Shown: positions 1 to 46,650 of the stretch, piece after piece | Layout of the letters: every line of letters starts with the position of its first letter | How positions within the stretch are numbered: the first letter of the stretch is position 1 | Source of the DNA: a virus | Virus record (IMG/VR): IMGVR_UViG_3300020196_000070 | Location: 1-46,650 of that record | DNA: 46,650 bases | Direction: 5' to 3' (one strand) | Program-made: the position numbers and the translations under genes | The notes under the pieces: generated by a model | Told to the model about the DNA's origin: nothing | What the model saw: only the letters and a program-made list of their open reading frames with translations | The model's database searches: none

Positions 1-5
1 TCAGC

Positions 6-173
6 ATGAAAAACAACCAACCCACTCGCTACAACTTCCAGACTGGTCAATACGAGACCCTGCCCGATGGGTGGATGCTTCCCGAGCATGACGACCTGAT
101 GGATGCAGACGCCTACGACCGCCGCCGTGCTGAGCGCGACGGTTGGACAACTGACTGCTGGGATGGTCGCTGA
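6..173 (+). CDS. Small hypothetical protein (55 aa), GC-rich block
   Basis: An ATG-initiated frame of 55 codons ending in TGA, starting MKNNQPTRYNFQTG and ending TTDCWDGR. It is rich in Asp, Arg and Trp and has no membrane segment or motif that I recognise. Codon use is strongly GC-ending (GAC, CGC, CTG), unlike every gene after position 560. It sits 41 bases upstream of another small GC-rich ORF on the same strand, so the two may be co-transcribed. The window starts five bases before this ATG, so an upstream in-frame start cannot be excluded. Function unknown. The regular codon bias supports real coding, but a short ORF in GC-rich DNA could arise by chance. Confidence 0.5.
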   Translation: MKNNQPTRYNFQTGQYETLPDGWMLPEHDDLMDADAYDRRRAERDGWTTDCWDGR

Positions 174-214
174 CCCTCCAGACCGTCTAGACTAACCACA
201 TCAACCAAACACCC

Positions 215-409
215 ATGGCACTGAACACCCTCCCCGCTCCGATGACCTCTGCCGAACTGACCGCCAAGATTGAGGCAGGCGAGTTCAAGATCAAACGACT
301 TCCGACCCGCCGCCCACGCCGTGCTGATCTTATCATGACCCGAGTCATGGGCAGCAGCGGGTCCGCTCGCTTCATGGCAGACACCGACCACCAGACCCGC
401 TGGCAGTGA
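215..409 (+). CDS. Small hypothetical protein (64 aa), host-like composition
   Basis: A 64-aa frame starting MALNTLPAPMTSAELTAKIE with a basic centre (RLPTRRPRRADLIM). The N-terminal part looks like a short amphipathic helix (SAELTAKIEAGEFKIKRL). Codon use is GC-ending and resembles marine Synechococcus chromosomal genes rather than the AT-rich phage genes that follow. A longer opposite-strand ORF (113-391) overlaps it. The plus-strand frame is preferred because it has the same direction as all other genes and a plausible N-terminus. I recall short proteins with a PRRPRRADL-like stretch in cyanobacteria, but this was not checked. A short hairpin follows 15 bases after the stop. Function unknown. 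Confidence 0.5.
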   Translation: MALNTLPAPMTSAELTAKIEAGEFKIKRLPTRRPRRADLIMTRVMGSSGSARFMADTDHQTRWQ

Positions 410-424
410 TCAGCAGTTGCCCCG

Positions 425-444
425 CCCCGAGCGGGGTTGACCCC
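425..444 (+). terminator. Possible hairpin after the GC-rich genes
   Basis: CCCC-GAGC-GGGG (425-436) can form a short GC stem, and the same GGGG can alternatively pair with CCCC at 441-444 (GGGG-TTGA-CCCC). No T-run follows, so this is at best a weak or non-canonical terminator. It lies just downstream of the ORF ending at 409 and just before the composition changes. Confidence 0.3.
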
Positions 445-465
445 GAGGCGCCGTGTTGAAAACTT

Positions 466-510
466 AAGGGTCCCTTCTAACCTACAAAGGTTCCCAACCG
501 ACCTTAAGGT
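466..510. repeat. Cluster of three short inverted repeats at the composition boundary
   Basis: Three small dyads follow one another: AAGGG-T-CCCTT (466-476), GGTT-CCC-AACC (489-499) and the perfect palindrome ACCTTAAGGT (501-510). They lie between the GC-rich block and the AT-rich phage genes. They could be operator or structured-leader sequence, or simply a junction scar. No function can be assigned. Confidence 0.35.
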
Positions 511-519
511 ACTCTGTTT

Positions 520-527
520 TATAAAAA
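520..527 (+). promoter_or_regulatory. Weak late-promoter-like octamer TATAAAAA
   Basis: TATAAAAA differs by one base from the T4-type late promoter TATAAATA and lies 35 bases before the ATG at 562. It is embedded in an A/T homopolymer stretch, so the match has little weight. No convincing -35 box is seen upstream. Confidence 0.25.
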
Positions 528-561
528 AATTTTTCCAAAAAATTTTCCAATTTCATATATA

Positions 562-750
562 ATGACAGTTGACCAATCTCAGATGACCGACGTAATTTTA
601 ACACTTAGCGAACAAGAAATAGACATTATATTAAATGCCCTTGAATTTGCCGTAGAGAACTCTGATGAGTATGATAGGGATGAATATGAAGAAGTCCTTT
701 ATGATCTTCAGAGAAAGCTTGACGAAGATGAAGAGGATGAGGTAGAATAA
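562..750 (+). CDS. Small acidic hypothetical protein (62 aa)
   Basis: A 62-aa protein whose second half is extremely acidic (DEYDRDEYEEVLYDLQRKL, then a DEDEEDEVE tail). The N-terminal half (VILTLSEQEIDIILNALEFAV) is predicted to be helical. An internal Met at codon 8 is an alternative start, and neither start has a clear Shine-Dalgarno sequence. The gene is the first of an AT-rich chain leading to the glutaredoxin 17 bases downstream. Small acidic proteins of this kind are common in T4-like cyanophages. Their role is unknown and I assign none. Confidence 0.75.
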   Translation: MTVDQSQMTDVILTLSEQEIDIILNALEFAVENSDEYDRDEYEEVLYDLQRKLDEDEEDEVE

Positions 751-767
751 AATTTTAGAGAAACTTT

Positions 768-1001
768 ATGTACACGATTTATACACGCGATGGTTGTGGA
801 TATTGCGAACAGATTAAAACTGTACTGAGTAATATTGGAGAATCTTATGTAGAAATGAAATTAGACTCCCAGTACACGAAAGAGCAATTTGTTGAGCAAT
901 TCGGACATGGTGCTACATTTCCGAAGATATTCAAAGATGGTGCTCTGTTAGGGGGATGTAATGAGACGATTGTTTATCTAAGGAATGTTGGGTTACTATG
1001 A
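768..1001 (+). CDS. Glutaredoxin
   Basis: A 77-aa thioredoxin-fold protein of normal size for a phage glutaredoxin. The dithiol active site is CGYC (Cys10, Cys13) after a first beta strand (MYTIYTRDG). The cis-proline loop is TFP (residues 50-52) and the GG pair before the last helix is at 62-63 (LLGGCNE). Glutaredoxins pass electrons from glutathione to disulfides. In T4-like phages they are thought to serve ribonucleotide reductase, but no nrd gene lies in this window, so the partner is inferred. The stop overlaps the next start as ATGA (998-1001), which indicates translational coupling. Cytoplasmic, with no signal peptide. Confidence 0.93.
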   Translation: MYTIYTRDGCGYCEQIKTVLSNIGESYVEMKLDSQYTKEQFVEQFGHGATFPKIFKDGALLGGCNETIVYLRNVGLL

Positions 1002-1150
1002 ACATAGGAGTAAAGGTTTGTCGGAATGAAGAAAAATTCTTTAAAGATTATGATGAAGCAATGGATTACATTGAGAGCTTTATGACAGAGATTGAATCGT
1101 TAAATATAAGTACAGATGATATTATAATCAACTATTATGGCAACGAATAA
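998..1150 (+). CDS. Small hypothetical protein (50 aa)
   Basis: An ATG at 998 overlaps the glutaredoxin stop by four bases. The frame gives 50 residues beginning MNIGVKVCRNEEKFF and ending NISTDDIIINYYGNE. It is acidic, predicted mostly helical with a short terminal strand, and carries no recognised motif. Its 3' end overlaps the following gene by 14 bases. Tight packing on both sides and AT-rich codon use matching its neighbours support real coding. Function unknown. Confidence 0.65.
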   Translation: MNIGVKVCRNEEKFFKDYDEAMDYIESFMTEIESLNISTDDIIINYYGNE

Positions 1151-1325
1151 AGATTGGTATTTGCGTAGGGAGAATACTTCAAAATACCTTAAAGATCCTT
1201 ATCTTTATTATGTTGGTGGAGATGATTGTTGGACAACTAATATTGACAAAGCAAAAAAATATAGGACAAAAAAACAAGTAACCGCTTTAAGCCTTGAAAT
1301 TGGAGGGGAGGTCTATGGAGAATGA
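1137..1325 (+). CDS. Small hypothetical protein (62 aa)
   Basis: A 62-aa basic protein, MATNKDWYLRRENTSKYLKD onward. Aromatics are concentrated in the middle (YLYYVGGDDCWTTNIDKA), followed by a Lys-rich stretch. It overlaps the preceding gene by 14 bases and the next by 11 bases, typical of a compact phage operon. No domain is recognised. The composition suggests a small globular cytoplasmic protein. Function unknown. Confidence 0.65.
   Translation: MATNKDWYLRRENTSKYLKDPYLYYVGGDDCWTTNIDKAKKYRTKKQVTALSLEIGGEVYGE
1302..1310 (+). promoter_or_regulatory. Strong Shine-Dalgarno that sets the start at 1315
   Basis: GGAGGGGAG lies five bases before the ATG at 1315. The same frame is open from a TTG at 1294, but the TTG lies upstream of this purine tract and has no ribosome binding site of its own. 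The ATG at 1315 is therefore the better start. Confidence 0.7.
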
Positions 1326-1506
1326 TGATAGTTACTTATTAGACTTTAATGATGTATTACAGAGAATAAATAATCTAGAAGAAATTGTTGTTCGTTTAAT
1401 AAATCCTGATCTAATGTATAAGAGACCAGGAAGTGAAGAGTACGAAAAGATTACAGATACATTAGATTATTTACATCATAAAATAAAAGAATTAGAAGAA
1501 AAATGA
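1315..1506 (+). CDS. Small coiled-coil hypothetical protein (63 aa)
   Basis: Sixty-three residues from the ATG at 1315, preceded by a strong ribosome binding site. The sequence has heptad-like hydrophobic spacing at both ends (DVLQRINNLEEIVVRLI and LDYLHHKIKELEEK), which suggests a small helical hairpin or coiled coil. It is acidic overall. It overlaps the previous gene by 11 bases and the next gene by ATGA (1503-1506). It may be a chaperone or assembly factor for the large protein that follows. That is inference from position only. Confidence 0.65.
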   Translation: MENDDSYLLDFNDVLQRINNLEEIVVRLINPDLMYKRPGSEEYEKITDTLDYLHHKIKELEEK

Positions 1507-2537
1507 GTCAGATCTATGTTAGTACTGAATATAATAATTATCCTGGTGCTAAAGGGAATTATGATTTTTTGTCGGGATATAAAACTCCTATAATTCCTGA
1601 TGTAAATCTGTTTAGAAGTTTTTCTCATACCATTTTCGCTAATTCAGCAAATTCAATACGGTCAGCTACCTATGCTGGAACGACTCGTGGTTCATACACT
1701 GGATTTGCGAATACTGGTGTCAGGGGCGGTAGGGCAGCACTATCAACTGATGTTGGTATTGAAGGAGTAAATATTTTTAAAATACCATCAGATGTTAATT
1801 GGGTTGTAGATAATGGACCTAATGGTGATGGTATTTGTCATAATGAAAAAGGAGATTGGTTTACCGCTGAGGCGCTAGGTACTGCAGATTCTCAAGGTCA
1901 GGGGGTTCGTTTAACTAAAATTATTAATACGGGCACTAAAAATGCAATATTAATTACAAATGCAATGGCAGGTTCTAGAACTGTATCATCCTCATACAGT
2001 GTATCTGTCCCCACATGGCCTGATCTTAGGATTGCGGGCGCATATAATAACGCTGTATTTTGTTATAATCAACTTGATTATACGAATGATGATAAAGGTA
2101 CAATTTATACTGCAAGAAGTTTATTTGAACTTCCTGAAAGAATTGATAATTTAGTTTCTTTTATTCCAGATCAGAGAGAGAAAACCACATTAACATTTAA
2201 AATTAAAGTAGATTGGGTTCGTCATGTTAATTGGGGAATATGGGAATATGTTGATTCATCTATTAAAAACTCTTGGTTGAATAATTACACAATTCCTGAA
2301 TCAGGAACTGAATATCATAACATTACTCATGTTGTAAAAAACACAAATGATTATTCTAAAATTTTAGATGAAATTTTAAAAACACGTCAAAGACCATTAA
2401 CAGAACAAGATCAACGTTATGGTCAAACGTTCACATCAACAACGTTCACTACAAAAACCTATGGTCCAAAGTATCCTAAAGAAACCATCGGTGTTGCAAC
2501 TCTTTCAGGGGTGACTTATACGTTACCTCCGACATAA
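1503..2537 (+). CDS. Putative virion protein, 344 aa, unknown family
   Basis: A 344-aa protein starting MSQIYVSTEYNNYPGAKGNY, rich in Ser, Thr, Asn and Tyr and probably beta-rich. No signal peptide or membrane segment is visible. The C-terminal third contains a Trp-rich stretch (VDWVRHVNWGIWEY, around residues 236-250) and ends TIGVATLSGVTYTLPPT. The start is coupled by ATGA to the preceding coiled-coil gene, and a PAAR tip gene follows 24 bases later. Its position between small genes and the spike tip, together with its composition, suggests a tail or baseplate component. I do not recognise the family, so structural is an inference rather than a homology call. Confidence 0.6.
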   Translation: MSQIYVSTEYNNYPGAKGNYDFLSGYKTPIIPDVNLFRSFSHTIFANSANSIRSATYAGTTRGSYTGFANTGVRGGRAALSTDVGIEGVNIFKIPSDVNWVVDNGPNGDGICHNEKGDWFTAEALGTADSQGQGVRLTKIINTGTKNAILITNAMAGSRTVSSSYSVSVPTWPDLRIAGAYNNAVFCYNQLDYTNDDKGTIYTARSLFELPERIDNLVSFIPDQREKTTLTFKIKVDWVRHVNWGIWEYVDSSIKNSWLNNYTIPESGTEYHNITHVVKNTNDYSKILDEILKTRQRPLTEQDQRYGQTFTSTTFTTKTYGPKYPKETIGVATLSGVTYTLPPT

Positions 2538-2540
2538 ATA
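2533..2540 (+). promoter_or_regulatory. Late promoter candidate CATAAATA
   Basis: CATAAATA differs by one base from the T4 late consensus TATAAATA. It overlaps the stop codon of the 344-aa gene and lies 21 bases before the ATG at 2562. The spacing matches the other late promoter candidates in the window, so the PAAR and adhesin pair could be a separate late transcript. Confidence 0.5.
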
Positions 2541-2561
2541 AATTTTGGTTGATATAGTAAG

Positions 2562-2867
2562 ATGTTAGCAGCAGGGAGGATTGGGGATCAATACATGAAA
2601 AGATGTAATGTTCCTACTCAAGGAACAGGATCTCCTAATGTCTTTGCAAATGTACTCGCAGTTAGTACCATTGGTAAACAAACTATTCCTTATCAGGAAA
2701 TAGTTCCCTGTCCCACATGCTGCCAAACACATGTGGCACCAGTTCTCACTGGTTCACCAAAAGTTTTTGTGAATAAACTTGCTGTAGGAAGACTATCTTC
2801 ACTCGCACTTGGTATTACAGGAAGTTTTCCTGAAATTACTGGATCTCCAAAAGTGTTTGTGGTATGA
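2562..2867 (+). CDS. PAAR-repeat baseplate spike tip protein (T4 gp5.4-like)
   Basis: A 101-aa protein close in size to T4 gp5.4 and other PAAR proteins. Three PAAR-type motifs are visible: GSPNVFANVLAV (residue 23), GSPKVFVNKLAV (residue 64) and a terminal GSPKVFV (residue 94). A Cys/His cluster (C50, C53, C54, H57) could supply metal ligands, since PAAR tips bind a metal ion at the apex. PAAR proteins form a sharp cone on the central spike of contractile tails and help pierce the host envelope. An alternative Met lies at codon 12, but 2562 is kept because of a late promoter candidate 21 bases upstream. The gene is coupled by ATGA to the giant glycine-rich gene, which suggests the two products act together. 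Confidence 0.85.
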   Translation: MLAAGRIGDQYMKRCNVPTQGTGSPNVFANVLAVSTIGKQTIPYQEIVPCPTCCQTHVAPVLTGSPKVFVNKLAVGRLSSLALGITGSFPEITGSPKVFVV

Positions 2868-5800
2868 GTGAAATAACACCATTTCATAATAACATACAAT
2901 ATATTCCCAAAGATTCTGAAAATACTAGTGGGAATGGAGTTGAACCGAGTACATATTGGGCAGTAACAGAAACAAATATTAATGCACAAGATTATGAAAT
3001 TAATACAAAAGATGTAAGTCCAGTTGTTAGTGCTGATGTTTATAATTCTTACACTAGCGGTAGTGGTATAACTAGAACTCCCACACTACTTGTTTCGGGA
3101 CCAGTTAATGTTACTGCTAATGAAACTTCAACCGCTACGTTTTTAGTATCAGCACTAGTATTAAACAGTGATGCAATACCAGAGTATCAATGGCAAAAGA
3201 AAGAATTTAATACTAGTACTTGGAGTACAATTAGTGGTGCTACTAGTTCTCAATATACTATTGCTACTTTAAGTTTTGATAGTGATAATGGTGATAGTTA
3301 TCGTTGTGTTGTATCTGCAACAGGTGTTGAAAATAGTCCCGTTACATCAAGCGAAGCATTATTAACAGTTCGTCGTGTTCTTACAATCACTCAACAACCA
3401 ACTGCTCAGGCATCATATGTTAATGGAACCACTGCAACATTTTCTGTTGCTGTAACATTGAGCAGTGGAACTGGAATACAATATCAATGGCAGAAGCGTG
3501 AATTTGAATCCGAAACTTTTCAAAATATATCTGGTGCAACATCAACTTCTTATACTACACCAAATTTAAGCACATTAATAGATAGCGGTGATAGTTACAG
3601 ATGTATTGTCAGTCATCCTGATGCAGATACTAAAATTAGTGATACTGTAAGAATTATTGTTACTGGTGCAGATTTTGAAGTAACACCTGCTATCAATAAT
3701 ATTGCATTTTGGAGATTATCTGTTGATGGTCCATTAATTTTGGATCCGTCAAACGCTCAGCAATATACAATTAAATCTCTGGATCCAAATAGAACAAAGT
3801 TTCTATCAAAAATGTGGGGACAAGGAAGTTGCAGTTCAACAGGAGGATATACTGAAGCTGCATTTCCAGTAATTCAATCTCAAGTTTTTACTGTAAAAAA
3901 AAATGCTGGTGCTGGTTCTGGTACTACTCCTGCCAATGAATCAGTATATGCAGCAGCAGGAACTTATACTTGGATTTGCCCAGCAGGAGTTAATTCAGTT
4001 AGTGTTGTTTGTGTCGGTGGAGGCGGCCGAGGCGGTGGATCTGGTGGCGGCGGTGGCGGCCTTGGTTGGAAAAATAGTATCAGTGTCACACCAGGACAAT
4101 CTTATACAGTAGTTGTTGGCGCAGCTGGAACTACTTCAAGTCATGGTGGTGATTCATACTTCATTAATTCGTCCACCGTTAAAGGTGGTGGAGGAAGGAG
4201 TGGTTGTTTGGGTGATACTTCTGGCGGTTCCTACACTGGAACTGGTGGTGGAAATGGTGGTAATGGCAGTGTTCAAACTTCATGGGGAGGTGGTGGCGGT
4301 GGTGCTGGTGGATATAGTGGAAATGGTGGTAATGCTGATACTCTTTTTGGATACTCTGGTTCTGGCGGCGGCGGTGGAGGCGGCTCTGGACATTCAAACA
4401 CAGATTCAAATGATGGTAAAAGAAAAGGCGGCGGTGGAGGCGGCGTAGGATTATTTGGTCAGGGTGCTAATGGTGTAGGAGCACCTTCAACATCTTATGG
4501 GGGTGATGGTGGTGGAGGTGGATCTGGTGGCGCTAATGGAGATCCATCTAGTGTTCATAATGGTGGTGCTGGTGGATTATATGGTGGTGGTAGTGGAGGA
4601 GCGAATGAGTTTGCATCAGCTTGGATACCAGGAACTTTTGGTGGAATTCCAGGTGGTGGTGCTGTAAGAATTGTGTGGGGGGGAAATAAAGCATTCCCAA
4701 GTACAAATGTGGGAACTGCTCAAGGTTCTGGTAGTTCCTCTTCTGGAGGTGGTTATGCTGGATTATTCAATGGTACTACTGTTGATCAGGCGAATGCATT
4801 AGCAATTGCTGGCGGGGCTGGTGGTGGTGGTGCTAGTACCACTAACACTTGTGTATATTCTGGTGGTTCTGGTGGTGGATTGGTTGGTGGAGATGCATTT
4901 AATATTCCTGGTGTTGGTGGAGGAACAAGTGCCATTCAAACTGCATCTGTAGTCAATTCAAACCCAGCTTGTGCTGGTGGTCCTAGTTATGGATGGTACA
5001 CAAGAACGGGTGGAAGTAGTTCTAGTCCTACTCCAGGAATAGGAGGAACAGGAGATATAAGACAATTAGTTATTAAATGGGATGGATCAGTAATTTATAA
5101 TGGTCCTTCTACTATAGTTACTAATGGTTTTGTTTTAGTTAATGATTATCGGTATTACCCATCAACTTATCAGGGTTCTGTCTATGGTTGGTGTGGTGAT
5201 GGAACAACATGTGGAACATGCGGGCTCGGAGCAGGAGATTTTGGAAACGCTTTTAATATTTACAGATCTCCAATTAATAGTTATGATGGAGGTAAAGGTG
5301 CTACACAATCAAGTTCTGGTGCGGGTGGATCGGGATTTGGTGAGTCAGGAACTGAAACTTTTAATACTGTAGGTACTAGTACTATTAATATTCCTGCAGG
5401 AGTTTCAAATATAACTTATGAAATTGTAGGTGGTACTGGTGGTACTGGTGGTACTGGTGTTAAACAGGGGAGTACTAACCAAACTTATCCAGGCGGATCT
5501 GGAGCAAGAGGTCAAAAAATTGTTGGTACGCTAAATCCTTCTCAAGTTGCTGGTCAAACATTATCTTTGCATATAGCTGGAAATGGAGGTAATGGATCTG
5601 CTAATTATTTTGGTGCTTCTGGTGGCGCAGCTGGCGCTGGTCTAAACAGTGGTGGAACTGGTGGTTCCACTCCTGTTAGCGATGATGATGAACATTGGGG
5701 TGCCTCTGGCGGTGGTGGTGGTGGATCCAGTTCTATTTCTATAGGCACTACTCGTTTACTTATTGCAGGTGGTGGCGGCGGCGGTGGCGGTGGTATGCAA

Positions 5801-8326
5801 ATTTACATACCTGAACTGACGGGAGATATCAATGGAAGTACCTCTAATCAATTAACAACCACTCTCAATGCTTCCAATGGTGGCACAGGCGGAACTCCTT
5901 CTGATGCTTTCAACAGTGCAGGGGGAGGTGGTGGCGGCGGTGCCCCTGGTGGCGTACAAGGTGGTGGTATGAGGTCTGGTAATAGTACCACTGGCGGCGG
6001 CGGCCAGGGTGGAAATGGTTATTACAGTAGTACTTATGTTTCTGGTGCTTCTGTTTCAACAGGAACTACAAATGCATATATTAAAATAACATATACTACA
6101 GTAGTTAATGATGGTATAAATGGTTCTGCCCTTCAAGGTGGAAATGGGGGTGTTTCTACTTATGGTGGCGGCGGCGGTGGTGGTGGATATTTTGGTGGGG
6201 GCGGTGGTGCTGGATTTTATGATCGTTCAACAGGAGGTGGTGGTGGATCTGGATTTGTTGCAGTATCTGCAGTAAGTGGATATACTTCAACACTTGCAAA
6301 TACATCAGATCCATATAGAGATGGTGCTGGAGATGTAAACAGCGACTCAAGATTAATTATAGAACAAACCAATATTATAATATCACAGCAACCAACATCA
6401 ATTATTGTTCAAGCTGGAACTAATGCTGTTGTCAGTCTCGCAGCATCAATTCCACAATTACCAAATGAAACAATACAATATCAATGGCAGAAAAAAGATT
6501 ATGGAACTTCAACATGGAATTCTATAACTGGTGCCAATTCTTCTTCTTATACTATTTTATCTGCTAGTTCATCAGATAATCGTGATCTCTACCGATGTAT
6601 TTTAAGTAATCCATATTCTATAACAATTTTATCAAATGAAGCTGATATAACTGTAATTCAGTCAAGTGAGACAGTAGTTTATAGAACAGCAGGTGTTGCT
6701 AATTTTACTATACCAACGGGAGTAGAAAAAATTAGATTTCATATATGGGGTGCGGGTGGTGAAGGAACTGGCGAATGCGTAAGTAGTAGTGGTGGTGCTG
6801 GTGGTTATATAAGTGGTGTTATTGATGTGACAAGTGGAGATATGTTCCTTGCAAAAGTTGGATCTACATCTAATGGATCTGATACTGGTCAAGCTGGATT
6901 TGGAGCAGGACGAGGTGGTGGTTGGGCGGGATTATTTAAATATGCTTCTGGCACAGCAGGCGGCGCTCAAAATCTAGTTGCGATTGCTGGCGGCGGTGGC
7001 GGCGCAGGTCAAGCTGGTCCTGGCGGCGGCGGTAATGGTAATGGAAGCGGCGGCGGTGGCCAGCCTTCAGGAAATGGTGGTAATCCAGGCACACAAAGTT
7101 TTGGCGGCAGCGGCGTAGCTGGTGGTCAGAATGGTTCTTTTTATACGTCTGGTGGTGGATCTGGATTCATGAATGGTGGATTCGGTGGTGGCACTGCCAC
7201 TAATGTCAGCAGAAGAGGCGGTGGTGGCGGTGGTGGTTACTACGGCGGTGGCGGAGGTGGCGGGGGAAATAATGATTGTTCTGGCGGCGGTGGCGGCGGC
7301 GGTTCTGGATTTGTTGATACTGCATATTTGGGTCCATCGGATACTAGTATTATATCGGCTCCAGGCGCTGGTGGAGCTGCTGGTGGTGCAAATCCAGGAG
7401 GAATTGGAACCTTATGGAATGATTTTGTAGCTAGTGCTGGAGGATATCAGGCAGGTAGAAGTGGTCAAGATGGATTAATTATTTTTGTATTGACATATGG
7501 GTACGATTTTGAAATTTCTCCTGCTATTGCTGGTAAAACAAACTGGTCTTTAATTATGGATGGACCATTAATTTTAGATGGAAGCAATTCAACTACCTAT
7601 ACATTAACTGCATTGCGAACTATTTCACGCACTGTAAAAATGTGGGGTCAGGGAAGGTCCAGCGGTACTGGCGGATATTCTTATGGTAATGTATCATTTA
7701 CTAATGGAAATACTTATAGTGTAAGATTAAATGCTGGTGATGGCAGTGCTGGTTCTAGTTCTGGATGGCCTAGTAGAGAAAATGGAGGAGGATATGCAGG
7801 ATTATTTTCTGGAACTAGTATTACTCAAGGAAATGCCATTATGATGGCTGGTGGAGCTGGAGGAACTGGATTTGGTCATGGTTCATCTGCTGGCGGTCAT
7901 GGCGGTGGTCTTTCTGGAAATTCAGGTGCTAGTTCTTCTGATTCGCAAATTGGTTCAACTGGCGGCGGCGGAGGTACACAAAATAGTGGCGGCGGTGGCG
8001 GATCCGCTGGAGGAAGTTCGGGTGGCGCCTTACAGGGTGGTTCTGGTGGCGCTGGACAAACAGGTGGTTATCCAAATGCTGGTGGCGGCGGCGGTGGTGG
8101 CGGTGGTTACTACGGTGGTGGTGGTGGCGGCGGTGGAAATGACTTTGGTCAGGGTACTAGAAACGCTTCTGGAGGTGGTGGTGGATCTGGTTATATAAAT
8201 GGTTCACTAGTTTCCAGTGGAGAAACTAGATTATTTGCAAACACTGTTGAAGGTGGAGTTAATGATCCAAACAGAGGAAATGCTGGTGGTAATGGTTATA
8301 GTTCTAGAGTTGTAATAACTACTTGA
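2864..8326 (+). CDS. Giant Ig-like / poly-glycine adhesin or tail fibre (1820 aa)
   Basis: Three Ig-like domains carry the diagnostic core Trp and Cys: YQWQKK/YRC pairs at W110-C148, W209-C247 and W1208-C1245. Between and after them are long glycine-rich blocks (about nt 4012-5035, 5425-6265, 6745-7305 and 7780-8205). These are punctuated by hydrophobic signatures such as GGGYAGLF and LLIAGGGGG, a pattern I associate with the ALK/LTK-type glycine-rich family and with phage adhesins that fold as packed polyglycine-II helices (gp38 of S16-like phages). An IPAGV / CPAGVNSVSVV strand precedes several blocks. A module with DGPLILD and KMWGQG occurs twice. Coupling to the PAAR gene and late-gene context suggest a receptor-binding or baseplate-peripheral role, which is inference. 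No transmembrane segment or signal peptide is seen. Confidence 0.8.
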   Translation: MSEITPFHNNIQYIPKDSENTSGNGVEPSTYWAVTETNINAQDYEINTKDVSPVVSADVYNSYTSGSGITRTPTLLVSGPVNVTANETSTATFLVSALVLNSDAIPEYQWQKKEFNTSTWSTISGATSSQYTIATLSFDSDNGDSYRCVVSATGVENSPVTSSEALLTVRRVLTITQQPTAQASYVNGTTATFSVAVTLSSGTGIQYQWQKREFESETFQNISGATSTSYTTPNLSTLIDSGDSYRCIVSHPDADTKISDTVRIIVTGADFEVTPAINNIAFWRLSVDGPLILDPSNAQQYTIKSLDPNRTKFLSKMWGQGSCSSTGGYTEAAFPVIQSQVFTVKKNAGAGSGTTPANESVYAAAGTYTWICPAGVNSVSVVCVGGGGRGGGSGGGGGGLGWKNSISVTPGQSYTVVVGAAGTTSSHGGDSYFINSSTVKGGGGRSGCLGDTSGGSYTGTGGGNGGNGSVQTSWGGGGGGAGGYSGNGGNADTLFGYSGSGGGGGGGSGHSNTDSNDGKRKGGGGGGVGLFGQGANGVGAPSTSYGGDGGGGGSGGANGDPSSVHNGGAGGLYGGGSGGANEFASAWIPGTFGGIPGGGAVRIVWGGNKAFPSTNVGTAQGSGSSSSGGGYAGLFNGTTVDQANALAIAGGAGGGGASTTNTCVYSGGSGGGLVGGDAFNIPGVGGGTSAIQTASVVNSNPACAGGPSYGWYTRTGGSSSSPTPGIGGTGDIRQLVIKWDGSVIYNGPSTIVTNGFVLVNDYRYYPSTYQGSVYGWCGDGTTCGTCGLGAGDFGNAFNIYRSPINSYDGGKGATQSSSGAGGSGFGESGTETFNTVGTSTINIPAGVSNITYEIVGGTGGTGGTGVKQGSTNQTYPGGSGARGQKIVGTLNPSQVAGQTLSLHIAGNGGNGSANYFGASGGAAGAGLNSGGTGGSTPVSDDDEHWGASGGGGGGSSSISIGTTRLLIAGGGGGGGGGMQIYIPELTGDINGSTSNQLTTTLNASNGGTGGTPSDAFNSAGGGGGGGAPGGVQGGGMRSGNSTTGGGGQGGNGYYSSTYVSGASVSTGTTNAYIKITYTTVVNDGINGSALQGGNGGVSTYGGGGGGGGYFGGGGGAGFYDRSTGGGGGSGFVAVSAVSGYTSTLANTSDPYRDGAGDVNSDSRLIIEQTNIIISQQPTSIIVQAGTNAVVSLAASIPQLPNETIQYQWQKKDYGTSTWNSITGANSSSYTILSASSSDNRDLYRCILSNPYSITILSNEADITVIQSSETVVYRTAGVANFTIPTGVEKIRFHIWGAGGEGTGECVSSSGGAGGYISGVIDVTSGDMFLAKVGSTSNGSDTGQAGFGAGRGGGWAGLFKYASGTAGGAQNLVAIAGGGGGAGQAGPGGGGNGNGSGGGGQPSGNGGNPGTQSFGGSGVAGGQNGSFYTSGGGSGFMNGGFGGGTATNVSRRGGGGGGGYYGGGGGGGGNNDCSGGGGGGGSGFVDTAYLGPSDTSIISAPGAGGAAGGANPGGIGTLWNDFVASAGGYQAGRSGQDGLIIFVLTYGYDFEISPAIAGKTNWSLIMDGPLILDGSNSTTYTLTALRTISRTVKMWGQGRSSGTGGYSYGNVSFTNGNTYSVRLNAGDGSAGSSSGWPSRENGGGYAGLFSGTSITQGNAIMMAGGAGGTGFGHGSSAGGHGGGLSGNSGASSSDSQIGSTGGGGGTQNSGGGGGSAGGSSGGALQGGSGGAGQTGGYPNAGGGGGGGGGYYGGGGGGGGNDFGQGTRNASGGGGGSGYINGSLVSSGETRLFANTVEGGVNDPNRGNAGGNGYSSRVVITT
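3671..3826 (+). repeat. DGPLILD/KMWGQG module, copy 1
   Basis: Encodes DFEVTPAI...WRLSVDGPLILD...KMWGQG inside the 1820-aa protein. It matches the second copy at 7505-7652 in order and spacing. The module introduces a glycine-rich block each time and may be a small beta cap. Confidence 0.7.
4012..8204 (+). repeat. Glycine-rich (GGN)n coding tracts
   Basis: Four main blocks (about 4012-5035, 5425-6265, 6745-7305, 7780-8205) consist largely of GGT/GGC/GGA codons, often six to nine glycines in a row, in an otherwise AT-rich gene. GGC triplets are locally frequent. The coding strand is strongly G-rich with many GG runs. Ig-like and other beta modules interrupt the blocks. The tracts explain the many overlapping spurious ORFs in the other frames. 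Confidence 0.9.
7505..7652 (+). repeat. DGPLILD/KMWGQG module, copy 2
   Basis: Encodes DFEISPAI...WSLIMDGPLILD...VKMWGQG, the second copy of the module at 3671-3826. It leads into the final glycine-rich block. The copies have diverged at the DNA level, so the duplication is not recent. Confidence 0.7.
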
Positions 8327-8351
8327 CAAATTTTTTAAAGAGCATTACAAT
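8323..8351 (+). promoter_or_regulatory. Host-type sigma-70 promoter
   Basis: TTGACA (8323-8328), a 17-base spacer and TACAAT (8346-8351) give a consensus -35 and a near-consensus -10. The -35 overlaps the TGA of the giant adhesin gene and the promoter points at the small gene starting at 8376. A host-type promoter inside a late structural block suggests that the small genes from 8376 can be transcribed early or independently. Confidence 0.75.
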
Positions 8352-8375
8352 ATAGATTGTCGTACTTCATAAACC

Positions 8376-8519
8376 ATGGCAAAGCGTCCTTCACTCACTA
8401 ATAAAGTTGTAATTGAATCTAAACCTAAAAAAAGTCGTCAGGGAGCTGGTAAGCATACTAAATACAGTGCAAGCTCACGTAATGGAGCAAAGAAACGTTA
8501 CCGAGGACAGGGAAACTAA
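8376..8519 (+). CDS. Small basic protein (47 aa)
   Basis: A 47-aa frame starting MAKRPSLTNKVVIESKPKK and ending KKRYRGQGN. It has about fourteen Lys/Arg residues and few acidic ones, so it is very basic and probably binds nucleic acid or an acidic partner. It is the first gene behind the sigma-70 promoter at 8323-8351, and its stop shares a base with the next start (8519). Short proteins with this beginning are, as I recall, widespread in T4-like cyanophages, but no function is known to me. Confidence 0.75.
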   Translation: MAKRPSLTNKVVIESKPKKSRQGAGKHTKYSASSRNGAKKRYRGQGN

Positions 8520-8677
8520 TGGCACGTAAAAAGACTGTACAAGCAACTACTGATGTAAATAACGATGATATTGTTGATGAATTAGATACCATTGAAGTTG
8601 AAGATACCGAACCCAAAGTTTTTGGATGGGTTGCTGGTAAACCAGTTGCAGAACAAGTACATCCAAACAATAAATGA
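8519..8677 (+). CDS. Small acidic protein (52 aa)
   Basis: A 52-aa frame beginning MARKKTVQATTDVNNDD, with an acidic middle (DIVDELDTIEVEDTE) and a C-terminal patch, VFGWVAGKPVAEQVHP. It starts on the last base of the preceding gene's stop and overlaps the next gene by ATGA (8674-8677), so the three genes are translationally coupled. The adjacent basic 47-aa and acidic 52-aa products could interact, but this rests on charge and coupling alone. Function unknown. Confidence 0.7.
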   Translation: MARKKTVQATTDVNNDDIVDELDTIEVEDTEPKVFGWVAGKPVAEQVHPNNK

Positions 8678-9132
8678 ATCAAATTGAGGCAGATATACAG
8701 GAGTGGATTGCAAGAATATCTGAAGTTCGTCCAGAATTAGAAGGTTTTGCAGTTTGTCCTTTTGCCTCTAAAGCAAAAACCTTAAATGTGGAGTGTCAAG
8801 CAGAGGACATCATGCCTGTTTCTGGGTATGATGTCGTTTTTTATGTGGTTGAGGACTATCTTGACCTAACTAGTATTCAATTTTGGGTAGAATTTTACAA
8901 TAAAAAGTTTCCAGACTACATATTTTTAGAAGATTGTGCTACTTATAACACTTACATCAATGGAATTCAGTCAAATAATGGTAAATATAACCTTATTTTG
9001 ATGCAAAATAAAAAAGATTTACAAAAAAATAGAGAAAAATTAGCAAAAACAGGATATTATCACCACTGGAATGACGCATACTTAAGAGAAATTCTTGGTG
9101 ATGACTACGAAATGGTCAAAAATTCGGGATAG
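8674..9132 (+). CDS. Conserved-looking hypothetical protein (152 aa)
   Basis: A 152-aa soluble protein. It contains LEGFAVCPFA (around residues 22-31), a beta strand YDVVFYVVEDYLDL and a basic C-terminal helix (KKDLQKNREKLAKTGYYHHW). The CPFA segment recalls short CPF motifs of uncharacterised DUF families, but I cannot place it. It is coupled by ATGA to the acidic small gene and belongs to the operon behind the 8323-8351 promoter. It does not have the Ser/Thr/Asn-rich composition of the structural proteins, so it may act in the infected cell. Function unknown. Confidence 0.75.
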   Translation: MNQIEADIQEWIARISEVRPELEGFAVCPFASKAKTLNVECQAEDIMPVSGYDVVFYVVEDYLDLTSIQFWVEFYNKKFPDYIFLEDCATYNTYINGIQSNNGKYNLILMQNKKDLQKNREKLAKTGYYHHWNDAYLREILGDDYEMVKNSG

Positions 9133-9176
9133 CAACCCCGTAAAAAGTTCTGTTTAACCTTTTTAGGAGAAAACAG

Positions 9177-9383
9177 ATGGCAAAATACCAAGTAGATCGT
9201 GATGTTGAGTTTATGAAACAAAATTGGGGCACAAATCGGTTAATTACCGATTACATGTTACCAAATAACCAAAAAATTAACACAAATCAAGAACATGTTA
9301 ATCAACCACCGTCAGATAGATATTCAAGACCTTGTGGCGGTAAAGGTGGTTTTGATGATTATGTAGAGAGGTGGCATGAATGA
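9177..9383 (+). CDS. Small hypothetical protein (68 aa)
   Basis: A 68-aa protein with AGGAG seven bases before the ATG. The N-terminal half (YQVDRDVEFMKQNWG) looks helical. The second half is polar and Pro/Asn-rich (NQPPSDRYSRPCGGKGG) and ends DDYVERWHE. It is the last gene before the baseplate block, and late promoter octamers overlap its downstream edge. No domain is recognised. Confidence 0.7.
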   Translation: MAKYQVDRDVEFMKQNWGTNRLITDYMLPNNQKINTNQEHVNQPPSDRYSRPCGGKGGFDDYVERWHE

Positions 9384-9384
9384 C

Positions 9385-9396
9385 GATAAATAAATA
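9385..9396 (+). promoter_or_regulatory. Late promoter candidate, overlapping GATAAATA and AATAAATA
   Basis: Two overlapping octamers, GATAAATA (9385-9392) and AATAAATA (9389-9396), each differ by one base from TATAAATA. They lie 15-20 bases before the ATG of gene 25 and would drive the gp25-gp6-wedge transcript. Confidence 0.6.
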
Positions 9397-9411
9397 AAAC
9401 TATTATTAAAA

Positions 9412-9816
9412 ATGGCGTTAAAACCGTCAAGATCATATAAGGACTTGAGCTTTACTTTTAAGACAAATCCTTTAAAAAAAGATCTTGTCATTCTAAAAAA
9501 TGAGAATGCTATCAAGCGTTCCTTATTAAATCTTTTCTCTTATAGAAAAGGTGAAAAGTTTTTTAACTCAACTTTTGGGAGTGGTATTCCTGATTTGCTG
9601 TTTGAACCTTTTGATTTTGTAACTGCTGGTTCCATCAAAGAAAATATTATAAATTTGATTCAGTCATATGAACCTAGAGTTAATTTATTAGATATAGCAA
9701 TAAATTTGAATGATGATGAGAATACATATGAAATTGAAATTAATTATTCTATACCAGACATTTCTCCAAAATTTTATAATGTTAATTTGTCTTTAACTTC
9801 CTCAAGCAAAGTATAA
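9412..9816 (+). CDS. 25: Baseplate wedge protein gp25
   Basis: A 134-aa protein, matching the length of T4 gp25 (132 aa). The gp25 family signature is visible: NENAIKRSLLNLFSYRKGEKFFNS is followed by the FGSGIPDLLFEP region (residues about 56-67), then ENIINLIQSYEPRVNLLDI. The conserved EPR joins the wedge core. gp25 sits at the sheath-baseplate junction and primes sheath assembly together with gp6 and gp53. The stop codon is immediately followed by the gp6 start with no gap. A late promoter candidate lies 15-27 bases upstream. Confidence 0.95.
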   Translation: MALKPSRSYKDLSFTFKTNPLKKDLVILKNENAIKRSLLNLFSYRKGEKFFNSTFGSGIPDLLFEPFDFVTAGSIKENIINLIQSYEPRVNLLDIAINLNDDENTYEIEINYSIPDISPKFYNVNLSLTSSSKV

Positions 9817-11670
9817 ATGGCATTCACTCAAGTCAGTTCTTTAGATTTTACAGATATAAAAATTACATTGCGTGAGTACCTGAGGCGCAATACAGATTTT
9901 ACTGACTATGATTTTGAATCATCTACTTTATCGTCTATTCTTGATCTATTAGCATATAATACTTATTATACTGCCTTCAATACTACGATGGCAGTTAATG
10001 AAACTTTTCTTACATCAGCCTCATTAAGAGACAATATTGTAAAAATAGCTAGACAATTAGGATATACACCCAAATCAAGAACTTCTGCAAATGCATATGT
10101 TCAACTAAAGGTTGATTATTCTTCTGTTGCCGCTATAGATCCAAGGTTAGTACCCAAATTTTTAACTCTAAAAAAAGGCAACTGTTTTATTGCATCAAAT
10201 TCAGAAAACAGATCTGAAACTTATCAATTCTCAATATTAGAGGATATTGTTGCTCCTGTAATAAACAATATTTCTTACTTATCTAATATTGAAGGGATTA
10301 ATCAACTTAAGATAACAGAAGGTGTATATTTAAACTTTAAGTTTACAGTAGATAATACTATTTCAAATCAAAAATTTATTTTAACAACCCAAAATATTGA
10401 TACCAGTTCTATAAGAATTAAAGTAAGAGAATCTGCTACTTCATCAAAGTTAACTACTTATACTCAAGCTGATAATATCTTAAATGTAAAATCAACTGAT
10501 ACTATATTTTTTGTTCGTGAAATTTCTGACATGCGTTATGAATTAGTTTTTGGGGATGGCGTAATTGGAAGAAAACTTGAAAATGGCGAAATTATAGAAG
10601 TTACCTATCTTTCATCAATGGGATCTTCTGCCAATGATATTAGATCTTTTGTATTTTCTGGTGAAATATATGATGAGAATTTAAATAGAGTTCTTCAAAA
10701 CATCACTCTAACTTTAGTTTCAAAAAGTGAAGGTGGCGATGATGCTGAGTCTTCAGATGAAATTAAGGTAAATGCCCCTCAATTCTACTCTTCACAGAAT
10801 AGAGCAGTTACATTAGATGATTATAAAATTATCACTAAGAAACTTTATTCTTCTATTGCTGATATTATTGTATATGGTGGTGAGACTGAATCTCCCCCAG
10901 AATATGGTAGAGTAAAAATTGCTATTAAACCAAAATATTCAACTAAATTAAGTAATTCAACTAAAAGAGATATTTTAACTAAATTAAAAACCTATACAGT
11001 TGCTTCTGTAACTCCTGTTATAATTGATCCATCAATTATTGAAATATTGATGGATTCTAGAATTTCTTATAATTCAGCAAGTACTAATTTAACTCCAGAA
11101 CAAATAAAGAACACTGTAAGTCAAAATTTGATACAATATCGTGATACTAACAATTTAAATAAATTCGGTGGTGCGATTAAGAAAAGTAAATTAAGCACTG
11201 TGATAGATTCATCAGAAGATTCAATTACATCAAATGTGACTAATTTATCTTTAAGAAAAAGATTGCAACCAGCATTAAATACAAATGCTCAATATTTACT
11301 TTGTTTTGTTAATCCTCTTCTTCAGAAATGCAATGATGAGACTAATATAGTTTCATCTGCTTTTAGGGTTGCCAACTTCCCTGGTATAGACGTATATCTT
11401 GAGAATACTACTGATGGAACAATTAGAATATATAGTATTAATCCGATAACTGCTACCAAAATAATACGAATTGACAATATTGGAAATATAAATTTTGCGA
11501 AAGGTGAAGTTAGAATAGACCTTTTACAAATAACCAAAGGTAGTAATGATAATAATGAAATTTTTGTTACTGTAATTCCAAAAAATCCAGATATTTATGC
11601 CGTTAGAGAAGTTTATTTGGAACTTTTAGTAGATAATAGCAATTTCCAGATATTACCAGAAGTAAACTAA
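9817..11670 (+). CDS. 6: Baseplate wedge protein gp6 (baseplate J family)
   Basis: A 617-aa protein near the T4 gp6 length of 660 aa. Its N-terminus (DFTDIKITLREYLRRN, then SSILDLLAYNTYYTAFN) and the ETFLTSASLRDNIVKIARQLGY segment are typical of gp6. The mid-region SENRSETYQFSI followed by VFGDGVIGRKLENGEIIEVTY is the conserved baseplate-J GDG turn, and NRAVTLDDYKIITKKLY is also characteristic. gp6 dimers form the inner ring that holds the baseplate wedges together and rearrange during contraction. It abuts gene 25 upstream and is one base from the next gene, so all are one transcript. Confidence 0.95.
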   Translation: MAFTQVSSLDFTDIKITLREYLRRNTDFTDYDFESSTLSSILDLLAYNTYYTAFNTTMAVNETFLTSASLRDNIVKIARQLGYTPKSRTSANAYVQLKVDYSSVAAIDPRLVPKFLTLKKGNCFIASNSENRSETYQFSILEDIVAPVINNISYLSNIEGINQLKITEGVYLNFKFTVDNTISNQKFILTTQNIDTSSIRIKVRESATSSKLTTYTQADNILNVKSTDTIFFVREISDMRYELVFGDGVIGRKLENGEIIEVTYLSSMGSSANDIRSFVFSGEIYDENLNRVLQNITLTLVSKSEGGDDAESSDEIKVNAPQFYSSQNRAVTLDDYKIITKKLYSSIADIIVYGGETESPPEYGRVKIAIKPKYSTKLSNSTKRDILTKLKTYTVASVTPVIIDPSIIEILMDSRISYNSASTNLTPEQIKNTVSQNLIQYRDTNNLNKFGGAIKKSKLSTVIDSSEDSITSNVTNLSLRKRLQPALNTNAQYLLCFVNPLLQKCNDETNIVSSAFRVANFPGIDVYLENTTDGTIRIYSINPITATKIIRIDNIGNINFAKGEVRIDLLQITKGSNDNNEIFVTVIPKNPDIYAVREVYLELLVDNSNFQILPEVN

Positions 11671-11671
11671 A

Positions 11672-14600
11672 ATGAGTTTTGCAAAGTTAACCGTTTCAGA
11701 TTTTATTGAACACTTATTACCAGATTTTATTGTCAATGAATTTCCTACTTTTGTAAAATTTTTTGAAGAGTACTATAAGTCCCTTGAGATAAGAGGCGGA
11801 ATTCTTGATATATCTGAAAATATTATAGAATATAAAGATCTAGATCATTTGTCAAAAAATAATCTAATAAAAACTTCATCATTAGATCAAAATATATCTG
11901 CTACTCAAACTACTATAAGGTTAAAATCAACAGATGGTTTTGTTAAAAGTGAAGGAATTATACAAATTGATAATGAAATAATTTTTTATAAAGATATTAA
12001 TTATCGCACTAAAACTCTTTTAAATTGTTATAGAGGTTATTCAGCAACAACTGAATTAAAAGATTTTGGTACTAAAGTACAGCAATCTGTAGCGGCATCT
12101 CATTTTTCTGGAACCAGTGTAATTAATTTATCTAATTTATTTTTATATTCCATTTTAAAAAATTATGAAGAGCAATATTTAGAAGGATTCCCATATAAAA
12201 GGATAGATTCTGATATTGATATTGTAACTATCTTAGAAAATATAAAAGATTTTTATAGTTACAAAGGAACTAACGTATCAATTCAATTTTTATTCAGATC
12301 TATCTTTGATGAAGAAATTGAAATTAGATATCCAAAAGATTATCTGATAAAATCATCATATTCTGATTGGACAGTAGATGATATTATCAAAGTAGAATCT
12401 ATAATAGGAAATCCGTATGATTTAGTCGGAAATGAATTAATTCAAACTGATATTACAGGGAACATACAAGTTACTGCAGTTGTTGATAGTATTTTAGTAA
12501 ATAACATCACAAACTATGCTTCTGGAAATAAAAATATTTACGAAATAAGACTGAATATTTTAAATAGACAGAATTTTTCTGTGCCTCAAGAAACAATCTT
12601 GAGAAAGCAGTTAACACCAAATGATACTACTATTACTGTAGATAGCACTATTGGGTTCCCAGAGGAAAATGGTGTTATACAGATTAATAATGAAGTTATA
12701 ACGTACCGCTATAAATCGTTTAATCAATTTTTTGATTGTTCTAGGGGATCTTATAACACAGTAGCTTCTACACATCAAAATTTTACATCTATTACCACTA
12801 CTGAGTATCTTTATGGATATAAGAGTGGAATTAAGAGTAAAATTAATACTATTACAATGAGACTCTTAGGAGTCATGTCATCAACTAGTATTGTAGATGG
12901 TTCTTCTTATTACAATGAGAATGAGAATATTGAAATATCTCAAAATGGTGTATTGGATAGCAGAAAACAATTTACTTCATGGAGAATTAATGAAAATGGT
13001 TTTACTGCAACTAGTTCAAACGTAGTGATAAACAATCTAATAAAAAATATCATTACTGAAATTGGAGCAGTATATAAAACAAATAATTTTGCTTATGTAT
13101 CATCTACTGGATTACCTAGTCATCCTGTAGGTCCTTTTATTGGTGTAGGTAACAATTTATCAAATCAATTTTTATTAAAAGCAATACCTCTTAAAACAGA
13201 AAAAGTTACTCAACTTCAACCAGTTGGCAATAGGTCAATTGGTCTGTTTGTAAATGGCGTAGAAGCTTATAGTTGCCAAGATCTAGAATCAGAAAAATTT
13301 GGTAATATAATTTCAGTAGAACTTATTCAGAATGGATATGGATTTTTGGATAATGTCCAACCTGTTTTTAGACTTTTAGGTGCAACTGGATCTGGTGCTA
13401 CTTTTAGTGCAAATATAAGTAATGGTAAAGTATTATCAATTAATGTATTAAATGGTGGAATCAATTATACTGATGATTTTAATTTAGAAGTTGCATATGG
13501 TTTTGATGCAACAGCAACAATTGCCAATGATTTTGATATTGTTAGGGGTCAGATTAGAAATATTACAGTAACTAATGGTGGGAATAATTATATCGTTGCA
13601 CCTAATGTTTTAATTACAGATTTATCTGGTACTGGTAAAGGTGCTTTTGCAAGAGCAAATATTAATAATGGTTCTGTTACTAGTATTGACGTGATATCTG
13701 GTGGAATTGACTATTCAAATAGAAGTAATATTAGAATTTCTTTAATATCAAATGGTACTGGAGTACAGGCAACAGCAAAAGTAAGAAGATGGAATTATGA
13801 TAGAGTATTTAAATTAAAATATGTCAGAAATACTTCTGGACAATGGCAGTTATCTCAAAATAAAAGGGTTGATGGTGGTAATGGTTACTTGTATAATAGT
13901 GCAGATGTTCGTTATGGATTGCAATATGCATATGCACTTAACCCAAAATTACTTAGAAGTGAATTAAATGATAATGTTAAGGGTCCTTCTTTTGATTATG
14001 CTGAAATAGATTCTAATTTTAGTCATTCTCCTATTTTAGGATGGGCGTATGATGGAAATCCAATTTATGGTCCATATGGTTATACTAACCCTGCCAGTGT
14101 TTCTACTATAAGAAGAATGGTGAGTAGTTATTCGTTGAATACTACTACATCAAATCGTCCTAGTGTTTCTGAGTATCCATTTGGAGCATTTATTGAAGAC
14201 TATGATTTTGTTTCTGCTCTTGGAGATTTAGATGAAAATAATGGTCGTTTTTGCAAGACTCCTGAGTTTCCGAATGGAACTTATGCATATTTTATATCAG
14301 TTGATCCTTTTGGTGAAGGAATATTCCCTTATATTATAGGAAAAAATTATAATTCAGTACCATCAAAATTAAACAATACTATATCACACAATCAAATTGA
14401 ATCTAATTTACCACAAGACGCAAAAAGAATAAGAACTTTAAATACACCAAATAAGGGATTTGATGCACGAATTTTAATTAATAGCGTTGAAAGAGGATCT
14501 GTAGATTCATATATTTGTTCAAATTCAAGTTCTGATTATAAAGTTAATGATTTTCTTTTTATTAACAGCGATAATACTGAAGGTTCTGGTTCTTTAGCTA

Positions 14601-17600
14601 GTATTGAATCTATATTTGGTGTTACTGTGAGTTCTGTTACTTATGCAGTTCTTTCTGGATATACTGCCTCTGGTGTTACTATTACAAATGGCATTTCTCA
14701 ATTTCCATACCCAACTAAAATTAGTGCTCCTCAATATTCTATTCCTTATGAAGCCATTGTTACTACTACTCAACCACATCTATTATCAAACAGAGATTCT
14801 GTAATTTTAAATATTGATAATAATGTTTTACAAACAACCAAAACATTTAAAGTAAGAGTAGGTACATATCAAACAATACATTATACAAAACCTAACATTA
14901 CAACAACTCTTGATGTTGATGTATCTTTGAATCAGTCTACAATTAACGTTATTAATGCCTCTCAATATAGAAATAATGATTATATTTTAATTAATGATGA
15001 AATTATGAGAATTATTAGTATCAATTATACTAATAATCAGTTTACAGTTAGTAGAGCACAATTAAATTCTCCTTTGAGATTACATGCTGCAACAAATAGT
15101 GTAAAATTATACATTCCCGATTTTCAAAATGATTATAACATTCAAATTGGAAATTCTTTAATTTCATCTGGAATTTCTGGAACAATTTATAGTATTGATA
15201 AGCTTAATTCTAAAATAGAAGTTAAAATCTTATCAGGTACTATCATTAATACTAGTGTAGTATCAGATTCATCTACTCCTAGTGCAAGACAGATAACAAT
15301 ATCATCAGTTACTCCCAAAAAAATTTATTGGGAAATAGATCCAACAAATACAGGAAATTATTATGTCAGAGATTTGTCTCTAGACATGATTAGAGGTAGC
15401 ACTTATGTATTTGATATAAGTGATGGAAGTAATTTTGGTAATGTTATGTCTTTTAGCGAAGATTCAAGCAATATTAGTGCTATACCTAATATTGTTAGAT
15501 CAGGTACACCAGGAGTTTCTGGATCTACAATTACTATAAATTATTCAATCTTTAATATAAATTCTATTTCAAGAGTTTATTATTTTGATAAAACTAATAG
15601 AATTGAAAACAATAAAACATACTTTAATATTAGAGATAATTATTTTATTAGTTCTCATGTAATTGATGTTATATCTCCTACTAAGTTTAAATTTAGTATT
15701 TCATCGCAACTTGAAAGTTTATCTTATAGCAATGTTTCTTACACTACTACATCAATATCATCTATAGGTAAAATTTCAAAAATAAAAAATATTGATGGTG
15801 GCGAAGGATATAAAAAACTTCCTTTAGTTGAAGGTATAATTCATTCTGATCTTGATAACGCTAAATTTACATATTCTCTTTCTTCTGGTTCTTTAACCAA
15901 CAATATTTCAGTATTAAATCAAGGAAGAAGATATTCTTCTAATACTATATTAAAAGTTATCAGTTCTACGGGTTCTGGCGCTATAATAAAACCAACAATA
16001 GTTAATGGTAGAATAGTTTCTGTAGAAGTTACCAATGGTGGTAGAAATTATACTAATAATGATTATATCCTTGCTGTTGATACAAATCCAGAAATCTTTC
16101 CAATTAGCAATACAATAGCAAAAGTAAAGACTACAAGATTTGCCAACTATGGAACACAGTATAGTTCTGATAGAACATTACAGAAGCAATTAATACTTAA
16201 TTATAAATTAATTATAACAAATTTATCTAATCAAATTTACAGCAATTCTGAATTTTTGACTGCATCAAATGGTGCTGTTGTGCGAGTAGATGCAACACAA
16301 AAAATAGGAAATAACTCATATTTACTTGATGTTAAGTTATTAACTGGAGTCCTACTTGCTGATACTATTTTAACGGGATCCATCAGACAAACTACATCAA
16401 AAATTCATGAAGTTAAACTTGCTGATATTTTTGGAAATATTTCTGGTTATTTAAGTAGAGTAGGATTTTTTGACAGTGATCTTGGAAAACTGAATGCATC
16501 ATCACAAAAAATAATTGACAGTAGATATTATCAGGATTTTTCCTATGTAATAAGAAGTACAAAGTCATTAAGAGATTATAAGTCAATTGTTGATAAGAGT
16601 CTTCATCCTCTTGGATTCAAACTTTTTGGTGAAGTATCTGTTGAAAATTTTTCTAGCATTACCAATTCTGGTCTCACTGGTTCTGGAAGTGTTACTCTGC
16701 CGAGAGATTATAGTGCAAATTCAGTAATTGTTATACCAGTAAGTGGCATAACTGTAGAATCTCAGTTAAGTTATAGAAAATATGAAGTTCAAATTGTAAA
16801 TACTGCATTGACCCAGAAAATAGAAGGTCTGGGAGCTAGTCTTTTGAATTTCTTAGATAATCAAGTAGAAGCAGTTAAACTGACTGATATTTCAAATACT
16901 TTTGATAATGTTAAAACTAATTACCCATTAACTACTCAAGACGGAACATTCCCAGAAAATATAAAAAATACTTCTATATTATTAGCAATAAATGAGATTT
17001 TCCAAGAACCATATGAATTGAGAAATATTTCAGATATATCATATGTAAACAATCTTGCTACTATAACTACAGTAGGAGATCATGGATATGCATATACTTA
17101 TTCAGGTGTAACTTATCCAACAGATTTATATGTTCATATCTCAGGTGTAACACCATCTGGCAATATAAACTTCAATGATAAGTTTGAAATTTATTCTGTA
17201 AACTCTTCAAATACATTTACGGTATTATTCAATAATCCTAATGGATATTTGACTAATAATGATCCTGGTGTGTGTGCTGATGTTCAGAATACGGTTGATA
17301 ATTTAGTCGGCATTTTAACTACAAAATTAGCAAATCCATCTGGAATCACTTTACCAATTAGAAATACTGGTATCTGGACAACTTCTGGTGTATCTACAAT
17401 AGTTAGTGCTAATAGACATCGTGATGCTAGTGCTTTGATTTCTGCAAATAAACAAGAAATTGTAGATCGTGCAAATGCAGAAATTTCTGTTTTATTCCCT
17501 GATTTTTATTATCCTAATGATCCTCAAACTACTGATAAAAGTAGGTTCAAAGATTCTTATAGATTAATCCAGCAAAATAGACGAGAAATTATTGACCGTG

Positions 17601-20600
17601 CTGCTGCTGAAATTGCAGTTCAACATCCAGATTTTTCCTATCCTGGTGATCCACAAACAACTGCTGTATCTAGATTTAAGGATGGTTACCGATTAATCCA
17701 ACTAAACAGACAGGAAATTATTGATACTGCTTTTGCTGCAATTGCTCCTGCATTCCCAACTTTTGTCATCAATGCAACAAATACAGATAAGTGTAAGAGA
17801 GATATTGGTATCTTCATTGATTCTGTATCTTTAGACATTGCTCAAGCTGGCGGAAATGTATACAGTCGTCAATTTGTTCTTTCATATTTTAATAATGGCA
17901 GTCCTATTACAAATGGTCTTGTGGGAGAAGAAGCACAATCAGTTCTTGCTTTTAATAAGGCAAGAGATGAAATGAAAAAGGCAGTTGCTAACCAACTGAC
18001 AATCAAAGATCTCACTATTACTAGTGGTGCAGCTAATTATGGTGGCACTGGCGGTAATGTTAGTAATACTAGTCCAACTGCTTGCTCAGATATTCAAACT
18101 GCTATTACAAACCTAACATTAATTATTACTTCTCATATTACTGCTGGTAACGTAACTGGTCTTCCTGCTGAATCAGTATCAACTACTGTTCCTGCTGGAG
18201 AGGCAAAATGCAAGAGAGATATCGGTATTTTTATTGATGCAGTTTCTTTAGATGTACATGTAGGAAGCAATAGATATGTTATTGAATTTTTAAAACAATA
18301 TTTTAATGCTACTGGAACTTCATTAACTTCTAACGGACTTCAAGGAGAAATAGCTGAATCTATCACAGCATTCAACAAAGCTCGTGATGTAATGAAACTG
18401 GCAATCACCAACCAGTTGTTTACTAAAGATCTTACAATTACTGCAGATCCATTACCTGCATCTGGTGTTTCTTCAAATACTAATCCAACATCATGTACTA
18501 ATGTCAGAAATAATATTGATATTCTTTCTGGAATCGTAACATTCCATTTAAATCAAGGATCTTTAACATATCCAACTCCTATTCCAGCGGTATCTTCTGG
18601 AACCACAGCATCAGGAGAAACAAAGTGTAAAAGAGATATTGGAATTATTGTTGATGCTGTTGTTTTAGATCTTTTCTATGGCGGTAATTCTAATATACTT
18701 GATGCTACAAATTCATATTTAACTACATCTGGAAACACATTAATTTCAAATGGTGTTCAGGGTGAAGTATCAGAATCTATTGTTGCCTTTAATAAGGCAA
18801 AAAATATGATGAAACTTGCATTAGCAAATCAATTGTATGTTAAGGATTTTAATATTTTACCTGATTTCTTAGGAACTTCTGATACTATATTGAGTTCAAG
18901 ATTAACAAATGCTAAAGTAATTAAAGGACAATTTGAGTTCAATACTACAAATAATACTCTTAGAATGTATGAACCACCAAAAGAAGGTTCTACTTTCTAT
19001 TCGGTATTATATAAGTTGACTAATTCTTCTGATGACATTAGGTATTCTTATAAATTGAAGAATATTTTATTTGATGGAGTCACCAAAGAATTTAATCTTT
19101 ATAAACTAGATGGAGCAAATCTTGTTACAGAGCAAGATGAAAATCTCTTGATATTTGTTGATGGCGTTCTGCAAATTTATGGAGAAAGTTATATTATTAA
19201 TAGATCGGTTTATCCAAATAAAATAGTTTTTTATGAATCTTTTGATGCAAGTCGTAATTTCTTTGGATACTCTTTTAGTAAGTACAAAATGCTTAATAAT
19301 ATTTCAGATCAATTTAATGACAGGCAAACTGTTTTTGAACTGAAATATCAGGATGATATTATAAAACTTCCTGATGTTCATCAATTATTAATACTTCTTG
19401 ATGGTGTTCCTCAAAATGAAAATGACACTTATACTATATCAGATAATATTCTGACATTCAAGGAAGCTCCTACCAAGGGTAAAAAGTGTAATTTATTATA
19501 TTTCTACGGAAAAACATTTGATAAAACTATCTCTATATGGAATGGTAAAGTTTTTGAGGATATCCATTATATTGGTGAAAATACTATAGATGGATGTAGA
19601 TATTTGAAAAAAGTTAATCAGACTTATGAATATCTCAAACCAGGAGATTTAATTAAAATCCAAGGCGAAACACCTAAAGAACTTATTTCTATAGAACAAA
19701 ATGTTTTGGAACAAGGAGATGATTTACTTTATACTGCTTTTGTTTATACCGATAACTCATATATTAAGGGTAAAAATGCTGTTGCAACTGCAGTAGTTTC
19801 TGGAGTCGCTGTATCTGGTGCTAATCCAGTTTCAGTAAGCGGAACTACTTCAATTTCAGGAACTGTTTCTATTCCATCAGTTTATAATAACCTAATTACA
19901 AGAATTGATGTCAATAATGGTGGTATGGAATATGAAACAGCACCTATAGTTTTATTCAAACCAGCATGTGGTAATCCAGGAACAGGTGCAGAAGCGTATT
20001 CTACAATTGAAAATGGTCGTGTGGTATCGGTAACTATTACAAATCCTGGATCTGGTTATACAACAGCACCAGAAATTATTTTTGCTAAACGATATGAATT
20101 AATCAGAAAGAAACCAGTTTATGACTTTAAAGATATAATAATAGATATGAAAGCAAATGATGGTATTGCATTACTTACTTCTGCTGGATTAACTGGAAGC
20201 ACTGCAATTGGAAGCGAAGAAAAATATGAAATTCCTGTGATACAAACAAGTATCAGTAGCACAAAAGTTACAACTATTGAAACAGAAAATAGAACAAATC
20301 GTGATGTTTCACGACCAGCATTAGCCTATGTCTTGAATACATTTGAAGAAAATAAATTTAAGTATGAACCATTGAATATTAATGATCCTTTATCTTCTTA
20401 TTTGGGAACAAATGTAAATATTGAAAATGTTTCTCGTTATGCACCTAATTTAACTATTGCTGATTTTGTAAATAGACCTGGGAGTACTACTGGCGCTAGC
20501 GATAATATAATTATTAATTACGGTGAAGATTCTTATATCAGTTTTGGATTAACTCTTGCCTCTGGAATTACTGATCTTGATCAAACTATTTTAATTAGTG

Positions 20601-20770
20601 GAAATACTTATAATTTGCCTCCTTCAGGATATATTGAATTTGGTGATGAAACCATTTTCTATTCATCTATCTTTAGCGGTCAATTATTGAATTGCCAGCG
20701 TGGTGTACTCAATACATCTTCAACATCTCATAATCAAGGTGATTATATGAGACTTGCTTGGCGAGGATGA
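11672..20770 (+). CDS. Giant YHYH-domain baseplate protein in the gp7 position (3032 aa)
   Basis: The gene starts one base after gp6 and lies between gp6 and gp8, the position of gene 7 in T4, but at 3032 aa it is about three times gp7. Visible parts, in order, are an N-terminal MSFAKLTVSDFIEHLLPDF region and two turn modules of the ExIxY...CxRG type. GSGA/NGGxNY beta repeats (nt 13310-13780) precede a YHYH domain (residues about 785-893), followed by a degenerate cupredoxin-like segment (about residues 1240-1310). After these come 43-aa tandem repeats (from residue 1923), 139-aa tandem repeats (from 2040), VDGV modules (about 2468-2615) and a last CxRG module at the C-terminus. It is probably a wedge or peripheral baseplate component. 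gp7 equivalence is inferred from order only. Confidence 0.85.
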   Translation: MSFAKLTVSDFIEHLLPDFIVNEFPTFVKFFEEYYKSLEIRGGILDISENIIEYKDLDHLSKNNLIKTSSLDQNISATQTTIRLKSTDGFVKSEGIIQIDNEIIFYKDINYRTKTLLNCYRGYSATTELKDFGTKVQQSVAASHFSGTSVINLSNLFLYSILKNYEEQYLEGFPYKRIDSDIDIVTILENIKDFYSYKGTNVSIQFLFRSIFDEEIEIRYPKDYLIKSSYSDWTVDDIIKVESIIGNPYDLVGNELIQTDITGNIQVTAVVDSILVNNITNYASGNKNIYEIRLNILNRQNFSVPQETILRKQLTPNDTTITVDSTIGFPEENGVIQINNEVITYRYKSFNQFFDCSRGSYNTVASTHQNFTSITTTEYLYGYKSGIKSKINTITMRLLGVMSSTSIVDGSSYYNENENIEISQNGVLDSRKQFTSWRINENGFTATSSNVVINNLIKNIITEIGAVYKTNNFAYVSSTGLPSHPVGPFIGVGNNLSNQFLLKAIPLKTEKVTQLQPVGNRSIGLFVNGVEAYSCQDLESEKFGNIISVELIQNGYGFLDNVQPVFRLLGATGSGATFSANISNGKVLSINVLNGGINYTDDFNLEVAYGFDATATIANDFDIVRGQIRNITVTNGGNNYIVAPNVLITDLSGTGKGAFARANINNGSVTSIDVISGGIDYSNRSNIRISLISNGTGVQATAKVRRWNYDRVFKLKYVRNTSGQWQLSQNKRVDGGNGYLYNSADVRYGLQYAYALNPKLLRSELNDNVKGPSFDYAEIDSNFSHSPILGWAYDGNPIYGPYGYTNPASVSTIRRMVSSYSLNTTTSNRPSVSEYPFGAFIEDYDFVSALGDLDENNGRFCKTPEFPNGTYAYFISVDPFGEGIFPYIIGKNYNSVPSKLNNTISHNQIESNLPQDAKRIRTLNTPNKGFDARILINSVERGSVDSYICSNSSSDYKVNDFLFINSDNTEGSGSLASIESIFGVTVSSVTYAVLSGYTASGVTITNGISQFPYPTKISAPQYSIPYEAIVTTTQPHLLSNRDSVILNIDNNVLQTTKTFKVRVGTYQTIHYTKPNITTTLDVDVSLNQSTINVINASQYRNNDYILINDEIMRIISINYTNNQFTVSRAQLNSPLRLHAATNSVKLYIPDFQNDYNIQIGNSLISSGISGTIYSIDKLNSKIEVKILSGTIINTSVVSDSSTPSARQITISSVTPKKIYWEIDPTNTGNYYVRDLSLDMIRGSTYVFDISDGSNFGNVMSFSEDSSNISAIPNIVRSGTPGVSGSTITINYSIFNINSISRVYYFDKTNRIENNKTYFNIRDNYFISSHVIDVISPTKFKFSISSQLESLSYSNVSYTTTSISSIGKISKIKNIDGGEGYKKLPLVEGIIHSDLDNAKFTYSLSSGSLTNNISVLNQGRRYSSNTILKVISSTGSGAIIKPTIVNGRIVSVEVTNGGRNYTNNDYILAVDTNPEIFPISNTIAKVKTTRFANYGTQYSSDRTLQKQLILNYKLIITNLSNQIYSNSEFLTASNGAVVRVDATQKIGNNSYLLDVKLLTGVLLADTILTGSIRQTTSKIHEVKLADIFGNISGYLSRVGFFDSDLGKLNASSQKIIDSRYYQDFSYVIRSTKSLRDYKSIVDKSLHPLGFKLFGEVSVENFSSITNSGLTGSGSVTLPRDYSANSVIVIPVSGITVESQLSYRKYEVQIVNTALTQKIEGLGASLLNFLDNQVEAVKLTDISNTFDNVKTNYPLTTQDGTFPENIKNTSILLAINEIFQEPYELRNISDISYVNNLATITTVGDHGYAYTYSGVTYPTDLYVHISGVTPSGNINFNDKFEIYSVNSSNTFTVLFNNPNGYLTNNDPGVCADVQNTVDNLVGILTTKLANPSGITLPIRNTGIWTTSGVSTIVSANRHRDASALISANKQEIVDRANAEISVLFPDFYYPNDPQTTDKSRFKDSYRLIQQNRREIIDRAAAEIAVQHPDFSYPGDPQTTAVSRFKDGYRLIQLNRQEIIDTAFAAIAPAFPTFVINATNTDKCKRDIGIFIDSVSLDIAQAGGNVYSRQFVLSYFNNGSPITNGLVGEEAQSVLAFNKARDEMKKAVANQLTIKDLTITSGAANYGGTGGNVSNTSPTACSDIQTAITNLTLIITSHITAGNVTGLPAESVSTTVPAGEAKCKRDIGIFIDAVSLDVHVGSNRYVIEFLKQYFNATGTSLTSNGLQGEIAESITAFNKARDVMKLAITNQLFTKDLTITADPLPASGVSSNTNPTSCTNVRNNIDILSGIVTFHLNQGSLTYPTPIPAVSSGTTASGETKCKRDIGIIVDAVVLDLFYGGNSNILDATNSYLTTSGNTLISNGVQGEVSESIVAFNKAKNMMKLALANQLYVKDFNILPDFLGTSDTILSSRLTNAKVIKGQFEFNTTNNTLRMYEPPKEGSTFYSVLYKLTNSSDDIRYSYKLKNILFDGVTKEFNLYKLDGANLVTEQDENLLIFVDGVLQIYGESYIINRSVYPNKIVFYESFDASRNFFGYSFSKYKMLNNISDQFNDRQTVFELKYQDDIIKLPDVHQLLILLDGVPQNENDTYTISDNILTFKEAPTKGKKCNLLYFYGKTFDKTISIWNGKVFEDIHYIGENTIDGCRYLKKVNQTYEYLKPGDLIKIQGETPKELISIEQNVLEQGDDLLYTAFVYTDNSYIKGKNAVATAVVSGVAVSGANPVSVSGTTSISGTVSIPSVYNNLITRIDVNNGGMEYETAPIVLFKPACGNPGTGAEAYSTIENGRVVSVTITNPGSGYTTAPEIIFAKRYELIRKKPVYDFKDIIIDMKANDGIALLTSAGLTGSTAIGSEEKYEIPVIQTSISSTKVTTIETENRTNRDVSRPALAYVLNTFEENKFKYEPLNINDPLSSYLGTNVNIENVSRYAPNLTIADFVNRPGSTTGASDNIIINYGEDSYISFGLTLASGITDLDQTILISGNTYNLPPSGYIEFGDETIFYSSIFSGQLLNCQRGVLNTSSTSHNQGDYMRLAWRG
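14024..14350 (+). other. YHYH-type domain in the 3032-aa protein
   Basis: Residues 785-893 carry HSPILGWAYDGNPIYGPYGY, then SALGDLDENNGRF, TPEFPNGTYAYF (871-874 = YAYF) and FPYIIGKNYN. This is the order of landmarks in the YHYH domain family (DGxPIYGPYGY, LDxxNG, PNGTYHYH, FPYxIG). The naming YHYH tetrad is replaced by YAYF. The domain's role is unknown. Confidence 0.8.
17438..17766 (+). repeat. 43-codon tandem repeats (2.5 copies)
   Basis: Units start at 17438, 17567 and 17696, exactly 129 bases apart. Each begins I(S/Q)xNRxEIIDRAxAEI and continues xxPDFxYPxDPQTT...RFKDxYRL. The third unit is truncated after PAFPTF. The units are conserved in protein but diverged in DNA. Confidence 0.9.
17789..18853 (+). 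repeat. 139-codon tandem repeats (2.5 copies)
   Basis: Units start at 17789, 18206 and 18623, exactly 417 bases apart. Each opens KCKRDIGIxxDxVxLD and continues through NGxxGExxxSxxAFNKAxxxMKxAxxNQLxxKD. Units one and two then carry a C-x-x-(I/V)xxx(I)xxL second half; unit three lacks it. A related CADVQNTVDNL segment occurs alone at about 17274. Confidence 0.9.
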
Positions 20771-20782
20771 TAAATATAAATA
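20769..20782 (+). promoter_or_regulatory. Late promoter, GATAAATA overlapping TATAAATA
   Basis: A perfect TATAAATA (20775-20782) overlaps GATAAATA (20769-20776), just after the stop of the giant gene and 30 bases before the gp8 ATG. It is the best late promoter in the baseplate block and would separate gp8 transcription from the 9-kb gene upstream. Confidence 0.7.
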
Positions 20783-20811
20783 ACACAGAAATTTCTAAAG
20801 ATTAAATAAAA

Positions 20812-22374
20812 ATGCCAGCACTTATTTCTGAACAGTTTAGAATTCATAATGCACAGCAGTTTGAAGAAGCTTTTAGTGAAACTGCTGCTACAAATATGTA
20901 CTTTTTCATGGGCAGACCCCAAAATTGGGATACTGCGGCGGCGCCTGGCGCAACAGCATATGTAGGACAACCTGCGGGCAGTCAACATAGTGCTTCATAT
21001 CTTGCTACTCCAAACGAAAATAATCCCCCAACACCTATTGATAATTTTGATTATGAAAGAGAAACCTTTGATGATATGATTTCTCTTAAGAGAATTCAAT
21101 CCTCTGATGTGAGACTTGTAATTCCTCGTTATAATTGGACTTCGGGACAAATTTATGATATGTACCGTCCTAATTATAGTGTTGATTATAGAGCAGTTTC
21201 ATCAGGGCAAAATGCTACAAATTTATATAATGCAAAATTTTATGTAGTACATAACTATAAAGTTTACAAGTGCATTTATAATGGTTCTACGGTTGCAAAC
21301 CCAAATGGTATTGCTTCTTCGGTAGCACCAACTGGAACAGGAACTTCTACTTTTAATACTGCAGATGGTTATAGGTGGAAGTTTATGTACAGCATCGGTA
21401 CAGACGATGTTATCAAGTTTTTCACTACATCCTATATTCCCGTACCAGCAACTTGGGGAACAGGTGCTGCAGGCGATCCTGCGAATGGTACAGACGTAAA
21501 AACAGCAGCAATCAATGGTTCTATTGATACAGTAATTATTAAAAATGCTGGTAGTGGATATACTGACGGCACATATACTAACGTTCCTATTCGCGGAGAC
21601 TATACTTCTATAACTGGTGGTGTTCAAGCATTGTGTACTATTGTTATTGTTAGTGGTGCAGTTACTAGTGTTACAGTGACGACTAACGGATCTGGGTATA
21701 CTTTCGGCTCTGTAAATGTCAACTCCACCGAAATTTCTGGCATTGGAGCTGGATCTGGTGCAGTTCTTGAAGTAATTATTCCACCTCCTGGCGGCCATGG
21801 ATTTAATATATACAAAGAACTTGGGACTAAGAGAGTTATGATTAACTCCAGAGTTCAGTATGATGAAAACTTTGAATTCCCAATTGACACTGATTTTAGA
21901 AGAATTGGTATTGTGAGAGATCCTAAAGAATCATCAGGTGTAAGTGCTACATCATCTACTTATAGTGCTCTTACCTCAATCAAATTCCCAAGTTCAACTA
22001 CTGCATCTTTTAGCCTTGATGAAGTCGTTACTCAAGCAAATACTAATGCAAAAGGAAGAGTAGTTTCATGGGATCCTACTACTAAGATTTTAAAAGTATA
22101 TCAAAGTAGCTATGAGCATATTCAAACTGGAGCCCAGGGAGGTTCTCTTCCTCAGTTTTCTGGCGCAAATGCAATCACTGGAGCTACATCAACAGCATCA
22201 GAAACTCCAGATATTACCTATAGTTTAACTGTATCTAATTTGACTTTTACTACTGGTTATTCAAGACCAGAAATTGAAAAATATACAGGTGATATTCTTT
22301 ATGTTGAAAATAGAAGAACTGTCTCAAGAGCAGTTGATCAAATTGAAGATGTTAAACTAGTTGTAGAATTCTAA
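20812..22374 (+). CDS. 8: Baseplate wedge protein gp8, with inserted GSGY repeats
   Basis: A 520-aa protein, longer than T4 gp8 (334 aa). The gp8 landmarks are present: an N-terminal FRIHNAQQFEEAF, NMYFFMGRPQNW, ERETFDDMISLKRI, VIPRYNWTSGQIYDMY, YKVYKCIYN and DGYRWKFMYSI. After the conserved part comes a two-copy GSGYT beta repeat (about residues 237-327), then GGHGFNIYKELGTKRVMIN, which again looks like gp8. The extra length is therefore an insertion of cassettes shared with neighbouring giant proteins. gp8 is a wedge component bound to gp7 and gp10 in T4. It lies behind a perfect late promoter, with a 38-base gap to the next gene. Confidence 0.87.
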   Translation: MPALISEQFRIHNAQQFEEAFSETAATNMYFFMGRPQNWDTAAAPGATAYVGQPAGSQHSASYLATPNENNPPTPIDNFDYERETFDDMISLKRIQSSDVRLVIPRYNWTSGQIYDMYRPNYSVDYRAVSSGQNATNLYNAKFYVVHNYKVYKCIYNGSTVANPNGIASSVAPTGTGTSTFNTADGYRWKFMYSIGTDDVIKFFTTSYIPVPATWGTGAAGDPANGTDVKTAAINGSIDTVIIKNAGSGYTDGTYTNVPIRGDYTSITGGVQALCTIVIVSGAVTSVTVTTNGSGYTFGSVNVNSTEISGIGAGSGAVLEVIIPPPGGHGFNIYKELGTKRVMINSRVQYDENFEFPIDTDFRRIGIVRDPKESSGVSATSSTYSALTSIKFPSSTTASFSLDEVVTQANTNAKGRVVSWDPTTKILKVYQSSYEHIQTGAQGGSLPQFSGANAITGATSTASETPDITYSLTVSNLTFTTGYSRPEIEKYTGDILYVENRRTVSRAVDQIEDVKLVVEF

Positions 22375-22412
22375 TATATATCATAGATCAAACTCATTAA
22401 TAGTTTAATAAT

Positions 22413-25400
22413 ATGCCCCAGAGTACGAATCTTAATAAAGCTCCATATTTTGATGATTTTGATCCCTTAAAAAATTTTTATAGGGTTCTGTTTAGACCTG
22501 GATATTCAATCCAATCAAGAGAATTAACTACATTACAATCAATATTACAAACTCAAATAGAAACTCTTGCTAAATCAAAGTTTAAGCAAGGTTCTGTAGT
22601 AGTACCTGGGGAAATTATTTTTGATAGTCAATATTCTTATGTTAAAGTAAGTTCTTTTACCAATAATTTACAAATTACTGATTACATTGGTAAAAAAATG
22701 ACTGGTGCAACTACTGGAATTGTTGCAACAGTCATAGATGCTACTGCTTTTACTGATACAGATTCAGCAACATTATTTGTCAAATATGAAAACAGCGGAA
22801 CTTCAAATGTTCAAAAAACATTTGCAGAAGGCGAAACGATTATTGCAAATTCTCCTGGATCACCGACAGCAATTGTTGGTATTACTGGTAATGTAAAACC
22901 AACATCAAGTCCAGCCATGGGATTTGGATCTGCGGTAACTGTAAAAGAAGGAGTTTATTTCATAAACGGCACATTAGTAAGAAATAATACTGAAACAGTA
23001 ATATTAGACAAATATAGCAATACTCCTTCATACAAAGTTGGTTTTGTTATAAATGAACAGTTGGTAACTTCAGAAGAAGATCTTTCTCTTCTTGATAATG
23101 CTCAGGGATATTCAAATTTTAGTGCTCCTGGATCACATAGATTAAAGATCACTGTTTCATTGGTAAAAAGAGATATTTCAAGTCCTGATCAAAAAGATTT
23201 TGTTCAGTTAATGGTCATTATTGGTGGTAATAGTCAAATTACAACCCCAATTGGAAATCTTAATTTTAGTGTTAATGATATTCTCGCCATTCTTGCTAGA
23301 AGAACCCAGGATGAATCTGGAGATTATATTGTAAGAGACTTTACAATAAATCTGCAAGAACATTTAAATAATGGATCAAACAATGGACTTTATACTACTC
23401 AACAAGGTGGTGATGAAAATAAATTTGCCATTTCATTAAATCCTGGAAAAGCATATGTTAGAGGATATGAAATAGAAACAACCTCTACAAAATATATTGT
23501 AGTTGACAAGGCAAGAGATACAGAAACTCAAGAAAATATTTTCATATCACCTTTAGAAGGTTCTAATTATACAGTAAAAAATCTATATTCTTTTCCTGAT
23601 ATTGAAGGTAAAACTCAAAACTTAACTGGTTCTGGATTATTAAGTACTAATCCATATCAAGAAATTAAACTTTATGATACTCATAGTGATGTATTATATG
23701 GTGATACAACAGCAAACTTAAACGCAGATTCACCAGAAAGTGAAAAATTCTGGATTTTAACAGTATCTAACATTTCTTCATCTGGTCAGGTTGCAGTAAA
23801 TACGCCATATTCTATTGGATCTATTAGCGGTGAAGTCAGAGTTTATCAACAAAATGCTTCACAAACTAAAGCAGTTGTTTTGGTAACAAAACCATCCAGT
23901 GTTGATTTTATAATTGGTCAAACGATAACTATGGGTTCTGTTAGTGGAACACTGATGGATGCAGATAGAATTACCACATCATATATTGGTATTTCAAAAA
24001 CAAAATATCTGAAATTTTTAACTGGCAATTCAAATGCTAATATTTACGATAAAACATCATCATTATATAAATTAGGTCTTTTTGGTACTGAGTATTATAC
24101 TAAAGTATTATGCAAAAATCCTGTAAACTTTAGCGTAGGAAAATTCGTTACAGGACAATCTAGTGGAGCAGAGGGTATTGTTGAACAAATTTTATCAGAT
24201 ACAAATGAAGTAGTATTATCTCGTGTTAATGGAATTTTTCAGGATAATGAAACTATATTGTCTGAACTGGATGGCACTTCTACTCCATACAATATTATTG
24301 AAGAAGATAGCACTATTGCATATTTAAAACCAAAATCATTTGGAAGTGGTTATACTACTGCTAGTAGTCTAACTATATCAATTGGTGGTACTGATGTAAC
24401 TTCTATTATTCAAGCATCTAATATTACTATAACGAACGGTGAATTAAGATCTATTAGAATAACTAACGCAGCTCGTTTATCTTTAGGTAATTATAATTCA
24501 TCTCCTGTAGTGACTGTTACTAGTAATTATGGAGGAAATGGGTGTGCATTTGAAGCTATTCTGAATAAAAATAACGTTATTTCTTATGATGCTTCATATA
24601 TTAAAAGTTTTTATGGTTCTACTACGGGGAATCCATTTGCTGGTGATATTACATCTAAACAGGATATATTCAATGTTGCTAACGGCGCAACATTTAATGC
24701 AGTAGAAGGATCATACTATATTAGTGCTGATAATTTAGCCTCACGTCCTGATCTAGACTTAAGTAAAGGTGATATTATTGAAGTTACAGATAACGCTGGT
24801 ATTACTAGAAAATACTTAGTAAGATTTGCTGTAAGAGAGGGTTCAGGTTTTACCAGCAGAATTTATGTTTATGGTCTAATCTTAAGTTCATTTACAGGTA
24901 AAGTTATTTCAAGAGTCAGAACAAAACTGAATGGTCTGACAGGCAATTCCTTATTACTTCCTTTACCAAATAAGAATGTACAAACTACAATTCTTAATCC
25001 TAATAATACAAATATCAATTATACTGTTCAGAAAGAATTCATTGGTAATTTTGATGCATCAGGAGCATTTACTGTAACTGTAGGTACTAATGAAAGTTTC
25101 TTAAATTATTCATCTGATAATTATATTCTTAGCAATCCATCTAATGGTAACTTAATTGATATATCAGGATCTGGCGTAGTTTCGTATTCAAATAGCAATA
25201 AATCTCTTACTATTACATTAACTGGATCATTTGCTTCGGCACCATTTAAGTTAATTGCTCCTGTTAACAAAAGTGATACTATACCAAAAACTAAAGTATT
25301 AGTATATTCACAAGAATATCAAGTAGCGACAGGATTTTCTGATCCAGTTATTCCTCTACAATATGCAGATGGTTATACATTACAAGCAATATACATGTCT

Positions 25401-28400
25401 TCCAGTGGAGCTGATGCCACTAAAAATGATACTAATGTAACTGATAGATTTATTTTTGATGGTGGTCAAAGAGATACTCATTATGATTTAGCAAGAATTA
25501 TTAGAAAACCAGATGCTCAAATTCCTACCAATAAACTTTTAGTAGTGTATGATTACTTTAGACATATTGGTAATACAAATACTGGTGATTACTTTACTGT
25601 AGATTCTTATACGAACATTAATTATAAAAATATACCTTCATTTACTTCATCTGTATATGGAGAAATTTCTCTGAGAGATGTAGTTGATTTCAGACCTAGA
25701 GTTTCAGACTACACTGGACTTGATACTGAAACTGTTCTTCCAGGATATAGTGATAAGAAAACTACTGATGCCCTCAAGTTCAATGGTGTTGGTTCTGCTT
25801 CTCCAGCAATTCCTTTATTTGGAACTTCATATGATACTGGATATAGATTTTATCTGAATAGAATTGATGCTTTATATCTCACTAAAGATGGTTCATTTAC
25901 TGTATCTAAAGGAACACCTTCACTGAATCCTCAAGTACCTTCTGAAATTTCAGATGGAATGCTTTTATACTATTTCAATATTCCTGCATATACTTTTAAT
26001 ATTTTTGATATCAAAACCAAGAGCATTGATAATCGTCGCTATACAATGCGTGATATTGGTAAACTTGAAAAGAGGATTGAAAAACTTGAATACTATACTG
26101 TATTAAGTCTTCTTGAGCAAGATACATTTAACACCCAAGTTCGTGATGAATTTGGAAATGAAAGATTTAAGAATGGTATTTTAGTAGATAATTTTGAAGG
26201 TCATAATATTGGCAATACTAATTCAATTGATTACTCATGTTCTATTGATATGCAAACAGGAGTTGCAAGACCAAGTTACTATGCATCTCAAACAAAATTA
26301 ATTGAAAAAAATACTAATGATTTACAAAGATCTGCAAGTGGATATAAGAAAACTGGTGAATTAATTACTCTTCCATTCACAGAACAGTCTACTATTAATA
26401 ACCCACATGCTTCAACCACGATTACAATTAATCCTGGAAGAGCAGCAAAATTTGGTGGGATAGTAACATTAGAACCAAATATTGATGAATGGAAAGATAC
26501 TACCATTGCACCAGAATTGATTGTAAATGAAAATTCAATTTTTGATACCATTCAAAATAATATTCCTGGTTCATGGGGAACTATTTGGAATGAATGGCAG
26601 TTTGCTTGGACTGGATCTGCTAATTATTCTTTGAGCAATTCAACCTCAGGTTCTCAATTCAATTCTATCAGTAATAATTCTACCTCAGTTCTCAAAGGAA
26701 AAACAAGGACTAGAACTAGAAATGGAACTCAGAATAGATTGACCCCATATGGGGCAGCGACTGTATCTGCAAACGACAGAGTTTTATCTACAGCATATAA
26801 TCCATATATGCGCCGAAATGTAGTTAAGTTTGTTGCTAGAGGATTAGAACCAGAAACTAGATTATATGCATTCTTTGACGGCATTGATGTTTCGTCGTGG
26901 ATAAACCCAGATGATGTTACTAATATAACTACTCCATTCACTGGAATTGCTGGATATGCAGAAAAAGGTTTTGGAACTTCTATTATTACTGATATAAATG
27001 GTAATATAAGCGGACAGTTTTTAATTCCTACTGGATATGCACCTGTTTTAGGCAAAAAGACATTTGATTTAAACTCCTCAGTTGAAACATTCTTCCAGAC
27101 ATCTGGAAATCAAAGAAGATTTGTTTGTGGTAGTAAGTCTTTCAGATTAACGTCAAGTTCAATAAACTCTAACGATAATACTAAAGTTTCTACATTTGCA
27201 GAAACAGAATATCGTGCTGCTGGTTTGGTAGAAACTTCTTTAGGTTCTAGTAGATTTACATCTATCAGCAGAAGATCTGTACTAAATTCAGATACAGTCC
27301 AACTTATCGGAAGTTCTCAAGTAAATATTAACCAATCTGGTCTTCTAGATCCTCTGGCACAAACTTTTGCCGTAACAGGTTTTGATGAAGGAGTCTTCCT
27401 TTCTAGTGTTAATCTTTATTTCCAAAATAAATTAAATCCAACTAACGCAGACACTGAACGTCCTGTATCTCTCTACTTAGTAGAAACCAATGGAGGAATT
27501 CCTACTAGAAATATTTTACCATTTAGTGAAGTTTCATTGAATTCTGATACTATCCTTAGAATAAAGATTTCAACGACTATTCCACAAGGAATAACTCTCT
27601 TTGTTGGTGAAACTATAACTGGAAAAACTTCTGGTGCTACTGGTGTTATTAAGAAACAGTCTATTGTTTCTTCAGCAAATACTAGATATAATCTAATACT
27701 TTCAAATCATAATGGTGTTTCTTTCATTGCTGGTGAAGAATTTGTTGTCAACAGATCACCTGCTATAACATCTACTTCTTTCTTTATAGATCAAGATTCT
27801 GGAATTATTGAATCTATTAAAGTTAATACTTTTGGTTCTAGTTATTCTACAGTATCAGGCGCGACTACAGTAACAATTAATGGTGATAATGGCGGAACAT
27901 TTGGGTCTGTTGCTACAGCATCACCAAAAATTTATGGTGGAAAAATTTATGAAATTAATATTACAAACTCTGGTTCTGGATATTATACACCACCTACTGT
28001 AACAATTATTGGTGGTGATGGTCTTGCAACTGCTGAATCTATTTTAAGAATCACTAACCCAGCTGTGAAAATGGGTGTTGCTACTTCAACAGATGCTAGT
28101 GTAAAAACTACCTTCAAGTTTAAATCACCAGTTTATCTTGAAAACAATGCAACTTATGCTTTCGTTGTTTCTACGCCAAGTTCTGACTATAAACTTTATA
28201 GTTCACGAGTAGGAAGTCCACTTCTTAATAGTATTATTGTATCATCTAACCAACCAAACGTTGGGTCTTTATTCAAGTCTCAAAATTCATCTGCTTGGGT
28301 TGAAGATGAAATTGAAGATCTCAAGTTTAATATCAATAGATGTGTATTTAATACTTCTACTACATCTACAATTCAATTAACAAATGATGTAATAGGATCT

Positions 28401-29987
28401 GTAAAACTTCCTATTAACCCAATACAAGTAGATAATACTCTTGGCACTTCTTCACTGTTTGGTGCAAATCAAAAAGTAATTAGAGTAACACAACCAAATC
28501 ATGGAATGAAAGAAGGTGACGTTGTAGTATTATCTAATGTTTCTGGTATTGGAACTCCAGAAAATATTTTTGGAATTCCAGTATCCTTAATTAATGGATT
28601 ACATTCAGTAAGTAATGTTGGTTATGATACATATTGCATTCAAATTGATTCTACTCTTTGGAATACTGCTAATCCAGCCATGACTGGTGCTGGTGGTGGT
28701 GGTGGAAATAATGTTTTTGCAACAACTAATAAAGTATATGAAATTCTGCAATCACAAATTTCTATAGTATCATTCCCATCTTCAAATGTCTCAACTACAA
28801 TTGAAACTGCATATGGTAAATCAGTTGATTCTAGAACAACGAACGAATATACTTTAGCATTACCTGTTACTGTTACTTCAAATGATAATTATTATTTTGA
28901 AGACAGTAGAGTAATTGCTTCAAGAGTAAATGAAGTTTATCGTGCTAATCCAAATTTATTGAATAGAAAATCATCATTATCGTATTTTGTTTCCCTGGAA
29001 ACAACAAAAGATAATGTATCTCCTGTTTTAGATGTAAATAGAGCGAATGTAATCACTATTGGATCTAGAATTGATGCCCCCACAGGTAGTGAAGATCGTT
29101 TTGGTACTAAATCACAAACTTTAATAGTACCAACTAGTTCTGCATATACTATCACAAATATTGCAAAATTTGTTAGGAGTGTTATTATTGATTATAGCAA
29201 TATTAGTGGAGGATCATTTACTAATACTGTTGATAGTAATACGAGACTCACACAAGCAGTCAGTGGTGCATCTGGACAAATTGTAAGTGTAGACTCTATT
29301 AATCGCAAGATCAAAGTGATTGATATTGTTGGTGATTTTGTAGGAAATAATCCTGTAACTCAAGGATCTGTTGTTGCTAATTCTACTACAGTAACTCTTA
29401 AGAGTGGTCAAATTATTGGTTGGGATTCTGGAACTGGTTCACTGAAAATTAAATTAACATCACCAAATCCATTTGTATCTGGTGATATTGTTAATGATAC
29501 AGACGCAGGAACAGTTCCAGTTACTGGTAGAACAGTTTCTAGTGTTTCTGATACTGGAGGATTCTTATTTGTTCCTGAGACAAACTCTTATGGAAGTTCA
29601 TCAGTTTCTAAGTATGTGACTAAAGAGATCACCCTTGATGCTCCAGCTACATCTCTTGATTGTAAGATAACTGCAAATCTTTTTAACAACAGAGATATCA
29701 AGGTTATGTATAAATTAAGACCTGATGGAAGTTCTGAAGATTTCAATAAGATAAATTGGACATATTTTAATCAAACTGGTTATTCCGATAATACTGCGTC
29801 AATTACTCCATCTAATCTAAGAGCTTTCTCATCAAGTTCTGAAGATTTAGATTCTTACATTGAATATAAGTATACTGCAAATAACTTAAGTCCATTCGGT
29901 TCTTTTGCAATCAAAATTGTATTTGTCGGATCAAATCCAGCACTTGCTCCTCGTCTTGAAGATCTTCGCGTAATTGCACACTCATGA
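22413..29987 (+). CDS. Giant DUF4815-like virion structural protein (2524 aa)
   Basis: The N-terminus (NLNKAPYFDDFDPLKNFY, then VLFRPGYSIQSRELTTLQSI) is the signature I associate with the DUF4815 family of phage structural proteins. Other anchors are NPGKAYVRGYEIETTST, a late RDVVDFRPR, the coiled coil RRYTMRDIGKLEKRIEKLEY (about residue 1208) and a C-terminal domain ending LAPRLEDLRVIAHS. In between are several SGA-G-V cassettes, GSGY repeats (about nt 24300-24570 and 27800-28050) and an HGM FCCH-like unit (about 28470). It follows gp8 and is ATGA-coupled to a coiled-coil gene. It is likely a baseplate-peripheral or fibre-network component, perhaps where T4 has gp9-gp10. That equivalence is inference. 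Confidence 0.82.
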   Translation: MPQSTNLNKAPYFDDFDPLKNFYRVLFRPGYSIQSRELTTLQSILQTQIETLAKSKFKQGSVVVPGEIIFDSQYSYVKVSSFTNNLQITDYIGKKMTGATTGIVATVIDATAFTDTDSATLFVKYENSGTSNVQKTFAEGETIIANSPGSPTAIVGITGNVKPTSSPAMGFGSAVTVKEGVYFINGTLVRNNTETVILDKYSNTPSYKVGFVINEQLVTSEEDLSLLDNAQGYSNFSAPGSHRLKITVSLVKRDISSPDQKDFVQLMVIIGGNSQITTPIGNLNFSVNDILAILARRTQDESGDYIVRDFTINLQEHLNNGSNNGLYTTQQGGDENKFAISLNPGKAYVRGYEIETTSTKYIVVDKARDTETQENIFISPLEGSNYTVKNLYSFPDIEGKTQNLTGSGLLSTNPYQEIKLYDTHSDVLYGDTTANLNADSPESEKFWILTVSNISSSGQVAVNTPYSIGSISGEVRVYQQNASQTKAVVLVTKPSSVDFIIGQTITMGSVSGTLMDADRITTSYIGISKTKYLKFLTGNSNANIYDKTSSLYKLGLFGTEYYTKVLCKNPVNFSVGKFVTGQSSGAEGIVEQILSDTNEVVLSRVNGIFQDNETILSELDGTSTPYNIIEEDSTIAYLKPKSFGSGYTTASSLTISIGGTDVTSIIQASNITITNGELRSIRITNAARLSLGNYNSSPVVTVTSNYGGNGCAFEAILNKNNVISYDASYIKSFYGSTTGNPFAGDITSKQDIFNVANGATFNAVEGSYYISADNLASRPDLDLSKGDIIEVTDNAGITRKYLVRFAVREGSGFTSRIYVYGLILSSFTGKVISRVRTKLNGLTGNSLLLPLPNKNVQTTILNPNNTNINYTVQKEFIGNFDASGAFTVTVGTNESFLNYSSDNYILSNPSNGNLIDISGSGVVSYSNSNKSLTITLTGSFASAPFKLIAPVNKSDTIPKTKVLVYSQEYQVATGFSDPVIPLQYADGYTLQAIYMSSSGADATKNDTNVTDRFIFDGGQRDTHYDLARIIRKPDAQIPTNKLLVVYDYFRHIGNTNTGDYFTVDSYTNINYKNIPSFTSSVYGEISLRDVVDFRPRVSDYTGLDTETVLPGYSDKKTTDALKFNGVGSASPAIPLFGTSYDTGYRFYLNRIDALYLTKDGSFTVSKGTPSLNPQVPSEISDGMLLYYFNIPAYTFNIFDIKTKSIDNRRYTMRDIGKLEKRIEKLEYYTVLSLLEQDTFNTQVRDEFGNERFKNGILVDNFEGHNIGNTNSIDYSCSIDMQTGVARPSYYASQTKLIEKNTNDLQRSASGYKKTGELITLPFTEQSTINNPHASTTITINPGRAAKFGGIVTLEPNIDEWKDTTIAPELIVNENSIFDTIQNNIPGSWGTIWNEWQFAWTGSANYSLSNSTSGSQFNSISNNSTSVLKGKTRTRTRNGTQNRLTPYGAATVSANDRVLSTAYNPYMRRNVVKFVARGLEPETRLYAFFDGIDVSSWINPDDVTNITTPFTGIAGYAEKGFGTSIITDINGNISGQFLIPTGYAPVLGKKTFDLNSSVETFFQTSGNQRRFVCGSKSFRLTSSSINSNDNTKVSTFAETEYRAAGLVETSLGSSRFTSISRRSVLNSDTVQLIGSSQVNINQSGLLDPLAQTFAVTGFDEGVFLSSVNLYFQNKLNPTNADTERPVSLYLVETNGGIPTRNILPFSEVSLNSDTILRIKISTTIPQGITLFVGETITGKTSGATGVIKKQSIVSSANTRYNLILSNHNGVSFIAGEEFVVNRSPAITSTSFFIDQDSGIIESIKVNTFGSSYSTVSGATTVTINGDNGGTFGSVATASPKIYGGKIYEINITNSGSGYYTPPTVTIIGGDGLATAESILRITNPAVKMGVATSTDASVKTTFKFKSPVYLENNATYAFVVSTPSSDYKLYSSRVGSPLLNSIIVSSNQPNVGSLFKSQNSSAWVEDEIEDLKFNINRCVFNTSTTSTIQLTNDVIGSVKLPINPIQVDNTLGTSSLFGANQKVIRVTQPNHGMKEGDVVVLSNVSGIGTPENIFGIPVSLINGLHSVSNVGYDTYCIQIDSTLWNTANPAMTGAGGGGGNNVFATTNKVYEILQSQISIVSFPSSNVSTTIETAYGKSVDSRTTNEYTLALPVTVTSNDNYYFEDSRVIASRVNEVYRANPNLLNRKSSLSYFVSLETTKDNVSPVLDVNRANVITIGSRIDAPTGSEDRFGTKSQTLIVPTSSAYTITNIAKFVRSVIIDYSNISGGSFTNTVDSNTRLTQAVSGASGQIVSVDSINRKIKVIDIVGDFVGNNPVTQGSVVANSTTVTLKSGQIIGWDSGTGSLKIKLTSPNPFVSGDIVNDTDAGTVPVTGRTVSSVSDTGGFLFVPETNSYGSSSVSKYVTKEITLDAPATSLDCKITANLFNNRDIKVMYKLRPDGSSEDFNKINWTYFNQTGYSDNTASITPSNLRAFSSSSEDLDSYIEYKYTANNLSPFGSFAIKIVFVGSNPALAPRLEDLRVIAHS

Positions 29988-30190
29988 TAGATAAACTTAA
30001 AGTAGAGGGTCACAGCAATCTTTATAGAGATACAAATAGTGGTGCTGTGATCAACTCTAATCGTGATGAGTATGAACATTATATGAAAGCAAAAGCAAAC
30101 CGCGACAATATGAATAATGAGATAAATACTTTGAAGCAAGAACTTGATGAAATCAAGCAACTATTAAAGAAACTTACAAATGGCAATTAG
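29984..30190 (+). CDS. Small coiled-coil structural or assembly protein (68 aa)
   Basis: A 68-aa protein with an N-terminal motif, HSNLYRDTNSGAVINSNRDEY, and a C-terminal heptad helix (MNNEINTLKQELDEIKQLLKKL). It overlaps the upstream giant gene by ATGA and the downstream fibre gene by 11 bases, so all three should be translated together. Small proteins with this layout are frequent next to tail genes in T4-like phages. It could be a connector or a fibre chaperone. The role is unknown. Confidence 0.75.
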   Translation: MIDKLKVEGHSNLYRDTNSGAVINSNRDEYEHYMKAKANRDNMNNEINTLKQELDEIKQLLKKLTNGN

Positions 30191-32333
30191 AGAAGTTTTA
30201 ATAAGCAATACTTTTGAACAACAGCGTCAGATGATTAACCTCATCGGCACTGATATAGGCGATGCTGCACTTTTAGTAACACCATCAAAAGTATTATCTA
30301 CTTCAATTAATCAGGTAGTTGCTGGTTTTGTAACTCTTTCAGGACAAACCATTCAACTTGAAGACGGCACATTAAATGCACCGAGTTTATCTTTTGATAG
30401 TACAACTGATTTAGGTCTTTATAAAGTAGATTCAAATACTCTTGGTGTTAGCAAAAGTCTCTATGTTGCCAGTGGTCTTACAGTAGAAGGAGATATTACA
30501 TTTAGAGCTGGTAATAGCAGTGCTGGTAGTATTATCTTTGGGGATTTAAATACTGATAATATTGTTTTTAATGCTGATTTAAATTCAAACGCTCTCCCAA
30601 ATTTAGATGACACCTATGATTTAGGTAGTTCAACACAAGAATGGAGAGACATTTATATTGATGGGATTGCTCAAGTTGATACGTTACAAGTAGATGAGGA
30701 TGCTACAATTGCAGGAACTTTAACAAGCGATACTGGAACTATCTCAGTAAGTTCTGGTGTAACAACTGTTGATTTCTTTGATGATTATGCAACTACAGTT
30801 GAAGCATTTGGAGCAGCGACTAGTATTAGAATCGGTGCAACAAATGGTACACTGACTTTAAGAAATCCTTTTATAGAAGGAACACAGTTAATACAAGATC
30901 TTTTTAACACTGTTCCCACCACGGTTTATGCTTTTGGGAACGCTTCTAATGTTCATATGGGAACAACCTTAAGTGGTGTTCCAGGAAGTAATAGTAACTT
31001 TACAATTTACAGTAATGACACAATTCTTGTGGGAGACTTGAACGTTAATGGTGGTGAAATACTTTCAAGTGAAAATACGTTTGATCTGTTAATCAACAAC
31101 GGTGATGTAAGAATCGGAGCGGCAACAGGAACTGGCACCACTATAATCAATAATTCTTTTAAGGTAAAGGGTTCAACTCTTGATTTATCTAATCAAGGTG
31201 TTACTATATCAGTAAAGGATAATTTAAATCCTGCATTAACAATTAAAGAAGGATCTAATGATTATTTAAGTATACAAACTACTGTTACTGCCGAAAAAGT
31301 TATTTTCCATAAAAATGTAAATTTTGCAAGCAATGCTTATTTTGGTGATAATGATAGTATTATTTTGGGTGATGGTAGTGATTTAGCACTATATCATGAT
31401 GGATCAGTTTCTTATATCAACGATCAAGGAACTGGTGGTCTTTATATTCAAACGAATGGAGATCAACTGGCACTAAGATCTTATGCAAGTAGTGATTATT
31501 TTCTGAAAGCAGTACCTGATGGTTCTGTAGAACTTTATTATGATAATTCTAAAAAACTAGAGACTACTTCTACTGGTATTACAGTATCTGGAGATATTGT
31601 TGCTTCGGGATTAACTCTTTCGGGAGATCTAGTTGTTAATGGATCTACAACAACAATTAATTCAACAGTATTAAGCATTGATGATGTTAATATTGTTCTT
31701 GCTGATGGTGCAACGACTTCTGCAGCAGTAGATGGTGCTGGTATTACACTCGGAACAACTGGTATTACTTTCACTTATTCAAACACTGGAACTCGTTGGT
31801 CATCAACAGAAAACTTAAATATTGCAACAGGGAAGACATATCAGATTGCTGGAACTACAGTTCTTTCATCTACTGCGGTTCTTGGCAGAACTCCTGGAGG
31901 AACAACTGCTGGTGATATTGTAACAATTGATGATACACAAACACTGACAACTAAAACGTTAACCGCTCCAGTAGTTAATGGTGCAACCTACGGAAACTCA
32001 AGTTCAACAAGTGATGCAGATGCAACTGTAGATTCTGCAACTACGTCATATTATGCATATGTTCAAAGTGCTAGCAGTTCAACAAGAACTATTAATATTA
32101 GTAACCTTACTGCAGGCAGAATGATTCAAATTTATTTAAGAAATACTAATTCTTCAACAAAGCAAATTAATATTACTGCAAGTACAACAACTACAGGGTT
32201 TTCGGCAGTAAACCTTTCAAAAGGTGATGCAGGTGGCACAAGTCAAACATCTGTAACTTTATCAGCAAATACTGGAACTGCTGTTGTCACAGTATTTAAT
32301 GCTAATGGTACGATTGGAGGAAGCATTTCATAA
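30180..32333 (+). CDS. Tail fibre protein (717 aa)
   Basis: The N-terminus (MAIREVLISNTFEQQRQMIN) is probably the attachment region. The rest is typical trimeric-fibre sequence. It includes DLGSSTQEWRDIYIDG, IILGDGSDLALYHDGS, GGLYIQTNGDQLALRS, ELYYDNSKKLETTSTGI, repeated ASGLTLSGDL strands and the familiar fibre motif TIDDTQTLTTKTLTAPV. The C-terminus ends in a Ser/Thr-rich beta domain (TINISNLTAGRMIQIYLRN). Fibres of this class contact host surface sugars or proteins. It overlaps the coiled-coil gene upstream by 11 bases and is followed by a promoter for the glycosyltransferase. No recognisable chaperone or peptidase domain is seen at the C-terminus. Confidence 0.85.
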   Translation: MAIREVLISNTFEQQRQMINLIGTDIGDAALLVTPSKVLSTSINQVVAGFVTLSGQTIQLEDGTLNAPSLSFDSTTDLGLYKVDSNTLGVSKSLYVASGLTVEGDITFRAGNSSAGSIIFGDLNTDNIVFNADLNSNALPNLDDTYDLGSSTQEWRDIYIDGIAQVDTLQVDEDATIAGTLTSDTGTISVSSGVTTVDFFDDYATTVEAFGAATSIRIGATNGTLTLRNPFIEGTQLIQDLFNTVPTTVYAFGNASNVHMGTTLSGVPGSNSNFTIYSNDTILVGDLNVNGGEILSSENTFDLLINNGDVRIGAATGTGTTIINNSFKVKGSTLDLSNQGVTISVKDNLNPALTIKEGSNDYLSIQTTVTAEKVIFHKNVNFASNAYFGDNDSIILGDGSDLALYHDGSVSYINDQGTGGLYIQTNGDQLALRSYASSDYFLKAVPDGSVELYYDNSKKLETTSTGITVSGDIVASGLTLSGDLVVNGSTTTINSTVLSIDDVNIVLADGATTSAAVDGAGITLGTTGITFTYSNTGTRWSSTENLNIATGKTYQIAGTTVLSSTAVLGRTPGGTTAGDIVTIDDTQTLTTKTLTAPVVNGATYGNSSSTSDADATVDSATTSYYAYVQSASSSTRTINISNLTAGRMIQIYLRNTNSSTKQINITASTTTTGFSAVNLSKGDAGGTSQTSVTLSANTGTAVVTVFNANGTIGGSIS

Positions 32334-32339
32334 TAGTCC

Positions 32340-32368
32340 TTGACAACCCTTATAAATTATAGTATGAT
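32340..32368 (+). promoter_or_regulatory. Host-type sigma-70 promoter before the glycosyltransferase
   Basis: TTGACA (32340-32345), a 17-base spacer and TATGAT (32363-32368) lie directly after the fibre gene, 23 bases before the ATG at 32392. The geometry is identical to the promoter at 8323-8351. Confidence 0.78.
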
Positions 32369-32391
32369 GTTTATGAAAAATTGTCATTTCT

Positions 32392-33576
32392 ATGAGAAAG
32401 AAAAAATTATTGTGGATTGGTGATTGTGTTATTCCGAGTGGATTTGGTAGAGTTTCTGAATCTATCCTGACAAGGATTCATAAAGAATTTGATACTCATG
32501 TTATGGGTATCAACTATTTTGGGCAAGTACATACCTTTGACTTTAAGATTTACCAAGCATCAAAGAAGGGTGGTTCCCAAGATCCCTATGGTTTCAATTA
32601 TATTGACGAACTTTATAATGAAATTAAACCTGACATTATTGTTGCTTTCAATGATGTTTGGATTATTAAATTTTATTGGGATATTCTAAAAAAATATAAA
32701 GAGACTGATGATTTTAAATTTGTAGCGTACTTCCCTATTGATGGCGGAGGATGGTTCCCTTCTGTTGTTTCATTCTTAAATGATTTTGATCTTTCAATTA
32801 CTTATACTGATTTCGGCAAACAAGTAATGAAAGATGCTGGATATACTGGACGTATTGAAACACTAGAGCATGGTGTTGATACTGACATTTTTTTCAGAAA
32901 GAATAAACAGGAATGTAGAGAATTGATTGGTCAAATGAAAAAGGATGATTTTATTGTCTTTAATGGCAATAGAAACCAACCTCGTAAAAGAATTGATTTG
33001 ACTATTATAGCATTTGCCAAGTTTGCAGTTGGCAAACCAAATGCAAAGTTATATCTCCATATGGGGACTAAAGATTGTGGATGGGATATTATTCCACTGT
33101 TCAATGTTGAGATGGAAAGGAATGGTCTTGATCCTCAGGGAAAATTATATCTTTCTGGGTTAGAAATGACACCAGAAAAAAATACAATTACTCCACAAGT
33201 CTTGAACGTCATTTATAATTCATGTGATGTTGGAGTAAATACTTCAGAGGGTGAAGGATGGGGTCTGGTGCCATTTGAAATGGCAGCAACTGGGTGCCCA
33301 CAAGTTCTTCCCGATTATGCAGCAAGTGCTGAACTTTTTGCTAATTGCGGTGAACTTGCTGAAATTATTTTCATGGGTAAAGATGTCAACTATGGTATTG
33401 ACAGAGCATATGTATCTGTTGATAGTGTTGTTGAAAAACTGAATAAATTATATTCAGATAAAAAGTATTATGCTGAAAAAGCAAAAGCATGTTCTACTAT
33501 GGCAAGCGATCCCAGATATACTTGGGATGTAATTGCCAACAAAATGCTTGGTTATTTAACTAATTTAGGAGACTAA
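32392..33576 (+). CDS. GT-B glycosyltransferase (GT4-like)
   Basis: A 394-aa protein of usual size for the GT4/GT1 superfamily. The N-terminal Rossmann half starts KKKLLWIGDCVIPSGFGRVS with a glycine-rich loop (PSGFGR). The C-terminal half has the nucleotide-sugar site: FNGNRNQPRKRID (R198-K199-R200) and the EX7E motif SEGEGWGLVPFE (E288 and E296). The donor and acceptor cannot be read from sequence. Possible targets are virion proteins, phage DNA or host surface glycans. The gene stands alone among structural genes behind a sigma-70 promoter and shares its end with the ribosome binding site of the next gene. No signal peptide or membrane anchor is present, so it is cytoplasmic. Confidence 0.9.
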   Translation: MRKKKLLWIGDCVIPSGFGRVSESILTRIHKEFDTHVMGINYFGQVHTFDFKIYQASKKGGSQDPYGFNYIDELYNEIKPDIIVAFNDVWIIKFYWDILKKYKETDDFKFVAYFPIDGGGWFPSVVSFLNDFDLSITYTDFGKQVMKDAGYTGRIETLEHGVDTDIFFRKNKQECRELIGQMKKDDFIVFNGNRNQPRKRIDLTIIAFAKFAVGKPNAKLYLHMGTKDCGWDIIPLFNVEMERNGLDPQGKLYLSGLEMTPEKNTITPQVLNVIYNSCDVGVNTSEGEGWGLVPFEMAATGCPQVLPDYAASAELFANCGELAEIIFMGKDVNYGIDRAYVSVDSVVEKLNKLYSDKKYYAEKAKACSTMASDPRYTWDVIANKMLGYLTNLGD

Positions 33577-33578
33577 AA

Positions 33579-33764
33579 ATGAACGCTAAAGAACTTGAAG
33601 AAAATTTTACTAATCAATTTAGTACAGTGGTTGATGAAATCAAAAATCTTGAATCTCAACTCAATGCTAAACGTGAATTAGCACTGAAACTTAAAGGGGC
33701 ACTTGAAGCATTAACTATTCTTGAGAATGGCGAACCGCCTCAGGAAGAATCCCCAGAAGAGTGA
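33579..33764 (+). CDS. Small coiled-coil protein (61 aa)
   Basis: A 61-aa protein with AGGAG (33567-33571) seven bases before the ATG, inside the end of the glycosyltransferase gene. Residues 5-49 form one long predicted helix (VVDEIKNLESQLNAKRELAL), followed by an acidic tail EEESPEE-like. It lies two bases after the glycosyltransferase stop, so the two are an operon, closed by the terminator at 33774-33806. It may be a partner of the enzyme or an unrelated small protein. No family is recognised. Confidence 0.72.
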   Translation: MNAKELEENFTNQFSTVVDEIKNLESQLNAKRELALKLKGALEALTILENGEPPQEESPEE

Positions 33765-33773
33765 TAAATACAG

Positions 33774-33806
33774 ACCTTCTTTATAAATAACAAGGAAGGT
33801 TTTTTT
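33774..33806 (+). terminator. Intrinsic terminator with a late promoter in its loop
   Basis: ACCTTCTTT (33774-33782) pairs with AAGGAAGGT (33792-33800), a nine-pair stem with one G-U, around a nine-base loop and followed by TTTTTT. It ends the glycosyltransferase operon. The loop and the top of the left arm spell TATAAATA (33782-33789), and the right arm AAGGAAGG could double as the Shine-Dalgarno of the next gene. Confidence 0.8.
33782..33789 (+). promoter_or_regulatory. Late promoter TATAAATA within a terminator loop
   Basis: A perfect TATAAATA 22 bases before the ATG at 33812. A transcript starting here would lack the left arm of the terminator, so the hairpin would not form and transcription could continue. 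Confidence 0.65.
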
Positions 33807-33811
33807 ATTAC

Positions 33812-34144
33812 ATGTCTGCTATAACGATTAACATAGTAATAGAGCAGGGGTCTGATTTTTCAGCGACCTTTACGATTAAGACTGCAGATAATTCATATCT
33901 CAATCTTCTCGGTTTTACCGCTGAAAGTAAAATGAAGAAGAGTTATTATACTTCTACTTCAGTTCCGTTAAGTGTTTCATTCACTAACAGACCAGAAGGA
34001 GTTATTACATTATCGTTACCTGCTAGTGTAACCACTACGCTCAGTCCTAAAAGATATGTTTATGATATTATTTTGACATCTCCTAGTGGAGTAAAAACAA
34101 GAGTAATTGAAGGAATTGCAACTGTAACACCAGGAGTAACATAG
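33812..34144 (+). CDS. Small Ig-like baseplate or fibre protein (110 aa)
   Basis: A 110-aa beta-rich protein. It contains IVIEQGSDFSATFTIKTADN, then LNLLGFTAESKMKKSYYT and RYVYDIILTSPSGVKTRVIEG. This succession (GSDF, L.GFTAESK, Y.YD) resembles the N-terminal Ig-like domain of BppU-type baseplate proteins and small marine-phage homologues. The family link is by eye. It probably attaches other components to the tail. The stop TAG shares one base with the GTG start of the next gene. The late promoter in the terminator upstream is its likely source of transcripts. Confidence 0.72.
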   Translation: MSAITINIVIEQGSDFSATFTIKTADNSYLNLLGFTAESKMKKSYYTSTSVPLSVSFTNRPEGVITLSLPASVTTTLSPKRYVYDIILTSPSGVKTRVIEGIATVTPGVT

Positions 34145-34848
34145 TGTCAAATTATCAGGTAACGCTAAACCCTACAAATTATAATGTAGTTCAAGCAAGT
34201 CCCGATTTATATAAAGTTGGACTTAATTTTGAACCACCATCAAAAGGCATTCAATATCAAAATTTACTTTTAGATAATATTTCAGCTCAGTTTGACTGTG
34301 TACGAAAAACTTTTGACATAAAAGTAAATGGAGTTCCATATTTTCCCCTGAATGATCAACAGTTAATTATATCTGTTAATAATGTTATTTTACAACCAGG
34401 AGTAGGATATTCTATTTCTGGTAGTACTATTACTTTTGCTACAGCGCCTTGCAATACACAATTTTTTGGTATTGGTATGGCAAACACTGCAGACTTAACC
34501 CGAACTATTAATTTTGTTGTTGATTATGGTTCTTTGCCTATGACTATTGGCGACAAAGGATCTCTATCAATTGATGTTACTGGTACAATTCAATCATGGT
34601 TAATTGTTGCGGATAAAATAGGAAATTTAGTTGTTGATATAAAAAAATGCTCTTTTAATGATTATCCTAATCTTGTTAGTATATGCGGATCAAATAGACC
34701 TACTTTAAGTAGTCAGAATAAAAATACTGATGATATTTTAACGGGATGGAATAGAACATTAAATGCTGGTGATATTTTAAACTATGAAGTTATAAATACC
34801 AGTACTGTCATCAATAAATTCTCTATTGCTTTGAAAGTAAAATTATAA
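34144..34848 (+). CDS. Tail fibre-like protein with VDGV and C-terminal receptor-type domain (234 aa)
   Basis: The start is GTG at 34144, overlapping the previous stop by one base; no in-frame ATG serves as well. Residues 45-110 form a module starting FDCVRKTFDIKVNG, with LIISVNNVILQPGVGYSI and TAPCNTQFFGIGM, also found twice in the 3032-aa protein. The C-terminal domain (TIQSWLIVADKIGNLVVDI, RPTLSSQNKN, WNRTLNAGDILNYEV, IALKVKL) is a family common at the end of phage fibre and tail proteins. It is probably a peripheral fibre or collar component. It is co-transcribed with the 110-aa gene. Confidence 0.78.
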   Translation: MSNYQVTLNPTNYNVVQASPDLYKVGLNFEPPSKGIQYQNLLLDNISAQFDCVRKTFDIKVNGVPYFPLNDQQLIISVNNVILQPGVGYSISGSTITFATAPCNTQFFGIGMANTADLTRTINFVVDYGSLPMTIGDKGSLSIDVTGTIQSWLIVADKIGNLVVDIKKCSFNDYPNLVSICGSNRPTLSSQNKNTDDILTGWNRTLNAGDILNYEVINTSTVINKFSIALKVKL

Positions 34849-34851
34849 ATA
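34844..34851 (+). promoter_or_regulatory. Late promoter TATAAATA
   Basis: A perfect TATAAATA overlapping the stop of the preceding gene. It lies 45 bases before the ATG at 34897, leaving room for an untranslated leader with a strong ribosome binding site (GGAGG, 34883-34887). Confidence 0.75.
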
Positions 34852-34896
34852 TAACTAGATATTTAAAAAAACAGAAATCCCTGGAGGAACATTTAA

Positions 34897-36075
34897 ATGG
34901 CACTTTTAGTACCTAATATTGGTGAGGTAGAATCACTTCGTTATCTGTTGAATTCTACTCATAATATCCCAAGAAATTTAATTCTGAAACTTTTTACGTC
35001 AAACACCACACCAGACGAAGCAGATGTTCCTTCGGCAACTGCTTATTACGAGCCATATGCTGATGGTAATCAAAACACTTATGGCACTGCACCAAATACA
35101 GGTTATCCATCAGTTATCAATAATCGTGCGGATCAGAACTATGCTGGACAATATGGTATTCTGCTCAATGGTTCGCGTTGGGCGATCACAACTGCTTCAG
35201 ATCCAGTAGCTACTACAACTAATTCAAGTGGCGCACAGGATTCATACGAAATCACAGTATCAGGTCTCTCAGGAACTGTCAGTGTTGGTAACACTGTTAC
35301 TGGTACTGGTATCGCAGCTGGCGCTAAAGTATCAAGAGTTTCTGGTAATACTATAATTCTTACGGTTAAAAATTCTGGTGCAGTAAGTGGTGTAATTAAC
35401 TTCGCTGGTGGAGTTACTACTGCTACTTATCCAGAACAAACTTTCACATTCCAAGGCGCTGCTGGTAATGTTTATGGTTATTATCTGGTAAGAGCAAACA
35501 ATATGCCTGTGGCACTCCATGGTTATGAGGGTGGCGCAACTATTGCTGCTGGAACAGTTCTGAATAAAGGTGATAATACTAATCCTTGTATCGGCGTTAT
35601 CGGAAATAGTTACATTACTCTGCCTAACGTAGCATCAATTATGGATGACATTACGGTAGGTCAAGTAGTTGGCGGCAACAACGCTGTACCAGCTGGAACT
35701 AAGATCATCGGTATTGATCTTCTGCAAAGAATTATTCACCTTAGTAATGCATTAACTGATAACGTTCAGGTTGCAACTGACTCATCCATCACTCTGGAGT
35801 TCTCCAAAGTAACTGCAACTGCACATGGTCTTGTTGCTGGTGATGTTATTTACATCGCTCGTGCTGCTGGTAATACTACAACCACTGCAGGAACATATAC
35901 TGTATTCTCAGTCCCTAGTGCAAACGAGTTCAATCTTACTCCTGCACTTGATGGTCTTGGAGCTGCAACTCTTTACAGCAGCATCATGTTTGCTGAAAGA
36001 TTCACTAATGGTCCATACCCAATTCAAAACCAGGGTGACCAAATTAAGATTACTCTGAATGTTAGCCTTGACTGA
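34897..36075 (+). CDS. Virion structural protein with late-expression signals (392 aa)
   Basis: A 392-aa protein with a conserved-looking N-terminus (MALLVPNIGEVESLRYLLNS, then NLILKLFTSNTTP) and C-terminus (MFAERFTNGPYPIQNQGDQI, then KITLNVSLD) that I associate with a family of marine phage virion proteins. The middle carries two similar beta cassettes (VTGTGIAAGAKVSRVSGNTI and VVGGNNAVPAGTKIIGID) and an FCCH-like unit, TATAHGLVAGDVIYI. It is framed by a perfect late promoter, GGAGG nine bases before the ATG, and a strong terminator. Its codons are more often C-ending than its neighbours', which suggests abundant expression. It may be a repeated decoration or tail component, but the exact position in the particle is unknown. 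Confidence 0.8.
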   Translation: MALLVPNIGEVESLRYLLNSTHNIPRNLILKLFTSNTTPDEADVPSATAYYEPYADGNQNTYGTAPNTGYPSVINNRADQNYAGQYGILLNGSRWAITTASDPVATTTNSSGAQDSYEITVSGLSGTVSVGNTVTGTGIAAGAKVSRVSGNTIILTVKNSGAVSGVINFAGGVTTATYPEQTFTFQGAAGNVYGYYLVRANNMPVALHGYEGGATIAAGTVLNKGDNTNPCIGVIGNSYITLPNVASIMDDITVGQVVGGNNAVPAGTKIIGIDLLQRIIHLSNALTDNVQVATDSSITLEFSKVTATAHGLVAGDVIYIARAAGNTTTTAGTYTVFSVPSANEFNLTPALDGLGAATLYSSIMFAERFTNGPYPIQNQGDQIKITLNVSLD

Positions 36076-36109
36076 TATTTTAACTATATACTTTACATTA
36101 TGATTTTCT

Positions 36110-36134
36110 GGGGGATTCTTTTATCCCCCTTTTT
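36110..36134 (+). terminator. Strong intrinsic terminator
   Basis: GGGGGAT (36110-36116) pairs perfectly with ATCCCCC (36123-36129) around a six-base loop and is followed by five T residues. It ends the 392-aa gene's transcript. The next gene starts 16 bases later, so it must be read through or started from an unseen promoter. Confidence 0.88.
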
Positions 36135-36150
36135 ATTGTAGAGGGTCTGG

Positions 36151-39100
36151 ATGAACACATTCCAATACAACTCAACCTCTATAAACTATTATACCACTCA
36201 AGATTTAGGAAGTATAGGTGATACTCCAACATCATTAGTGGATGATGGTACAGTTTATAGTGAGTTAGAACCCTCTGCAGATTTTATCGTAACAAATGAT
36301 TATATTGTTAGTGATTACGCTATTGAGCCAAGTTATGGATTTATAGTATTTACCGAAACTACATATCCTTTCGGTGGTTTAAATATTTCAAATGCAACAA
36401 AAGTCTCTGCATCTGTTAAATTTGTTGCTGCTCAACCTCAAATAAAACTTGACGGTACTTATAAAGTAAAACTAAGATCTGCTTGGGTTGGTTCAGGTAG
36501 TCTGTTTGAAATTGCTGGGGGTCAAGAAAGAATTGTTGCACCTTGGGTTGGATCCTCAGGACCGCTCCGAGTATCAGGAAGTGCTGCATCGTCAGCGGTT
36601 TATCAATATAACAACTCAGCAATTGCTGTATTTTCTTCGGGTGACTATGGAAGTGTTTCCTCTACAAACAATACTTCTAGTAATTATGGACAAATTACAG
36701 AAGTTACATCTGGCGAAATAGATCAAGGATCTATTGTAATAACCGACATTACATATCCTTATGGACTGTTCTCGTTTAATGGTAATTTCTCAAATCTTAC
36801 TCTTGCATTTGGGCATCAATCTTCAGGCATTATTGGTGTTTCTGGTTCAGCATCTGTAATATTCAACGAACCAACACCACAAATTTACTTAGTAAAAACT
36901 AAGGATAATATACGAGTACGTGGTTCTGCAAATGAAGCGTTTGTCAGAAAAACTTATGATGGATTTATTAATTTTGGAATATCTGATAAAGCAAATGAAA
37001 ATGTGTTATTTACTTATAATGAATTTTCTATTTCATATTTCAATATTTTAGATTCAGGATCTATAACTACCTCAGGTTCTACTATTGATTATGGATATAT
37101 TATTAATTCTGGAGGATCAATAATATATGGATATACATTTAATACTCAAACAATATATCCATATGGAACTCTTGTTTCACAAGGAGGATTTAGTAATCTC
37201 CTGAGATCTTTTGGTCATCAATCACAAGGATCAATATCACTTTCTGGTTCTGCAGTTACTGCATTGCAAGAACCAACGCCACAGATTTATAAAATCACAA
37301 GCACTGATTTATTTAAAATTTCTGGAACAGTACAAAATAAATTTAGCAAAGCACCATATAATGGATTTGGTTCACTGTATTCATTTACAGGATCAACTGA
37401 GAATGTAACCTTTGACTATAATACATCTTCTGTAAGTGTTTACAGTGAAACTAATTATGGATCATTAGGATCAACCACAACCACACAAGATTATGGTACT
37501 GTAACTCAAACTAATGTTGGCGATATTAATTACGGTGACGTAACTTCTTCTCAAACTAATTATGCTTTTGGTTCTCTGAATATCAATGGATCTAAAACAG
37601 AAAGATTTATTTACGGAAAATATTCGGGTTCTGGCAATCTATTTGCATTTAAAGGTTTATCAGAATCTAAACAATCATCTTATAAATCAACATATTTATT
37701 TGAACTCAGAGGAACGGGACATAATTCATTTACTAGACCATTTATTGGTTTTGGATCTCTATTCCATGTTGGTGATAGAATTGAAAGAGCAACATATGCA
37801 TATAACTCATCTGCAATAGTTGAATATTCAGAATCTGATTATGGATTAGTTACTACTTCTGGATCTACAATTGACCATGGCTTGATCAATCAAGTAGTAA
37901 ATCAAGGTGAAATTAATTATGGATTTATCAACACTGGTTTAACTGAGTATGCTACTAATCCATTATTCACATTTACTGGTAACGCAACTGTTCAGTACAA
38001 ACCAATTTTTGCACAAACTGGTTCTGGTGGATTTAAAGTTCATCATCAACCATCTCCTACTGATACAAGATTTATTCCTTGGTGGAGAGGATATGGAGAA
38101 TTTATTGTTTCTAACAGAATTATTCCAGATGCTTTCTCTAGACCTTACATTGGTAAGGGAAGATTGTTCAGTATTGGCGATAAAGTTGAGAGTGTAACAT
38201 ATGATTATAATTCTACTTCCATTGAATATTTCAATACAGAAAACTATGGAACTATAACCACATCAGGAACTTCTGTAGATCTTGGTCATGTAAATGAAGA
38301 TAATACTGCTGTAATTGATTATTCAAGCATAGTTAATCTTGATATTGTTTATCCTCTCAATGTCCTTTATAACTTCTCTGGAGAGGGTATAGGACAATTT
38401 ATTCGTGGTCCTTATAGAGGAAGAGGTGGAATTCAATTTGCTGGTTATCATTCTATTCGTCAAAGTGATGCATGGCGGGGCAATTTAAATGTAAGAATTA
38501 CTGGTTCTGCAGACGAAAAGAATACAGAAAAATATGTTGGATCTGGATCGCTGTTCCACATTGGCGACAGAGTTGAAAAAGCAACATTCTCTTATAATTC
38601 TTCATCAGTATCTGATTATGATGCATCTGATTATGGTCTTATTACTGCATCAGGAACACCTGTTGATCTTGGTCAAATTACCCAGTCTGCTTCTGGGGGA
38701 GAGATTAATTATGGTAATGTAATTGATCTTAATATTACATATCCATTTGGTCTGTTCAAAGTTAGCGGTGACTCTGATGATCGCTGGATCCAAGTGTTCA
38801 CCAAAGTTGGATCTGGATCTCTCTTTGAATTCAATGGCGCAACAGAAGCATTCTCTGCACAGATTCCAGAGAATACACTTCTTTATAGTATTTCTGGTGG
38901 TGGTGCGGTTGAAAGTAAAAATAACTCTTATGTAGGTTTTGGATCTCTATTCCATGTTGGGGATAGAATTGAAAGAGCGACATTCTCCTATAATACTTCA
39001 TCTATAGTTGTATATGAACCCGAAGTAGATTATGGATTAGTCACTACTTCTGGTTCTACTATTGATTACGGTTTAATTAATCAAGTAACTGATGGCGGCG

Positions 39101-42100
39101 AAATTGATTATGGTTCAGTTACTTTACATGATTATGATTATCCTGTAAATGTATTGTTTAAATTTGGTAGTGCTGCATTTACTGAACTTAAACCTTCCTT
39201 TAATTTCAAAGGAAAAGGAATAATCAATATTCAATCTGATCGTACCTTTGTCAGATTTAGACCACATTGGAGATCAGTTGGTGGATTATTTGTTGATGGT
39301 TCTGCAAATCAATCTGAATCAAAATCTTATGTTGCTTCAGGTTCACTGTTCCACATTGGCGACAAAGTTGAGAAAAGAACATTCTCTTATAATTCTTCAT
39401 CAGTATCTGATTATGATGAACTTGATTATGGTCTTATTACTGCGTCAGGAACACCTATTGATCTGGGTCAGATTACTCAGTCTACTTTTGGTGGAGAGGT
39501 TAATTATGGTAATGTAATTAATCTTGATATCACATATCCATTTGGTCTATTCAAAGTTAACGGTAACTCTGATGATCGTTGGATTCAAGTATTTACTAAG
39601 GTTGGATCTGGATCACTGTTTGAATTTAATGGTCTCACTGAGTCATTCTCCGCAAGGATTCCAGAGAATACATTCCTTTATAATGTTTCTGGTAACGCAA
39701 TTGAGAGTAGAAATAACTCTTATGTAGGTTTTGGATCTCTGTTCCATATTGGTGACAGAGTTGAAAAAGCAACGTTCTCTTATAATTCTTCATCAGTATC
39801 TGATTATGATGAACTTGATTATGGTCTTATTACTGCATCAGGATTAACTAATGATTATGGATTAATTACCAAAGTATCGTCTGGTGGTGAAATTGATTAT
39901 GGTGCGATAATTAATCTTGATATTACATATCCATTTGGTCTATTCAAAGTTAGTGGTAACTCTGATGATCGTTGGATTCAAGTATTTACTAAGATTGGAT
40001 CTGGATCACTGTTTGAATTCACTGGCGCAACAGAAGCATTCTCTGCACAGACTCCAGAGAATACATTCCTTTATAATGTTTCTGGTAACGCAATTGAAAG
40101 TAGAAATAACTCTTATGTAGGTTTTGGATCTCTATTTGAAGTAGGCGATAAAGTTGAGAGAGTAACTTATAATTATAATGAGTCTTCAATAGTTGCTTAT
40201 GAAACTGAAGTTGACTATGGTTCTGTAACAACTTCGGGAATAACTATAGATCTTGGTTATGTAAATCAAATAGCAACTGATGGTGAAATTGATTATGGTT
40301 CAGTTACTTTATATGATTATGATTATCCAGTAAATGTACTCTTTAAATTTACTGGGGCGGCAGAGGATCAATATAAACCAGCATTTGCTCATAAAGGTTC
40401 TGGTAGATTCACAATTGCTTCTGATCGCACCTTTGTCAGATTTAGACCACATTGGAGATCAGTTGGTGGATTATTTGTTGATGGTACATTATCAGAATCA
40501 CGTAACAATTCTTATGTCGCTTCAGGTTCACTGTTCCACATTGGCGACAGAGTTGAAAAAGCAACGTTCTCCTATAACTCTTCATCAGTATCTGATTATG
40601 ACTCATTTGATTATGGTTTTGTTACTACATCAGGAACAATTATTGACCATGGATATGTAACTCAGACAGCAACTGGTGGTGAAGTTGATCTTGGTAATGT
40701 AATTGATCTTAATATTACATATCCATTTGGTCTGTTCAAAGTTAGCGGTGACTCTGATGATCGCTGGATCCAAGTATTCACCAAAGTTGGATCTGGATCA
40801 CTGTTTGAATTTAATGGTCTCACCGAGTCCTTCTCTGCACGGATTCCAGAGAATACATTGCTTTATAATGTTTCTGGTAACGCTAACGAATCACGTAATA
40901 AGTCTTATGTTGCTTCAGGTTCACTGTTCCACATTGGTGACAGAATTGAGAAAAGAACATTCTCTTATAATTCTTCATCAGTATCTGAATATGATGCATC
41001 TGATTATGGTCTTATTACTGCATCAGGAACAATTATTGACAATGGATATGTAACTCAAACAGCAACTAGTGGTGAAATTGATTATGGTGCGATAATTAAT
41101 CTTGACATCACATATCCATTTGGTCTATTCAAAGTTAACGGTAACTCTGATGATCGCTGGATTCAAGTATTCACCAAAGTTGGATCTGGTTCACTATTTG
41201 CTATTGGTAATGCTGCAGAAGCATTCTCTGCACAGACTCCAGAGAATACATTCCTTTATAATGTTTCTGGTAACGCTAACGAATCACGTAATAAGTCTTA
41301 TGTTGCTTCAGGTTCACTGTTCCACATTGGTGACAGAGTTGAGAGAAGAACCTTCTCATATAATACATCATCTGAAATTGATGCAGTCAATGAAGTTGAT
41401 TATGGTAATCTTTCTAATTCAACACAAAATCTTGATAATGGTTTAATAACCAGTAATGCTGATGGTGGTGAAATTGATTATGGTTCTGTAATTAATACTA
41501 TCGGTAGTGAAAAACCATTTGGATTATTCAGAATTAGTGGTATTGCTGTTACACCATTTGAAAGATCCTATTATGGATCTGGTTCACTATTTGCTATTGG
41601 TAATGCTGCAGAAGCATTCTCTGCACAGACTCCAGAGAATACATTCCTTTATACATTCTTTGGTTCTGCTATAACTCCTCGTACCAGAGAATTTATTGGT
41701 TCTGGCGATGCAGTAAAAGTCACTGGTAATGTTATAGAAAGACATACTGAATCTTATGTTGGTTATGTAAGTCTTGTATTTGAAGAAAGATTCCCTGCAG
41801 CGTCTGAAGCAAATACAGAATCTTATGTTGGTAAAGGAAATATCAGACTTTCAACTGGCAGATTCCCTGAGTTCCGTAACTACAGACCAACACCTCGTTA
41901 TGTTAGTGCAATCCATGGAAATATTGGTGGTACACTTAATGTTTCTGGTGATGGAATTACAAAACCAATTAGAGTTTATACTAAGGTTGGTTCTGGTGTA
42001 GAATTTATTAGTGGTTATATCATTGAGAAACAAACAGATTCTTGGTATGGAACTGGCAAGATCAATGTTTCTGGAAATGGTGATACTGATAGAGCAAGAG

Positions 42101-43677
42101 CATACTCATCTACAGGAAGATTCTCTGTTCTTAAGGGTGTTGCAGAAGCATTCTCTGCACAGACCCCAGAAAATACATTCCTTTATACATTCTCTGGTTC
42201 TGCGGTAGAGAAAAATACAGAGAAATACAGAGGTTCTGGTTCAGCATTCTCATTTGGAACTGCAACGGAAACTATCCTTATTTCTGCTGCAGTATCCACA
42301 GCACTGTTCAAAGTTTCTGGCGCCGCAATTCCAGTTATTTCACTCTTACATTATGGCTCTGGTTTCCTGTTCAATTATGGAGAATCCACAAGCAAAGTAG
42401 TATTTAACCCTGTTGAAAATACTGCTTTATATCAAATTAGTGGTTCTGGGACACTCAAGAAATCTAATAAGCATGATGGTTCTGGTCAGATTGATATCAC
42501 TGGAACTCTTATTGAAAAAAATACTGAGAATTACCTAGGAACAGGAAATATTCTAACTGTTGGTTCAAGTGCTGCAGCAGTAGCATTTAACCCAACTGAA
42601 AATGTTCAACTGTTTAATGTATATGGTTCTGCTATTGAATCTCACACCGAAAGATATATCAGCACAGGTTCAGCACAAATTTCTGGAAGTGCAATTGAGA
42701 AGAACACTGAGAATTATGTTGGTACTGGCAATATCTTCTCATTCTTGCAGTCAGAAAGCAAAGTATCATTTAATCCATCAGAAGAAACTATACTCTTCAG
42801 ATTTACTGGTTCTGCAACAGAGAAGAATACTGAGAATTACATCGGCACAGGTTCGCTGTTCGCATTTAATGAAACTAGTGAGTCTGTAGTATTTGCTATA
42901 TCAGCAAATGTTCAACTCTTCAGATTCTCTGGTTCAGCGATTGAGAAGAACACTGAGAATTATGTTGGTACTGGCAATATCTTTACTGTTGGTGAGAAGA
43001 TTGAATCTAGAACAGTAATTGAAAAAGCATCAGGTAATATTAATCTTACTGGTTACATTCAGGAAAAATATAGTAAGGCACCATATCAAGGTTCAGGTTC
43101 TCTGTTTGCATTCCAAGGTGCTGCAGAATCTAAGACTTCTAACCCACCAGAAGAAGCGGCACTCTTTAAATTTACTGGATCTGCGGTTGAGAAAAATACA
43201 GAGAATTATAAGGGTTCTGGTAATGCAACAATTTCTGGCAATGTTGCTGCTAAGTTCACGAGATCCTATGTTGGTAAAGGAAATATTTCCTTCGGTACTA
43301 ATACCGCTGTCATAGCGTTTGTTGCACAAACTCCTGAAAATACTATTCTGTTTAGATTTAATGGGGAATCTAAATTCAAGTATATCTCCAGATACCCTGG
43401 TTCGGGTACAGAATTTATTTCTGGAATCGGAATTGAGAAGCAAACAGATTCTTATCGTGGTAAAGGATCTCTGTTTGGAATCGGTAATGCATCTATCAAC
43501 AGACTTGTTGTTGAGGAAACTGATACTAGAACTTCTCTGTTCAGAATTAGTGGTATTGAACGCAATAGTTATTCAAGAATTTCTGTTACGAATAAATTTA
43601 ATATTGAAATTAGTGGTGCTTCAAAAGATATTGTTATTCTCTTTAGCCCCGCAAGAATATTCGGAAGTATAATATAA
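36151..43677 (+). CDS. Giant repeat-built structural protein (2508 aa)
   Basis: After a short N-terminus (MNTFQYNSTSINYYTTQDLG) nearly the whole protein is built of repeats. Units of about 131-132 residues each contain GSLFHIGDRVEKATFSYNS, paired DYGLIT/IDYG strands and YPFGLFKVSG. They occur in two classes and in a 395-residue higher-order period. From about residue 2180, shorter 41-residue units (SAIEKNTENYVGTGNIF) take over, and the end is ISGASKDIVILFSPARIFGS. The many short strands with regular Gly/Asp turns suggest a beta-solenoid or a stack of beta domains. The gene follows a strong terminator and has GAGGG five bases before the ATG. It is likely a long fibre or tail-associated filament. 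I recognise no enzymatic motif, and the function is inferred. Confidence 0.82.
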   Translation: MNTFQYNSTSINYYTTQDLGSIGDTPTSLVDDGTVYSELEPSADFIVTNDYIVSDYAIEPSYGFIVFTETTYPFGGLNISNATKVSASVKFVAAQPQIKLDGTYKVKLRSAWVGSGSLFEIAGGQERIVAPWVGSSGPLRVSGSAASSAVYQYNNSAIAVFSSGDYGSVSSTNNTSSNYGQITEVTSGEIDQGSIVITDITYPYGLFSFNGNFSNLTLAFGHQSSGIIGVSGSASVIFNEPTPQIYLVKTKDNIRVRGSANEAFVRKTYDGFINFGISDKANENVLFTYNEFSISYFNILDSGSITTSGSTIDYGYIINSGGSIIYGYTFNTQTIYPYGTLVSQGGFSNLLRSFGHQSQGSISLSGSAVTALQEPTPQIYKITSTDLFKISGTVQNKFSKAPYNGFGSLYSFTGSTENVTFDYNTSSVSVYSETNYGSLGSTTTTQDYGTVTQTNVGDINYGDVTSSQTNYAFGSLNINGSKTERFIYGKYSGSGNLFAFKGLSESKQSSYKSTYLFELRGTGHNSFTRPFIGFGSLFHVGDRIERATYAYNSSAIVEYSESDYGLVTTSGSTIDHGLINQVVNQGEINYGFINTGLTEYATNPLFTFTGNATVQYKPIFAQTGSGGFKVHHQPSPTDTRFIPWWRGYGEFIVSNRIIPDAFSRPYIGKGRLFSIGDKVESVTYDYNSTSIEYFNTENYGTITTSGTSVDLGHVNEDNTAVIDYSSIVNLDIVYPLNVLYNFSGEGIGQFIRGPYRGRGGIQFAGYHSIRQSDAWRGNLNVRITGSADEKNTEKYVGSGSLFHIGDRVEKATFSYNSSSVSDYDASDYGLITASGTPVDLGQITQSASGGEINYGNVIDLNITYPFGLFKVSGDSDDRWIQVFTKVGSGSLFEFNGATEAFSAQIPENTLLYSISGGGAVESKNNSYVGFGSLFHVGDRIERATFSYNTSSIVVYEPEVDYGLVTTSGSTIDYGLINQVTDGGEIDYGSVTLHDYDYPVNVLFKFGSAAFTELKPSFNFKGKGIINIQSDRTFVRFRPHWRSVGGLFVDGSANQSESKSYVASGSLFHIGDKVEKRTFSYNSSSVSDYDELDYGLITASGTPIDLGQITQSTFGGEVNYGNVINLDITYPFGLFKVNGNSDDRWIQVFTKVGSGSLFEFNGLTESFSARIPENTFLYNVSGNAIESRNNSYVGFGSLFHIGDRVEKATFSYNSSSVSDYDELDYGLITASGLTNDYGLITKVSSGGEIDYGAIINLDITYPFGLFKVSGNSDDRWIQVFTKIGSGSLFEFTGATEAFSAQTPENTFLYNVSGNAIESRNNSYVGFGSLFEVGDKVERVTYNYNESSIVAYETEVDYGSVTTSGITIDLGYVNQIATDGEIDYGSVTLYDYDYPVNVLFKFTGAAEDQYKPAFAHKGSGRFTIASDRTFVRFRPHWRSVGGLFVDGTLSESRNNSYVASGSLFHIGDRVEKATFSYNSSSVSDYDSFDYGFVTTSGTIIDHGYVTQTATGGEVDLGNVIDLNITYPFGLFKVSGDSDDRWIQVFTKVGSGSLFEFNGLTESFSARIPENTLLYNVSGNANESRNKSYVASGSLFHIGDRIEKRTFSYNSSSVSEYDASDYGLITASGTIIDNGYVTQTATSGEIDYGAIINLDITYPFGLFKVNGNSDDRWIQVFTKVGSGSLFAIGNAAEAFSAQTPENTFLYNVSGNANESRNKSYVASGSLFHIGDRVERRTFSYNTSSEIDAVNEVDYGNLSNSTQNLDNGLITSNADGGEIDYGSVINTIGSEKPFGLFRISGIAVTPFERSYYGSGSLFAIGNAAEAFSAQTPENTFLYTFFGSAITPRTREFIGSGDAVKVTGNVIERHTESYVGYVSLVFEERFPAASEANTESYVGKGNIRLSTGRFPEFRNYRPTPRYVSAIHGNIGGTLNVSGDGITKPIRVYTKVGSGVEFISGYIIEKQTDSWYGTGKINVSGNGDTDRARAYSSTGRFSVLKGVAEAFSAQTPENTFLYTFSGSAVEKNTEKYRGSGSAFSFGTATETILISAAVSTALFKVSGAAIPVISLLHYGSGFLFNYGESTSKVVFNPVENTALYQISGSGTLKKSNKHDGSGQIDITGTLIEKNTENYLGTGNILTVGSSAAAVAFNPTENVQLFNVYGSAIESHTERYISTGSAQISGSAIEKNTENYVGTGNIFSFLQSESKVSFNPSEETILFRFTGSATEKNTENYIGTGSLFAFNETSESVVFAISANVQLFRFSGSAIEKNTENYVGTGNIFTVGEKIESRTVIEKASGNINLTGYIQEKYSKAPYQGSGSLFAFQGAAESKTSNPPEEAALFKFTGSAVEKNTENYKGSGNATISGNVAAKFTRSYVGKGNISFGTNTAVIAFVAQTPENTILFRFNGESKFKYISRYPGSGTEFISGIGIEKQTDSYRGKGSLFGIGNASINRLVVEETDTRTSLFRISGIERNSYSRISVTNKFNIEISGASKDIVILFSPARIFGSII
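37750..41420 (+). repeat. ~131-codon repeats with a 1185-base higher-order period
   Basis: The KVSGDSDDRW-type anchor (class A) begins at 38761, 39556, 39949, 40741 and 41134. The class B anchor (SDRTFVRFRPHWRSVGG, from CGT/CGC) is at 39241 and 40426, exactly 1185 bases apart. Class A spacing alternates about 795 and 393, giving an A-B-A super-unit of about 395 codons. Copies are nearly identical at the DNA level (for example 38761 onward against 40741 onward), so the amplification looks recent. More diverged units extend upstream to about 36490. Confidence 0.92.
42694..43062 (+). repeat. 41-codon tandem repeats
   Basis: Units start at 42694, 42817 and 42940, exactly 123 bases apart. Each begins SA(I/T)EKNTENY(V/I)GTG and ends LFRF(T/S)G or the equivalent. 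The stretch ATTGAGAAGAACACTGAGAA is identical in the first and third. Looser copies flank these on both sides. Confidence 0.88.
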
Positions 43678-43688
43678 CAATTGTTATA
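43673..43688. repeat. Perfect 16-base palindrome TATAACAATTGTTATA
   Basis: A perfect inverted repeat with no loop. It spans the TAA stop of the 2508-aa gene and overlaps the first four bases of the late promoter TATAAATA at 43685-43692. It could be a binding site for a dimeric regulator, a mild structure in RNA, or chance in AT-rich DNA. Confidence 0.5.
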
Positions 43689-43692
43689 AATA
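43685..43692 (+). promoter_or_regulatory. Late promoter TATAAATA
   Basis: A perfect TATAAATA 28 bases before the ATG at 43721. It would drive the 62-aa gene and the large structural gene after it. Confidence 0.72.
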
Positions 43693-43720
43693 AAAGAAGA
43701 AAAAACTACAGAGCTAGTCA

Positions 43721-43909
43721 ATGACAACCCAAGTACAATTCCGAAGAGGAACTACCATTCAACATCAAACGTTCACTGGTGCTGAAGGTGAAATTACAGT
43801 TGACACCGACAAAAATACTGCCATCGTTCATGATGGTCAGAAAGCGGGTGGGCATGAGTTAGCACAAAAAACACTTGTAGTAGCCCTGTCCGTTGGGATG
43901 GGTTGGTAA
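43721..43909 (+). CDS. Stand-alone fibre N-terminal domain (Mtd-N-like, 62 aa)
   Basis: A 62-aa protein: TTQVQFRRGTTIQHQTFTGA, then EGEITVDTDKNTAIVHDGQK and AGGHELAQK. This is the short FRRGTxxQHxxFTGAEGE...VHDG domain normally found at the N-terminus of long fibre or receptor-binding proteins (major tropism determinant N-terminal type), where it docks the fibre to the tail. Here the product stops 14 residues after the domain (TLVVALSVGMGW). It is either a functional free adaptor or the stump of a fibre gene. The late promoter at 43685-43692 lies just upstream. The next gene begins 38 bases after the stop, in a different frame. Confidence 0.82.
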   Translation: MTTQVQFRRGTTIQHQTFTGAEGEITVDTDKNTAIVHDGQKAGGHELAQKTLVVALSVGMGW

Positions 43910-43947
43910 TTTATATTTTAAACACAATTCTGCACGGTAATTAAGAG

Positions 43948-46650
43948 ATGGCAAAGCATTTAGTACAAAAATACACTTTCGTTCCTTCACTGGACACCGT
44001 AATCATTGACGGTCATGTAGCACACAAAAGATTACTGCTGATCACTAACGTAACGACAGGTGTTGTCCTTTATAATTTTGCTGATGAACAAGCGGGTGGC
44101 ACTGTTACTTATAATGATTCTACTGAATCTACAACAGTAGTTCTTGATAAAGATTGTAACTTAATGAGTGCTACAGACACTCTGCAAATTTTTTATGAAC
44201 AGGATCATGTTGAAATAGAACCGTCTGAAACATATGTTGACCCCGTTTCAAAGTTCCGTGTTTCAACGCCACAAAACCTGATTGATACTGACTTTGAATA
44301 TGGTCCACAGGCTTCTAAGTGGGAAACTCTTCAATTAATTAACCAAATCCCATCATTCTTTTCAAGTACAGCTGATACTACTATTCCATTTATTGAGAAA
44401 GTAGAATCAACTTCAAATAGTGAACTGATTACTATTACTACTACATTTGAGCATAACTTAACTACTGGTACGCCAATTACTGTAACTGGTCTTTCAAGTG
44501 TTACAGCAGAAGGAACTTATCTAATTCAATCTGTTCCTACTACTAAAACCTTTACATATAAAGCAAGGGCAAAACAAATATCCACTAGAGAACTTCAGGG
44601 TACTTACACCTCTATTATTCCTGGTCAGTTTTTCCAAGGTTCACAAATTGCTGTTGATGAAGCAATTGGTATTGTGTCAGATACTTTTACAAAAGTTGTA
44701 ACAAGAATCGCAGTAATAGAACTTACACTTACATCAGCTCCTCATTATACTTGGGCAGTTGGAGCAACCATTAGTTCACCATCTGGTGCCTCTGGTACTA
44801 TAACTAAAATTGATGGTTTAGTAATTAGTGTTATAACTGCTTCTGGTTCTTTTGGCAATGGTAATACTCTATCTGCAACTGGATCTTCTTTCACTAGGAC
44901 AATTGCTACTGTAGGCTCCACCAGCAATAAATTCTTCATTGATGGAGTGCAACAACCAGCTTTAAATTTAAATAGAAAGGCAATTTATATTTTTGATATT
45001 TCCAGTCCTACTATAACTGGTCATACTTTTGAAATTGGTACTGCAACTGATGGGTCACCATATACCACTTTTGTTTATTCACAAGGGACTGCTGGAACTC
45101 CTGGTGCTTTTATAAGACTTTATATAACTCAGGGAACGCCAAATTTACTTACATATTATTGCACACTACATACTGGCATGGGCGGTGATCTGCCAGTAGT
45201 TACTGCTACGGAATCTAAAATTTATTTGACAACAACAAACGAACATGGTTTTGCAGACAATACTAATTTTTACTTTGTAAATAGTATTGCACCAAAAATT
45301 CTTGAAGTTACTGATCCAACTGCAACAGCGCCTGATGGCAGACCTTTTATTGATACTGTAAATTCAATCGTAGTACAAAATGTTCCTGTAGCAACTGAAA
45401 CTATTCCTTACAACAATGAATCAACATATACCTTAAGGTTTGGTGCTAATGATATTGATTATGCCGCAAATACTATTACTATTCCAAATCACGGTTTACG
45501 AAATAGTTATGCAGTGCTCTATTATCCTGCACCTGGAGATACTCCAATTGGTGGTTTAAATAGAATGCTTGTATATTATGCAGAAAGAATTAATGATAAT
45601 ACTATTAGATTACATGATTCTCAGAGAATGAATATTCTCAAGGATCTTCAAACTGGTGGTACATTTAATTATGGTAAACATACTTTAGGTTTGGTATATA
45701 ACTGCTATAGAGAATACAAGCAATGGGGTGATTTCTATGCTTACTATTATACTTATTATTGGAACTGGCAAGGAACATATTCAGGACATGATTTTGCAAA
45801 CGTAAATGGCACCTTTGGATTAGGTGGTCAGGCGTGGGATAACGTTGCATACTTCTCATGTGCAAGACCTGGATATGGTGGACATAACCAATACATATAT
45901 AACTGGACTTGGTATAACGTCTTTGGAACTTCCTGGAGAACATATGGATATCACCTGCAAACATTACCTTTAGGTACTACTGCAATTTATCAGGGTTCTT
46001 ATGATTTTATCACTGACAATAATAATTTTGGAGTAAATGGTAATAATAATGGTGGCCAAGGCCATGGATATACCGTAGGTGGATATAATGATGTAAACGG
46101 AAGAACTTATTGGACATCTACCTTCTCGGCTAATTTCATGAACTCCGCATACTTGAGATTGTATGGTAATGAATATTACTATTGGGCATATCAAGGTGAT
46201 ACCAATGGTTGGTGGGCAGGAAGAAATGGATATAGCAATAGTAATGATAGATATTTCGGTGATGTTAGTTCTGATGGTAGTACCAACATGTACTTCATGT
46301 TGATGAAGAGAAACACAAGTACTAATGATTCATTCTTCAAACAAGATCATGGATTTGAAACAAATAATCTCATTACGCTGACAGTAACTTCAGGCAATAA
46401 TATTAGATATTGGAATGATAATGCAGGCAGTACTGCTACTTTAGGTACAGGCGCACAATTCTATGTAGAAAAAATTGATAGCACTAGATGGAGAATTAAA
46501 CCTGGAGTAAATAATACTCCATATAGACTAGCTGCTGCTGATGGTAATTACAGTATGGCTGCTACTATTATTAATCCTTTCAAGAATAGTATCTACATTG
46601 GCAATAATCAATTCTCAAATAACGAACTTATTCTTTATACTTTTGCCTCT
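43948..46650 (+). CDS. Large virion structural protein with cupredoxin-like segment (3' truncated)
   Basis: The frame from the ATG at 43948 is open through all 901 codons to the window edge, so the gene is incomplete at its 3' end. It begins MAKHLVQKYTFVPSLDTVII. The motif FRVSTPQNLIDTDFEYGPQ is one I associate with widely shared structural proteins of marine T4-like phages. An FCCH-like unit (TTFEHNLTTGTPITVTGL) and an SGA-G-T cassette follow. Residues about 344-420 resemble a cupredoxin fold, with H359 and YYCTLHTGMGG giving C405, H408 and M411. The sequence after residue 590 is rich in Tyr, Trp, Asn and Gly (YAYYYTYYWNWQG), typical of a receptor-facing domain. It shares the late promoter at 43685 with the 62-aa gene. 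Confidence 0.85.
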   Translation, partial: MAKHLVQKYTFVPSLDTVIIDGHVAHKRLLLITNVTTGVVLYNFADEQAGGTVTYNDSTESTTVVLDKDCNLMSATDTLQIFYEQDHVEIEPSETYVDPVSKFRVSTPQNLIDTDFEYGPQASKWETLQLINQIPSFFSSTADTTIPFIEKVESTSNSELITITTTFEHNLTTGTPITVTGLSSVTAEGTYLIQSVPTTKTFTYKARAKQISTRELQGTYTSIIPGQFFQGSQIAVDEAIGIVSDTFTKVVTRIAVIELTLTSAPHYTWAVGATISSPSGASGTITKIDGLVISVITASGSFGNGNTLSATGSSFTRTIATVGSTSNKFFIDGVQQPALNLNRKAIYIFDISSPTITGHTFEIGTATDGSPYTTFVYSQGTAGTPGAFIRLYITQGTPNLLTYYCTLHTGMGGDLPVVTATESKIYLTTTNEHGFADNTNFYFVNSIAPKILEVTDPTATAPDGRPFIDTVNSIVVQNVPVATETIPYNNESTYTLRFGANDIDYAANTITIPNHGLRNSYAVLYYPAPGDTPIGGLNRMLVYYAERINDNTIRLHDSQRMNILKDLQTGGTFNYGKHTLGLVYNCYREYKQWGDFYAYYYTYYWNWQGTYSGHDFANVNGTFGLGGQAWDNVAYFSCARPGYGGHNQYIYNWTWYNVFGTSWRTYGYHLQTLPLGTTAIYQGSYDFITDNNNFGVNGNNNGGQGHGYTVGGYNDVNGRTYWTSTFSANFMNSAYLRLYGNEYYYWAYQGDTNGWWAGRNGYSNSNDRYFGDVSSDGSTNMYFMLMKRNTSTNDSFFKQDHGFETNNLITLTVTSGNNIRYWNDNAGSTATLGTGAQFYVEKIDSTRWRIKPGVNNTPYRLAAADGNYSMAATIINPFKNSIYIGNNQFSNNELILYTFAS

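Follow-up and report, generated by a model that had tools for sequence, protein, structure and literature searches.

The long tail fibre proteins of bacteriophage T4 are gp34 and gp37. In pelagimyophages the region between VrlC and gp14 has been described as a host recognition cluster, larger than in cyanomyophages, which carries tail fibres and glycosyltransferases (PMC7029224). The virion proteome of S-SM1 was also reported, and the accessible part of that account yielded nothing on the orthologue of the gene studied here (PMC3037559). We analysed a stretch of 46,650 nucleotides of viral DNA (IMG/VR record IMGVR_UViG_3300020196_000070, hereafter the window), which belongs to a T4-like marine phage. 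Its baseplate/tail-fibre block contains, at 36151-43677 on the plus strand, a gene for a 2508-aa repeat protein that is a candidate fibre shaft. We consider it likely that its product forms all or part of a long and modular adsorption fibre, probably rich in beta structure, which would evolve in length by unequal recombination and which ends in a conserved tail.

The location of the gene, within a block of fibre and baseplate genes, agrees with that of a T4-type long tail fibre. Upstream were found a baseplate wedge family protein (9412-9816), which we take to be gp25 from its place, gp6, also of a baseplate wedge family (9817-11670), a 3032-aa structural/baseplate protein (11672-20770), gp8 (20812-22374) and a DUF4815 protein (22413-29987). 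The 3032-aa protein appears VrlC-like by its place beside gp8, and may be compared with the 'virulence associated protein' of S-CAM1. A 717-aa upstream protein has partial tail fibre and structural matches, and a glycosyltransferase (PHROG 2170) is encoded inside the tail fibre block at 32392-33576. On the plus strand there follow an LtfC-like protein (33812-34144), a member of the virion-structural family PHROG 10330 (234 aa; 34144-34848) and the 392-aa neighbour treated below. The LtfC-like protein matches PHROG 3304 (L-shaped tail fibre assembly) with an E-value of 3.8e-24, behind its best match, PHROG 1084 of unknown function (E 1.3e-28), and scores 24.7 bits against Pfam LtfC, below the cut-off of 27. 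Downstream of the repeat gene are a 62-aa protein (43721-43909, plus strand) with an Mtd_N (major tropism determinant N-terminal) domain (PF18454, 56.2 bits) and a large virion-structural protein, which is complete, with 1896 aa, in the related contig L003. Within this structural protein, 43948-46650 encodes a stretch rich in aromatic residues, glycine and asparagine. At the other end of the window, an 1820-aa protein (2864-8326) matches immunoglobulin-like and glycine-rich domains as well as head/virion-structural PHROGs.

In S-CAM1, S-CAM3 and S-SSM7 the gene stands beside the same neighbour and the genes that follow it are labelled tail protein and tail fibre; other S-CAM1 records label the following genes hoc and polymorphic membrane protein. 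With respect to the phage itself, the gp23 of an 85-kb sister contig shares up to 70% identity with cyanophages, and with a Methylophilales phage it shares 68%. A search for Photo_RC genes (psbA/psbD) gave no match in any of 15 records, all but one of which are shorter than 100 kb, and a 132-kb relative, possibly incomplete, has none. The lack of psbA/psbD is unusual for a marine T4-like cyanophage.

The reading frame of the repeat gene is open over its 2508 codons, as the preliminary description had it. Serine, glycine and threonine together account for 32% of the residues, with no cysteine and a single methionine, and BLASTP against 15 other proteins of the window region revealed no similarity. 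Self-BLASTP of each orthologue returned no off-diagonal matches, contrary to direct scoring of the diagonals, and the repeat offsets given here were taken from the direct scores. When every self-diagonal of the window protein was scored, offset 395 spanned residues 917-1417 with 70% identity (score 1807) and offset 131 spanned residues 1048-1733 with 47% identity (score 1282), while the best diagonals of five shuffled versions of the protein scored 42-58. Units were located by the pattern G-S/R-L-F followed by GD and E, and they start at residues 533, 668, 797, 929, 1062, 1193, 1324, 1457 and 1588, with a tenth at 1719, the spacings being 135, 129, 132, 133, 131, 131, 133, 131 and 131. The unit length of 129-135 aa obtained in this way bears out the units of about 131 residues described earlier.

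The ten consecutive units occupy residues 533-1849 and, ordered by identity, read B C A B A A B A A A', so that the exact 395-codon block is B-A-A, present twice. All of them lie on the plus strand. The first copy (38935-40119) comprises B at 38935-39333 and A at 39334-39726 and 39727-40119, and the second (40120-41304) comprises B at 40120-40518 and A at 40519-40911 and 40912-41304. The super-period of exactly 1185 bases claimed for the array is therefore confirmed by the B units at 38935 and 40120 and likewise by the two A units that follow each, and the B anchor used in that claim corresponds to a 57-base exact match at 39244/40429. An older B-C-A block of 396 codons precedes the two B-A-A blocks, and is made up of u0, of old B type (37747-38151; 50-52% identity to the two later B units), u1, of a diverged type termed C (38152-38538; 30-40% identity to the eight other units compared), and u2, of A type (38539-38934). 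The array closes with u9, of a diverged A' type (41305-41697; 107 bits, 56% identity to u8). The older, diverged units that had been noted next to the array were also recovered, since an HMM of nine units found three weaker ones of about 130 aa at residues 143-265, 275-400 and 405-532 (36577-37746, plus strand; 53-75 bits). Together with the ten of the array, 13 units thus occupy most of residues 143-1849. The hierarchy of repeats initially proposed is real.

Contrary to the initial proposal, the copies proved neither nearly identical nor recently amplified. Protein identity was 75-84% among A units, 70% for the later pair of B units and 41-47% between these A and B units, and codon-aligned DNA identity was 0.796-0.865 for A-A and 0.729 for B-B. 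Among fourfold sites whose amino acid was shared, the two B units had the same base at 26 of 46, a proportion that the best A-B pairs equalled or exceeded; agreement among A units was 69-89%. The B-B fourfold sites look saturated; therefore, the duplication of the block is old. In this regard, the A units are more alike than the B units that were copied along with them. Conversion between copies predicts a patchy local identity, and for 10 of 11 pairs of units windowed identity had a higher variance than was obtained by shuffling the codon columns (p of 0.005 or less; the exception was u2-u4, p 0.31), although uneven selection along the unit could contribute to the patchiness. The longest exact run was also in excess in 7 of the 11 pairs (p below 0.05), reaching up to 84 bases compared with about 28 expected. 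These patches of later similarity suggest gene conversion as their cause. In addition, contig L003 has three bases, at 38559, 38565 and 38586, that are unlike those of the window and agree with the paralogue 1188 bases downstream; all three fall in a run of 73 bases that L003 shares exactly with this paralogue (38551-38623). Two further contigs of the same phage, L002 and L004, agree with the window at these sites. The cluster stems either from conversion within the population or from a chimera made during assembly.

The family, which the preliminary description did not recognise, can now be named, although the name brings no described function: the profile of PHROG 11522 matches across much of the window protein (E 3.1e-139, in 15 stretches). 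Matches of the repeat protein to Pfam TBC1D23_C, DUF1285_N, KAR9 and ETM were all below the cut-offs and were discarded. Members were present in 15 records of the phage collection, all from Synechococcus phages (S-CAM1, S-CAM3, S-SSM7, S-SSM6a and Sf-FS3). S-SCSM2R has a more distant copy at the same place (BLASTP E 2.9e-9, with no unit match), labelled 'TolB', and otherwise the orthologues are annotated as hypothetical proteins in the records examined. A DNA search of phage records for near-identity to positions 22001-46650 gave no match. A survey of titles and the openings of abstracts, mainly of freely accessible papers, revealed no literature on repeat arrays in this protein.

In the window, S-CAM1 and S-CAM3 the repeat gene lies directly downstream of a PHROG 10467 gene, an arrangement that we chose ourselves as a mark of the family. 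In the window this gene encodes the 392-aa neighbour (34897-36075, plus strand), a candidate conserved partner. A search of viral contigs gave 560 relatives of it. We retained the best 80, and among these its identity is 67-78% in the nearer relatives and 42-51% in the rest. In the nearer relatives the repeat protein reaches only about 30-35%. The best 80 loci and two annotated phages yielded 38 non-identical complete downstream proteins of 468-3083 aa, that of the window included, after removal of identical proteins (L030, L031, L063, L083 and L084), truncated ORFs and the extra loci of the window phage. S-CAM3, Sf-FS3 and S-SSM7 raised the total to 41, with a unit match in 32, a count that is biased towards the window because the unit HMM was built from its own units. 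The nine proteins with no unit match were those of S-SCSM2R and S-SSM7 and seven short ones with no detectable similarity. These seven (L062, L071, L072, L073, L078, L079 and L081; 468-978 aa) follow the 392-aa gene and have neither units nor tail. In at least one relative the family gene is displaced: a 2379-residue frame with the tail (L112) lies on the same contig as L063, further downstream. It must also be noted that a 6.9-kb contig of the Prochlorococcus single-cell genome AG-402-C22 (L121) carries the 392-aa neighbour followed by a 1565-residue frame with the family tail, perhaps a phage caught together with its host.

Among orthologues, the leading offsets include 131-132, 139, 246, 253-255, 210-211 and 221, with 82-84 in C-terminal parts. 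We compared 152 units from 27 proteins, leaving out near-duplicates (L019, L026, L047, L049 and L056) and partial units, and asked for each unit where its closest relative was found, a measure that depends on how close the sampled relatives are. It lay in the protein of origin for 9 of 13 units from the window protein, 10 of 12 from L011 and 7 of 8 from L064, while eight more such units were spread over five further proteins (34 of 152 overall). The remaining 19 of the 27 proteins, three of them with a single unit, had none, and they probably inherited their arrays in common with relatives in the sample.

Lengths were compared in 24 pairs more than 70% identical in global alignment, leaving out the seven short downstream ORFs. 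L039 and L041 are 91.5% identical and differ by 83 aa in length, L060 and L069 by insertions of 210 and 82 aa, and L019 and L034 by insertions of 150 and 132 aa plus smaller ones. Other insertions did not correspond clearly to whole units, for example those of 165 and 189 aa in L029 and that of 27 aa in L055, and in several pairs no insertion reached 8 aa. When the inserted segments of six pairs were scored against the rest of their own protein, 11 of 12 were above 30 shuffles, the 78-aa segment of L019 barely so (65 vs 53); the exception was the 27-aa segment of L055. Such self-like insertions would be expected from gain and loss of repeats, though any piece of a repeat protein might score in this way. 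The repeated unequal recombination proposed for the array is thus supported by the units closest to their own protein and by the several related pairs that differ by self-like insertions. The variable length predicted with it was observed between species but not within the three species sampled. All six sequences of S-CAM1 encode 2130 aa, with 5-18 DNA differences per pair, and the three of S-CAM3 encode 2558 aa, with 16-33 differences per pair. Of the four sequences of the window phage, the window and two complete contigs share one length, and the fourth ends four residues before the stop.

The C-terminal section (41698-43674, plus strand) has a glycine period of 10.25/20.5 residues, with Fourier peaks (17.2 and 9.5) that both exceed the 99% level of shuffled sequences, which is 8.5. 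A period of 20.25-20.75 was among the top ones in four other members and above the shuffle level in two of them (L013 and L041), with S-CAM1 just under it (8.8 vs 8.9) and L010 below. In the distant loci L108-L120, some of them in contigs of 149-251 kb, the top period was 20-20.75 in 9 of 13, a count made without a shuffle control.

The protein ends in the sequence LFSPARIFGSII (43639-43674, plus strand), which follows loosely the form P-x-R-x-F/Y-x-x-I/V-I/V. For counting, a looser pattern was used, in which P or G is followed across short gaps by R or Q, by F or Y and finally by two I/V; it was devised after inspection of the tails. It was found in 37 of 40 family frames identified by a C-terminal HMM, compared with none of the 447 other frames at least 200 aa long, and in 42 of 45 listed members, among which there were 29 different 12-residue tails (the seven short downstream ORFs being left out). 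Mean pairwise identity of the last 12 residues was 60%, compared with 38% elsewhere in the C-terminal alignment. A looser tail form also occurs in the distant members L108, L110 and L113, in contigs of 149-251 kb.

The order of the genes, the composition of the protein and its repeats all speak for a fibre shaft or part of one. We infer a filament from gene order and composition; its beta structure, its place in the virion and a tie between the number of units and physical length are likewise putative. The shaft would consist of units of about 131 residues, here grouped in a super-unit of 395, followed by elements of about 20.5 residues. T4 long fibres extend by about 0.05-0.06 nm per residue; were the same to hold here, a 131-aa unit would span about 7 nm and all 2508 residues about 130-150 nm. 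Unequal recombination would add and remove units, so that the reach of the fibre would evolve, and gene conversion would partly homogenise the copies within one gene. Most of the protein would vary fast with the short C-terminal tail held constant, probably because this tail docks to a conserved partner or guides assembly, and we interpret it as a putative docking or assembly peptide. AlphaFold gave a mean pLDDT of 30.1 for the 395-aa super-unit (44 rows) and 54.1 for one unit with its flanks (143 rows), in both cases with no run of three strand residues. Intertwined trimers often fail to model from a single chain; therefore, these models argue neither for nor against a fibre. Searches of solved structures with the super-unit and C-terminal profiles gave no PDB sequence match up to an E-value of 1.

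The main rival to the fibre shaft is a multivalent adhesin or rope, that is, a whisker- or rope-like decoration attached to the baseplate or neck, or an adhesin with glycan-binding repeats, in which the number of units would tune avidity and not reach. The position of the gene between baseplate genes and further structural genes would suit it, the two types of unit, A and B, might serve as distinct binding modules, and in S-SCSM2R the 392-aa neighbour is labelled, by annotation only, 'tail fiber rope protein'. Given that no match to a carbohydrate-binding family was obtained and that the LtfC-like neighbour points to a fibre, we regard this rival as unlikely. The arrays might also reflect neutral turnover of repeats in a weakly constrained protein, with no adaptive meaning, as the fast divergence and the lineage-specific periods would allow. 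This seems decidedly improbable in view of the long open frame kept in relatives, the spaced glycines, the conserved tail and the constancy of length within the sampled species.

A protein that is long, repetitive and variable in length also recalls a tape measure setting the length of another structure. Tape measures are helical and their genes lie beside those of the tube, while the sequence studied here is rich in glycine, serine and threonine and its locus is one of baseplate and fibre genes; by composition and locus it is not a long helical protein beside tail tube genes, and we give this explanation very little credence. The preliminary description had itself considered that the repeats might be an artefact of assembly. 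The contigs are metagenomic, and the three clustered bases of L003 that match the paralogue 1188 bases downstream could come from a chimera. However, the longest exact repeat is 84 bases, and the array is matched gap-free by three further IMG/VR contigs, which show 5, 9 and 5 base differences from the window over 15.3, 20.5 and 17.5 kb, so that four contigs are concordant (the comparison with L004 stops at 43663, and one of its five differences is at 43662). Moreover, cultured S-CAM1 and S-CAM3 also have internal repeats, though weaker ones (offset 246 with 48% identity and offset 735 with 60%, respectively). Artefact or collapse of the repeats is consequently unlikely, and that the array as such is an artefact is hardly believable.

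Extended tentatively, and with some doubt on our part, the fibre reading would take in a whole family of such modular fibres among marine T4-like phages, in which repeat number would set reach, unequal recombination and gene conversion would make it diverge between species and the C-terminal peptide would keep the docking site fixed; reach and attachment would then evolve separately. The cultured phages S-CAM1 (2130 aa), S-CAM3 (2558 aa) and S-SSM7 (1529 aa) carry natural length variants of the gene on Synechococcus hosts, which makes it possible to measure directly how gene length relates to fibre length and to adsorption. The reading would also suggest a role, open to test, for a gene that is among the largest of these phages to lack annotation.

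With respect to known systems, the locus belongs to the same kind of hypervariable region downstream of VrlC as the host recognition cluster of pelagimyophages and cyanomyophages, whose description, in its accessible part, makes no mention of this protein or of repeat arrays (PMC7029224). It resembles T5-type L-shaped tail fibres in having an LtfC-like gene three genes upstream of the repeat gene, but the repeat protein matches no L-shaped fibre family. The likeness to T4 gp34 and gp37 is in kind only, as long fibre proteins in the structural region of T4-like phages: the window protein has no Pfam, PHROG or PDB sequence match to such fibres and, unlike in these, the extreme C-terminus is the best conserved end of its family. 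The PHROG 11522 orthologues of S-CAM1 and S-CAM3, AOV57604.1 and AOV58599.1, share with the window the PHROG 10467-type gene directly upstream, the internal repeats and the C-terminal tail, and differ from it in sequence (about 23-25% identity) and in their main offsets, which are 246 and 735, respectively, and not 131.
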